64,000 nt of DNA from Mugil cephalus (Eukaryota > Chordata > Actinopteri > Mugiliformes > Mugilidae): contig NC_061785.1 of assembly GCF_022458985.1 (NCBI RefSeq), forward strand, positions 410,001 to 474,000, in the 5' to 3' direction. A model generated the notes under the pieces. It was not told where the DNA came from and searched no databases. It saw only the letters and a program-made list of their open reading frames with translations. Made by a program: the position numbers and the translations under genes. This document shows positions 1-64,000 of this stretch, piece after piece (the stretch's first letter is position 1; every line of letters begins with the position of its first letter).

Positions 1-123
1 GGGAGGGACCGGACAGGAAGGACAGGAGAACGTCGTCAACAAACGGCTTTCTTTTTCTTTCTCTAAATGTTGATCTTTATTCTAATCTCCAGAGATCACC
101 ACGGTGCTGGAGACACTTTAAGA

Positions 124-1056
124 CAGGGCTGGGCAATTGATTTCTACAGGGGCCACTTGCAAAATCTGAATTGTGTTGGAGGCCAAACCAAACTATAACT
201 TTAACGTAATTCTGCTCAATATTCATTTTCTCCCATTGTAAAAAGCAGTAAATTATACATGTTGATAAGCTGCTACTGGTAATCAGAAACATAAGAATAT
301 TCTGTAAATAGAGTTTTGCTGTAGGTTGAAGAGGAAAATGAAACACAATCGATCTGTAGTTTTGGATAAAACACATTGGGATGTTGGAAACTTTGTCCTC
401 TTTGTAAAACGTCAGTGAACCAAGAAGTGACCATGTAGCTACATGAATTATTTTCTGTATCTCAATAAATCTCAATAAATGTTTAACCCCTTAAGACCTG
501 AATGTCCGTCTGCCCACAAAGAGAAGCTTGCTGTATTTGAATTACCGTAACTCCCCGATGGATAATATTCTAGTTGCGCTTTCTAGAAAAAACGCTGCCA
601 TTACGGTAATGATGCTGCTGTGGCTGCAGGTTGGAGAGCAACGATCACGGAGCCTCAGTAAGAGAGACTTGTTTGGAGGAATTTGTTGGTAAAAACAAAG
701 TTAGTTATACTCTTGAGATGTCACGAAGGTCTTCCAGGCAAAAGCACAACTAACCAGTGTTCACTCACAATGAATATTATCAATAGCGCAAACCACTGTG
801 ACTTACGGTAATTTATAATCAGCCGCTTTGACGGACGCCAGCGATCCGTTCAGGCTATTGAGGGTTAATAGATGCAAGAAGCTGTTTCAATCTTACTTTT
901 TGAAGAATTAACCAACTAACAGCATCATGATGTAAATAATACATCATGGCTCAAAATAAAATAAACACAGTCGTATTACATGAACAGTATAAATACTTGT
1001 TCATCTGTGCTTATGACTGACAGACCGCGGGCCAGACGGGAAATGCCCAAAGGGCC
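124..1056. mobile_element. hAT-like non-autonomous repeat, unit A
   Basis: The left end reads CAGGGCTGGGCAATTGATTT. The right part, read in reverse complement, gives GGCCCTTTGGGCATTTCCCG. These are imperfect inverted ends resembling the CAGGGGTGGGCAAT class of hAT elements. No transposase reading frame is seen. Copies lie at the start of units B and C. A TTACGGTAAT-containing internal stretch (about 540-820) may be a second nested element. Confidence 0.5.
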
Positions 1057-1132
1057 GTAAAATGCGCAGATCTGATCTAAGACCTGGATATTGTTCATGT
1101 ACAGAGACACATGTGAGCTCAGATCTTTATCT

Positions 1133-1581
1133 TTCAGCCTTTATCAAAGCCACGCCTCCAACACATGAATGATCCAATCAGCTGAGGCCGGTAAGAGGAA
1201 GGAACCAGGAAGCAGTCTCCTCTGACTCTGACTGGGGCGTTGACCAACAAGTACACAACATTCACATTAGAGAAGTAGAAACTCTTCCTGATGAAATGCA
1301 TTCTGGGATACCAGGCAGTACAAAGTACACACTAGATACCTCCTGATCCGTCCTGGTTAAAGCAGCCGGGACAAGAACACATCCAGGTGGTTCCTGATCA
1401 GATGGGACTTTGAACTGAACAAAACTTTAACACAAGAACTGAAGCTGATGAACTCCTGTGTCTCTGCTACAGGTCAGACTGGTTTCAAAGTCACTCTGAT
1501 GAGTTTTTACAACTAATGAGGGACAACGAGCAGCTTCTTCTCAACACATGAATCTGGAAAGTGTCTGGAAGTCGACCTGAG
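1133..1581 (+). promoter_or_regulatory. Putative NLR promoter and 5' untranslated exon, unit A
   Basis: This block is conserved upstream of the NLR in A, B and C although the repeats around it differ. It has a GC-type box (CCACGCCTCC, near 1150) and a CCAAT motif at 1174-1178. A likely non-coding exon begins after CTGCTACAG (1473) and ends at 1581 before the donor GAG|GTGAGAAAC. No clear TATA box is seen. The assignment rests on position, conservation and splice signals only. Confidence 0.4.
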
Positions 1582-2411
1582 GTGAGAAACCTGGAAATGT
1601 TTAACTGGATCCCTCTGATCATGTTGTGTTGTACATTTACACTTCAAATGTTTCCTGATGCTGATTTCAAATATCTATCAGATGCTACCAGGTATTATTC
1701 CAGAGTTTACCTTTAATCTGTCAACCAGAGACAGTTTGACAAGTCTCAAATATCTTAAACAACCTTTAAAAACTTATGGTTCAGGAGTTTAGTTGTGTCT
1801 GAGTCACGTGTTCTCATCAACGCTGCTACACATCCAGGAAGTCACATGATCATCAAAACCATAAAGAAATAAAGATAAAGACACAACCTGATTCATTGTC
1901 ACCACTGTTAAACCAATAAAAGACTTTCTGGTTCAGCTGTGGAACCACAATAATCTGGATCCACATTAGAACAAATAAATATCTGTCCCAAGAAAACTTC
2001 CATCATTTTAGAGTTTGGATCAAATCAGATCAAACACTTGAAGTAGAAATGATAAATATCAGAGTCATAACCATTTCTTCATATTTATTTCATTTAAAGT
2101 TGGGTTTTAAATGTGTTATGTTGACCCTGTAAAGATAATTTAAAGGTTTTAAAGTTAATATTTTGATTGTAACAGATCTGAGTCACTGAAAACTTACAGA
2201 TGAAACACAATTATTATATTCTAACATTCTGAATTCATTAGTTTCTATTTAAGGTAAATATGTCATGGATGTACAGATTCCAAACTTCCACCATTTTAAA
2301 ATATAACAGAGTAGAAAGTATTGAGAGGCCTTCACTATCTGAAGACTTTACTGTGTTGTAGGTTTCATCTTAAATGGTTCTAATGGTCTCTTCCAGTTTG
2401 GCTCTGAGTGT
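1582..2411 (+). other. First NLR intron, unit A, no gene seen
   Basis: AT-rich intron sequence between the putative 5' untranslated exon and the Tc1 relic. It is conserved in B and C with small indels. I see no reading frame or structured element here. Confidence 0.5.
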
Positions 2412-2660
2412 CTAAGTGTCAGTGCAGAGTGTGAAGACACTCCAGTGTTGTCTTGTCTCTTTGTTTGGGCTCATTGTGGAGCTGAAAGGTGAACCATGGT
2501 CCAGTCTCAGGTTTTCTTCAAGGACATCTCTGTATTTGGCTGAATTCATCCTTCCTTCACTTCTGACCAGTCTCCCATAGCATGATGCTGAGAAGCAGCC
2601 CCACAGCATCACTATGAAGGATGTGACTGACAGAAATGATTCTTCCATTTCCAGGATTGA
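2412..2660 (-). pseudogene. Tc1/mariner transposase fragment, unit A
   Basis: The minus-strand frame contains [17 protein letters not shown] followed by [14 protein letters not shown], which matches the central DDE region of Tc1-like transposases. Only about 80 residues remain, with no inverted repeats and no complete catalytic triad. It lies in the first NLR intron and is found at the same place in B (26480-26717) and C (53458-53706), so it predates the duplication. Confidence 0.75.
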
Positions 2661-2984
2661 TTGTTGTCTCTTAGAGAGCCTTTATAATGTAGCATGTGAT
2701 GACTGGTTCAGAGCTGTTTCTAAGGAACATGTCAGCTTGTTAAAATGTGTGTCCTGTGTTTAAAGGAAGACCAAAGACTCTCCTGTATCCAGCTGTGTCC
2801 ATGGGGACTGAGCAGTCTAAGGCTCCACCTGTTGACTCCAAACATGGACAGCAGTCTGCTGATCCAGGGTAAGAAATCTAAACTGATGCTTCATCAAGTA
2901 TTGAACACATTCTAGCAGCAGGAGACATAAAGACACATTCATCCATCAGATGGTGTTTCTATCATCCTCCTGTGTCAACTCATT

Positions 2985-3383
2985 TGTTCTGTGAAGGCTT
3001 CTAGTTGTTGGCTCTTGGTTTGGACCCAGGTGTCATCAACATAACTGAAGCAGGTGTTGTTCTCTTGAAGGAGCTCAATGCTCTGCTTTCCACTTCCTCC
3101 ATGTAGAGACCGACCACAGTCGGTGACACTGGAGAACACATGACACAGCCATGTTTGATGTGGAGAAAGCCTCATTGTATCTGAAGGATGTGGTAGTTAG
3201 ACGGAGGTCAAGCAAGACACATATCTGATGAGAGGTGGACTTGGTTCCATTCTTAAAAGTCATGTCTTCTTTCTGGAAAGAATCCCTGGAGTAGACTACA
3301 TACTGGAAACTAATCTCCTCATCCAAAACCTGGTCCTCAGCAGACACTATGAACAGTATCTGAGCTGGAAAATACTCCTTCAT
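2985..3383 (-). pseudogene. Penelope-like reverse transcriptase relic, unit A
   Basis: Three minus-strand frames together give recognisable reverse transcriptase pieces. [14 protein letters not shown] comes first, then [18 protein letters not shown] in a second frame, then the YVDDTWV catalytic box in a third. The order and the SPxSP/YVDDTWV wording fit Penelope-like elements rather than LINEs. Two frame changes make it non-functional. It lies between NLR N-terminal exons and is shared with B (27050-27415) and, up to the gap, with C. Confidence 0.7.
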
Positions 3384-4261
3384 GTTTCCTGAAGCTTGTC
3401 CTGTTATTTGAATTCAACATTAAACATTGTATTTACATATTATATCCAGTGTTTGGAGGAGGATCCTTCAACAGAAACATGATTCTCCTGAACACAGCTG
3501 TGTGTCCATGAAGAGTGACCGGTCTATGGATCAACCTGTTACCTTCAAAGATGGACACCAGTCTGATGATCCAGGGTGAGACAAACAGCATTTATCTGAA
3601 CAAACAAAGGGCTTCACATCAAAACATTTAACATTAAAACTGAAGAATCCAGAAAGAATTTACTCAGAATGTTAATCCAGGTTGTGTTTTAACAGGATCC
3701 ATCAGCAAAGACCAGATCCCTCTGGAATCACAGCTGTGTCCATGAAGAGTGACTGGTCTATGGATAAACATATTAACTTCAAAGATGGACAGAAGTCTGC
3801 TGATCCAGGGTCAGAATGAACACAGATCTATTCATCATTATTCAGTTGTGTTGATTAGTCTGTCATGTTTTAGTCCAGAGTTTATCTGTAGCTTAGTTTA
3901 CTCTGTTAAACACCACATTCAGTCATCAGAGCAGCGTTTGTTGTTCTCATCTTGTGTTTGTGGCATCAATAAAATGATGATCATCACCAAAGTGTGTTTG
4001 TTAAAGAAGTGAGTTTGAATTAAAGATGTTTCTCCACAGACTTCAGCAGCAGATCTCAGTGGTTTCCAGTCATCAGTCTGAGCAGCAGCATCACAAAGAC
4101 CTGGACTCCATATTCATGGTGAGGAAATGTTCAATCACAGCTGCTACTGCTAACCTCAACAAGCACAAACTACCATTCTGCTTGGAGAAGTCTTCATGTT
4201 GCATGCTGACCACAAGCAGCCTTTCACATCAACGTGACTGGAGATTATTATTCTGTTCCAG

Positions 4262-4490
4262 CTGCTGGAGGAGAACATGGTCAGTTTTATGAAGAAGGAG
4301 CTGAAGAAGATCCAGAAGGTTGTGAGTCCAGATTACCCAGAATGCTCAGAGAGTCAGAGGGAGGATGAGGAGGTGTTGGAGGGTGAGGATGAAGAACAGA
4401 GGAGGAGCAGCAGAGATTTATTGGTGAAGATGACAGTGAACTTCCTGAGGAGAATGAAGCAGGAGGAGCTGGCTGACTGTCTGCAGAGCA
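4262..4490 (+). CDS. NLR charged helical exon before FISNA, unit A
   Basis: This exon follows TTCTGTTCCAG and ends before GTAAGAGG. It encodes about 76 residues starting [18 protein letters not shown], then a run of acidic residues ([18 protein letters not shown]) and [16 protein letters not shown]. It is the conserved helical linker found before FISNA in fish NLRC3-like proteins. It is in phase with the exons on both sides, and the copy in B (28329-28557) encodes the same protein sequence. Confidence 0.8.
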
Positions 4491-4692
4491 GTAAGAGGAT
4501 TTAACAGCTTTAACTGGATGGAAAGAGGAAATGGAGGAAACATGGGACAAGTTTACATTTCTACACTCTGATGTTAATATGATGCAAACATCTGAATCAC
4601 ATCTATGAATTCTACAAGACTGAAAACAGTCACATGTAAATGTTATTAAAATGAATGAGTTCACTGATTAATTACGTTTCATGTTTGTTCAG

Positions 4693-6479
4693 GAACTCGT
4701 GCTGCAGAATGTGGACGTAAAGTTAAATCTAGTCTGAAGGAGAAGTTCCAGTGTGTGTTTGAGGGGATTGCTAAAGCTGGAAACTCAACCCTTCTGAATG
4801 AGATCTACACAGAGCTCTACATCACAGAGGGAGGGACTGCAGAGGTCAATGATGAACATGAGGTCAGACAGATTGAAACAGCATCAAGGAAACCACACAG
4901 AGCAGAAACAAGCATCAGACAAGAAGACCTCTTTAAAGCCTCACCTGGAAGACATGGACCAATCAGAAGAGTGATGACAAAGGGAGTGGCTGGCATTGGG
5001 AAAACAGTCTTAACACAGAAGTTCACTCTGGACTGGGCTGAAGACAAAGCCAACCAGGACATCCTCTTCATATTCCATTGACTTTCAGAGAGCTGAATTG
5101 GTGAAAGAGAGAAAGTTCAGCTTGGTGGAACTTGTTCATCACTTCTTCACTGAAACCAAAGAAGCAGGAATCTGCAGCTTTGAAGACTTCCAGGTTGTGT
5201 TCATCTTTGACGGTCTGGATGAGTGTCGACTTCCTCTGGACTTCCACAAGACTGAGATCCTGACTGATGTTACAGAGTCCACCTCAGTGGATGTGCTGCT
5301 GACAAACCTCATCAGGGGGAAACTGCTTCCCTCTGCTCGCCTCTGGATAACCACACGACCTGCAGCAGCCAATCAGATCCCTCCTGAGTGTGTTGACATG
5401 GTGACAGAGGTCAGAGGGTTCACTGACCCCCAGAAGGAGGAGTACTTCAGAAAGAGGTTCAGAAAGAAGGCCAGCAGGATCATCTCCCATATCAAGACAT
5501 CACGAAGCCTCCACATCATGTGTCACATCCCAGTCTTCTGCTGGATCACTGCTACAGTTCTGGAGGATGTGTTGGAAACCAGAGAGGGAGGAGAGCTGCC
5601 CAAGACCCTGACTGAGATGTACATCCACTTCCTGGTGGTTCAGGCCAAAGTCAAGAAGGTCAAGTATGATGGAGGAGCTGAGACAGATCCACACTGGAGT
5701 CCAGAGAGCACGAAGATGATTGAGTCTCTGGGAAAACTGGCTTTTGATCAGCTGCAGAAAGGAAACCTGATCTTCTATGGATCAGACCTGACAGAGTGTG
5801 GCATCGATATCAGAGCAGCCTCAGTGTACTCAGGAGTGTTCACACAGATCTTTAAAGAGGAGAGAAACCTGTACCAGGACAAGGTGTTCTGCTTCGTCCA
5901 TCTGAGCGTTCAGGAGTTTCTGGCTGCTCTTCATGTCCATCTGACCTCCATCAACTCTGGAGTCAACCTGATGGAAGAACAACAAACTACATCTCTGTGG
6001 CCTAAATTACTTGAAAAACTAACACATCTCCATCAGAGTGCTGTGGACAAGGCCTTACAGAGTCCAAATGGACACCTGGACTTGTTCCTCCGCTTCCTCC
6101 TGGGTCTTTCACTGCAGACCAATCAGACTCTCCTACGAGGCCTGCTGACACAGACAGGAAGTAGCTCACAGACCAATCAGGAAACAGTCCAGTACATCAA
6201 GAAGAAGATCAGTGAGAATGTGTCTGCAGAGAGAAGCATCAATCTGTTCCACTGTCTGAATGAACTGAATGATGGTTCTCTAGTGGAGGAGATCCAACAG
6301 TCCCTGAGATCAGGAAGTCTCTCCACAGATGAACTGTCTCCTGCTCAGTGGTCAGCTCTGGGCTTCATCTTACTGTCATCAGGAGAAGATCTGGATGAGT
6401 TTGACCTGAAGAAATACTCTGCTTCAGAGGAGGCTCTTCTGAGGCTGCTGCCAGTGGTCAAAGCCTCCAACAAAGCTCT
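4693..6479 (+). pseudogene. FISNA-NACHT exon of NLR A, two one-base deletions
   Basis: The FISNA part includes [13 protein letters not shown] and [19 protein letters not shown]. Walker A is GVAGIGKT. The frame breaks just after DILFIF (stop at 5079). The rest is readable in another frame: [10 protein letters not shown] (Walker B), WITTRPAAA (sensor 1) and [15 protein letters not shown] (winged helix). Length is 1787 bp against 1798 bp in B; the difference is the two deletions plus a 9-base indel near 5991-6030. Splice sites are intact (TTGTTCAG|GA at the start, CT|GTAGGTGG at the end). Without a continuous frame the ATPase could not form. Confidence 0.88.
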
Positions 6480-6561
6480 GTAGGTGGATTTAGGAACTAT
6501 TTGAAACATTGATTCATTTAGTAAATGAAAAATAAAACATTTGATGTTGATTCTTCTTCAG

Positions 6562-7029
6562 GCTGAGCAGCTGTAACCTCTCAGAGAGAAGCTGTGAAGC
6601 TCTGTCCTCAGTTCTCAGCTCCCAGTCCTCCAGTCTGAGAGAGCTGGACCTGAGTAACAACAACCTGCAGGATTCAGGAGTGAAGCTGCTGTCTGCTGGA
6701 CTGGAGAGTCCTCACTGTAAACTGGAAACTATCAGGTCAGGATACAGCTGCTTGTTGATCAGTTAAATCCTGATTTAGGTTCATGTTGGTACAAGTTCAA
6801 CATGTGGAGGATTTTCCTTCTTCTTCTTGAGTTTCTGATATGTTTCTATCTCCAGTCTGTCAGGTTGTCTGATCACAGAGGAAGGATGTTCTTCTCTGGC
6901 CTCAGCTCTGGCCTCCAACCCCTCCCATCTGAGAGAGCTGGACCTGAGCTACAACCATCCAGGAGACAAGGGAGTGAAGCTGCTGTCTGCTGGACTGGAG
7001 GATCCACTCTGGAGACTGGACACTCTCAG
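6562..7029 (+). CDS. Two LRR exons of NLR A
   Basis: Two exons of exactly 174 bp each (6562-6735 and 6856-7029), the standard fish NLR leucine-rich repeat exon size. The first encodes [18 protein letters not shown] and [19 protein letters not shown]. The second encodes [15 protein letters not shown] and [19 protein letters not shown]. Each holds two LRRs and keeps phase 2. They are open, but they lie downstream of the NACHT frameshift. Two LRR exons is few for the family, in which number varies. Confidence 0.85.
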
Positions 7030-7371
7030 GTATGGACACACAACAGGAGCTCACACAGTGTAGGTTTGTCCATCGTCTTCTCTCTGTGGAGCTACTGAGG
7101 TCCTCAGAGGATGAACCCTCCTCCATTAACACGTTTACACTTTTAGTTTGTAGTGAAATATACAAAAACTATCTACTGATGGATTGATGGAAAACTATAA
7201 ACAGATATCAGAGTTCAGATTAATCTTCTGTCACCTCAGTGATTCAGTGATTTCCATCTTCCTCCATCATTGGACCAATGTTTCCACAACATCAAATGAA
7301 TATTTATTCTTCCTTCCTTCATGTTAAACATCAGTTAGGACTCATGTTGGATGAAAATCCTTGTTTATGTG

Positions 7372-7954
7372 TGTTACGCTCCGGCTCGCCAGGGAAAAGT
7401 GGAGCAACACAAAATAACCAGACGTTAAGGTTTTGGGTAGTTTATTGTAGCGTAACTTAATTAACACAACAAAACAGGAAAGAAGGTCGGTGGATGCTGT
7501 TCAAAGCAATACAGAAAACAACAAAAGGTTAGCTACTTGCTAAGCTAACATAAAAAAACAAACAACAAGTAGCATCACTACACCAAGTGTGTCTAATACA
7601 AAGGAAAATCCTACCAGTGGTGGAAAATTAGCAGGATCTGCCTAAAACTAATCTACGACCTGGCCACTCTTCACAAACAGAACAAAACTAGAATACAGAC
7701 ACTATAGTTAGGTACAAATTTAGGCTTTGGTCGCAACCTGCCCCAAACTGCAGAAAACCCAGGCACTACGATCTACAGGATACATACGTAAAGCACAGCC
7801 AATCAGGAACAAGGGTGGAGCGAGGTCTGGATCGGCAGGATCCCAGTAGACGGCACCAATCACGTCAGAGGGTGGAGCTTCCAGGTCCAGCAGCATCAGG
7901 CAGCTTGGTTAGGTTTCAAATACACAACAGAAATAACAAGCTGCAGCTGTAACA
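7372..7954. mobile_element. Solo-LTR-like insertion in NLR A intron
   Basis: The insertion runs TGTTACGCTCC...GCTGTAACA with 5-bp flanks ATGTG/GTGTG, consistent with a slightly altered target duplication. The same intron position in B (around 33220) reads straight through without it, which defines both ends. TG...CA ends and 583 bp length fit a solo LTR, but the short TGTTAC/GTAACA inverted ends would also suit a small DNA element. No coding capacity. Confidence 0.65.
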
Positions 7955-7972
7955 GTGTGTTTGTTCCTCCAG

Positions 7973-8769
7973 GATGGACCATGGTGGAGAGCAGTGGTTA
8001 AAACCTGGTCTGAGGAAGTGTAAGTTTGACTAATGATGACAAACTGTCAGTTTAAAATCAAAGCTGATAGTTGTGGTATTTATTCATTTAATCATCACTG
8101 ACAAGAGAATCCTGATCTAAAGTATCACCATTAAACTTTCTATGAATGAACAACAGATCAGTGAGTAAAGAAAGAATTAATCCATCAGATGTGTCACATG
8201 ATAAACTGCAGCTGTGTTGTGTCTTTTTCTCTCCATCAGATTTCTGTGAACTTGAAGTCGACACAAACTCAGTCAATAGATTCATCAAACTATCTGACAA
8301 CAACAGGAAGGTGACATGTGTGAAGGAGGAGCAGCCATATCCTGATCATCCAGACAGATTTACCTATAATCAGCTGCTGTGTAGAAATGTTGTGACTGGT
8401 CGATGTTACTGGGAGGTTGAGTGGAGAGGAAAGGTTTATATATCAGTGAGTTACAGAGGAATCAGAAGGAGAGGAAACATGAATGACTGTGTGTTTGGAG
8501 GGAATGATCAGTCCTGGAGTCTGTTCTGCACTGATCATGATGGTTACTATGTCCGTCACAATAACGGAGAAACATCCATCCCCTCGTCCTCTGTCTCTCA
8601 CAGAGTCTCAGTGTATGTGGACTGTCCTGCTGGAACTCTGTCCTTCTACAGTGTCTCCTCTAACAAACTGATCCACCTCCACACCTTCAACACCACATTC
8701 ACTCAACCTCTCTATCCTGGATTTAGAGTCTTGTTTCCTGGTTCCTCAGTGTCTCTGTGTTCTCTGTAG
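7973..8769 (+). CDS. Linker exon plus B30.2 (PRY-SPRY) exon of NLR A
   Basis: A 47-bp exon (7973-8019, [15 protein letters not shown]) joins a 530-bp exon (8240-8769) that encodes 176 residues and ends in TAG. PRY starts at [16 protein letters not shown] landmarks include [29 protein letters not shown] and the end SVSLCSL. The domain is complete and open. In fish NLRs and finTRIMs, B30.2 is the presumed ligand-binding module. It differs from the B copy at 22 codons, all amino-acid changing. Reading depends on the broken NACHT exon upstream, so the full protein is not made as assembled. Confidence 0.87.
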
Positions 8770-9150
8770 GAAGGAAGGAGAGTCTTTAAAGTGACAGCAG
8801 CTTCAACTCTGCTTTAAATGTTGATGGTGGATTCTCTTTGGTTCACAGATGAATCACTGACTGTGATTTCATGTCAGAATATGTTTTATCTTAGAAGTAG
8901 TGAAATAATCTCCTAACATGTGGATTTTGATGCTAACGTGTATCTGGATAATCCTGGACTGATGGAAGTGAATATTATTTGTTAAGATGTGTTTTACTGT
9001 GTGCTGTGTCTCCTGTGTCTGAATGGACATGAGACATTAATGAACTCTGGTCTCTACTCCACCTTTATATCAATCAATGTTCATCATCGTTATTAATCAA
9101 CCTTTGGTTTTTAATCATTAATCTTAATGAAACTCAGTTCAGTCTAAACC

Positions 9151-9156
9151 AATAAA
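9151..9156 (+). terminator. Candidate polyadenylation signal of NLR A
   Basis: AATAAA about 380 bp after the stop codon, within a 3' flank that is nearly identical to that of unit B (34411-34416). No cDNA evidence, so this is position-based only. Confidence 0.4.
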
Positions 9157-10294
9157 TAATCAGATATAAAAGGATCAACAGGACTTCATCATCATCTCAT
9201 CACTTATTAAAACTTTACTGAATCAACTTTAATCTCCTTCATTGTTTTTCTTTGTGTAACTGTTTAAAAGAGACTCAGCAACAGGTATTCAGTGTATGTG
9301 ATTGTTTGTTTGCTCTTCTCGTCCTTAAATCATTCAACAGTGATTGGGGATGTGAAAAATGAAATCACCACCCTGCAATGAGGATCTTGAGTGAGTAGTG
9401 TGTCATTTCATCAAATTCAATTAATTCAAGGCGAGATTCAAGACAAGATCGACACAGCAAAAAGTGGAGAGTTAAAATTTCAGGGTTAAACATCTGGGAG
9501 TTGATTTTAACTCCCAACGTGTAAATTTAACACATTTGGATTTAAATCGTGTCCAGAGTCAGAGTTATTTCACAGAGTTGATCAGATCAGTGTTAGTTTA
9601 ACTCTGCAAAGACATCATCCATTAAGCTTCGCCTTTTCTCCTGCACTTCACTTCTTCAGTCAGTTCTATTTACACGGTAAGTGAAATTTAGTTAAAACTT
9701 ACTAAAACAATTATGAATTGATGGTGTGAACTGCAGTATGTTCATTAATACGTCGAATATATACTCTTCAAAGCCTTGTTTGTTGCAGGACTGAACAGTA
9801 AATATGTCCACGTGTGGTGAGCTAGCAAGATAACATTAGCTTAATTAGCTAACTGCTAGTTACTAAAACTGTCTGTAATTATCAATGACATGTTAACAAC
9901 AAGCTGCTGTTATGTTTTTACTGTTTAAAGTCTTATTTGAGGCTGGAGCGAACGGTCCGGATTTATTGTTTTTTTGTGGTTGACCACGAAGGGCGCAGCT
10001 AAAAACATGTTTTAACATGTACATGTTTTTAGCTGCGCTAAAAGCTAAGCGCGGCTAATGCTAAACGTTAGCTTAATTAGCTAGCTCGGCGGCTAACTCG
10101 GCTGCTAACTGGCTAACTGTAGACGGGATCATCCCTATGTAGGACATGTTTTTAGCTGCGCTAAAAGCTAAGCGCTGTTTATGCTAAAGCGCTATTTCTC
10201 CTGTCTTGTCTGTGTGACCGGGACTTTTCTTTCCCTTATTCCTGTTAATGTTCATTTACTTTGTGAATATTGTTTTGCATGTCCAAGTAAAAAG

Positions 10295-11611
10295 ATGCTG
10301 GTACAGGTAAAGCACAACAGACAGCAGAAGTATGTGAAGTTGGCCGAGGTAGAAGGACACGTTGACTTTCTTCAGTTCCACGAAAATGGCAAGTTATTTT
10401 TCTTTAGCTTAAAGACTTTGAAAAACAAGTTTAAAAATACACACATGCTGTTTTATAACCTATCCTCACATATCTTAAAAAATATTCACTTTTAAGGAAC
10501 TGAAATTTCCTTTTTTCTCCAAAAATTATGCAAATTGATGTTTATCAATATAGTTAATACATTTAATAGTCTTATCTTACTATTTTTTTCCAGTTCTTGA
10601 GAGATTTTTCCTGCCACCTGATGCACAAGTCATTTACAAGGACAAAACAGGGACAGAAGTCGATGAAGAAATACTCAGCGACCTGGTTGGACAAGGCAAC
10701 GTGGTGCTGACAGTTTTCTCAAATGATGGTGAGATATAAAGGCAGAATAAGATAACTAACTTCTTTTAATAAAAAATCCTTTAGAGTTTTCTGATTGGTC
10801 CTTGTCTTCGGCTTCTGAGTCGGACTCAAGCTTCAGCTCAAATGCATCGACTGTAAACATGGATGAGGTCCCAAGGAAGAGACAACGATTTGAAGATGCA
10901 AATGCAGCGTCTGCTAAACAGGTTCACTTGATTCTCATGAGTTTAACGTTTTTGCATTTTTCCGTCTCCAGAAAAGTTGTTAATAACCATGTTTGACATT
11001 CTTGTGGTTTTGTTTTTTATTAGTTGATAGACGCTGTGCTTAGAGGCAAGTCCGGTGGTGAAGAGCTGCTACAGGAAGAACAGAAACATTAACAGATGCT
11101 GCAAGACGGCAAATGGTGAACATACTGGTGGCTCACATGATTGATAACCATGGGTATGTGTGTTTTATATTCTTTTTGCTTTTGCCAAACAACTGTATGG
11201 CCATTGCATACATTTGGGTTAGTAATTTATTATCCCCTCTCATCCCCATTAAAGCGATCAGAGAAGAGTTTGCTCTTGGTATCGTGATGCTGTTCGCTTC
11301 CCTCAAGGATCCACATTCCAAGAAAGGCTGTGTAAGTCATTATTATTGTTTTCATGACACTTGCATGTTGTGATGCAAAGTCGTTTACTTGACACTGACA
11401 TTTGAATTCTCAGATTTGTCATGATTCTTTTTTTCAGGAACACTTCTTTGATCTTGAAAGCAACACAGGAAACATTTCTTGGCGTCTGAAAACAGTCCAA
11501 AGGCAGATTGGTCGAGGGTCTGCAACGCCACCAAGTAGCTCCATTGACTTTTCTCCAGGAGGCCCAACTTTCCAAAGGACTGTTAATGTTGAAGGACAGT
11601 GTGGAGTATAA
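10295..11611 (+). pseudogene. SAMD3-like multi-exon gene relic, unit A
   Basis: Likely exons are 10295-10388, 10594-10728, 10785-10921, 11024-11153, about 11250-11330 and about 11438-11611. The first encodes MLVQVKHNRQQKYVKLAEVEG, a ubiquitin/PB1-like start. The second continues with LPPDAQVIYKDKTGTEVDEE and GNVVLTVFSND. Then come a Ser-rich stretch with basic RKRQRF, LIDAVLRGKSGGEELL, and a last exon with ISWRLKTVQRQIGRGS. This exon series resembles the repeated fish proteins annotated as SAMD3-like; that is from memory and unverified. A frame change around 11075-11095 ends in TAA and is shared with B, so decay preceded the duplication. Confidence 0.6.
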
Positions 11612-11646
11612 AGCTGGACTTGTTGTGTGCTGTACAATGGAAGAAG

Positions 11647-11680
11647 ACATCACTTATTTCTTTTGTGAAATAAGTGATGT
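11647..11680. repeat. Perfect 14-bp inverted repeat, unit A only
   Basis: ACATCACTTATTTC at 11647-11660 faces its exact reverse complement GAAATAAGTGATGT at 11667-11680 with a 6-base loop. In unit B the right arm is present but the left side reads ACATGCCAGTCTTTGG, so the left arm in A looks newly templated from the right. Confidence 0.9.
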
Positions 11681-12238
11681 ACTTTTGGTTGATAATCACA
11701 TTTTTTTCTGACAAGTTTTTCACAGAGAATTTTGACGGCCATCATCGTGCATTCAGAGTATTGCAAAGTGAGGAAAGGTGTCATAAAAATGTCAGAGCTT
11801 AAATGTTATAAACCGTTTGATATTCAAAGCTCATACAATGTTTCAGATGAAACTTTGTACATTATACCTTCATTTGTGATGTTTTGAATGACTGCAAGGA
11901 GGAAAAATAAATGCTAGTTAAATGATTATATTGATTGGAATTACTTTAAAATACATATTAATTTTAATGCTGTTTCAGTGTTGATAGCTTAACCCTTTAG
12001 GGAGTTAAATGGACCAAATAGTAAAACTGAACTCTGAGCAGTGTTACTCGTCCAATCCCTTAGTGTTAATTTAACTCTGTTTTGGGAGTTAAAGAAGGAA
12101 CTCTGGCAAAGTGTTAAATGTTTAACTATTTTGAAAGTGTTAATTTAACTCTGGAGAGTGTGGAGCTATATAAACCCTCAAAAAGTGTTGAAATCAACTC
12201 TCTGGGAGTAAATTCAACACTGGACTTTTTGCTGTGTA

Positions 12239-14370
12239 AATGGAGGCGTCCTGTTCCATTGACAACAAATCCATAAAGTCTTTACACCAGCTCTCGATAC
12301 TAAAGCAGGTGGACTTACCTTCTTTCCAGTTCAACAAAATAATTTGTTTGACTGACAGAAAGGCCAGGACGACACTTCTCTGTTTCATCCCAGATTTTGC
12401 ATTGTTCAGATTCAAACCCAGTTTACAAGCCAGGGGCAGAGTTTTATGTCCAGGCCACACGACAAACATTCAATAACCTTCACCCAGAACCTCTTCAGAT
12501 GCATAAGTGTTCCCTCCACCTCACAGCCACACCACAGAATTTAAATGATACTGTTCATTTTATACAGAGTGTGAGGTGTAATGTATGTTCTATGTATTAT
12601 CTTCATTTGTATAATTTTATATCTAACACACTGACATTTTTGTACAGCTTGTAAGTACGTCCCAGTGTTTGGAGGAAATAGGTGCACCCACATCACGTTC
12701 CCATCGTCGCTCCGTATGGGAGAACCTGTCAGGAGTAGCAGAACATAATAATTTATACGTTGCAGAGACTGTACCTTTCCTGACAGCAATTCCCTTTCAG
12801 ATGTTGTCTAAGTCCCTTTTATTCCCTATCTCCTTGGTAAGTAAAGGTTTCAAAACAGATCTAATTTGTAGATATGACAGAAATTCTATATCTGTCAATC
12901 CAAATTGTGATTTTAAGTCATTAAACGGGATAATTTTTCCATTATTAATCACTTGGTCCAACTGATTTATATTACAATGCTGCCATACCTTATTCCTAAG
13001 AGGTTTACCACCTGCAGTAAACAAAGGACTGTTCCACCGTGGGCATAATGGTGGAGATATTCCACTAAAATCCAGGCGTCTCTGGACAATTTTAACTATA
13101 TCACATGAAAACTGTAAGACTGGGTTATTTGTCCTGGAGATGGCTTTGGGATTATACCATGAAGCTGTTAAAGTTGTGTCTTTATTATAAGTTTTGAGGA
13201 TGTTTTCCTCTCCCACTGAAGAAGGTATCTGGAATTAAATGCTATATAGAGTTGATATATATCTGGAAGTCCTGACCCTCCTTTAGTTCTTGGGCTAATT
13301 ATTTTTTATTACTAATCCTAGACTTCTTATCTTTCTAAAGAAAACCAGAGAATAACTTGTTTATTTCTTTAAACCAGGTAGGAGGAAATTTAAATGGTAT
13401 AAAAGGCATAAGAAAAGCCGACCTTGGTAATATGTTCATTTTCATGACTTCTGATCTTCCCCAAAGGGATGGGGTCAGACTCTCCACCTTTTAAGGTCTT
13501 CCCTGACACTTTTAAGAAGTTCTGGTGCATTTGTCTCAACAATTTTGTTAATTGGGGATTGAATTTTAATTCTTAAATCATCTCTTACTATAATTAACCT
13601 TATATCAATTATATAATAATGTATCAATACGTTTTAGAACTTGTGGAACAGATTCCACTGGGTTTGATAATGTCAGCAACATGTCATCAGCAAAAAGGCT
13701 GGTTTTAAAGTCATGATTATTAATATTAATACCGGTTAAATCGTTCTGGTGCAGGCCAGAGGTTCGAGGGCAAGTATTAAAGTGGTTGTAGATGCTGGAC
13801 AGCCTTGGTGTGTAGACCGATAAAGATGGAATAATTCAGACTTATTGCCATTTGTTTGAACCGAAGCGACTGGTTCATGGTAAAGTGCTGTTATGCACGT
13901 TATACAAACTGGACCGAAGCATATTTGGACATATATAAAAAAGATATTTCCATTCTACTCTATCGAAGGCTTTCTCAGCATCCAGTGACACAGCTGTCGC
14001 TGGATGCTGGTAGGTCTCTGCCTCAGCCATCACATGTAGGAGCCTCCTTATATTGTTTGATGCCATGTGACCTCGTATAAAGTCTGGTCAATAGGAACCA
14101 AGGAGGTTATAACCTTGTCCATTCGTTCTGTGAGGATCTTTGCAAATATTTTGTAATCACTATTTAAAATGCTCAAGGGTCTATAATTGTTCATTGTAAA
14201 TGGTCCGTGTTTAGGAATTAAAGAGATAGTTGCTTGACGCATAGTTCATGGCATGGAGTGACTGATTATTATGTCATTGAAAAGCTGCGTTAAAAGTGGT
14301 GTAAGTCTGTCCTGAAAACATTTATAAAACTCAGCTGTGTAGCATCCTCACCTGGTGTCTTAGCAGATGG
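12239..14370 (-). pseudogene. L1-clade LINE ORF2 relic (RT and C-terminus), unit A
   Basis: On the minus strand, from about 14370 down, L1 ORF2 landmarks appear in order. They are LPSAKTPGEDA, ISLIPKHGPFTMNNYRPLS, NIRRLLH with SLDAEKAFDRVEW, FADDMLLTLSNPVESV, FLSYLQIRSVLKPLL, and the tail AFLSVKQIILLNWKEGK...CKDFMDLLSME near 12240-12330. There are many stops and frame changes. The tail is cut at the TIR of the neighbouring DNA transposon. The copy in B covers 37007-39138 with similar damage. Confidence 0.8.
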
Positions 14371-16680
14371 CAGAGAGTTGATAACATGGCTGAAGCTCTG
14401 CATTACTGCTACTACTGAACATAAGAAGAGGAGCGCTTGGGCTGCTGTTCACACTGAATTCAATGCAAATGAAAACGTAACCACAAGAGCGGTACAGCAA
14501 CTGCAGGTGAGACATGTCCATTATGGTCTGTATATCACAGATGTCATGTAGTTTTGTGACTTTGTTTGTGTTGAACAATATCTGCCTTCATAGACTCTGT
14601 GGAAGAAATTCAAATTAGATTTGAAAAAAAGGAATGCAGCTCAAACAGCATTTTAGTCTGAGACTAATCTTAAGCCTTGTCTGTGAAACCGAGACTCTTA
14701 GAGATTCTTAAATAGATCATCTATCTCTGCGTTCTCAGACAATTGTTCACCGGATTAATTACTGGACTCTTCCACTTTACAGGTAAATTTACATATTTAT
14801 CACATGGCTAACTCACCATAGACAAATATTCAATGTCTCCTTCACACATGATATTTACAATGCTCCATTTTGCTGCTGTCGTTATCCCCAAAACACCTCT
14901 AAAACATAAATACAATAAATATATATTTATATATAAAAAACACTCTGATTTTAAAACCCCCCACTTCCTATCTCGTCCCTTGGTCTCTCCCGGAACCTTT
15001 ATGAAGGTGCTGTGTCCCCGGGGGAATCCTTTAGGCCGCGCACCGCGGAGCAGACACCTGACTGGACAGGTAAGTTCTAAACACAATGTAATTTACCACA
15101 ATAACACTAACTTCCTCATGTACCACTGTGATATTACACAAACATATTCAAACTCTTCTGCGCTGCTCACGGTGACTCTTCCAATAATGTGCATAACTTT
15201 GGTGGAGTTTAACTTTTCCCTCCTTCCGCACGCGGAGCCGAGTTAAACTTAAAATTAAGTTAAATATCTGTAAAGATGTGCAAATAAACAATGTCCCAAA
15301 TGTATTGTGCAAACCATGGTGAATAAAGTGCTATCGTGACTCAAGTGCAATGTGCGATTATTACCATCACTTGTGCAAAGTTGTGCAAATAAATACCGTT
15401 ACACATGTGCAATACAAACAGGTAAGGAAATGTGCTTCGTTACAGCTGCGCTTCTCTCAGACAGTCTTTTCCAGAATGCTCCTCCTGTAAACTCAAACAC
15501 GGTGCTCCGTTAACCGAACACTCACTCAGAGACTCTTTGTCCTGACGTACGTTCCTCAACCAGCGTGTTAACTTCTCAAAGTCTTGTCCTCTGCTGAAAC
15601 GTGTCCGCAGCCTCGCAGTTCCTCCTTCTCCGTCTCCTCGCGGTTCTTCTCTGACCCTCTTCCAGTTCCAGCTGAACTCTCGCCCTGATCACAGGTTGGA
15701 TCTCTCAACGCTGAGTAAAAACTTAAAATACATTTCAATAATACTTTTACCACTAAATATGTATTTATGACAGGAAATAAGAAAATAAAAACATATAAAA
15801 TATAAATGAGTGCTTTTCTTTACCCATTATTTATTCTTTATATTCTTTTAACTGGGTTACATTTGTTTTAGTTAGAAAGGGAGCGAATGCAAATCTGAGC
15901 CACCAAAAAAGTCCATTTTGGAACTTATTCCTGGTGGGAAATGGCTTCTAAACTCAGGTGACTTCATATTTTTGCTGATGTTTTATAGTAATAGTTCTGT
16001 CTAATTAAATAACTTAGACCGTGGCCTCTATATTTCTTAGTATTCATAACATATCACCCTTCCTCATGTCTCAACACTTTTTCACATCAAAACTTGAAGG
16101 CGTGAATTAAAAGAACATTGGCCACAGACAAAACTCACAAGTCAGACAATGGGTTTCATTAAGTTTAAAAGTCTTATTAAATGAGTTCTACGTCAAAAAC
16201 GTGAGTCTGTCCCCTCAGAAAACCCAAGTAGCTTTTACAGTGTCACATGTGAATCCTCGTAGTCCTTTTGGTTTTAAAGTAGTTGGAGTGGTGCAAAGGA
16301 CTTGGATGGGCCTCCCCACTTTGGACTGGACCACATCTTTCTCTTTATGACTGTGGTCAGTCTCCAGGCTTAGCTTAGTGTCTGGATCCTCAGGCCTTCG
16401 GGAGCATCTGGATCAGAATTAACTGAAGAAAACAACATTTGTGAGGGTGGAAAAGGTGAAACGACGACGCCGCCTGGGGAGTTTCGCCCCAGGAGATGGA
16501 GGTTTGTATGAAATGGTTAAATTATTATATTACACAGGTTCATGTAACACGGGCAGAGACGTAGTTAGAAAAGTATAAAAATAGTTTATTTGGAACGGGA
16601 TGAACAAGGCTGTGAAGGCGCCTAAAATCAAATCAAGGAGGAGGAACAACTGACCACAACACCATCACACTGCAACTACA
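14371..16680. other. Conserved segment with CpG-containing patches, no gene recognised, unit A
   Basis: The segment is highly similar in A and B. Patches near 14980-15070 and 15560-15700 are richer in CpG than their surroundings. The first ends in a good donor (ACTGGACAG|GTAAGTTCT) and the second in CACAG|GTTGG. A GTGCAAA-type motif recurs between 15270 and 15420. A short inverted repeat CCTGGGG...CCCCAGG lies near 16475-16495. Short reading frames exist but differ in length between the copies, so I do not call a gene. It could be a decayed LTR or an exon/promoter of an unrecognised transcript. Confidence 0.35.
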
Positions 16681-16681
16681 C

Positions 16682-16682
16682 G

Positions 16683-16742
<60 letters not shown>
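16682..16742. repeat. (CA)n microsatellite, unit A
   Basis: About 30 CA units. The equivalent tract in B (41453-41507) is slightly shorter. Confidence 0.97.
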
Positions 16743-16744
<2 letters not shown>

Positions 16745-17068
16745 ACAATATACTTTAAGTAATTAAGATAAACAAAGGTAAATAAAGTTCATTAAACCAC
16801 AAAAACAATAATGTTCAAATTAAACGAATGATACAAAATGAATCTTTTCAAGGAGAATGAATAAACTGAACAAGTTCTTAAAGTAACAATAGGCCATGAC
16901 ACCAGCTTGGTAAAGAGCCTCAGTAAATCACTCCATCGCAGCTCAGAAGAGCTGAGGAGTCAGAACGATCCCAGTGAGAACAAACAGCAGTGGGTCCAGG
17001 AGATGGTGGCTCTAATAGTTTCCGGGCCCCAGCAGCAGAGCATTACAGAGCACAACAACGCCGAAGAG

Positions 17069-17353
17069 CCCCCAGCAGGGCAGCTCAGCCCGTGACCCCA
17101 GCAGGGCGACTCGGCCCGTGACCCCAGCAGGTCAGCCCGTGACCCAGCAGGGCAGCTCGACCCGTGACCCCAGCAGGTCAGCCCGTGACCCCAGCAGGGC
17201 GACTCGGCCCGTGACCCCAGCAGGGCAACTCGGCCCGTGACCCCAGCAGGGCAACTCGGCCCGTGACCCCAGCAGGGCAGGTCAGCCCGTGACCCCAGCA
17301 GGGCAGCTCGGCCCGTGACCCCAGCAGGGCAGCTCGGCCCGTGACCCCAGCAG
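17069..17353. repeat. GTGACCCCAGCAGG minisatellite, unit A
   Basis: I count eleven CCCGTGACCCCAGCAGG-type units, mixing 26-base forms (ending GCAGCTCGG or GCGACTCGG) and 21-base forms (ending GTCAG). B has the same count with a different final unit. Long reading frames through it are by-products of the repeat. Confidence 0.93.
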
Positions 17354-17556
17354 TCCTCCACGCCGTGCACGCGTCGTTCTGGCATCACGCCACACGGCTT
17401 CATCACGCCACTCCAGACCACAGCCACCACCACGGATGAGCGGGACCGGAGCAGAGAGCGCCCCAGGTTTACCCTGGCTCCTATATGTAGAGGTGTGCTC
17501 CCCACTGTGAAGGGGAGTGAGCCACATCCGGACACATCAGCATTTGTACAAGGTAG

Positions 17557-17940
17557 TCACCTAATGTTTGTTCTCTTTATTCTTCTAGTCTCTTGAATGA
17601 TTTTAGCAGAGGAATTGGATATAATCTGCCATAGCCCTGATGATACTGTTATAAAATGTATATTCAGCATTACCGAGGGGAAACAGTATAACCAGCTCTT
17701 TCCAGTTTGATCCATGGTCCTTTTAGCTTTTGAATTTGCTCTAATCCTGCAGAATGACAAATCAGTCCCATTGTTACTGTGGATTCTTCCAGGAATGAAT
17801 ATCTCTTTAACCAATGTGTAGTGGCATCTTGATTTGAGTAGAGGAATACCTCCACCCATCTGGTAAATGCACCTGTTATTACCAAGCAATAATGGAGAAG
17901 CTACCGTTAGCATAGTGTTGTGTGTGGGAGTATATGGGTG
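17557..17940 (-). pseudogene. Retroviral-type integrase core relic, unit A
   Basis: Minus-strand frames read VITGAFTRWVEVF with NQDA, then in another frame IPGRIHSNNGTD, then the first frame again with QKLKGPW. This is the order of a retroviral/Ty3-type integrase catalytic core around its first two acidic positions. At least two frame changes and the absence of flanking protease or RT make it a dead fragment. B has the same relic with matching damage (42318-42701). Confidence 0.6.
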
Positions 17941-19351
17941 AGTGTGTGTGGTGTACTTCCAGGTCTAGGGGTGAGGGGCTGGCTGGGGAGGAGGATTTAG
18001 GGCCATGGATCAGAGCAGTGGGCGTCTATACAGGACTGAGAAACACAAGAAGGCTCGAGCCAGCATTAGTTCCATCATCATCATGTTTCTCACTGTTGTC
18101 TGTCGTCATGTTAAATACCTGTCTTAGCTCACTGTCTCACGTTCCTGCTTCTGTTACTTACTTTCCTTCCTTTTTTGAGCCTGGAGAAGCCACAGCTTCA
18201 CTTGCTGTAATTCATCCTTCTTCTCCTTCTTGGCATCACCTTTACACTTCTCCAGCTTTCCTTCACTTTGGTGCAGCCACTAACTTCTAATACCCCATAA
18301 ATATTCAAGGGTCTGTACAAAATGTCTCTGGTGAAGTTTCCAATTGTATTTCAGCTTTGATTAAACCCATGGTTTATTAACATAAAATATGTAAAATGCC
18401 CTGGAAAGAATAACAATGATCAGATGAACCACAACACGACAGTCAACACAGGACAGACAGTGCGATCAGACAAGTGTCCCAAACACAAGACAATACAGAA
18501 CAGACAATATGGGACAGCAGTGGCCGTCCGTTTGAAGTCACGCTCTCAGCTTGGCTAAGCCTCCTTTCTGTTAACCTCAGTCCCTCTTTTTCTGCTTTGT
18601 TCTCACTCACTTTGTGTTAGTTCATTTCGTTCTCCATGTGTAAGATGAGGAAGTTGAATATAAACATGAACTTTGAATCACCAGTTCTGTTTTTAATCTG
18701 ATCTGATTGGCCCCCTTGAAACCAGATACCATTTTCAGCAGGGAATATCTAAAAATCGATACCTTAGGCCCATTTTCAGTAGGTCTTACACAATCTCAGT
18801 ACTGTTTACAGGCCTTCACTTCCTCATAGGTTCTTTCATGTCCTCGTTTTATTGCAGAGAAGAGAAATATTCTTGACCCTATTCTTGACCCTATTTTATT
18901 GTTCGTTAATCGGATCCTGTTATTGCTCGGTCTTTTCATTCCCGGGTTTGGAGGAGGAAAAGAACGGTACAAGGGATCTAGCTGGAGAGACCAATTCATG
19001 TGAGGTGAAAAATTAAATCTTGAAGTCAGTGTCTCTTTACTCCAGCAGTGCGACTCAACAGTGGGAGAGGAGCTCCCCAAACAGAAAAATGAAACAGTAT
19101 TTATACAAAATGATGGATTATCTTCAGTCCACGTCATGCTACCCAGCAGCAGGGAAGTTATCTCTTCTCTAGAAGGAGGGAATAACTGCTTTGAAATGAC
19201 ACCAGGTCCTCTGGCCTCCTGAAGTCTAATTAAACCGAGCGGTTCTCTACAGAAACAAGACACTTATTCATGAATGAAAACTGTTTACTAAACCTACCAT
19301 TTTCTAGTGATCCAAATAATCCAAAGAGAGGGAAAGTACAACCACGTTAAA
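17941..19351. other. No recognised gene; duplicated intergenic sequence, unit A
   Basis: Includes a 370-bp stretch (17922-18290) with no difference that I can see from B. An open frame there has no recognisable domain. Near 18872 ATTCTTGACCCT is tandemly doubled relative to B. A retroviral LTR origin for parts of this stretch is possible but not shown. Confidence 0.35.
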
Positions 19352-19610
19352 GATGTGTACATGCACACATTATTTTGGCAACGTTGCTATGAAGCTGCAC
19401 AGATGACCTTTATTCCGGAAATATTCCTATTTTTATGTCCTCTGGTGGTGGACACGTCCAAAACTGTGGATGGTTGACTTGACTTTAGAGCTGAGTGTGT
19501 CGCAGAGAGAGTGAGCCTATCCAAATAAAGAAAAGAAGAAAGGTACAAAAAAGTGTCAGTGTTAAAAATAGAATGAGATAAAATAAAATAAAATGGCAGT
19601 GGGTAATGTG

Positions 19611-19755
19611 TACTCCGGATTCCTCCCACCTCCAGAGACATGCTCGTTAGGCTGATTGGTGACTCTAGATTGACCTAGAGTGTGAGTGTGAATGGTTGTC
19701 TCTGTGTTAGACCTGAGACCGGCTGGTGACCTGTCCAGGGTGGACCCTGCCTCTC
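19611..19755. mobile_element. Common teleost interspersed repeat, SINE-like fragment
   Basis: Contains the familiar fish repeat wording TTCCTCCCACCTCCAGAGAC, then TTAGGCTGATTGGTGACTC, GTGTGAATGGTTGTCTCTGT and GACCTGTCCAGGGTGGACCC. It is present only in the A-specific block. Family assignment is from memory of fish repeat sequence and is not checked. Confidence 0.5.
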
Positions 19756-19829
19756 AATGAGATTATTATTCAGTTGAGTAAATATGAATTTAAACTTTTT
19801 TCCATGTCTCACACTGTTGGATAACCCAA

Positions 19830-20205
19830 ATATAAAGGAGGAGAACCATCGGAGAAGTCGTCTCTGCTGGACATCGATGCCTCCATGAAGACCAGTTTTC
19901 TGGCCGGAATGATTGAAGTTGGAGGATCAGCCAAGTTCCTGAATGATAAGATTAATTCGAAGAACCAGAGCAGAGTGACACTCCAGTTCAAGGCTACCAC
20001 CAAATTTAAGAAGCTGTCAATTTCTTGCGATAATGCCCAAAAAATGCAAACCAAACTCTCTGGCTGCTCTGCAACACATGTTGTCACGGGCATCCTCTAC
20101 GGGGCCAATGCTTTCTTCGTGTTTGACAGCGAGAAGTTAGATTCTAGCAATGTTCAGGAGGTCCAGGGTGAAATGCAAGCTACAATAAAGAAGATCACAT
20201 ATCCT
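19830..20205 (+). pseudogene. Stonustoxin/verrucotoxin-family (SNTX-like) exon fragment
   Basis: An open frame of about 125 codons with LLDIDASMKTSFLAG, EVGGSAKFLND, NQSRVTLQFKATT and ATHVVTGILYGANAFFVF matches the N-terminal MACPF-like region of the SNTX family. Many non-venomous fish carry such homologues, so this says nothing about venom. It is one isolated exon-sized piece. There is an in-frame TAA just upstream (19822-19824) and no start context. At about 20205 the similarity stops and retroviral integrase sequence begins. The rest of the gene is absent. Only in unit A. Confidence 0.72.
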
Positions 20206-20985
20206 GCCTGCCTAAAGCTTTCTATCCTGCTTTTGCCAAGTTGACGCATGGGTTAGACCATGTGTCAAAAGGAGGGATGTGTGCATTGGTACAAAAATAC
20301 TGCCTTGTGATGCTTGACATGTTTTTGAACTGGGTGGAAGCTTTCCCAGCAAAAAACACAACAGCCTCAGTGGTGGCCAAGGATTTGCTGACAGAAATTA
20401 TTCCCCGATGGGGTATACCAGAAAAACTTTCCTTGGACAATAGAACCCATTTTTGTTCTAACACAGCTGTCTGAACTAACTTAATTTTGACCTGAAAACA
20501 CACTGCTCCTACCACTCCCAATCGGGAGGTGCAGTGGAGTGTGAGAATGGGACACTAAAAACCAAATTGATCAAATGTTGCCAAGAGACTGGTTTGTCAT
20601 GGCCAAGACGCCTGCCCCTGATTCTGACGATGAGGATGAGAGTGTACATGCGAGCTGACCTATCGCCTTTTGAAATTCTCTTTGCAGCTCCTCCCAACAC
20701 CGGAGTGGACCCTCCAGGCCCTCCAATGGAAACAACTTTGTGTGAAGATGCAACGTTGAAATATTGCATGTCTCTAACAAAAATGTCTTTCAGATATCAG
20801 ATATCAAGTGAAGATAGCCCTCCTACAGAGCGCTGAGGGACCAATGCACGACCTACAACCAGGTGATTTTGTGCTGATAAGGAACTTCAAAAAAGAGACG
20901 TGGAAACATCGCCGGTGGCGAGGACCATTCCAAGTGCAGTTGACAAAGTACACCACTGTAAAGGTCGCCAAAAGTGAGTGAGTGA
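20205..20985 (+). pseudogene. Endogenous retroviral pol (integrase) fragment
   Basis: Pieces in order: an N-terminal zinc-binding region with HVSKGGMC, a catalytic core start (NWVEAFPAKNTTASVVAKDL, IIPRWGIPEKL), a stop at 20472-20474, then in shifted frames ECENGTLKTKL, a SPFEILFAAPP segment and a C-terminal GDFVLIRNFK...RWRGPFQV domain. It resembles gamma- or epsilon-like fish endogenous retroviruses. Several stops and frame changes break it, and no gag, protease or RT is adjacent. It forms one block with the SNTX-like exon and is absent from unit B. Confidence 0.75.
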
Positions 20986-21558
20986 AGGTTGCTTAAGGGA
21001 CCTTTTAGTCTACTTGAGTTCATAACAGGTTGAAATAAGTTCAGAAAAAGTTCACCGAAAGTTCATAATAAGTGTGATGTTACATTGCATCTTCTATGCA
21101 GGTGTGCAGGCTGAAGACCTTTAGTTGTCTCGCTTGACTCCGCTTGCACTTCCTCTTGATCTTCTAACCTCCTGTCTAAGAAGAAGTAAGACTCGAGAGG
21201 TGGAAAGTTCACAGAAAGGATGTGTTCATACCTTCTATTTAATCGTCATTTCAAGATGTTTGTGCACTGCTATAAAGAATGTGAATATGGAGGAGAGTCA
21301 AAGTTGTTTCCTGTTGTACACAGAGCTGCTCTGTGCATAACAAGAATAAACCTTGCTTCGCATATAGAACAACTTACTGAACAGCCATCATTTGAACAAC
21401 AGTTTATTGAGGAGAAAAAGAATTGCCATCACACTAGTCCTGGTCTGTCTAGTCCTGGTCTGTCCTGACCTTGTCTCAGTGTTGTGTTCTGTCCACTACT
21501 CTGAATAAACCAGTGGATAAATTAGAAAAAGAAGTTATTTTCATTCATTGACTACACT
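20986..21558 (+). other. Possible retroviral 3' flank or LTR remnant, unit A only
   Basis: This follows the integrase fragment within the A-specific block. It holds polyadenylation-like AATAAA motifs near 21345 and 21504, and a TAGTCCTGGTCTGTC doublet near 21436-21465. No duplicate LTR was found upstream, so the assignment is weak. Confidence 0.3.
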
Positions 21559-22164
21559 CTAATATGTAATTTTCACACTTGTTAAATTCATGCTGCGGTC
21601 CAGATAAGAGTGGAGTGCCACTTTTGGCCCACGTAGTGGGTCTGTCTAAATATAAAGCTGTCAGCTTTTGTTGAAAACATCACCAGAACCCACAAATGAG
21701 AATCTGACCTTTTAAAGTTTGATATGAGTTAGGACCTCCCTGAACCAGTGAAGAGAGGAGAACATGTTTCCACAAAAACTAAATAACATGTCTGGTCTAT
21801 AGAGCTGTCAAGGCCAGTACCCGGTGATTAATTATCCATCAAACATTTATCGACAGCAGATGTATGTATGTCTCTCTTTATATGGATGCCTGCAGTACCC
21901 GCCTGTCACCAGCAGGAGGAGTGATGCTCCACCAAACTCAACCTGTGTGTGTGTGAGGGGGGTTTGTAGTACATTGTGGGGACCAGTTTCTCGTGGATCA
22001 CTGATGTTGTGAGGACATGCTGTTTTTTTGTGACCTGGTTTTAGGTTAAACGTCACAGTCTCCCCCTGGTGGTGGTGGTAACTCCCTCTTTCTGCTCCTG
22101 ATTCTCCTCCTCCTGATTTATATATATGGGTCTTGTTTCTGCTCTCGGTCTCCTGCAGGTTCCT

Positions 22165-22978
22165 CCTCTACAGCAAAGTTGGGAGGTCATCACCACCTTT
22201 GTAGACTGGTGTTCAGTGAACCACCTGCACATCAATGCCAGCAAAACAAAGGATGTGGTGATTGACACTGAAGCGGTGAATGTTCAGGGTTACAAATACC
22301 CGGGTGTTGACCTTGAACATTAAACTGGACTGGACACTCAACATTAACACCCTGTACAGGAACCGAGTTGTCTTCACCTGCAGAGAAGGCTGAGGTCCTT
22401 TGGACTGTGCAGGTCACTGCTCATGACCTTCTATGACTCTGGTGTCTTCTGCCGTCCTGTGCAGTGGTCTGCTGGGGGACGGGGAGCTCAGAGAGGGACA
22501 GGAAGAGACTCTGTCCTGGACGGATCTCTGGACTCCATGGAGGAGGATGTTGGCCAAGCTAACATCAATCATGGTCAACCCCTCTCACCCACTGCTACCA
22601 GGAACGCTACCACAGGTCCTTCATCCCAACAGCACCAGCCTGAGTCAACAATAACCCAAACCTTAGACTTGTCTTTGAGACCTGTCTTGTCCTCTTTACA
22701 GATTTTTGTGCCGCCTGTCTGCACTAATTACCTCACTGTCCAAGTTTCCAATCTTAGTAATTATATTCCTTTTTTTTTTTAGCTTTTCTTTAGTTCCCAA
22801 CCCACATTGTATATACTGACTGTATACTGTGTGCTGTTTGTTTTGTACATTTTGTACATTCTCTCAAATTTGATATTGTCTTTTATTGATTTTTCGTTTA
22901 TATATTTCTTATGTAATTGTCTGCTACTGTGACAAGGAAATTTCCCATATGTGGAATAAATAAATGTTCTCTTATATC
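22165..22978 (+). pseudogene. Jockey-superfamily LINE 3' relic, unit A
   Basis: The plus-strand frame reads FVDWCSVNHLHINASKTKD and VNVQGYKYPGVDL, the end of a LINE reverse transcriptase. It is followed in other frames by SSAVLCSGLLGDGELREGQE and MLAKLTSIMVNPSHPLL, then a 3' tail CTGTGACAAGGAAATTTCCC...AATAAATAAATG. This is the empty-site version. In B and C a second LINE is inserted at GAAGCGGTGAAT|GTTCAGG (here about 22279). The 5' part of the element is missing. Confidence 0.8.
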
Positions 22979-23407
22979 TAATGTTATTCATATTTAACCA
23001 GTGCAAACAAACCACCATCCGTTCTACAGCCACATACGGTGCATCCTGGCACCGCTCGTCACTGGCGGTAAAAGCGTCGAAGACATTGGATGAGGGTAGG
23101 GGGTGTGATTGTATATCTGTCCATATGTGTGTGTCTGTGTAGGTCTGGAGAGTCGCTTCACCTAGAATCACAATCTTGGTGCCTCAGTCCAGAGACGACC
23201 TTGATCGTGTCTCAAACAGAGTCAACTATCAGCAGGTGTCTGTGGGAGTGGGGCAGGAAAACAAGAGCGTCTCACTGCAATGATCTTCAGGGGAGTTGTT
23301 GTTCCAGCAGCAGCCTTGGCCGAGGCCAGTGCTGTGTGAGGGCGCCAAAACCAGATAAGACTGGGACTGTTTGGTCCTGGTGCGAGTAGACGCATTCTTT
23401 TGCACGA
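22979..23407. other. Conserved flank of the membrane/coiled-coil ORF, unit A
   Basis: Present in A, B and C next to the minus-strand ORF. In B the ORF extends into this stretch because its stop codon is lost. No other feature recognised. Confidence 0.4.
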
Positions 23408-23935
23408 CTACACTATTTGTCCATTCTGGCCTCTGAATCGTTCCATTTCCTTTTGCAAAGCCGAAAGCTTCTCCAAGATGTTATCCATGTTGCGGTTCAA
23501 GTTCTGAATAGCCACAGTCTGAGCGCCAACAGCTCTGCCCATTGCTCCAATCATCCCGGGCAGCTTCATGGGGCTTTGGACAGCTGTCTCCGTTCTTTGA
23601 TTTCCTCGATTAATCAGGGCAATGCCTAATCCAATCAGCAAAAGACCTGTGATCATGGTTCTGAATAGATAGATGTCTTCAATGTCCTCCATGGAAAGAG
23701 CCGCCAGACACACGACCCGCCACCTCTCCCACGCCTCCATCCTGTAGCCAGATGTGAACGTTCGGGCAGGACAGTCCGGTTCCCCCGAACCCAGGCTTCT
23801 CGTAGAAACAATTGTGTCAATATCGTTTAGAGACCAGATGATCAGTTCCATGATTTTTTTGTAGTTTGGAGAGCAGTGCAGAGAGTCTCTCAAAAGTATC
23901 GACAGGAGACAGACGAGACGAGATGAGATGAGCAA
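23408..23935 (-). CDS. Unrecognised ORF with membrane helix and coiled coil, unit A
   Basis: 175 codons on the minus strand. Nearest the C-terminus it has MEDIEDIYLF, a hydrophobic helix TMITGLLLIGLGIALI, then NRGNQRTE and a heptad-rich stretch IQNLNRNMDNILEKLSALQK, ending GQIV. This would give a short single-pass protein with a cytosolic or lumenal coiled coil. I do not recognise the family. It occurs in A, B and C, always between a LINE 3' relic and a hAT element, so it may be part of a mobile element or a captured exon. The start is uncertain; a shorter frame from MEAWERW or MEDIED is equally possible. Confidence 0.4.
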   Translation of the reverse strand: MLISSRLVCLLSILLRDSLHCSPNYKKIMELIIWSLNDIDTIVSTRSLGSGEPDCPARTFTSGYRMEAWERWRVVCLAALSMEDIEDIYLFRTMITGLLLIGLGIALINRGNQRTETAVQSPMKLPGMIGAMGRAVGAQTVAIQNLNRNMDNILEKLSALQKEMERFRGQNGQIV

Positions 23936-24098
23936 AGCAGGGAAGGTAAGGGAAGAGAAATGTGACCGCCTTCGTTGAAACCCAAAGCAAGAAGAGAAGA
24001 GTGTTCAGCCACACTTTGAAGTTTGTCCATCGGTGAGTTACGGTAATTCAAATATCACTTTTTTGTTTTAATGCGCAGGCAGATATTCAGGTAAAACT

Positions 24099-24388
24099 AG
24101 GGATGTCCGATATTGACTGTTTGCCGATATTGTCCAAATTCTTAATTTCCGATATCAACTGATATGGTACCGATATATGCAGGTGTTTTCTTGTTTTTTT
24201 GTTGGCCCAGACTAAGTGTTAGTGAGTAAGCAACCTGTTAACCACACTAGCTACACTCTGGTTACGCAATATAGCAATTTTTTATTTATTTTTTATTTTT
24301 TATTGGGATTATACAACAATTACCAACAAAATAAAACGTATAATTAAATATATTCATGTTGATGGACATTTAGTCTCAAAATCTAAAG
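24099..24388. mobile_element. hAT-like element, left part, at the A/B duplication junction
   Basis: Starts TAGGGATGTCCGATATTG, identical in type to the full element at 60016-60770. It ends abruptly at TCTAAAG|TTGATC, where unit B starts. The junction lies about 290 bp into the element. Confidence 0.85.
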
Positions 24389-24442
24389 TTGATCTTTATT
24401 TTAATCTCCAGAGATCACCACGGTGCTGGAGACACTTTAAGA

Positions 24443-25214
24443 CAGGGCTGGGCAATTAATTTCTACAGGGGCCACTTGCAAAATCTGAATTGTGTTGGAG
24501 GCCAAACCAAACTATAACTTTAACGTAATTCTGCTCAATATTCATTTTCTCCCATTGTAAAAAGCAGTAAATTATACATGTTGATAAGCTGCTACTGGTA
24601 ATCAGAAACATAAGAATATTCTGTAAATATCTGTTTAAATTTATGAGTTTTGCTGTAGGTTGAAGAGGAAAATGAAACACAATCGATCTGTAGTTTTGGA
24701 TTAAACACACTGGAATGTTGGAAACTTTGTCCTCTTTGGAAAACGTCAGTGGACCAAGAAGTGACCATGTAGCTACATGAATTATTTTCTGTATCTCAAT
24801 AAAGCTCAATAAATGTTGAACCCTTTAAGACCTGAATGTCCGTCTGCCCACAAAGAGAAGCCTGCTGTATTTGAATTACCGTAACTCCCCGATGGATGAT
24901 ATTCAAGTTGCGCTTTCTAGAAAAAACGCTGCCATTACGGTAATGATGACGCTGTGGCTGCAGGTTGGAGAGCAACGATCACGGAGCCTCAGTAAGAGAG
25001 ACTTGTTTGGAGGAATTTGTTGGTAAAAACAAAGTTAGTTATACCCTTGAGATGTCACGAAGGTCTTTCTGGCAAAAGCACAACTAACCAGTGTTCACTC
25101 ACAATGAATATTATCAATAGAACCAAACCACTGTGACTTACAGTAATTTATAATTAGACGCTTTGACGGATGCCAGCGATCCGTTCAGGCTTTGGAGGGT
25201 TAATAGATGACAAG
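24443..25214. mobile_element. hAT-like non-autonomous repeat, unit B (truncated)
   Basis: Same element as 124-1056, with the right end deleted where GGTTAATAGATGACAAGAAG passes straight into the promoter block. Confidence 0.5.
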
Positions 25215-25221
25215 AAGCCAC

Positions 25222-25653
25222 GTCTCCAACACATGAATCATCCAATCAGCTGAGGCCGGTAAGAGGAAGGAACCAGGAAACAGTCTCCTCTGACTCTGAC
25301 TGAAGGCGTTGACCAACAACAAGTACACAATGTTCACATTAGACAAGTAGAAACTCTTCCTGATAAAATGCATTGTGGGATACCTGGCAGTACAAAGTAC
25401 ACACTAGATACCTCCTGATCCGTCCTGGTTAAAGCAGCCGGGACAAGAACACATCCAGGTGGTTCCTGATCAGATGGGACTTTGAACTGAACAAAACTTT
25501 AACACAAGAACTGAAGCTGATGAACTCCTGTGTCTCTGCTACAGGTCAGACTGGTTTCAAAGTCACTCTGATGAGTTTTTACAACTAATGAGGGACAACG
25601 AGCAGCTTCTTCTCAACACATGAATCTGGAAAGTGTCTGGAAGTCGAACTGAG
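25222..25653 (+). promoter_or_regulatory. Putative NLR promoter and 5' untranslated exon, unit B
   Basis: Matches the block at 1133-1581: CCAAT at 25242-25246, and a likely non-coding exon ending at 25653 before GTGAGAAAC. The GC-type box reads CCACGTCTCC here, one base different from A and C (CCACGCCTCC), which could alter promoter strength. Confidence 0.4.
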
Positions 25654-26479
25654 GTGAGAAACCTAACAATGTTTAACTGGATCACTCTGATCATGTTGTG
25701 TTGTACATTTACACTTCAAATGTTTCCTGATGCTGATTTCAAATATCTATCAGATACTACCAGGTATTATTCCAGAGTTTACCTTTAATCTGTCAACCAG
25801 AGACAGTTTGACAAGTCTCAAATATCTTAAACAACCTTTAAAAACGTCGTCGTGTTGAAAGTGAAAGTGAAACTTATGGTTCAGGAGTTTAGTTGTGTCT
25901 GAGTCACGTGTTCTCATCAACGCTGCTACACATCCAGGAAGTCACATGATCAACAAAACCATGAAGAGAAATAAAGATAAAGACACAACCTGATTTATTG
26001 TCACCACTGTTAAACCAATAAAAGACTTTCTGGTTCAGCTGTGGAACCACAATAATCTGGATCCACATTAGAACAAATAAACATCTGTCCCAAGAAAACT
26101 TCAATCATTTTAGAGTTTCAATCACATCAGAGTCATAACCATTTCTACATATTTATTTCATTTAAAATTGGATTTTAAATGTGTTATTTTGACTCTGTAA
26201 AGACAATTTAAAGGTTTTAAAGTTAATATTTTGATTGTAACAGATGTGAGTCACTGAAAACTTACAGATGAAACACAATTATTATATTGTAACATTCTGG
26301 ATTCATTAGTTTCTATTTAAGGTAAATATGTCATGGATGTACAGATTCCAAACTTCCACCATTTTAAAATATAACAGAGTAGAAAGTATTGAGAGGCCTT
26401 CACTATCTGAAGACTTTACTGTGTTGTAGGTTTCATCTTAAATGGTTCTAATGGTCTCTTCCAGTTTGGCTCTGAGTGT

Positions 26480-26717
26480 CTAAGTGTCAGTGTAGAGTGT
26501 GAAGACACTCCAGTGTTGTCTTGTCTCTTTGTTTGGGCTCATTGTGGAGCTGAAAGGTGAACCATGGTCCCAGTCTCAGGTTTTCTTCAAGGACATCTCT
26601 GTATTTGGCTGAATTCATCCCTCTTTCACTTCTGACCAGTCTCCCATAGCATGATGCTGAGAATCAGCCCCACAGCATCACTATGAAGGATGTGACTGAC
26701 AGAAATGATTCTTCCAT
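26480..26717 (-). pseudogene. Tc1/mariner transposase fragment, unit B
   Basis: Same relic as 2412-2660. Small changes break the single frame seen in A. Confidence 0.65.
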
Positions 26718-26834
26718 TTCCAGGATTGATTGTTGTCTCTTAGAGAGCCTTTATAATGTAGCATGTGATGACTGGTTCAGAGCTGTTTCTAAGGAACATG
26801 TCAGCTTGTTAAAATGTGTGTCCTGTGTTTAAAG

Positions 26835-27876
26835 GAAGACCAAAGACTCTCCTGTATCCAGCTGTGTCCATGGAGACTGAGCGGTCTAAGGCTCCACCTG
26901 TTGACTCCAAACATGGACAGCAGTCTGCTGATCCAGGGTAAGAAATCTAAACTGATGCTTCGTGAAGTATTGAACACATTCTAGCAGCAGGAGACATGAA
27001 GATCATTCATCCATCAGATGGTGTTTCTATCATCCTCCTGTGTCAACTCATTTGTTCTGTGAAGGCTTCTAGTTGTTGGCTCTTGGTTTGGACCCAGGTG
27101 TCATCCACATAACTGAAGCAGGTGTTGTTCTCTTGAAGGAGCTCAATGCTCTGCTTTCCACTTCCTCCATGTAGAGACTGACCACAGTGGGTGACACTGG
27201 AGAACACATGACACAGCCATGTTTGATGTGGAGAAAGCCTCATTGTATCTGAAGGATGTGGTAGTTAGACGGAGGTCAAGCAGGACACATATCTGATGAG
27301 AGGTGGACTTGGTTCCATTCTTAAAAGTCATGTCTTCTTTCTGGAAAGAATCCCTGGAGTAGACTACATACTGGAAACTAATCTCCTCATCCAAAACCTG
27401 GTCCTCAGCAGACACTATGAACAGTATCTAGAGCTGGAAAATACTCCTTCATGTTTCCTGAAGCTTGTCCTGTTATTTGAATTCAACATTAAACATTGTA
27501 TTTACATATTATATCCTGTGTTTGGAGGAGGATCCTTCAACAGAAACATGATTCTCCTGAACACAGCTGTGTGTCCATGAAGAGCGACTGGTCTATGAAA
27601 GAACCTGTTACCTTCAAAGATGGACACCAGTCTGATGATCCAGGGTGAGACAAACAGCATTTATCTGAACAAACAAAGGGCTTCACATCAAAACATTTAA
27701 CATTAAAACTGAAGAATCCAGAAAAATTACTCAGAATGTTAATCCAGGTTGTGTTTAAACAGGATCCATCAGCAAAGACCAGATCCCTCTGGAATCACAG
27801 CTGTGTCCATGAAGAGTGACTGGTCTATGGATGGACCTATTAACTTCAAAGATGGACAGAAGTCAGCTGATCCAGG
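26835..27876 (+). CDS. Three repeated N-terminal exons of NLR B
   Basis: Exons 26835-26937, 27544-27644 and 27763-27876 are diverged copies of one module. They read [39 protein letters not shown] and [18 protein letters not shown], each ending DPG with a phase-2 donor. Such repeats are usual at the start of fish NLRC3-like genes; their function is unknown. Exon 2 has two more bases than the phase of exon 1 allows. Exon 1 ATG and exon 2 ATG each supply exactly 68 coding bases to exon 3, so exon 1 and exon 2 may act as alternative first coding exons. Confidence 0.75.
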
Positions 27877-30800
27877 GTCAGAATGAACACAGATCTATTC
27901 ATCATTATTCAGTTGTGTTGATTAGTCTGTCATGTTTTAGTCCAGAGTTTATCTGTAGTTTAGTTTCCTCTGTTAAACACCACATTCAGTCTTCAGAGCA
28001 GCGTTTGTTGTTCTCATCTTGTGTTTGTGGCATCAATAAAATGATGATCATCACCAAAGTGTGTATGTTAAAGAAGTGAGTTTGAATGAAAGATGTTTCT
28101 CCACAGACTTCAGCAGCAGATCTCAGTGGTTTCAAGTCATCAGTCTGAGCAGCAGCATCACAAAGACCTGGACTCCATATTCATGGTGAGGAAATGTTCA
28201 ATCACAGCTGCTACTGCTAACCTCAACAAGCACAAACTACCATTCTGCTTGGAGAAGTCTTCATGTTGCATGCTGACCACAAGCAGCCTTTCACATCAAC
28301 GTGACTGGAGATTATTATTCTGTTCCAGCTGCTGGAGGAGAACATGGTCAGTTTTATGAAGAAGGAGCTGAAGAAGATCCAGAAGGTTGTGAGTCCAGAT
28401 TACCCAGAATGCTCAGAGAGTCAGAGGGAGGATGAGGAGGTGTTGGAGGGTGAGGATGAAGAACAGAGGAGGAGCAGCAGAGATTTATTGGTGAAGATGA
28501 CAGTGAACTTCCTGAGGAGAATGAAGCAGGAGGAGCTGGCTGACTGTCTGCAGAGCAGTAAGAGGATTTAACAGCTTTAACTGGATGGAAAGAGGAATGG
28601 AGGAAACATGGGACAAGTTTACATTTCTACACTCTGATGTTAATATGATGCAAACATCTGAATCAGATCTATGAATTCTACTGGACTGAAAACAGTCACA
28701 TGTAAATGTTATTAAAATGAATGAGTTCACTGATTAATTACATTTCTTGTTTGTTCAGGAACTGTTGCTGCAGAGTGTGGACGTAAAGTTAAATCTAGTC
28801 TGAAGGAGAAGTTCCAGTGTGTGTTTGAGGGGATTGCTAAAGCTGGAAACTCAACCCTTCTGAATGAGATCTACACAGAGCTCTACATCACAGAGGGAGG
28901 GACTGCAGAGGTCAATGATGAACATGAGGTTAGACAGATTGAAACAGCATCCAGGAAACCACACAGACCAGAAACAAGCATCAGACAAGAAGACCTCTTT
29001 AAAGCCTCACCTGGAAGACATGGACCAATCAGAAGAGTGATGACAAAGGGAGTGGCTGGCATTGGGAAAACAGTCTTAACACAGAAGTTCACTCTGGACT
29101 GGGCTGAAGACAAAGCCAACCAGGACATCCTCTTCATATTTCCATTGACTTTCAGAGAGCTGAATGTGGTGAAAGAGAGAAAGTTCAGCTTGGTGGAACT
29201 TGTTCATCACTTCTTCACTGAAACCAAAGAAGCAGGAATCTGCAGCTTTGAAGACTTCCAGGTTGTGTTCATCTTTGACGGTCTGGATGAGTGTCGACTT
29301 CCTCTGGACTTCCACAAGACTGAGATCCTGACTGATGTTACAGAGTCCACCTCAGTGGATGTGCTGCTGACAAACCTCATCAGGGGGAAACTGCTTCCCT
29401 CTGCTCGCCTCTGGATAACCACACGACCTGCAGCAGCCAATCAGATCCCTCCTGAGTGTGTTGACATGGTGACAGAGGTCAGAGGGTTCACTGACCCCCA
29501 GAAGGAGGAGTACTTCAGGAAGAGGTTCAAAAAGAAGGCCAGCAGCATCATCTCCCACATCAAGACATCACGAAGCCTCCACATCATGTGTCACATCCCA
29601 GTCTTCTGCTGGATCACTGCTACAGTTCTGGAGGATGTGTTGGAAACCAGAGAGGGAGGAGAGCTGCCCAAGACCCTGACTGAGATGTACATCCATTACC
29701 TGGTGGTTCAGGCCAAAGTCAAGAAGGTCAAGTATGATGGAGGAGCTGAGACAGATCCACTCTGGAGTCCAGAGAGCAGGAAGATGATTGAGTCTCTGGG
29801 AAAACTAGCTTTTGATCAGCTGCAGAAAGGAAACCTGATCTTCTATGAATCAGACCTGACAGAGTGTGGCATCGATATCAGAGCAGCCTCAGTGTACTCA
29901 GGAGTGTTCACACAGATCTTTAAAGAGGAGAGAGGCCTGTACCAGGACAAGGTGTTCTGCTTCGTCCATCTGAGCGTTCAGGAGTTTCTGGCTGCTCTTC
30001 ATGTCCATCTGACCTTCATCAACTCTGGAGTCAACCTGATGGAAGAACAACAAACTACATATCTGAGGTTTAAACTCTCTGTAAACAAACCTAAACTACG
30101 ACGTCTCCATCAGAGTGCTGTGGACAAGGCCTTACAGAGTCCAAATGGACACCTGGACTTGTTCCTCCGCTTCCTCCTGGGTCTTTCACTGCAGACCAAT
30201 CAGACTCTCCTACGAGGCCTGCTGACACAGACAGGAAGTAGCTCACAGACCAATCAGGAAACAGTCCAGTACATCAAGCAGAAGATCAGGAAGAATGTGT
30301 CTGCAGAGAGAAGCATCAATCTGTTCCACTGTCTGAATGAACTGAATGATGGTTCTCTAGTGGAGGAGATCCAACAGTCCCTGAGATCAGGAAGTCTCTC
30401 CACAGATAAACTGTCTCCTGCTCAGTGGTCAGCTCTGGTCTTCATCTTACTGTCATCAGGAGAAGATCTGGATGAGTTTGACCTGAAGAAATACTGTGCT
30501 TCAGAGGAGGCTCTTCTGAGGCTGCTGCCAGTGATCAAAGCCTCCAACAAAGCTCTGTAGGTGGATTTAGGAACTATTTAAAACATGTTTCATTTAGTAA
30601 ATGACAAATAAAACATTTGATGTTGATTCTTCTTCAGGCTGAGCAGTTGTAACCTCTCAGAGATAAGCTGTGAAGCTCTGTCCTCAGTTCTCAGCTACCA
30701 GTCCTCCAGTCTGAGAGAGCTGGACCTGAGTAACAACAACCTGCAGGATTCAGGAGTGAAGCTGCTGTCTGCTGGACTGGAGAGTCCTCACTGTAAACTG

Positions 30801-33800
30801 GAAACTCTCAGGTCAGGATACAGCTGCTTGTTGATCAGTTAAATCCTGATTTAGGTTCATGTTGGTACAAGTTCAACATGTGGAGGATTTTCCTTCTTCT
30901 TCTTGAGTTTCTGATATGTTTCTATCTCCAGTCTGTCAGGTTGTTTGATCACAGAGGAAGGATGTTCTTCTCTGGCCTCAGCTCTGAACTCCAACCCCTC
31001 CCATCTGAGAGAGCTGGACCTGAGCTACAACCATCCAGGAGACAAGGGAGTGAAGCTGCTGTCTGCTGGACTGGAGGATCCACTATGGAGACTGGACACT
31101 CTCAGGTTGGTATGAACCTTGTTATTCATATGTTCATATTCATGTTGCATCTAAATTGTCTAAAGACTGAGAGGAGGAACAAGATAATACAAACATCTGA
31201 TGAAGCATCAACGTGATACAAACAAGAGAACGAGATATATGTGATGGATGTTACATGAGATGTTGTTTAAGCAATATTACCCTCGAGCGTGTGCTTTAAC
31301 GTCATTTTGAGGACGACGGTGATGCGTTCAGGACCGAGGGGCCTGCGCAATTATACAACAATTACCAACAAAATAAAGCGTATAATTAAATTTATATTCA
31401 TGTTGATGGACATTTTGTCTCAAAATTTAAAGTTTTTTTTGAGTGTTGTTCCCGTTTCCATGTAAATAAATGGGGCCTGACTAATACCTGGAAAACAATC
31501 AGTCACAGCATTAGACTCCTATGTGTAATGGAACAGTTTACTACTCCAGGAAGTAGCCCGAGCCTTAGTAACGACCTAGCAACGGAGAAACTTTCTAGTC
31601 CCGTCAAAGTTTATGGAGATGGTGGAGTTGCCCAAACTGAATAAATAGCGCACATATAAACACTAAACTGCTTGGTTAGTTTAGTCTTGTAGTGACTAAC
31701 ATGTCTGCTGTAAAATCTATGTTTACATAGACAGACTGGGCTCCTAGTTTCACATTTATTTTGAAGCCTGCGTCGTATCAGGGACTCACTGGAACAGCTG
31801 ATGATCCCAACATTTCCAGTAACTCCACAGAGTGGTAAAGTCCAAAAGTCAAAATGTATTGAACAAAGATCGATGGAATAATTTCCAACATGAACATCAT
31901 GTTTCTATCTGAGGGAATATTCCTCTTCAGTCCATATTAGTCCACCTTTAGCCTGTAGAAATATTTTCTCTGCGCTCACTGAACTGTTTGATCTCCGACG
32001 TGAGGAACAAATGAGTTACACCTGAATTAACAAGGCGGTCTAACAGAAGATTTATTAAAGAAAGCTGAAGTAGTAAACTCAGACTTATGACTTTATTGAA
32101 GTTGACTTCCAGTGGACTTATTCCTATTTATTTACATGTTATAGACGTGACAATGTGGAGATGGCGGAGTGATATTTTTAGTGATGAGTCAGCCGTGCTG
32201 TAACGCTGATTTGAGCACGTTCTAAATGTCTCATTGACCAATCAGATTGCTTGGTCAGAACTACTTGTTGTATAATATTGAATAAAGTGGAGCTGCCAAT
32301 AGAGGAACCATTGAAAATAATTAGTGTAGAAACATTTGTTGGGTAAACAGTGACCTCATAAAGTTTCTCTTATGAGGATTAACAGCAGCATAGGGACATT
32401 CAACTCTTAGTGACAGTTGTTCCATCACAGGTGAATTAGCTGCTATAATGTTTGAATAATAGAATCATAGGCAGGTTGGAGGATGAAGCATTCAGGTAGG
32501 AGTGGATAACTGCAGGTCATGAAGACTGGGCAGGTTGATGAGACCAGGACCATAGATGAGTTGTATGGAGCTCCACAGGTCAGAAACATGAAGAAGATGT
32601 GAGAGGATATGGCCCTGGTGCATCATGGGAAGTCCCCCAGCAGCTTAGACCTATAGCAACATAACTACAGGATGGTTGTGGGTCACCTGAAGATAGAGAG
32701 TCTCTGAGGAGTTGAGGACTGAACACAATAACTTTGGTTTGTCTGAGTTTACAAGTAGAAAACTACAAGTTATCCAAGACTTTACTCATTCAAGTCACGC
32801 TTGGAGTTTGACCAACTGATCTGTTTCCTCTGGCCTCATGGATCATTTAGCTGGGTTTCATTGTTGAAGTGAAGTTCTCACATTCTTCACTTGTGAATCA
32901 GAACCATGTTTTGATACAATAGAATCAAATCATTTCAGGTGAACAGACATTTTTTTATCCTTTTTAACGTGACAGAGATTTTACACTGAGGTCCTCAGAG
33001 GATGAAACCTCCTCCATCATCATCATTGAGAAATATTTCAACAACTACAGATGGATGGATCACTGTAAAAATAATACAAAAAGATAACAGTTCATAGAGA
33101 ATAATCTTCGTTCATCTCAGTGATTCCCTAAATCTAATGTCCTCCATCACCAGATCAACCTTTCTACTAAACCAACTTCTTTTGGGGACTGATGTTGGAT
33201 GAAAATCATTGTTTGTGTGTTTGTTCCTCCAGGATGGACCATGGTGGAGAGCAGTGGTTAAAACCTGGTCTGATGAAGTGTAAGTTTGACTAATGATGAC
33301 AAACTGTCAGTTTAAAATCAAAGCTGATAGTTGTGGTATTTATTCATTTAATCATCACTGACAAGAGAATCCTGATCTAAAGTTTCACCATTAAACTTTC
33401 TATGAATGAACAACAGATCAGTGAGTAAAGAAAGAATAAATCCATCAGATGTGTCACATGATAAACTGCAGCTGTGTTGTGTCTTTTTCTCTCCATCAGA
33501 TTTCTGTGAACTTGAAGTCGACACAAACTCAATCAATAGATACCTCAAACTATCTAACAACAACAGGAAGGTGACACATGTGGAGGAGGAGCAGCCATAT
33601 CCTGATCATCCAGACAGATTTAACTGTTATCAGCTGCTGTGTAGAAATATTGTGACTGGTCGATGTTACTGGGAGGTTGAGTGGAGAGGAGTGGTTCATA
33701 TGTCAGTGAGTTACAGAGGAATCAGAAGGAGAGGAGACATAAATGACTGTTTGTTTGGATTCAATGATCAGTCCTGGAGTCTGTTCTGCTCTGATCATGA

Positions 33801-34029
33801 TGGTTACTATGTCCGTCACAATAACAGAGAAACATCCATCCCCTCGTCCTCTGTCTCTCACAGAGTCTCAGTGTATGTGGACTGTCCTGCTGGAACTCTG
33901 TCCTTCTACAGAGTCTCCTCTAACAAACTGATCCACCTCCACACCTTCAACACCACATTCACTCAACCTCTCTATCCTGGATTTAGAGTCTGGTTTACTG
34001 GTTCCTCAGTGTCTCTGTGTTCTCTGTAG
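26835..34029 (+). CDS. NLRC3-like NLR (FISNA-NACHT-LRR-B30.2), unit B, intact
   Basis: Cytosolic innate immune sensor of the fish-specific NLR class. Inferred exons: 26835-26937 (ATG 26870), 27544-27644 (ATG 27577), 27763-27876, 28107-28185, 28329-28557, 28759-30556, 30638-30811, 30932-31105, 33233-33279 and 33500-34029. Every junction is canonical. From ATG 27577 the joined coding length is 3213 nt, or 1070 residues plus stop, with no break. Domains: repeat module to about 60, helical/acidic linker about 88-163, FISNA from about 170, Walker A GVAGIGKT about 261, Walker B FIFDGLDE about 334, LRRs 763-878, B30.2 895-1070. Exon 1 cannot be read into exon 2 from its own ATG, because a stop follows, so the start is either in exon 2 or in exon 1 with exon 2 skipped. 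Confidence 0.9.
27050..27415 (-). pseudogene. Penelope-like reverse transcriptase relic, unit B
   Basis: Same fragment and same frame changes as in unit A (YVDDTWV box retained), lying between NLR exons 1 and 2. Confidence 0.68.
28329..28557 (+). CDS. NLR charged helical exon before FISNA, unit B
   Basis: Encodes [18 protein letters not shown], an acidic run, then [16 protein letters not shown]. The protein sequence is the same as the A copy (4262-4490). The 79-bp exon before it (28107-28185) encodes [20 protein letters not shown] and joins in phase. Confidence 0.82.
28759..30556 (+). CDS. FISNA-NACHT exon of NLR B
   Basis: 1798 bp and fully open. [59 protein letters not shown] with the Walker A lysine and threonine, [17 protein letters not shown] with tandem acidic Walker B residues, [19 protein letters not shown] (sensor 1), [15 protein letters not shown] (helical), and [17 protein letters not shown] for the winged-helix histidine motif. 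These support an ATP-binding oligomerisation module. A patch at 30061-30107 is unlike the A copy (9-base length difference) while both sides match closely. The exon closes CT|GTAGGTGG and joins the first LRR exon in phase 2. Confidence 0.93.
30638..31105 (+). CDS. Two LRR exons of NLR B
   Basis: Two 174-bp exons (30638-30811, 30932-31105) with [19 protein letters not shown] and [19 protein letters not shown]. They are in phase with NACHT before and the 47-bp linker exon after. Changes from A include R to I, S to Y and A to N on non-consensus positions. Confidence 0.88.
31106..33232 (+). other. Long NLR B intron with embedded transposon piece
   Basis: About 2.1 kb between the second LRR exon and the linker exon. 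Roughly 31110-32985 has no counterpart in A. It holds a hAT fragment (31345-31735) and otherwise AT-rich sequence in which I recognise no further LRR exon. Either A lost this segment or B gained it; the C copy that would decide is in the gap. Confidence 0.6.
31345..31735. mobile_element. hAT-like element fragment in NLR B intron
   Basis: Shares AATTATACAACAATTACCAA, then GTGTTGTTCCCGTTTCCATG and CATGTCTGCTGTAAAAT with the full element at 60016-60770. Both inverted ends are missing. Confidence 0.75.
33233..34029 (+). CDS. Linker exon plus B30.2 (PRY-SPRY) exon of NLR B
   Basis: The 47-bp linker exon (33233-33279, [15 protein letters not shown]) joins a 530-bp exon (33500-34029) of 176 residues ending SVSLCSL-stop. 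PRY/SPRY landmarks [14 protein letters not shown] and [15 protein letters not shown] are intact. Compared with A I count 26 base differences in 530, all non-synonymous, clustered at domain residues 12-29, 42-51, 65-68, 80-88, 98/110, 138 and 165-167. Adjacent intron and 3' flank differ at only about 1% of sites. This fits a recognition domain under diversifying pressure. Confidence 0.92.
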
Positions 34030-34410
34030 GAAGGAAGGAGAGTCTTTAAAGTGACAGCAGCTTCAACTCTGCTTTAAATGTTGATGGTGGATTCTCTTTG
34101 GTTCACAGATGAATCACTGACTGTGATTTCATGTCAGAATATGTTTCATCTTAGAAGTAGTGAAATAATCTCCTAACATGTGGATTTTGATGCTAACGTG
34201 TATCTGGATAATCCTGGACTGATGGAAGTGAATATTATTTGTTAAGATGTGTTTTACTGTGTGCTGTGTCTCCTGTGTCTGAATGGACATGAGACATTAA
34301 TGAACTCTGGTCTCTACTCCACCTTTATATCAATCAATGTTCATCATCCTTATTAATCAACCTTTGGTTTTTAATCATTAATCTTAATGAAACTCAGTTC
34401 AGTGTAAACC

Positions 34411-34416
34411 AATAAA
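34411..34416 (+). terminator. Candidate polyadenylation signal of NLR B
   Basis: AATAAA 382 bp after the stop codon, in the same position as in unit A. Confidence 0.4.
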
Positions 34417-34710
34417 TAATCAGATATAAAAGGATCAACAGGACTTCATCATCATCTCATCACTTATTAAAACTTTACTGAATCAACTTTAATCTCCTTC
34501 ATTGTTTTTCTTTGTGTAACTGTTTAAAAGAGACTCAGCAACAGGTATTCAGTGTATGTGATTGTTTGTGTGCTCTTCTCGTCCTTAAATCATTCAACAG
34601 TGATTGGGGATGTGAAAAATGAAATCACCACCCTGCAATGAGGATCTTGAGTGAGTAGTGTGTCATTTCATCAAATTCAATTAATTCAAGGCGAGATTCA
34701 AGACAAGATC

Positions 34711-37006
34711 TACACAGCAAAAATTGGAGAGTTAAAATTTCAGGGTTAAACATCTGGGAGTTGATTTTAACTCCCAACGTGTAAATTTAACACATTTGGA
34801 TTTAAATCGTGTCCGGAGTCAGTTATTTCACAGAGTTGATCAGATCAGTGTTAGTTTAACTCTGCAAAGACATCATTCATTAAGCTTCGCCTTTTCTCCT
34901 GCACTTCACTTCTTCAGTCAGTTCTATTTACACGGTAAGTGAAATTTAATTAAAACTTACTAAAACAATTATGAAATGATGGTATGAACTGCAGTATGTA
35001 CATTAATTCGTCGATTATATACTCTTCAAAGCCTTGTTTGTTGCAGGACTGAACAGTAAATATGTCCACGTGTGGTGAGCTAGCAAGATAACATTAGCTT
35101 AATTAGCTAACTGCTAGTTACTAAAACTGTCTGTAATTATCAATGACATGTTAACAACAAGCTGCTGTTATCTTTTTACTGTTTAAAGTCTTGTTTGAGG
35201 CTGGAGCGAACGGTCCGGTTTTATTGTTTTTTTCGTGGTTGACCACGAAGGGCGCAGCTAAAAACATGTTTTAACATGTACATGTTTTTAGCTGCGCTAA
35301 AAGCTAAGCGCGGCTAATGCTAAACGTTAGCTTAATTAGCTAGCTCGGCGGCTAACTCGGCTGCTAACTGGCTAACTGTAGACGGGATCATCCCTATGTA
35401 GGACATGTTTTTAGCTGCGCTAAAAGCTAAGCGCTGTTTATGCTAAAGCGCTATTTCTCCTGTCTTGTCTGTGTGACCGGGACTTTTCTTTCCCTTATTC
35501 CTGTTAATGTTCATTTACTTTGTGAATATTGTTTTGCATGTCCAAGTAAAAAGATGCTGGTACAGGTAAAGCACAACAGACAGCAGAAGTATGTGAAGTT
35601 GGCCGAGGTAGAAGGACACGTTGACTTTCTTCAGTTCCACGAAAATGGCAAGTTATTTTTCTTTAGCTTAAAGACTTTGAAAAACAAGTTTAAAAATACA
35701 CACATGCTGTTTTATAACCTATCCTCACATATCTTTAAAAAAAAATATTCAGTTTTAAGGAACTGAAATTTCCTTTTTTTCTCAAAAAATTATGCAAATT
35801 GATGTTTATCAATATAGTTAATACATTAAATAGTCTTATCTTACTATTTTTTTCAGGTTCTTGAGAGATTTTTCCGGCCACCAGATGCACAAGTCATTTA
35901 CAAGGACAAAACAGGGACAGAAGTCGATGAAGAAATACTCAGCGACCTGGTTGGACAAGGCAACGTGGTGCTGACAGTTTTCTCAAATGATGGTGAGATA
36001 TAAAGGCAGAATAAGATAACTAACTTCTTTTAATAAAAATTCCTTTAGAGTTTTCTGATTGGTCCTTGTCTTCGGCTTCTGAGTCGGACTCAAGCTTCAG
36101 CTCAAATGCATCGACTGTAAACATGGATGAGGTCCCAAGGAAGAGACAACGATTTGAAGATGCAAATGCAGCGTCTGCTAAACAGGTTCACTTGATTCTC
36201 ATGAGTTTAACGTTTTTGCATTTTTCCGTCTCCAGAAAAGTTGTTAATAACCATGTTTGACATTCTTGTGGTTTTGTTTTTTATTAGTTGATAGACGCTG
36301 TGCTTAGAGGCAAGTCCGGTGGTGAAGAGCTGCTACAGGAAGAACAGAAACATTAACAGATGCTGCAAGACGGCAAATGCTGAACATACTGGTGGCTCAC
36401 ATGATTGATAACCATGGGTATGTGTGTTTTATATTCTTTTTGTTTTTGCCAAACAACTGTATGGCCATTGCGTACATTTGGGTTAGTAATTTATTATCCC
36501 CTCTCAGCACCTCCCCATTAAAGCGATCAGAGAAGAGTTTGCTCTTGGTATCGTGATGCTGTTCGCTTCCCTCAAGGATCCACATTCCAAGAAAGGCTGT
36601 GTAAGTCATTATTATTGTTTTCATGACACTTGCATGTTGTGATGCAAAGTCGTTTACTTGACACTGACATTTGAATTGTCAGATTTGTCATGATTCTTTT
36701 TTTCAGGAACACTTCTTTGATCCTGAAAGCAACACAGGAAACATTTCTTGGCGTCTGAAAACAGTCCAAAGGCAGATTGGTCGAGGGTCTGCAACGCCAC
36801 CAAGTAGCTCCATTGACTTTTCTCCAGGAGGCCCAACTTTCCAAAGGCTTGTTAATGTTGAAGGACAGTGTGGAGTATAAAGCTGGACTTGTTGTGTGCT
36901 GTACAATGGAAGAAGACATGCCAGTCTTTGGTGAAATAAGTGATGTACTTTTGGTTGAAAAAATTTTCAAAATTTCGAAATTCACCACTGGACTTTTTGC
37001 TGTGTA
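34711..37006. mobile_element. TIR DNA transposon with cargo gene, unit B
   Basis: The ends TACACAGCAAAAA and TTTTTGCTGTGTA are perfect over 13 bases. It is 491 bp shorter than the A copy because the right subterminal AACTC-rich array was deleted near 36960-36990. The left array remains. Immobile on this evidence, since one binding zone is gone. Confidence 0.65.
35554..36880 (+). pseudogene. SAMD3-like multi-exon gene relic, unit B
   Basis: Same exon series as in A, with ATG at 35554. The frame change before TAA in the LIDAVLRGKSGG exon is shared with A. The second exon differs slightly (FFRPPDAQ against FFLPPDAQ). Confidence 0.6.
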
Positions 37007-39138
37007 AACGGAGGCGTCATGTTCCATTGACAACAAATCCATAAAGTCTTTACACCAGCTCTCGATACTAAAGCAGGTGGACTTACCTTCTTTCCAGTTC
37101 AACAAAATAATTTGTTTGACTGACAGAAAGGCCAGGACGACACTTCTCTGTTTCATCCCAGATTTTGCATTGTTCAGATTCAAACCCAGTTTACAAGCCA
37201 GGGGCAGAGTTTTATGTCCAGGCCACACGACAAACATTCAATAACCTTCACCCAGAACCTCTTCAGATGCATAAGTGTTCCCTCCACCTCACAGCCACAC
37301 CACAGAATTTAAATGATACTGTTCATTTTATACAGAGTGTGAGGTGTAATGTATGTTCTATGTATTATCTTCATTTGTATAATTTTATATCTAACGCACT
37401 GACATTTTTGTACAGCTTGTAAGTACGTCCCAGTGTTTGGAGGAAATAGGTGCACCCACATCACGTTCCCATCGTCGCTCCGTATGGGAGAACCTGTCAG
37501 GAGTAGCAGAACATAATAATTTATACGTTGCAGAGACTGTACCTTTCCTGACAGCAATTCCCTTTCAGATGTTGTCTAAGTCCCTTTTATTCCCTATCTC
37601 CTTGGTAAGTAAAGGTTTCAAAACAGATCTTATTTGTAGATATGACAGAAATTCTATATCTGTCAATCCAAATTGTGATTTTAAGTCATTAAACGGGTAA
37701 TTTTTTCATTATTAATCACTTGGTCCAACTGATTTATATTACAATGCTGCCATACCTTATTCCTAAGAGGTTTACCACCTGCAGTAAACAAAGGACTGTT
37801 CCACCGTGGGCATAATGGTGGAGATATTCCACTAAAATCCAGGCGTCTCTGGACAATTTTAACTATATCACATGAAAACTGTAAGACTGGGTTATTTGTC
37901 CTGGAGATGGCTTTGGGATTATACCATAAAGCTGTTAAAGTTGTGCCTTTATTATACGTTTTGAGGATGTTTTCCTCTCCCACCGAAGAAGGTATCTGGA
38001 ATTAAATGCTATATAGAGTTGATATATATCTGGAAGTCCTGACCCTCCTTTAGTTCTTGGGCTAATTATTTTTTATTACTAATCCTAGACTTCTTATCTT
38101 TCTAAAGAAAACCAGAGAATAACTTGTTTATTTCTTTAAACCAGGTAGGAGGAAATTTAAATGGTATAAAAGGCATAAGAAAAGCCGACCTTGGTAATAT
38201 GTTCATTTTCATGACTTCTGATCTTCCCCAAAGGGTTTGGGTCAGACTCTCCACCTTTTAAGGTCTTCCCTGACACTTTTAAGAAGTTCTGGTGCATTTG
38301 TCTCAACAATTTTGTTAATTGGGGATTGAATTTTAATTCTTAAATCATCTCTTACTATAATTAACCTTATATCAATTATATAATAATGTATCAATACGTT
38401 TTAGAACTTGTGGAACAGATTCCACTGGGACTGATAATGTCAGCAACATGTCATCAGCAAAAAGGCTGGTTTTAAAGTCATGATTATTAATATTAATACC
38501 GGTTAAATCGTTCTGGTGCAGGCCAGAGGTTCGAGGGCGAGTATTAAAGTGGTTGTAGATGCTGGACAGCCTTGGTGTGTAGACCGATAAAGATGGAATA
38601 ATTCAGACTTATTGCCATTTGTTTGAACCAAATGACTGGTTCATGGTAAAGTGCTGTTATGCACTTTATACAAACTGGACTGAAGCCATATTTGGACATA
38701 TATAAAAAAGATATTTCCATTCTACTCTATCGAAGGCTTTCTCAGCATCCAGTGACACAGCTGTCGCTGGATGCTGGTAGGTCTCTGCCTCAGCCATCAC
38801 ATGTAGGAGCCTCCTTATATCGTTTGATGCCATGCGGCCTCGTATAAAGTCTGGTCAATAGGAACCAAGGAGGTTATAACCTTGTCCATTCGTTCTGTGA
38901 GGATCTTTGCAAATATTTTGTAATCACTATTTAAAATGCTCAAGGGTCTATAATTGTTCATTGTAAATGGTCCGTGTTTAGGAATTAAAGAAATAGTTGC
39001 TTGACGCATAGTTCATGGCATGGAGTGACTGATTATTATGTCATTGAAAAGCTGCGTTAAAAGTGGTGTAAGTCTGTCCTGAAAACATTTATAAAACTCA
39101 GCTGTGTAGCATCCTCACCTGGTGTCTTAGCAGATGGC
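37007..39138 (-). pseudogene. L1-clade LINE ORF2 relic, unit B
   Basis: Matches 12239-14370. ISLIPKHGPFTMNNYRPLS, the ADD-containing RT region and the tail AFLSVKQIILLNWKEGK remain, with many stops. In B the tail frame reads through the shortened TIR transposon into its interior, an accidental fusion. Confidence 0.78.
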
Positions 39139-41450
39139 AGAGAGTTGATAACATGGCTGAAGCTCTGCATTACTGCTACTACTGAACATAAGAAGAGGAG
39201 CGCTTGGGCTGCTGTTCACACTGAATTCAATGCAAATGAAAACGTAACCACAAGAGCGGTACAGCAACTGCAGGTGAGACATGTCCATTATGGTCTGTAC
39301 ATCACAGATGTCATGTAGTTTTGTGACATTGTTTGTGTTGAACAATATCTGCCTTCATAGACTCTGTGGAAGAAATTCAAATTAGATTTGAAAAAAAGGA
39401 ATGCAGCTCAAACAGCATTTTAGTCTGAGACTAATCTTCAGCCTTGTCTGTGAAACCGAGACTCTTAGAGATTCTTAAATAGATCATCTATCCCTGCGTT
39501 CTCAGACAATTGTTCACCGGATTAATTACTGGACTCTTCCACTTTACAGGTAAATTTACATATTTATCACATGGCTAACTCACCATAGACAAATATTCAA
39601 TGTCTCCTTCACACATGATATTTACAATGCTCCATTTTGCTGCTGTCGTTATCCCCAAAACACCTCTAAAACATAAATACAATAAATATATATATATATA
39701 AAAAAACACCCTGATTTGAAAACCTCCCACTTCCTATCTTGTCCCTTGGTCTCTCCCGGAACCTTTATGAAGGTGCTGTGTCCCCGGGGGAATCCTTTAG
39801 GCCGCGCACCGCGGAGCAGACACCTGACTGGGCAGGTAAGTGCTGAACACAATGTAATTTACCACAATAACACTAACTTCCTCATGTACCACTGTGATAT
39901 TACACAAACATATTCAAACTCTTCTGCGCTGCTCACGGTGACTCTTCCAATAATGTGCATAACTTTGGTGGAGCTTAACTTTTCCCTCCTTCCGCACGCG
40001 GAGCCGAGTTAAACTTAAAATTAAGTTAAATATCTGTAAAGATGTGCAAATAAACAATGTCCCAAATGTATTGTGCAAACCATGGTGGATAAAGTGCTAT
40101 CGTGACTCAAGTGCAATGTGCGATTATTACCATCACTTGTGCAAAGTTGTGCAAATAAATACCGTTACACATGTGCAATACAAACAGGTAAGGAAATGTG
40201 CTTCGTTACAGCTGCGCTTCTCTCAGACAGTCTTTTCCAGAATGTTCCTCCTGTAAACTCAAACACGGTGCTGCGTTAACCGAACACTCACTCAGAGACT
40301 CTTTGTCCTGACGTACGTTCCTCAACCAGCGTGTTAACTTCTCAAAGTCTTGTCCTCTGCTGAAACGTGTCCGCAGCCTCGCAGTTCCTCCTTCTCCGTC
40401 TCCTCGCGGTTCTTCTCTGACCCTCTTCCAGTTCCAGCTGAACTCTCGCCCTGATCACAGGTTGGATCTCTCAACGCTGAGTAAAACTTAAAATACATTT
40501 CAATAATACTTTTACCACTAAATATGTATTTATGACAGGAAATAAGAAAATAAAACATGCATAAAAATATAAATGAGTGCTTTTCTTTACCCATTATTTA
40601 TTCTTTATATTCTTTTAACTGGGTTACATTTGTTTTAGTTAGAAAGGGAGCGAATGCAAATCTGAGCCACCAAAAAAGTCCATTTTGGAACTTATTCCTG
40701 GTGGGAAATGGCTTCTAAACTCAGGTGACTTCATATTTTTGCTGATGTTTTATAGTAATAGTTCTGTCTAATTAAATAACTTAGACCGTGGCCTCTATAT
40801 TTCTTAGTATTCATAACATATCACCCTTCCTCATGTCTCAACACTTTTTCACATCAAAACTTGAAGGCGTGAATTAAAAGAACATTGGCCACAGACAAAA
40901 CTCACAAGTCAAGACAATGGGTTTCATTAAGTTTAAAAGTCTTATTAAATGAGTTCTACGTCAAAAACGTGAGTCTGTCCCCTCAGAAAACCCAAGTAGC
41001 TTTTACAGTGTCACATGTGAATCCTCGTAGTCCTTTTGGTTTTAAAGTAGTTGGAGTGGTGCAAAGGACTTGGATGGGCCTCCCCACTTTGGACTGGACC
41101 ACATCTTTCTCTTTATGACTGTGGTCAGTCTCCAGGCTTAGCTTAGTGTCTGGATCCTCAGGCCTTCGGGAGCATCTGGATCAGAATTAACTGAAGAAAA
41201 CAACATTTGTGAGGGTGGAAAAGGTGAAACGACGACGCCGCCTGGGGAGTTTCGCCCCAGGAGATGGAGGTTTGTATGAAATGGTTAAATTATTATATTA
41301 CACAGGTTCATGTAACACGGGCAGAGACGTAGTTAGAAAAGTATAAAAATAGTTTATTTGGAACGGGATGAACAAGGCTGTGAAGGCGCCTAAAATCAAA
41401 TCAAGGAGGAGGAACAACTGACCACAAACACCATCACACTGCAACTACAC
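39139..41450. other. Conserved segment with CpG-containing patches, unit B
   Basis: Counterpart of 14371-16680, with the same two CpG patches and donor-like sites (GGGCAG|GTAAGTGCT near 39835). No gene recognised. Confidence 0.35.
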
Positions 41451-41451
41451 G

Positions 41452-41452
<1 letters not shown>

Positions 41453-41507
<55 letters not shown>
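41453..41507. repeat. (CA)n microsatellite, unit B
   Basis: About 27 CA units, a few shorter than in A. Confidence 0.97.
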
Positions 41508-41509
<2 letters not shown>

Positions 41510-41833
41510 ACAATATACTTTAAGTAATTAAGATAAACAAAGGTAAATAAAGTTCATTAAACCACAAAAACAATAATGTTCAAATTAAACGAATGATACA
41601 AAATGAATCTTTTCAAGGAGAATGAATAAACTGAACAAGTTCTTAAAGTAACAATAGGCCATGACACCAGCTTGGTAAAGAGCCTCAGTAAATCACTCCA
41701 TCGCAGCTCAGAAGAGCTGAGGAGTCAGAACGATCCCAGTGAGAACAAACAGCAGTGGGTCCAGGAGATGGTGGCTCTAATAGTTTCCGGGCCCCAGCAG
41801 CAGAGCATTACAGAGCACAACAACGCCGAAGAG

Positions 41834-42115
41834 CCCCCAGCAGGGCAGCTCAGCCCGTGACCCCAGCAGGGCGACTCGGCCCGTGACCCCAGCAGGTCAG
41901 CCCGTGACCCCAGCAGGGCAGCTCGACCCGTGACCCCAGCAGGTCAGCCCGTGACCCCAGCAGGGCGACTCGGCCCGTGACCCCAGCAGGGCAACTCGGC
42001 CCGTGACCCCAGCAGGGCAACTCGGCCCGTGACCCCAGCAGGGCAGGTCAGCCCGTGACCCCAGCAGGGCAGCTCGGCCCGTGACCCCAGCAGGTCAGCC
42101 CGTGACCCCAGCAGT
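41834..42115. repeat. GTGACCCCAGCAGG minisatellite, unit B
   Basis: Eleven units by eye. The tenth is a short GTCAG form where A has a long GCAGCTCGG form, showing turnover since duplication. Confidence 0.93.
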
Positions 42116-42317
42116 CCTCCACACCGTGCACGCGTCGTTCTGGCATCACGCCACACGGCTTCATCACGCCACTCCAGACCACAGCCACCACCACGGATGA
42201 GCGGAACCGGAGCAGAGAGCGCCCCAGGTTTACCCTGGCTCCTATATGTAGAGGTGTGCTCCCCACTGTGAAGGGGAGTGAGCAGCATCCGGACACATCT
42301 GCATTTGTACAAGGTAG

Positions 42318-42701
42318 TCACCTAATGTTTGTTCTCTTTATTCTTCTAGTCTCTTGAATGATTTTAGCAGAGGAATTGGATATAATCTGCCATAGCCCTG
42401 ATGATACTGTTATAAAATGTATATTCAGCATTACCGAGGGGAAACAGTATAACCAGTTCTTTCCAGTTTGATCCATGGTCCTTTTAGCTTTTGAATTTGC
42501 ACTAATCCTGCAGAATAACAAATCAGTCCCATTGTTACTGTGGATTCTTCCAGGAATGAATCTCTCTTTAACCAATGTGTAGTGGCATCTTGATTTGAGT
42601 AGAGGAATACCTCCACCCATCTGGTAAATGCACCTGTTATTACCAAGCAATAAAGGAGAAGCTACCGTTAGCATACTGTTGTGTGTGGGAGTATATGGGT
42701 G
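42318..42701 (-). pseudogene. Retroviral-type integrase core relic, unit B
   Basis: Same fragment and damage as 17557-17940 (VITGAFTRWVEVF, IPGRIHSNNGTD in two frames). Confidence 0.58.
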
Positions 42702-45039
42702 AGTGTGTGTGGTGTACTTCCAGGTCTAGGGGTGAGGGGCTGGCTGGGGAGGAGGATTTAGGGCCATGGATCAGAGCAGTGGGCGTCTATACAGGACTGA
42801 GAAACACAAGAAGGCTCGAGCCAGCATTAGTTCCATCATCATCATGTTTCTCACTGTTGTCTGTCGTCATGTTAAATACCTGTCTTAGCTCACTGTCTCA
42901 CGTTCCTGCTTCTGTTACTTACTTTCCTTCCTTTTTTGAGCCTGGAGAAGCCACAGCTTCACTTGCTGTAATTCATCCTTCTTCTCCTTCTTGGCATCAC
43001 CTTTACACTTCTCCAGCTTTCCTTCACTTTGGTGCAGCCACTAACTTCTAATACCCCATAAATATTCAAGGGTCTGTACAAAATGTCTCTGGTGAAGTTT
43101 CCACTTGTATTTCAGCTTTGATTAAACCCACGGTTTATTAACATAAAATATGTAAAATGCCCTGGAAAGAATAACAATGATCAGACGAACCACAACACGA
43201 CAGTCAACACAGGACAGACAGTGCGATCAGACAAGTGTCCCAAACACAAGACAACACAGAACAGACAATATGGGACAGCAGTGGCCATCCGTTTGAAGTC
43301 ACGCTCTCAGCTTGGCTAAGCCTCCTTTCTGTTAACCTCAGTCCCTCTTTTTCTGCTTTGTTCTCACGCACTTTGTGTTAGTTCATTTCGTTCTCCATGT
43401 GTAAGATGAGGAAGTTGAATATAAACATGAACTTTGAATCACCAGTTCTGTTTTTAATCTGATCTGATTGGCCCCCTTGAAACCAGATACCATTTTCAGC
43501 AGGGAATATCTAAAAATCGATACCTAGGCCCATTTTCAGTAGGTCTTACACAATCTCAGTACTGTTTACAGGCCTTCACTTCCTCATAGGTTCTTTCATG
43601 TCCTCGTTTTATTGCAGAGAAGAGAAATACTCTTGACCCTATTTTATCGCTGATTAAAGAAACAGACTTCTGTTCCTTCTGATCCACGTTAATCGGATCC
43701 TGTTGTTGCTCGGTCTTTTCATTCCCAGGTTTGGAGGAGGAAAAGAACGGTACAAGGATCCAGCTGGAGAGAACCATTTATGTGAGGAAAAATGAAATCT
43801 TGAAGTCAGTGTCTCTTTACTCCAGCAGTGCGACACAACAGTGGGAGAGGAGCTCCCCAAACAGAAAAATGAAACAGTATTTATACAAAATGATGGATTA
43901 TCTTCAGTCCACGTCATGCTACCCAGCAGCAGGGAAGTTATCTCTTCTCTAGAAGGAGGGAATAACTGCTTTGAAATGACACCAGGTCCTCTGGCCTCCT
44001 GAAGTCGAATTGAACCGAGTGGTTCTCAGAAACAAGACACTTATTCATGAATGAATACTGTTTACTAAACCTACCATTTTCTAGTGATCCAAATAATCCA
44101 AAGAGAGGGAAAGTAGAACCACGTTAAAGACACAGGGTTAGGGAGCATTTCAAAATAAATTAGGACACAAACATAATTTGTTTTCACAGCTTCGTTAGAG
44201 CCAGAGGAGTCTGAGACCAGACGTCATCAAACAGGTTTATACTGAAAATAGAACATTTTAGTTCTGTAGTTTAAAGTTGATTTATTCTGATCAATAATGA
44301 AATATTTGTTGCGTTTTTAACCAAATGAATGAGAAGAGTCTAGATGTCCTCACACAGATAGGAACTCTAACACTCAGGTGTGTCCATAAAGGACGTGACT
44401 GATTAGTTTTCATTTCTTGTGTCTAGTCCTGGATCTGTTTAGTGTGATGGAAAATTACATTTTAATTAATTTATAATTTAATGTAATTTTCACACTTGGT
44501 AAATTCATGCTGCAGGACGGACTAAACCCCCTGGAGTTCCACTTCTGGCCCACGTAGTGGGGTCTGTCTAAATATAAATATTCTATGAAGGGCTGTCAGC
44601 TTTTGTTGAAAACATCACCAGAAAGTGATGAGAATCTGACCTTTTAAAGTTTGATATGAGTTAGGACCTCCCTGAACCAGTGAAGAGAGGAGAACATGTT
44701 TCCACAAAAACTAAATAACATGTCTGGTCTATAGAGCTGTCAAGGCCAGTACCCGGTGATTAATTATCCATCAAACATTTATCAGCAGCAGATGTATGTA
44801 TGTCTCTCTTTATATGGATGCCTGCAGTACCCGCCTGTCACCAGCAGGAGGAGTGATGCTCCACCAAACTCAACCTGTGTGTGTGTGTGAGGGGGTTTGT
44901 AGTACATTGTGGGGACCAGTTTCTCGTTGATCACTGATGTTGTGAGGACATGCTGTTTTTTTGTGACCTGGTTTTAGGTTAAACGTCACAGTCTCCCCCT
45001 GGTGGTGATGGTAATAAACTACCTCAGTAGTCACAGTCT
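42702..45039. other. No recognised gene; includes B-specific 350 bp, unit B
   Basis: Matches A up to about 44131 and again from about 44480. The intervening 350 bp replaces the A-specific SNTX-like/retroviral block and is AT-rich without recognisable features. C carries the end of this stretch after its gap. Confidence 0.4.
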
Positions 45040-45084
45040 GCCAGCAAAACAAAGGAGGTGGTGATCGACACTGAAGCGGTGAAT

Positions 45085-48000
45085 CAAGAATCAAGAATCA
45101 AGAATCTTTATTGTCATTATGCAAGGCACAACGAAATTCTGTTCAGCAGCTCTTGGTATAAATGTACAGACCTGAGATATATAAATAATATAAATATAAA
45201 ATAGAATAACAAGTTAAAATAAAAAATAGAATTTAAGAATAAAATGAGATGAGAGGTAGTAGTGCAATCAAGGATATTTAAAGTGACCAGTATGAATATT
45301 GCATGTATAGCAGCATGTTTAGACAAGGTGCAGTGCAGTATCAGAGTCTATCTGGCATCTGCAGGGGTTTAATGCTCAGTCTCTGGATGGGGGGGTATGT
45401 GAGGAGATGGGGTGATGGATTTCACAGCTCTGGGGAAGAAGCTGTGTCTCAGTCTGTTTGTGTTGGTCTTTATATTCCTGAACCTCTTCCTGGAGGGAAG
45501 AGGCACAAACAGTTCTTGGCCTGGGTGGGTGGGGTCTGCAGCTATACGGCCAGCCCTCCTTTGGACCCGGCTGTCATATATTGAGTCCAGGTGTGGGAGA
45601 GGACTCCCAACAATCCCCTGTGCGGTTTTCACCACCCGGGCCAAGTCCTTCCTGTCCTGTACAGTGCAGCTCCCATATCACACTGTTGCACTCAGACAGA
45701 GGATGCTCTCTATTGTGGCTCTGTAGAAGTTTGTCAGAAGCTGAGAGGAGAGTCCAGTCCTTTTCAGCTTCCTGAGGAAGAAGAGCCTTTGTTGGGCCTT
45801 CTTCACCAGGTGAGATGTATGCGTGGACCAAGTGAGGTCAGATGTGATGTGGATGCCAAGGAACTTGATGTTGTCCACCCGCTCCACCTCCTCCCCATGA
45901 ATGAGGAGAGGGGTGTGTTCCTTCCTCCTGGATCTCCTGAAGTCCACGATGACCTCCTTAGTCTTGCTGGTGTTCAGGACAAGGTTTTGTCTGAACACCA
46001 TCCTGTCAGGTGCTGGATCTCCTCTCTGTAGTGAGTCTCGTCGTTGTCCGATATGAGACCCACTACGGTGGTGTCATCTGCAAACTTCACAACCATGTTT
46101 GTGGGGTGAACGGCAGTGCAGTCATGTGTGAAGAGGGTGAAGAGGGCCGGGCTGAGCACACATCCCTGCGGTGTCCCTGTGCTCAGGACCAGTGTAGATG
46201 ATGTACGGTCCCCAATTCTCACCACTTGTGGCCTGTGGGTGAGAAAGTCTCTAATCCATGAGCACAGAGAGGCAGACAGTCCAAGGTTGTGGAGTTTCAG
46301 CGTCAGTTTGTCTGGGATCACAGTGTTGAAAGCTGAGCTGAAATCCACAAATAACATCCTGACGTAGGTGTTAGGATGCTCCAGGTGAGTCAGGGCCGTG
46401 TGCAGTGCTAATGAGACTGCGTCCTCTGTCGATCGGTTCTCCCTGTAGGCGAACTGATGTCTGTCCAGAGTAGCAGGGATAACGTCCTTGATGTGACTTA
46501 AGACCATCCTCTCAAAGCACTTCATGATTACCGGTGTTAAAGCAACAGGACGGTAATCGTTGAGGCAGGTGACAGCTGATTTTTTTGGCACCGGCACAAT
46601 GATGGAGGACTTGAGGCAGACAGGAACTGAAGCGAGCTGCAGGGACAGGTTGAAAATGTCCAGGAAGACTCCAGCCAGCTGATGGGCACACAGCTTCAGG
46701 ACCCGACCTGACACCTTATCTGGTCCTGCAGCTTTGCTGATGTTGATCCTCCTCAGCGTGGCGCTGACCTGGTGTTGCTGCAGGACGAGGGGCTGGGGCT
46801 GCTCCTCTGGCTGTGGAGGTTGGACAGTCTCTCTGCTGCCAGGTGTATCGAAGCGTGCAAAGAAAATGTTTAAAGTGTCAGGCAGAAGGGGGTCGTGGTT
46901 GAACTGCTGGTTGCTGTTCCTGTAGTCTGTTATGGTTCTGATGCCTCTCCACATTTCACGCGGGTTGTTGTCGGTGAAGTGCTGCTCGATGCGCTGTTTC
47001 TATCTGTGTTTGGCCTGCTGGATGCCCTTCTTCAGCTCCCTCCGGGCCCTGCTATAGGCCAGCCTGTCACCTGACCTGTAGGCTGCGTCTCTAGCTTTGA
47101 GTAGAGACCGCACTGTGCTGTCACACCATGGTTTCTGGTTGGGAAACACCTTGATGGACTTTGTGGGTAGGACAGCATCAGTGCAGAACTGCACATAGTC
47201 CAGGACGGATGATGTGTAGGCCTCCAGGTCTGAGCCATCTTTGAACACTTCCCAGTCAGTGAGTTCAAAACAGTCCTGTAGTGCTGAAGAAGCCTCCTCA
47301 GTCCATACCTGAACTGTTTTGGTGGTTGGTTTTGTCCTGTGGATCAGAGGTTTGTATGCTGGTATCAGCTGCACGCAGATGTGGTCAGATGAGCCCAGGT
47401 GAGGAGCTGCTGCAGCCTTGTAAGCTCCTGAGATGTTGCAGTAAACTTGATCCAGTGTGTTATTGTCTCTGGTTGGAAAGTGTATGGACTTGTAGAATTT
47501 TGGAAGCACTGCTTTGAGATTCACATGATTGAAGTCTCCAGCCACAATCACAGCTGCCTCTGGGTTGGAGTTCATCTGCCTGCTGATCAGACAGTACAGC
47601 TCCTCTAGCGCTAGCTTAGCGTTAGCCCGCGGTGGAATGTAAACAGCTATGATCAGGATGGAGCAGAACTCTCTCACCGTCTTGAATGGCCTGCATTTCA
47701 CAGCCAGGTATTCCAGATCAGGTGTGCAGTGCGTTCCGATGACGTGAGTGGCTGTACACCAGGAGTTGTGTACGTAGAGCGCGAGTCCTCCACCTCTGGA
47801 TTTAGTAGAGGCTGCAGTCCGGTCTGCTCGGAACAAAGAGCGTCCCGCCAGCTCCACCGCGGCGTCGGGTGTGTTGTTGTCCAGCCAGGTTTCCGTGATG
47901 ACGGCCACACAGCTGTCCATCCTCCGCGAGACGATCCTCAGCCGAATCTTGTCCATTTTGTTGGCCAGTGATCGGACATTGGCGAGGAGAAGACTGGGAA

Positions 48001-48325
48001 GAGCCGGCCGGTGCGGGTTAGCATGTAGCCTAGCACGCACGCCGCTCCTCTTGCCCCGCTTCTGTTTACGGTGTCTCCTCCGTCTCCTAGGCCACAGAGG
48101 GGGGACGACGAGAGCCGTGGTGGTTCGCTGGATCTCTGGTGGAATGAAGTCCAGCTTGGGATTTGTATAAAGTTGGCAGTTCCTTCCAATATGCAATAAC
48201 TCAGTCCTGCCGAACTGAATTAATGCCTCCAGTGACTGGAGCAACAGTGAAAAAACACACAAAAGCACGAATAAAACAAACCGAAGCCGAGAGCCCTGAG
48301 CCGCTGCGTACGTACGCGCCGCCAT
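45085..48325 (-). mobile_element. Jockey-superfamily LINE inserted in an older LINE, unit B
   Basis: Full-length-looking element on the minus strand. Its 3' end (low coordinate) carries CAATAAAGATTCTTGATTCT with three TTGATTC tail repeats; its 5' end lies at the first ATG of the ORF. The empty site in A (GCGGTGAAT|GTTCAGGG, about 22279) fixes the borders. The target GAAT matches the tail unit, so the target duplication is 2-4 bases at most. The same insertion is present in C. Confidence 0.88.
45369..48325 (-). pseudogene. LINE endonuclease-reverse transcriptase ORF, unit B copy, broken
   Basis: Reads from [10 protein letters not shown] (48325) through a basic stretch ([15 protein letters not shown]). 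The AP-endonuclease follows with [28 protein letters not shown] and SSDHI. The RT has [44 protein letters not shown] and [10 protein letters not shown]. It ends PPHPETEH at 45369, about 985 codons in all. Lesions: nonsense TAG at about 46999-47001, a one-base deletion near 45985, and nonsense TGA near 45678. The C copy lacks these but has its own. Clade (CR1/L2/Rex1) was not resolved. Confidence 0.88.
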
Positions 48326-49017
48326 GTTCAGGGTCACAAATTCCCGGGTGTTGACCTCAACAATAAACTGGACTGGACACACAACATTAACACCCTGTAC
48401 AGGAACCGAGTCGTCTTCACCTGCAGAGAAGGCTGAGGTCCTTTGGACTGTGCAGGTCACTGCTCAGGACCTTCTGTGACTCTGGTGTCTTCTGCCGTCC
48501 TGTGCAGTGGTCTGCTGGGGGACGGGGAGCTCAGAGAGGGACAGGAAGAGACTCTGTCCTGGACGGATCTCTGGACTCCATGGAGGAGGATGTTGGCCAA
48601 GCTGACATCAATCATGGTCAACCCCTCTCACCCACTGCTACCAGGAACGCTACCACAGGTCCTTCATCCCAACAGCACCAGCCTGAGTCAACAATAACCC
48701 AAACCTTAGACTTGTCTTTCAGACCTGTTTTGTCCTCTTTACAGATTTTTGTGCTGCCTGTCTGCACTAATTACCTCACTGTCCATGTTTCCAATCTTAG
48801 TAATTATATTCCTTTTTTTTTTTAGCTTTTCTTTAGTTCCCTACCCACATTGTATATACTGACTGTATACTGTGTGCTGTTTTTTTTTGTACATTTTGTA
48901 TATTCTTTCAAATTTGATATTGTCTTTTGTTTTTTCGTTAATATATTTCTTATGTAATTCTCTGCTACTGTGACAAGGAAATTTCCCATATGTGGAATAA
49001 ATAAATGTTCTCTTATA
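48326..49017 (+). pseudogene. Older Jockey-superfamily LINE 3' relic, unit B, split
   Basis: Continuation of the host LINE relic; its short left part lies at about 45040-45084. It retains SSAVLCSGLLGDGELREGQE and MLAKLTSIMVNPSHPLL and the CTGTGACAAGGAAATTTCCC tail. It is interrupted by the minus-strand LINE. Confidence 0.78.
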
Positions 49018-49262
49018 TCTAATGTTATTCATATTTAACCAGTGCAAACAAACCGCCATCCGTTCTACAGCCACCTACGGTGCATCCTGGCACCGCTCGT
49101 CACTGGCGGTAAAAGCGTCGAAGACATTGGATGAGGGTAGGGGGTGTGATTGTATATCTGTCCATATGTGTGTGTCTGTGTGGGCCTGGAGAGTCGCTTC
49201 GCCTAGAATCACAATCTTGGTGCCTCAGTCCAGAGACGACCTTGATCGTGTCCCAAACAGAG

Positions 49263-49754
49263 TCAACTATCAGCAGGTGTCTGTGGGAGTGGGGCAGGAA
49301 AACAAGAGCGTCTCACTGCAATGATCTTCAGGGGAGTTGTTGTTCCAGCAGCAGCCTTGGCCGAGGCCAGTGCTGTGTGAGGGCGCCAAAACCAGATAAG
49401 ACTGGGACTGTTTGGTCTTGGTGCGAGTAGACGCATTCGTTTGCACGACTGCTCTGTTTGTCCATTCTGGCCTCTGAATCGTTCCATTTCCCTTTGCAAA
49501 GCCGAAAGCTTCTCCAAGATGTTATCCATGTTGTGGTTCAAGTTCTGAATAGCCACAGTCTGAGCGCCAACAGCTCTGCCCATCGCTCCAATCATCCCGG
49601 GCAGCTTCATGGGGCTTTGGACAGCTGTCATCGTTCTTTGATTTCCTCGATTAATCAGGGCAATGCCTGATCCAATCAGCAAAAGACCTGTGATCATGGT
49701 TCTGAATAGATAGATGTCTTCAATGTCCTCCATGGAAAGAGCCGCCAGACACAC
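49263..49754 (-). CDS. Unrecognised membrane/coiled-coil ORF, unit B, altered both ends
   Basis: Same core as the A copy (MEDIEDIYLF, TMITGLLLIGSGIALI, IQNLNHNMDNILEKLSALQ). The codon that ends A and C is replaced, so this frame runs about 60 codons further, to TPADS. The region upstream is removed by a deletion that joins CCACCTCTCCCA to ATTTCCGATATC (49771), so the longer N-terminus of A and C is gone. It begins at or before MCLAALSMED. Function unknown. Confidence 0.35.
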   Translation of the reverse strand: MCLAALSMEDIEDIYLFRTMITGLLLIGSGIALINRGNQRTMTAVQSPMKLPGMIGAMGRAVGAQTVAIQNLNHNMDNILEKLSALQREMERFRGQNGQTEQSCKRMRLLAPRPNSPSLIWFWRPHTALASAKAAAGTTTPLKIIAVRRSCFPAPLPQTPADS

Positions 49755-49771
49755 GACCCGCCACCTCTCCC

Positions 49772-50016
49772 AATTTCCGATATCAACTGATATGGTACCG
49801 ATATATGCAGGCGTTTTCCTGTTTTTTTTTTCGCCCAGACTAAGTGTTAGTGAGTAAGCAACCTGTTAGCCACACTAGCTACACTCTGGTTACGCAATAT
49901 AGCAATTTTTTATTTATTTTTTATTTTTTATTGGGATTATACAACAATTACCAACAAAATAAAACGTATAATTAAATATATTCATGTTGATGGACATTTT
50001 GTCTCAAAATCTAAAG
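49772..50016. mobile_element. hAT-like element, internal part, at the B/C junction
   Basis: The first 35 or so bases of the element are lost in the B-specific deletion. It ends at the same TCTAAAG|TTGATC junction as in A. Confidence 0.82.
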
Positions 50017-50070
50017 TTGATCTTTATTCTAATCTCCAGAGATCACCACGGTGCTGGAGACACTTTAAGA

Positions 50071-50983
50071 CAGGGCTGGGAATTGATTTCTACAAGGGCC
50101 ACTTGCAAAATCTGAATTGTGTTGGAGGCCAAACCAAACTATAACTTTAACGTAGTTCTGCTCAATATTCATTTTCTGCCATTGTAAAAAGCAGTAAATT
50201 ATACATGTTGATAAGCTGCTACTGGTAATCAGACACATAAGAATATTCTGTGAATAGAGTTTTGCTGTAGGTTGAAGAGGAAAATGAAACACAATCGATC
50301 TGGAGTTTTGGATAAAACACATTCGAATGTTGGAAACTTTGTCCTCTTTGTAAAACGTCAGTGAACCAAGAAGTGACCATGTAGCTACATGAATTATTTT
50401 CTGTATCTCAATAAAGCTCAATAAATGTTTAACCCTTTAAGACCTGAATGTCCGTCTGCCCACAAAGAGAAGCTTGCTGTATTTGAATTACCATAAATCC
50501 CCGATGGATAATATTCTAGTTGCGCTTTCTAGAAAAAACGCTGCCATTACGGTAATGATGCTGCTGTGGCTGCAGGTTGGAGAGCAACGATCACGGAGCC
50601 TCAGCAAGAGAGACTTGTTTGGAGGAATTTGTTGGTAAAAACAAAGTTAGTTATACCCTTGAGATGTCACAAAGGTCTTCCAGGCAAAAGCACAACTAAC
50701 CAGTGTTCACTCACAATGAATATTATCAATAGCGCAAACTACTGTGACTTACGGTAATTTATAATTAGATGCTTTGACGGATGCCAGCGATCCGTTCAGG
50801 CTTTTGAGGGTTAATAGATGATAAGAAGCTGTTTCAATCTTACTTTTTGAAGAATTAACGAACTAACAGCATCATGATGTAAATAACACATCATGGCTCA
50901 AAATAAAATAAACACAGTCGTATTGCATGAACAGAATAAATACTTGTTCATCTGTGATTATGACTGACAGACCGCGGGCCAGA
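50071..50983. mobile_element. hAT-like non-autonomous repeat, unit C
   Basis: Same as 124-1056. The right end departs from A after GACCGCGGGCCAGA, where a C-specific block starts. Confidence 0.5.
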
Positions 50984-51289
50984 GACTTAAGACTCATGTG
51001 TGTCTTAGTATTCTTGCTTTATTCTAATTATAACATGAAATTGCCCTCGTTAATGAGTGTAGAGAAATAAACAGAGATCAATACAGCTGCACCTTTCAAT
51101 AGCTTCACTATCAGACTGTCATATGATGTTGTCAGTATTTGTGTTTATGTGGTGAGGTCAGTGATGGACGCCTTTCCAGCAGTTCCTGTCATCAACTTTG
51201 GGACATCCAGAAAGGAAATGGTAAAAGAAAGAAAACATGTGGGTGTGGAGATACTGAAAGCTTCAGGTTTACAGGAAAAACCAGACCAT

Positions 51290-51311
51290 ACACACACACA
51301 CACACACACAC
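51290..51311. repeat. (CA)n short tract
   Basis: Eleven CA units followed by interrupted CACAAACGCACAAACACACA. Confidence 0.9.
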
Positions 51312-51423
51312 AAACGCACAAACACACAGGTAACTTTGTGTTATTACAGTTACAAATACACTGAGGAAGAGTAGTAGGATGTACAAACATGCCCGCAAAA
51401 GCGCGCATTACTCTCTCACACAC

Positions 51424-51612
51424 AGGCTAACTGTGCTAACTGTGCTAACCGTATGCTAACTGTGCTAAATGTAGGCTAACTATGCTAACCGTAAGCTAAC
51501 TGTGTTAAATGTGAGTTAAGTGTGCTAACTGCAGGTTAACTGTGCTCACTGTAAGCTAACTGTTCTAACCATGAGCTAATTGTGCTAAATGTAGGCAAAG
51601 TGTGCTAATTCC
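51424..51612. repeat. GCTAACTGTG minisatellite, unit C only
   Basis: Degenerate tandem units around GTAGGCTAACTGTGCTAA, alternating long and short spacings over about 190 bp. Confidence 0.85.
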
Positions 51613-52144
51613 CGTGTTGACAGAGACCCCCGGCATTAGCTCACATATCCCCTTCAAAATTTCCCAGAGGGAATTTTCTAGTAATTATCATTATTATTAT
51701 TGTTATTATTATTATTATTTGTTTTAATCTAACAGTCCAGTCTTACAGCTGGAATACTGAAAACAATATAGTATTATTGTGGTTTCTTATTGAAAAACAG
51801 GAAAAGAGCTTTTTGTGGGGGTTTAATATTAAATATAGGTCAAATATTAATTGGAAACAGGGAGTTTCTTTCTATTACTTTTTCCAACATCATGCGGAAA
51901 CGAACACAAATACTAGAGAATTGAAGGGGCTTTTATTCTGAAATTCCACAGCAGATTTGTTTTTAGTTAATTTATACTTTTATTAAATTGAAATTCATTC
52001 ACCATTAACCAATCAACAGCGTGCATGACTGACGCTTTTATTTTGAAGGGCTGTTTTTATATGCTCTTACGGTAACACTTCGATTGAGGACGAAGCGCAA
52101 AAGAGCACTGGTTAAAAACTGGTGAAACAGGTGGAACCTGATGT

Positions 52145-52613
52145 TGAGCTCAGATCTTTATCTTTCAGCCTTTATCAAAGCCACGCCTCCAACACATGAA
52201 TCATCCAATCAGCTGAGGCCGGTAAGAGGAAGGAACCAGGAAACAGTCTCCTCTGACTCTGACTGGGGGCGTTGACCAACAAGTACACAACATTCACATT
52301 AGACAAGTAGAAACTCTTCCTGATGAAATGCATTCTGGGATACCTGGCAGTACAAAGTACACACTAGATACCTCCTGATCCGTCCTGGTTAAAGCAGCCG
52401 GGACAAGAACACATCCAGGTGGTTCCTGATCAGATGGGACTTTGAACTGAACAAAACTTTAACACAAGAACTGAAGCTGATGAACTCCTGTGTCTCTGCT
52501 ACAGGTCAGACTGGTTTCAAAGTCACTCTGATGAGTTTTTACAACTAATGAGGGACAACGAGCAGCTTCTTCTCAACACATGAATCTGGAAAGTGTCTGG
52601 AAGTCGACCTGAG
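52145..52613 (+). promoter_or_regulatory. Putative NLR promoter and 5' untranslated exon, unit C
   Basis: Same conserved block as in A and B: GC-type box CCACGCCTCC, CCAAT at 52205-52209, and a non-coding exon end at 52613 before GTGAGAAAC. Confidence 0.4.
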
Positions 52614-53457
52614 GTGAGAAACCTGGAAATGTTTAACTGGATCACTCTGATCATGTTGTGTTGTACATTTACACTTCAAATGTTTCCTGATGCTGATTTC
52701 AAATATCTATCAGATACTACCAGGTATTATTCCAGAGTTTACCTTTAATCTGTCAACCAGAGACAGTTTGACAAGTCTCAAATATCTTAAACAACCTTTA
52801 AAAACTTATGGTTCAGGAGTTTAGTTGTGTCTGAGTCACGTGTTCTCATCAACGCTGCTACACATCCAGGAGGTCACATGATCATCAAAACCATGAAGAG
52901 AAATAAAGATAAAGACACAACCTGATTTATTGTCACCACTGTTAAACCAATAAAAGACTTTCTGGTTCAGCTGTGGAACCACAATAATCTGGATCCACAT
53001 TAGAACAAATAAACATCTGTCCCAAGAAAACTTCAATCATTTTAGAGTTTGGATCAAATCAGATCAGATCAAACACTTGAAGTAGAAATGATAAATATCA
53101 GAGTCGTAACCATTTCTTCATATTTATTTCATTTAAAGTTGGGTTTTAAATGTGTTATTTTGACCCTGTAAAGACAATTTTAAGGTTTTAAAGTTAATAT
53201 TTTGATTGTAACAGATCTGAGTCACTGAAAACTTCCAGATGAAACACAATTATTATATTCTAACATTCTGAATTCATTAGTTTCTATTTAAGGTAAATAT
53301 GTCATGGATGTACAGATTCCAAACTTCCACCATTTTAAAATATAACAGAGTAGAAAGTATTGAGAGGCCTTCACTATCTGAAGACTTTACTGTGTTGTAG
53401 GTTTCATCTTAAATGGTTCTAATGGTCTCTTCCAGTTTGGCTCTGAGTGTCTAAGTG

Positions 53458-53706
53458 TCAGTGCAGAGTGTGAAGACACTCCAGTGTTGTCTTGTCTCTT
53501 TGTTTGGGGTCATTGTGGAGCTGAAAGGTGAACCATGGTCCCAGTCTCAGGTTTTCTTCAAGGACATCTCTGTATTTGGCTGAATTCATCCTTCCTTCAC
53601 TTCTGACCAGTCTCCCATAGCATGATGCTGAGAAGCAGCCCCACAGCATCACTATGAAAGATGTGACTGACAGAAATGATTCTTCCATTTCCAGGATTGA
53701 TTGTTG
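53458..53706 (-). pseudogene. Tc1/mariner transposase fragment, unit C
   Basis: Same relic as in A and B. Here the frame continues further, with [19 protein letters not shown], giving the clearest Tc1 wording of the three copies. Confidence 0.78.
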
Positions 53707-53805
53707 TCTCTTAGAGAGCCTTTATAATGTAGCATGTGATGACTGGTTCAGAGCTGTTTCTAAGGAACATGTCAGCTTGTTAAAATGTGTGTCCTGTGTT
53801 TAAAG

Positions 53806-54129
53806 GAAGACCAAAGACTCTCCTGTATCCAGCTGTGTCCATGGAGACTGAGCGGTCTAAGGCTCCACCTGTTGACTCCAAACATGGACAGCAGTCTGCT
53901 GATCCAGGGTAAGAAATCTAAACTGATGCTGCATCAAGTATTGAACACATTCTAGCAGCAGGAGACATAAAGACACATTCATCCATCAGATGGTGTTTCT
54001 ATCATCCTCCTGTGTCAACTCATTTGTTCTGTGAAGGCTTCTAGTTGTTGGCTCTTGGTTTGGACCCAGGTGTCATCCACATATCTGAAGCAGGTGTTGT
54101 TCTCTTGAAGGAGCTCAATGCTCTGCTTT
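53806..54129 (+). CDS. NLRC3-like NLR, unit C: first coding exon, rest in gap
   Basis: Exon 53806-53908 (ATG at 53841, MSETERS-type module ending DPG, here [18 protein letters not shown]) is followed by donor GTAAGAAATC. The next exons would fall inside the N run. The preserved promoter block and exon suggest a third NLR gene, but its coding state cannot be known from this window. Confidence 0.7.
54030..54129 (-). pseudogene. Penelope-like relic, unit C, cut by the gap
   Basis: Contains the part after the YVDD box. It matches A and B up to the first N. Confidence 0.55.
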
Positions 54130-54629
54130 NNNNNNNNNNNNNNNNNNNNNNNNNNNNNNNNNNNNNNNNNNNNNNNNNNNNNNNNNNNNNNNNNNNNNNN
54201 NNNNNNNNNNNNNNNNNNNNNNNNNNNNNNNNNNNNNNNNNNNNNNNNNNNNNNNNNNNNNNNNNNNNNNNNNNNNNNNNNNNNNNNNNNNNNNNNNNNN
54301 NNNNNNNNNNNNNNNNNNNNNNNNNNNNNNNNNNNNNNNNNNNNNNNNNNNNNNNNNNNNNNNNNNNNNNNNNNNNNNNNNNNNNNNNNNNNNNNNNNNN
54401 NNNNNNNNNNNNNNNNNNNNNNNNNNNNNNNNNNNNNNNNNNNNNNNNNNNNNNNNNNNNNNNNNNNNNNNNNNNNNNNNNNNNNNNNNNNNNNNNNNNN
54501 NNNNNNNNNNNNNNNNNNNNNNNNNNNNNNNNNNNNNNNNNNNNNNNNNNNNNNNNNNNNNNNNNNNNNNNNNNNNNNNNNNNNNNNNNNNNNNNNNNNN
54601 NNNNNNNNNNNNNNNNNNNNNNNNNNNNN
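54130..54629. other. Assembly gap of exactly 500 N
   Basis: A round-number placeholder. Flanks correspond to 3089 and about 21829 in unit A and to about 27157 and 44762 in unit B, so the missing piece is probably 17-19 kb and includes most of an NLR gene. Confidence 0.95.
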
Positions 54630-54953
54630 TAATTATCCATCAAACATTTATCGACAGCAGATGTATGTATGTCTCTCTTTATATGGATGCCTGCAGTACC
54701 CGCCTGCCACCAGCAGGAGGAGTGATGCTCCACCAAACTCAACCTGTGTGTGTGTGTGAGGGGGTTTGTAGTACATTGTGGGGACCAGTTTCTCGTTGAT
54801 CACTGATGTTGTGAGGACATGCTGTTTTTTTGTGACCTGGTTTTAGGTTAAACGTCACAGTCTCCCCCTGGTGGTGATGGTAATAAACTACCTCAGTAGT
54901 CACAGTCTGCCAGCAAAACAAGGGAGGTGGTGATCGACACTGAAGCGGTGAAT

Positions 54954-57900
54954 CAAGAATCAAGAATCAAGAATCTTTATTGTCATTATGCAAGGCACAA
55001 CGAAATTCTGTTCAGCAGCTCTTGGTATAAATGTACAGACCTGAGATATATAAATAATATAAATATAAAATAGAATAACAAGTTAAAATAAAAAATAGAA
55101 TTTAAGAATAAAATGAGATGAGAGGTAGTAGTGCAATCAAGGATATTTAAAGTGACCAGTATGAATATTGCATGTATAGCAGCATGTTTAGACAAGGTGC
55201 AGTGCAGTATCAGAGTCTATCTGGCATCTGCAGGGGTTTAATGCTCAGCCTCTGGATGGGGGGGTATGTGAGGAGATGGGGTGATGGATTTCACAGCTCT
55301 GGGGAAGAAGCTGTGTCTCAGTCTGTTTGTGTTGGTCTTTATATTCCTGAACCTCTTCCTGGAGGGAAGAGGCACAAACAGTTCGTGGCCTGGGTGGGTG
55401 GGGTCTGCAGCTATACGGCCAGCCCTCCTTTGGACCCGGCTGTCATATATTGAGTCCAGGTGTGGGAGAGGACTCCCAAACAATCCCCTGTGCGGTTTTC
55501 ACCACCCGGGCCAAGTCCTTCCTGTCCTGTACAGTGCAGCTCCCATACCACACTGTTGCACTCAGACAGAGGATGCTCTCTATTGTGGCTCTGTAGAAGT
55601 TTGTCAGAAGCTGAGAGGAGAGTCCAGTCCTTTTCAGCTTCCTGAGGAAGAAGAGCCTTTGTTGGGCCTTCTTCACCAGGTGAGATGTATGCGTGGACCA
55701 AGTGAGGTCAGATGTGATGTGGATGCCAAGGAACTTGATGTTGTCCACCCGCTCCACCTCCTCCCCATGAATGAGGAGAGGGGTGTGTTCCTTCCTCCTG
55801 GATCTCCTGAAGTCCACGATGGTCTTGCTGGTGTTCAGGACAAGGTTGTTGTCTGAACACCATCCTGTCGGGTGCTGGATCTCCTCTCTGTAGTGAGTCT
55901 CGTCGTTGTCCGATATGAGACCCACTACGGTGGTGTCATCTGCAAACTTCACAACCATGTTTGTGGGGTGAACGGCAGTGCAGTCATGTATGAAGAGGGT
56001 GAAGAGGGCCGGGCTGAGCACACATCCCTGCGGTTGTCCCTGTGCTCAGGACCAGTGTAGATGATGTACGGTCCCCAATTCTCACCACTTGTGGCCTGTG
56101 GGTGAGAAAGTCTCTAATCCATGAGCACAGAGAGGCAGACAGTCCAAGGTTGTGGAGTTTCAGCGTCAGTTTGTCTGGGATCACAGTGTTGAAAGCTGAG
56201 CTGAAATCCACAAATAACATCCTGACGTAGGTGTTAGGATGCTCCAGGTGAGTCAGGGCCGTGTGCAGTGCTAATGAGACTGCGTCCTCTGTCGATCGGT
56301 TCTCCCTGTAGGCGAACTGATGTCTGTCCAGAGTAGCAGGGATAACGTCCTTGATGTGACTTAAGACCATCCTCTCAAAGCACTTCATGATTACCGGTGT
56401 TAAAGCAACAGGACGGTAATCGTTGAGGCAGGTGACAGCGGATTTTTTTGGCACCGGCACAATGATGGAGGACTTGAGGCAGACAGGAACTGAAGCGAGC
56501 TGCAGGGACAGGTTGAAAATGTCCAGGAAGACTCCAGCCAGCTGATGGGCACACAGCTTCAGGACCCGACCTGACACCTTATCTGGTCCTGCAGCTTTGC
56601 TGATGTTGATCCTCCTCAGCGTGGCGCTGACCTGGTGTTGCTGCAGGACGAGGGGCTGGGGCTGCTCCTCTGGCTGTGGAGGTTGGACAGTCTCTCTGCT
56701 GCCAGGTGTGTCGAAGCGTGCAAAGAAACTGTTTAAAGTGTCAGGCAGAAGGGGGTCGTGGTTGAACTGCTGGTTGCTGTTCCTGTAGTCTGTTATGGTT
56801 CTGATGCCTCTCCACATTTCACGTGGGTTGTTGTCGGTGAAGTGCTCCTCGATGCGCTGTTTGTATCTGTGTTTGGCCTGCTGGATGCCCTTCTTCAGCT
56901 CCCTCCGGGCCCTGCTATAGGCCAGCCTGTCACCTGACCTGTAGGCTGCGTCTCTAGCTTTGAGTAGAGACCGCACTGTGCTGTCACACCATGGTTTCTG
57001 GTTGGGAAACACCTTGATGGACTTTGTGGGTAGGACAGCATCAGTGCAGAACTGCACATAGTCCAGGACGGATGATGTGTAGGCCTCCAGGTCTGAGCCA
57101 TCTTTGAACACTTCCCAGTCAGTGAGTTCAAAACAGTCCTGTAGTGCTGAAGAAGCCTCCTCAGTCCATACCTGAACTGTTTTGGTGGTTGGTTTTGTCC
57201 TGTGGATCAGAGGTTTGTATGCTGGTATCAGCTGCACGCAGATGTGGTCAGATGAGCCCAGGTGAGGAGCTGCTGCAGCCTTGTAAGCTCCTGAGATGTT
57301 GCAGTAAACTTGATCCAGTGTGTTATTGTCTCTGGTTGGAAAGTGTATGGACTTGTAGAATTTTGGAAGCACTGCTTTGAGATTCACATGATTGAAGTCT
57401 CCAGCCACAATCACAGCTGCCTCTGGGTTGGAGTTCATCTGCCTGCTGATCAGACAGTACAGCTCCTCTAGCGCTAGCTTAGCGTTAGCCCGCGGTGGAA
57501 TGTAAACAGCTATGATCAGGATGGAGCAGAACTCTCTCACCGTCTTGAATGGCCTGCATTTCACAGCCAGGTATTTCAGATCAGGTGTGCAGTGCGTTCC
57601 GATGACGTGAGTGGCTGTACACCAGGAGTTGTGTACGTAGAGCGCGAGTCCTCCACCTCTGGATTTAGTAGAGGCTGCAGTCCGGTCTGCTCGGAACAAA
57701 GAGCGTCCCGCCAGCTCCACCGCGGCGTCGGGTGTGTTGTTGTCCAGCCAGGTTTCCGTGATGACGGCCACACAGCTGTCCATCCTCCGCGAGACGATCC
57801 TCAGCCGAATCTCGTCCATTTTGTTGGCCAGTGATCGGACATTGGCGAGGAGAAGACTGGGAAGAGCCGGCCGGTGCGGGTTAGCATGTAGCCTAGCACG

Positions 57901-58188
57901 CACGCCGCTCCTCTTGCCCCGCTTCTGTTTACGGTGTCTCCTCCGTCTCCTAGGCCACAGAGGGGGGACGACGAGAGCCGTGGTGGTTCGCTGGATCTCT
58001 GGTGGAATGAAGTCCAGCTTGGGATTTGTATAAAGTTGGCAGTTCCTTCCAATATGCAATAACTCAGTCCTGCCGAACTGAATTAATGCCTCCAGTGACT
58101 GGAGCAACAGTGAAAAAACACACAAAAGCACGAATAAAACAAACCGAAGCCGAGAGCCCTGAGCCGCTGCGTACGTACGCGCCGCCAT
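54954..58188 (-). mobile_element. Jockey-superfamily LINE inserted in an older LINE, unit C
   Basis: Same insertion site, orientation and tail as in B. By eye about 17 differences over 3.24 kb separate the two, so they descend from one insertion followed by duplication. Confidence 0.88.
55238..58188 (-). pseudogene. LINE endonuclease-reverse transcriptase ORF, unit C copy, frameshifted late
   Basis: Open from [10 protein letters not shown] (ATG at 58188) for most of the protein, through endonuclease and RT to VLSTGT. An extra T near 56034 then shifts the frame just before the PQG motif. Further damage: an in-frame 9-base loss near 55821 removing KEV after LNTSKT, and an extra A near 55480. 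The B-copy nonsense codons are absent, so the two copies decayed independently. The ancestor was probably an active element at or shortly before the duplication. Confidence 0.88.
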
Positions 58189-58882
58189 GTTCAGGGTCAC
58201 AAATTCCCGGGTGTTGACCTCAACAATAAACTGGACTGGACACACAACATTAACACCCTGTACAGGAACCGAGTCGTCTTCACCTGCAGAGAAGGCTGAG
58301 GTCCTTTGGACTGTGCAGGTCACTGCTCAGGACCTTCTGTGACTCTGGTGTCTTCTGCCGTCCTGTGCAGTGGTCTGCTGGGGGACGGGGAGCTCAGAGA
58401 GGGACAGGAAGAGACTCTGTCCTGGACGGATCTCTGGACTCCATGGAGGAGGATGTTGGCCAAGCTGACATCAATCATGGTCAACCCCTCTCACCCACTG
58501 CTACCAGGAACGCTACCACAGGTCCTTCATCCCAACAGCACCAGCCTGAGTCAACAATAACCCAAACCTTAGACTTGTCTTTCAGACCTGTTTTGTCCTC
58601 TTTACAGATTTTTGTGCTGCCTGTCTGCACTAATTACCTCACTGTCCAAGTTTCCAATCTTACTAATTATATTCCTTTTTTTTTTTTTTTTAGCTTTTCT
58701 TTAATTCCCAACCCACATTGTATATACTGACTGTATACTGTGTGCTGTTTTTTTTTGTACATTTTGTATATTCTTTCAAATTTGATATTGTCTTTTGTTT
58801 TTTCGTTAATATATTTGTTATGTAATTCTCTGCTACTGTGACAAGGAAATTTCCCATATGTGGAATAAATAAATGTTCTCTT
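58189..58882 (+). pseudogene. Older Jockey-superfamily LINE 3' relic, unit C, split
   Basis: Same as 48326-49017, with its left stub at about 54905-54953. The poly-T stretch near 58676-58691 is longer than in A and B. Confidence 0.78.
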
Positions 58883-59316
58883 ATATCTAATGTTATTCAT
58901 ATTTAACCAGTGCAAACAAACCGCCATCCGTTCTACAGGCACCTACGGTGCATCCTGGCACCGCTCGTCACTGGCGGTAAAAGCGTCGAAGACATTGGAT
59001 GAGGGTAGGGGGTGTGATTGTATATCTGTCCATATGTATGTGTCTGTGTAGGTCTGGAGAGGCGCTTCACCTAGAATCACAATCTTGGTGCCTCAGTCCA
59101 GAGACGACCTTGATCTTGTCCCAAACAGAGTCAACTATCAGCAGGTGTCTGTGGGAGTGGGGCAGGAAAACAAGAGCGTCTCACTGCAATGATCTTCAGG
59201 GGAGTTGTTGTTCCAGCAGCAGCCTTGGCCGAGGCCAGAGCTGTGTGAGGGCACCAAAACCAGATAAGACTGGGACTGTTTGGTCCTGGTGCGAGTAGAC
59301 GCATTCTTTTGCACGA

Positions 59317-59760
59317 CTACACTATTTGTCCATTCTGGCCTCTGAATCGTTCCATTTCCTTTTGCAAAGCCGAAAGCTTCTCCAAGATGTTATCCATGTT
59401 GCGGTTCAAGTTCTGAATAGCCACAGTCTGAGCGCCAACAGCTCTGCCCATCGCTCCAATCATCCCGGGCAGCTTCATGGGGCTTTGGACAGCTGTCTCC
59501 GTTCTTTGATTTCCTCGATTAATCAGGGCAATGCCTAATCCAATCAGCAAAAGACCTGTGATCATGGTTCTGAATAGATAGATGTCTTCAATGTCCTCCA
59601 TGGAAAGAGCCGCCAGACACACGACCCGCCACCTCTCCCACGCCTCCATCCTGTAGCCAGATGTGAACGTTCGGGCAGGACAGTCCGGTTCCACCGAACC
59701 CAGGCTTCTCGTCGAAAAAATTGTGTCAATAGCGTTGAGAGACCAGATGATTAATTCCAT
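59317..59760 (-). CDS. Unrecognised membrane/coiled-coil ORF, unit C
   Basis: 147 codons from MELIIWSLNAIDTIF to GQIV. Core motifs are as in A (TMITGLLLIGLGIALI; IQNLNRNMDNILEKLSALQK). Differences from A are few, both silent and replacing, so coding selection cannot be judged by eye. The longer upstream frame of A is broken here by small indels. Confidence 0.4.
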   Translation of the reverse strand: MELIIWSLNAIDTIFSTRSLGSVEPDCPARTFTSGYRMEAWERWRVVCLAALSMEDIEDIYLFRTMITGLLLIGLGIALINRGNQRTETAVQSPMKLPGMIGAMGRAVGAQTVAIQNLNRNMDNILEKLSALQKEMERFRGQNGQIV

Positions 59761-60015
59761 GACTTTTTGTAGTTTGGAGAGCAGTGCAGAGAGAGTCTCT
59801 CAAAAGTATCGACAGGAGACAGACGAGACGAGAGGAGCAAAGCAGGGAAGGTAAGGGAGGAGAAATGTGACCGCCTTCATTGAAACCCAAAGCAAGAAGA
59901 GAAGAGTGTTCAACCACACTTTGAATTTTGTCCATCAGTGAGTTACGGTAATTCAAATATCACAAGCTTTTTTTTTAATGCGCAGGCAGATATTCAGGTA
60001 TTAAAGGGTTAAAAC

Positions 60016-60770
60016 TAGGGATGTCCGATATTGACTTTTTGCCGATATTGTCTAAATTCTTAATTTCCGATATCAACTGATATGGTACCGATATATGCAG
60101 GTGTTTTCTTGTTTGTTTTTTTTCACCCAGACTAAGTGTTAGTGAGTAAGCAACCTGTTAACCACACTAGCTACACTCTGGTTACGCAATATAGCACTTT
60201 TTTTTTTAATTTTTTTTTATTGGGATTATACAACAATTACCAACAAAATAAAGTGTATAATTAAATATATTCATGTTGATGGACATTTTGTCTCAAAATC
60301 TAAAGTTTTTTGCGAGTGTTGTTCCCGTTTCCATGGAAATAAATGGGGCCTGACTAATACCTGGAAAACAATCAGGCACAGCAGTAGACTCCTATGTGTA
60401 ATGGAACAGTTTACTACTCCAGCAAGTAGCCCAAGCCTTAGTAACAACCTAGCAACGGAGAAACTTTCTAGTCCCGTCAAAGTTTATGGAGATGGTGGAG
60501 TTGCCCAAACTGAATAAATAGCGGACATATAAACACTAAACTGCTTTGGTAGTTTACCCTTGTAGTGACTAACATGTCTGCTGTAAAATATAGGTCATCA
60601 ATCGTGTGCGGGTAAATGTCTCAGGACCCCACAAGCAGCAGCAGCAGCACCAACACCCGGGCATTATATTGTCTGTTTTCATTATCGGTGGTAAAAACCA
60701 ATAGCAATATGAACAGATATTACAAAAATAGGCTAATATCGGCCGATGGCCAATATTATCGGACATCCAT
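60016..60770. mobile_element. Complete non-autonomous hAT element with 8-bp target duplication
   Basis: Left end TAGGGATGTCCGATATTG, right end CAATATTATCGGACATCCAT, so the termini are inverted. Flanks are GTTAAAAC at 60008-60015 and GTTAAAAC at 60771-60778, an exact 8-bp duplication as expected for hAT. No transposase frame. The unit duplication breakpoints at 24388 and 50016 fall inside copies of this element. Confidence 0.88.
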
Positions 60771-60775
60771 GTTAA

Positions 60776-61042
60776 AACCTTTTTGTCATTTTTCCTACAT
60801 TTATTGGTGGATTTTTCCTTTTCTCTGCACCATGAGCCCTCAGTAGTCCTGAAGTCTCTTCCATAGAAAACAACAAGCTCAAAGGAAACCACTTCCACTG
60901 AACTCTCATTTGTATGAGGAGATAAGAGGAGTCAGGAGAACATGCAAACACCTTAGATCAGCTGTTATCTTCAGGGAGATGAACCCATTAAACACACAGA
61001 AACATTCAGTTCATTGATTCAGGTTAAGACACGGCATAAACA
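60776..61042. repeat. Direct repeat, copy 1 (second copy at 63729-64000)
   Basis: CATTTTTCCTACATTTATTG through GACACGGCATAAACAGCT recurs almost unchanged 2.95 kb downstream; copy 2 has a small GACCTC insertion near 63790. The sequence in front (59920-60010) recurs too, at 63585-63680. Confidence 0.93.
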
Positions 61043-61135
61043 GCTGCAGTTTAAGTTCAAACTTTCTACTTTTCTTCATGAAAATGACTCCAAAAATCAA
61101 CATGTCCTGACATTTTCTGATATGTCTTTGTTGTG

Positions 61136-61138
<3 letters not shown>

Positions 61139-61197
<59 letters not shown>
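61139..61197. repeat. (TG)n microsatellite
   Basis: About 29 TG units. Confidence 0.97.
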
Positions 61198-61199
<2 letters not shown>

Positions 61200-61265
61200 A
61201 GTTTTATGTGCAATGAAGCTACTGTGACAAAGTAATTCCCCTCGTGGATCATTAAAGTCTAAGTC
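61200..61265 (+). mobile_element. LINE 3' tail remnant
   Basis: GCTACTGTGACAAAGTAATT with CCCCTCGTGGATCATTAAAG resembles the 3' ends of fish Jockey-superfamily LINEs. It has no coding part. Confidence 0.45.
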
Positions 61266-61360
61266 TATTGTTGCATTGTTGACTCAGTCATCTGGAGTTT
61301 GAAAGATTAAAATATGACAGTAACAGTATTTTTCATCCCTTCTAGTCATCCTAGTCATGG

Positions 61361-61537
61361 ATGCAGAGAGTCCGCCTTCTGTCTTTCATCAAATCAGTGC
61401 CTAAACTGAGAGACCCTGAGCCTTTGCTGGAGCATCTGCAATGTTTAGGAGTTGAGGACCTGAGCTTCCTGCAGGAGAGTGACCTCCTTTCTGTCCTCAG
61501 ACCAGTTGAAGCCAGGAAACGTCTGTCACTGCTCTAA
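61361..61537 (+). pseudogene. Orphan SAM-like domain exon
   Basis: A 58-codon frame starting MQRVRLLSFIKSVPKLRD, then LLEHLQCLGVEDLSFLQ, DLLSVLRPVEARKRL and a stop TAA. The pattern (helix, LGVE, DL, L.PVEARK) resembles the SAM-like N-terminal exon of repeated fish proteins annotated near SAMD3. A good acceptor (CCCTTCTAG) lies about 15 bases upstream, and ACAAGTATGT follows, where a donor could be. The stop before that donor suggests a broken exon. No further exons recognised nearby. Confidence 0.5.
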
Positions 61538-62164
61538 AAGACAAGTATGTGTTTCAATTTCTACAGAATAAACTTTCACATTAGAAAAATATGCATAGTC
61601 AAAATGTACTTATTAGGTCCACCTGTACTAATCAATGCAGTCCAATACAGCAGTTCAAGCAAGGATGCTGATCAAAGCCGTTCACTTTTTCACACTAACT
61701 AACTGCCTCAGAATAGCGGCAACTAGTCACTCATCAGTGAACGAGCGAGAGTTACACAACATCTGAATGACACTGAATGCCACACCACACTCATGGTTGT
61801 AACATCAACCAAAAAACACTGAGCTCCCACAGTGCATTGCAGCTCATTTACTAGTTGCTGTCGAGTATTTAATTCAAATGTATTTTTATTTTAGTGCGTT
61901 AGTTTTTTAAATATAATTCTAAATTCGAATTGATGGTGATCTTTTAACATTAAAATAAAATGTATTTCATTTTTTGTTGCACAAAATATACGCCACAACT
62001 GCCGACGTGCGACACCCGCCGGCAGGTCCAGCGCTATTTATTGAACTTTTCGACCCCAGGTAAGCCAACCATGGATAAATCCCCGTTATGTATGCATAAT
62101 GCAATTTCATTTTCTCTGTAGCAGTTATTTCATTTCCTAAATGCAACACACTGTGGGCCTAGCA
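61538..62164. other. No recognised feature
   Basis: AT-rich sequence. A CpG-bearing patch near 61990-62030 (CCGACGTGCGACACCCGCC) may be the other end of the hAT piece that follows. Confidence 0.3.
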
Positions 62165-62281
62165 TAGAGGTGAAAACGATATATGCAGTGTTATCTTCAT
62201 TTTAGATGTCAAAGGGGTTTTGTGGCTCCCAGTTTTTTTTTCCAAATGGCTCTTTGAGTGTTGAGGGTTGCCGACCCCTGG
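62165..62281 (-). mobile_element. hAT-type terminus (CAGGGGTCGGCAACC)
   Basis: Reverse complement begins CAGGGGTCGGCAACCCTCAA and continues with CAAAGAGCCATTTGG and GGGAGCCACAAAACC, typical wording of hAT (Charlie-like) ends. The opposite end is not certain. Confidence 0.6.
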
Positions 62282-62604
62282 TATAGAGTATGGATTCATT
62301 TCCAGTGACGTTTCACCAAGTTTCTATCAGTGTTGTGGATGTATGGTGACTTGTATGTAAATTGGTAACTCAACTATTTTTTTTTCTTTTTCTTTTTTTT
62401 TTTTTTTTACTTTTTTCTTTCATTACCAGTTCAGTTGAATTTTATTGTTTGTTTTGTTTGTTTCAGAACCAGTCATTTTAATTGAATAGATTTTTGAATA
62501 TTGCTGTAATAATGGTTACCTGCTACAGTTGAATAAAAATACGGAGAATGGGAATGGGAAATTGTAGCTGTTCTTGTTCAGCTTGATCTCATTTTTTCTC
62601 ATGT

Positions 62605-63200
62605 TTTGAAAAGATCAAATTATTGTTGTATACTGTTATATTACATCTAATCTAATATAGCCTACAGCCTTTTTAAATAAAATAATGCCATTAAAACAAC
62701 TAATGAGAGCACATTTCTGTAACTTTAAGCATTATTATTGATATTACAATGTTAATTTGCCTTCTTTATGGGTAATTTCATTATTTTAAAATGTAAAATG
62801 TTTGTAATTAAATGTTAAAAACAACATAAAACAATTTAATATCCATTTGATGTTTTCTAAAATTAACAGTACATTCTTGCAATCTAACTAAATATCTAGT
62901 TTTGTAACAGTTTTTTGACGTATTTTGAAAGATTAATCACATTATTTTGTGTCATATACTATTGTATTACATCAAATATAAATTATTATACAATCTCTTC
63001 CCATAAAATAATGTCATTCAAACCGATTAATAACAGCACATTTCTGTAAATGTAAGCATTATTGTTCGTAATACAACATTTATTTACCATATTTCTAGGT
63101 GATTTAATTGTTTTAAAATCTGAAAATGCTTCTAATTAAACGTTAAAACAACCTGAAAATACGGCAAATCGTGTTAAAAATACAAGTACAAACTGTAATT
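62605..63200. repeat. Diverged tandem duplication, period about 319 bp
   Basis: Two AT-rich copies share ordered blocks: TTTGAAA(A)GAT, TAAAATAATG.CATT, GCACATTTCTGTAA, TAAGCATTATT, TTTAAAAT.T and AATTAAA.GTTAAAA. Spacing is 310-320 bases, with many substitutions between copies. Confidence 0.75.
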
Positions 63201-63215
63201 TAAATTACCATAAAA

Positions 63216-63263
63216 AATATCGTAAAATAATGGGAAAGTAATCTCCCGTTATTTTACGATATT
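63216..63263. repeat. 20-bp imperfect palindrome with 8-base loop
   Basis: AATATCGTAAAATAATGGGA and TCCCGTTATTTTACGATATT pair with one mismatch. Nearby TACGGCAAAT and TTACCGT...ACGGT motifs suggest a foldback element. Confidence 0.85.
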
Positions 63264-63334
63264 GTTATGGCTGCTGCCAGAAATTTACCGTTGTTTTACG
63301 GTTTGTTTTTGTTTTTTTATAGTGTGGTTATGTG

Positions 63335-63570
63335 TCTCAGGGAAACAACGGGAGTACAGGGAATTCATCACCAACTTTGTAGACTGTTGTTCACTGAACC
63401 ACCTTAACATCAATGCCAGCAAAACAAAGGAGGTGGGGGTCGACACTGAACCGGTGAATGTTCAGGATCACAAATACCTGGGTGTTCACCTGAACAATAA
63501 ACTGGACTGGACACACAACACTAGCGCCCTGTACAGGAAGAGCCAAAGTCCTCTTCTTTCCCAGAATGCG
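63335..63570 (+). pseudogene. Jockey-superfamily LINE RT fragment
   Basis: The open frame has EFITNFVDCCSLNHLNINAS, KTKEVGVDTEPVNV and [16 protein letters not shown], the same LINE family as the older relic at 22165 but retaining the canonical KYLGV. It merges at about 63585 into the duplicated flank (CACTTTGAATTTTGTCCATC). Confidence 0.75.
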
Positions 63571-63728
63571 CAACTTCCCAGTGTTCAGCCACACTTTGAA
63601 TTTTGTCCATCGGTGAGTTATGGTAATTCAAATACCACAAGCTTTTTTTTGTATGCATAGGCGGATATTCAGGTATTAGTTAAAACCGATATTTTCGGTT
63701 GGTCGACATTATCGGACCTAGTTAAAAC

Positions 63729-64000
63729 TTTTATGTCATTTTTCCTACATTTATTGGTGGATTTTTCCTTTTCTCTGCACCATGAGCCCTGACCTCAGTA
63801 GTCCTGAAGTCTCTTCCATAGAAAACAACAAGCTCAAAGGAAACCACTTCCACTGAACTCTCATTTGTATGAGGAGATAAGAGGAGTCAGGAGAACATGC
63901 AAACACCTTAGATCAGCTGTTATCTTCAGGGAGATGAACCCATTAAACACACAGAAACATTCAGTTCATTGATTCAGGTTAAGACACGGCATAAACAGCT
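63729..64000. repeat. Direct repeat, copy 2; start of another duplicated segment
   Basis: Matches 60776-61042 to the last base of the window. In front of it, GTTAAAAC (63679-63686) and GTTAAAAC (63721-63728) flank only 34 bases of hAT remnant, so this is the same insertion locus with the element nearly removed. Confidence 0.9.

Follow-up and report, generated by a model that had tools for sequence, protein, structure and literature searches.

Diversifying selection on the recognition domain of tandem NLR-B30.2 receptor genes very probably explains how copies of these genes differ in Mugil cephalus, with a limited palette of residues occurring in different combinations from copy to copy. Few animal immune families are as large as the fish NLR-B30.2 receptors, whose ligands are, to our knowledge, largely unknown. 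The window, the 64,000-nucleotide stretch of DNA analyzed here, covers C16:410001-474000, and genome searches covered 634.8 Mb in 24 contigs of one assembly of one fish. Two tandem units located about 25 kb apart (copies A and B) and the beginning of a third unit are found in the window, all on the plus strand. Each of the two units represents one NLR gene consisting of N-terminal exons (copy A, 2801-4489; copy B, 26870-28556; both placed by alignment to the protein P0126), a FISNA-NACHT-WH-HD2 exon (4693-6479; 28759-30556), an LRR exon region with approximate limits (6563-7039; 30640-31109, its start estimated via the copy A offset), a 47-bp exon (7973-8019; 33233-33279) and a last exon encoding the B30.2 (PRY-SPRY) domain (8240-8769; 33500-34029). 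Between the LRR region and the 47-bp exon the two units share no homology, the intervening sequence spanning 0.9 kb in copy A (7035-7955) and 2.1 kb in copy B (31110-33215). The first exon of the third unit (53841-53909) is soon followed by a 500-base run of N (54130-54629) and the remainder of this gene may be absent or collapsed in the assembly.

The gene structure can be read from P0126, an NLRP12-like Mugil cephalus protein of 1109 amino acids whose C-terminus is encoded by the B30.2 exon of copy B at 100% identity. The other exons of copy B match P0126 in separate pieces of 96-100% identity and one long intron-spanning piece of 91%, while one further match of 59% is a cross-match of two similar N-terminal repeats. 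In addition, the last 120 residues of 10 of 11 further Mugil proteins are found letter for letter in C16 or C21 loci. The open frame of copy B at 28734-30560 carries PF14484, PF05729, PF17779 and PF17776 (FISNA, NACHT, winged helix and HD2). Copy A possesses an open piece at 5014-6483 with partial NACHT, winged helix and HD2 domains, and the stretch before 5014 aligns with P0126 residues 202-330 in a broken frame. LRR exons precede the B30.2 exon, with P0126 residues 803-921 aligning at 6563-7039 and in a chain ending at 31109; P0126 carries PF13516, which we take to be the LRR model. The copy A B30.2 exon (PF13765, PF00622) is preceded by AG and contains 175 codons and a stop, and in both copies PRY-SPRY is confined to the single last exon.

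The exon before B30.2 is exactly 47 bp long between AG and GT in both copies. A 47-bp exon has been reported as a mark of NLR-associated B30.2 domains in zebrafish, and the definition given in the available part of that study was matched here by size and borders (eLife 2024, PMC11192531). NLR-B30.2 genes are further characterized by dN/dS exceeding 1 in B30.2 while staying below 1 in NACHT, and the C16 copies show pN/pS of 2.55 and 0.75, respectively, the latter for the tested part of the NACHT exon with an HD2 patch excluded. An intact frame, which is not a defining trait, is found for the NACHT exon of copy B while that of copy A is frameshifted. A finTRIM identity is disfavored as a FISNA-NACHT exon and a 47-bp exon lie upstream of B30.2, where finTRIM genes carry RING and B-box domains. 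Judged by sequence, copies A and B are fish NLR-B30.2 (NLR-C) receptor genes arranged in tandem.

The B30.2 exons of copies A and B differ almost exclusively by amino acid replacements. A first-pass annotation of the window had counted 26 base differences in 22 codons with no silent change, and the alignment of 8240-8769 with 33500-34029 confirms this as all 22 codons change the amino acid. Averaged over single-step paths the count is 25.5 replacements and 0.5 silent changes because some GGG-TTC paths include a silent step. The last intron of copy A (8020-8239, about 1% different from copy B) and its 3' flank (8770-9190) served as internal neutral references. The annotated contrast between flanks of about 1% and an exon of about 5% likewise holds, with 2 differences in 202 bp on the 5' side, 3 in 421 aligned bp on the 3' side and 4.9% in the exon. 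Set against a wider homologous block (40 of 3200 positions, 1.25%), the exon (26 of 528, 4.9%) is significantly more diverged (Fisher p = 3e-7), and long non-coding stretches of the unit are 1.2-1.7% different. Among 26 random changes (kappa 1.94) about 6.8 would be expected to be silent; the probability of seeing none is 4e-4 when the 26 hits are treated as independent and 1.2e-3 when the 22 codons are counted instead. The flank rate, however, predicts just 1.7 silent changes in the exon (P(0) = 0.18) and 4.8 replacements compared with 26 counted (Poisson 1e-11). The informative statistic is therefore the replacement excess rather than the absence of silent changes, which would follow from the low silent clock combined with strong selection. 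The clusters of changed residues previously described agree with the alignment, apart from a numbering that was one higher, and the two observations that the annotation had set against its own reading, several synonymous differences and equally diverged flanking introns, are not seen.

The NACHT exon, for which about seven silent changes had been estimated alongside replacing ones, contains 32 differing codons between A and B, 8 of them silent. This tally results from 34 differing codons (9 silent) in the open frame of copy B minus two (one silent) located inside the pre-acceptor intron. The proportion of silent to replacing codons differs between the B30.2 and NACHT exons (Fisher p = 0.016) and, for A and B alone, the ratio over the whole NACHT exon is about 1 (pN 0.0215, pS 0.0207). 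An HD2 patch of this exon is also variable (A, 5992-6027; B, 30060-30104; P0126 residues 637-651). Between A and B it shows pN of 0.39 over 12 codons and a 9-bp indel; in the 14 C16 copies pN is 0.21 and pS 0.105 (ratio 2.0), and the ratio is 0.9 in six C21 copies. In contrast to B30.2, silent sites in the patch are elevated as well.

To place this pair among related genes, we used the 40 of 231 genome-search candidates that were scored, which yield copy numbers that are lower bounds: at least 16 B30.2 copies on C16 (17 entries, two of which are one copy) and at least about 13 on C21. C16 codon statistics are based on 14 of the 16 copies including A and B, with L036 (frameshift) and L040 (internal stop) excluded and L033 retained despite its altered end. 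The C21 comparison used 7 of the approximately 13 copies. The NACHT control comprised 20 of 40 listed matches (14 on C16, 6 on C21), excluding L058 and L061 for short frames and retaining the out-of-frame L052 end and L057 start. The B30.2 domain of one C16 copy (L037, C16:293881) carries a 15-residue insertion resembling an internal partial duplication. Among the matches listed, NACHT-exon DNA on C2, C3, C5 and C24 is 95-97% identical to that of copy B, and B30.2 DNA on C2, C3 and C5 is just 70-88% identical; judged from these identities, the two exons on other contigs seem to have had different histories.

An excess of replacements is a property of the whole family. pN exceeds pS in 91 of 91 pairs of the 14 C16 copies (median pN 0.076, median pS 0.028, pooled pN/pS 2.55), in 15 of 21 C21 pairs and in 93 of 98 C16-C21 pairs. 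Of all C16 pairs, A/B has the lowest pS, and its zero silent count is consequently the tail of a family-wide pattern rather than an event peculiar to this pair. In pairwise alignments of the last intron, median divergence is 1.5% within C16 and 3.8% between C16 and C21. Over the 3' 120 bp the C16 median divergence is 0.017 and the pooled value 0.053, certain copies being more diverged there; the C21 3' flank aligns poorly (medians 17-25%) and was excluded as a clock. Diversity per 60 bp across the 14 copies is 0.3-2.5% in the flanks, with one outer bin at 8.4%, and reaches 13.6% in the exon. At the protein level, seven full-length sequences encoded on the 24.44 Mb contig have a mean amino-acid diversity of 0.142 in B30.2 compared with 0.049-0.059 elsewhere. 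NACHT exon codons from about 390 to 608, without the HD2 patch, show pN/pS of 0.75 in C16 and 0.54 in C21. The N-terminal repeats (SMKSDxSMxxPxxFKDG) also differ among copies, with a diversity of 0.17-0.22 (P0126 residues 46-60 and 76-90; window 27529-27877).

The sites that differ between A and B are the variable sites of the family. Their entropy in the other 12 C16 copies is 1.13 bits versus 0.23 bits at the remaining sites (p = 3e-8). Six A/B sites (11, 50 and 67 in B; 97, 109 and 137 in A) are invariant in those 12 copies and lie outside the hypervariable set of the family; relaxed constraint could explain the ones in A. Comparison of models M1a and M2a gives 2dlnL values of 262 for all 14 C16 copies, 246 without A and 239 without A and B, 398 on a star tree, 115 for codons 1-70 and 124 for codons 71-175 on their own trees, and 80 for C21. 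These tests were carried out with our own code, unchecked against codeml, with relative branch lengths held fixed and sites assigned by naive empirical Bayes; M2a was rerun with a floor on further subsets and trees, and recombination can inflate such tests. Without A and B, M2a places 16.5% of codons at omega 18.6, the C21 family gives omega 8.9, and across M2a runs 16.5-19% of codons have omega above 1 with estimates from 9 to 40. Selected sites overlap between the two contigs: 13 are common to the 22 found in C16 without A and B and the 16 found in C21 (p = 2e-11). The former set covers 12 of the 22 A/B codons and 10 of the 153 others (p = 2e-7), the latter covers 6 of 22 and 10 of 153, and 9 of the 22 A/B codons fall outside the M2a class obtained with all copies. 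Outside the hypervariable codons pN/pS is 0.99. Of the burst of diversifying selection proposed earlier for this exon, the selection thus stands, on family-wide M2a results and pN above pS, while the burst in A/B does not, selection instead persisting across the entire gene family.

Taken together, these data indicate that silent sites, introns and the nearby part of the 3' flank drifted by about 1-3% after duplication while diversifying selection drove change at some 23-25 B30.2 codons, with omega of about 15-27 in the 14-copy set under a site model whose true tree is uncertain. At these codons a limited palette recurs, combined differently from copy to copy on both chromosomes, and each copy may consequently present a different recognition surface on a near-constant signaling chassis. 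By analogy with the published family and with NLR proteins in general, B30.2 is presumed to act as a cytosolic sensor of microbial or danger ligands, with oligomerization driven by NACHT.

Reassortment of residues among copies is a fact of the data and could have arisen either by micro-conversion or by repeated convergence on few good residues. The same selection may have acted on variation that arose for the most part through gene conversion over very short tracts, redistributing residues already present among the copies, with new mutation contributing less; we rate this possibility only a little below even. For 12 of the 22 A/B codons, the state in A and the state in B are each also found in the other 12 C16 copies; five further states are private to A and five to B. 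Four-combination pairs make up 65-66% of informative site pairs, like a complete shuffle, compared with 35-38% in simulated recurrent mutation without recombination, which also produces too few shared states. The simulation, however, permitted any residue without preference, and its star-tree scale was chosen by hand on the basis of the silent rate. Fewer minor residues are observed than simulated (113 versus means of 155-168), and a narrow palette by itself increases sharing between copies. At least two copies have the variant in common for 59 of 110 replacement variants, compared with 5 of 20 silent variants and 5 of 31 variants in the flanks; conversion would be expected to spread the latter two classes as well, yet 15 of 20 and 26 of 31, respectively, are private. 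Sites more than about three codons apart are associated no more than by chance. Within three codons a weak association remains (r2 0.12 vs 0.077; p 0.016 and 0.048 in two tests), but across the full exon the fall of association with increasing distance reaches only borderline significance (p 0.05).

Long conversion tracts are argued against because silent variants are mostly private. No GENECONV-like run among C16 copies is globally significant, the best being borderline at p = 0.054. Copy A matches L037 over 18 consecutive polymorphic sites (B coordinates 33508-33589) with a simulated P of 0.16. Similarity of flanks and exon is uncorrelated in Mantel tests on clean columns (r = 0.05-0.21, p >= 0.17); including all flank columns with ragged ends gives r = 0.50 (p = 0.001), and we trust the clean-column version instead. 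Similarities in two parts of the exon are likewise uncorrelated (r = -0.17, p = 0.84). On both chromosomes the palette is similar, with 30 of the 38 codons variable in C16 and C21 having at least two residues in common. A more far-reaching proposal, that the C16 and C21 NLR copies form a germline combinatorial system in which the residues of a fixed palette move among about 23 B30.2 codons' worth of sites in sub-exonic conversion tracts of about 10-30 bases, is tentative and in our judgment rather unlikely. Were it true, the repertoire would be refreshed by codon shuffling instead of new mutation, leaving introns, silent sites and the NACHT chassis unshuffled.

Other explanations dispense with selection on the exon and fare much worse. 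Exchange with a more diverged donor paralogue confined to the exon, raised in the first-pass annotation as a possible cause, would account for an exon four times more different than its flanks, and the 18-site run common to A and L037 could be viewed as a trace of it. Such an exchange would import silent differences, yet A/B has none by codon, the C16 median pS of 0.028 is near the values for intron (0.015) and 3' 120 bp (0.017), and the same pattern is present in all 91 C16 pairs compared. No diverged donor exon is required since silent divergence in the exon is at most about twice that of the flanks, leaving the exchange unsupported and highly improbable.

In this assembly copy A lacks an open NACHT frame owing to two 1-bp deletions relative to B, 26 bases apart at about 5073 and 5099, and is either a pseudogene or affected by an assembly error. 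If it is a pseudogene, relaxed constraint could mean that the differences are mostly decay, in keeping with the frameshifts and with five A-private changes, three of them at codons where the other C16 copies do not vary. Relaxation yields a neutral rate at most, while replacements are at five times the neutral expectation, and copy B has equally many private changes (five, three at otherwise invariant codons). The frameshift does not carry the selection result as the signal holds without A, as well as without both A and B, and decay as the main cause is very hard to credit. Localized hypermutation of the exon without selection would fit the concentration of changes at certain codons and a nominally higher silent rate in the 25 most variable codons (3 variants in 13.2 sites, 0.23, vs 15 in 110.8, 0.135, elsewhere), but is just as implausible given that this silent count is only 3 while extra residues rise 13-fold (83 in 61.8 sites, 1.34, vs 35 in 339.2, 0.10) and that silent variants in the exon do not differ significantly from flank variants (p = 0.15).

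We obtained a predicted fold for the copy B B30.2 domain (mean pLDDT 86.8) that matches TRIM25, TRIM16 and other PRY-SPRY structures. The human TRIM25 and TRIM16 PRY-SPRY domains share this fold (TM-score about 0.9 by query length) at about 30% identity and are different proteins. The earlier suggestion that changed residues occupy surface loops finds no support in the predicted fold, where 14 of the 22 lie outside beta-strands compared with 93 of 175 in the whole domain (p = 0.36). Against the same domain background, enrichment outside strands is also non-significant for selected sites of C16 without A and B (14 of 22) and of C21 (8 of 16). An i,i+2 spacing, as expected for one strand face, was considered but is not advanced here, with p = 0.04 for C16 without A and B, 0.10 for the star tree, 0.52 for C21 and 0.22 for the union.

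The phenomenon is already known from zebrafish, and the mullet array represents a new and sharper instance. In the available text of the zebrafish NLR-B30.2 study, median dN/dS in B30.2 is 1.44-1.57 for group 1 versus groups 1, 2a and 3a (dS 0.053-0.067), NACHT values are below 1, and positive selection together with gene conversion, including sub-exon tracts, is proposed; B30.2 as the recognition module is a presumption published there (Howe et al., 2016, PMC4852459). Zebrafish and mullet genes share the domain order of N-terminal peptide repeats, FISNA-NACHT, LRR and B30.2 on separate exons, and location of the majority of copies on one chromosome arm is a further likeness (PMC4852459). The mullet C16 contrast, with its pooled pN/pS of 2.55, is stronger, although methods differ, and our analysis adds introns and 3' flanks as a neutral clock and a linkage test, neither of which appears in the available text of that study, where the word 'linkage' is absent (PMC4852459). 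Zebrafish finTRIM genes, as described in the accessible portion of their report, similarly show positively selected sites in a closely related B30.2 sequence but possess RING-B-box domains instead of NACHT, and 14 of their 16-17 selected sites are in variable-loop regions, unlike the non-significant enrichment outside strands in mullet (van der Aa et al., 2009, PMC2657112). The zebrafish pan-NLRome shares with mullet the 47-bp exon and, in the part of the publication available, a very large copy-number-variable family; it concerns alleles within copies, whose low diversity was read as purifying selection, whereas the mullet variation is between copies (eLife 2024, PMC11192531). A literature search combining Mugil cephalus with NLR and genome assembly returned nothing. 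Comparison of the DNA with phage records likewise gave no match, in line with its fish origin. The array offers a clean natural experiment in which near-identical copies, with introns and silent sites as a clock, display selection at about two dozen named codons. Residues encoded at these positions are direct candidates for ligand contact, and comparisons across the array can help to distinguish new mutation from shuffling as the source of receptor repertoires.

Two long minus-strand ORFs in the window (45974-48463 and 55984-58326) sit in repeats that are 98.8% alike and presumably encode LINE endonuclease/reverse transcriptase, which they resemble by eye. A distant B30.2 match of 37% identity is located to the right of the window at L009:6692-7225.
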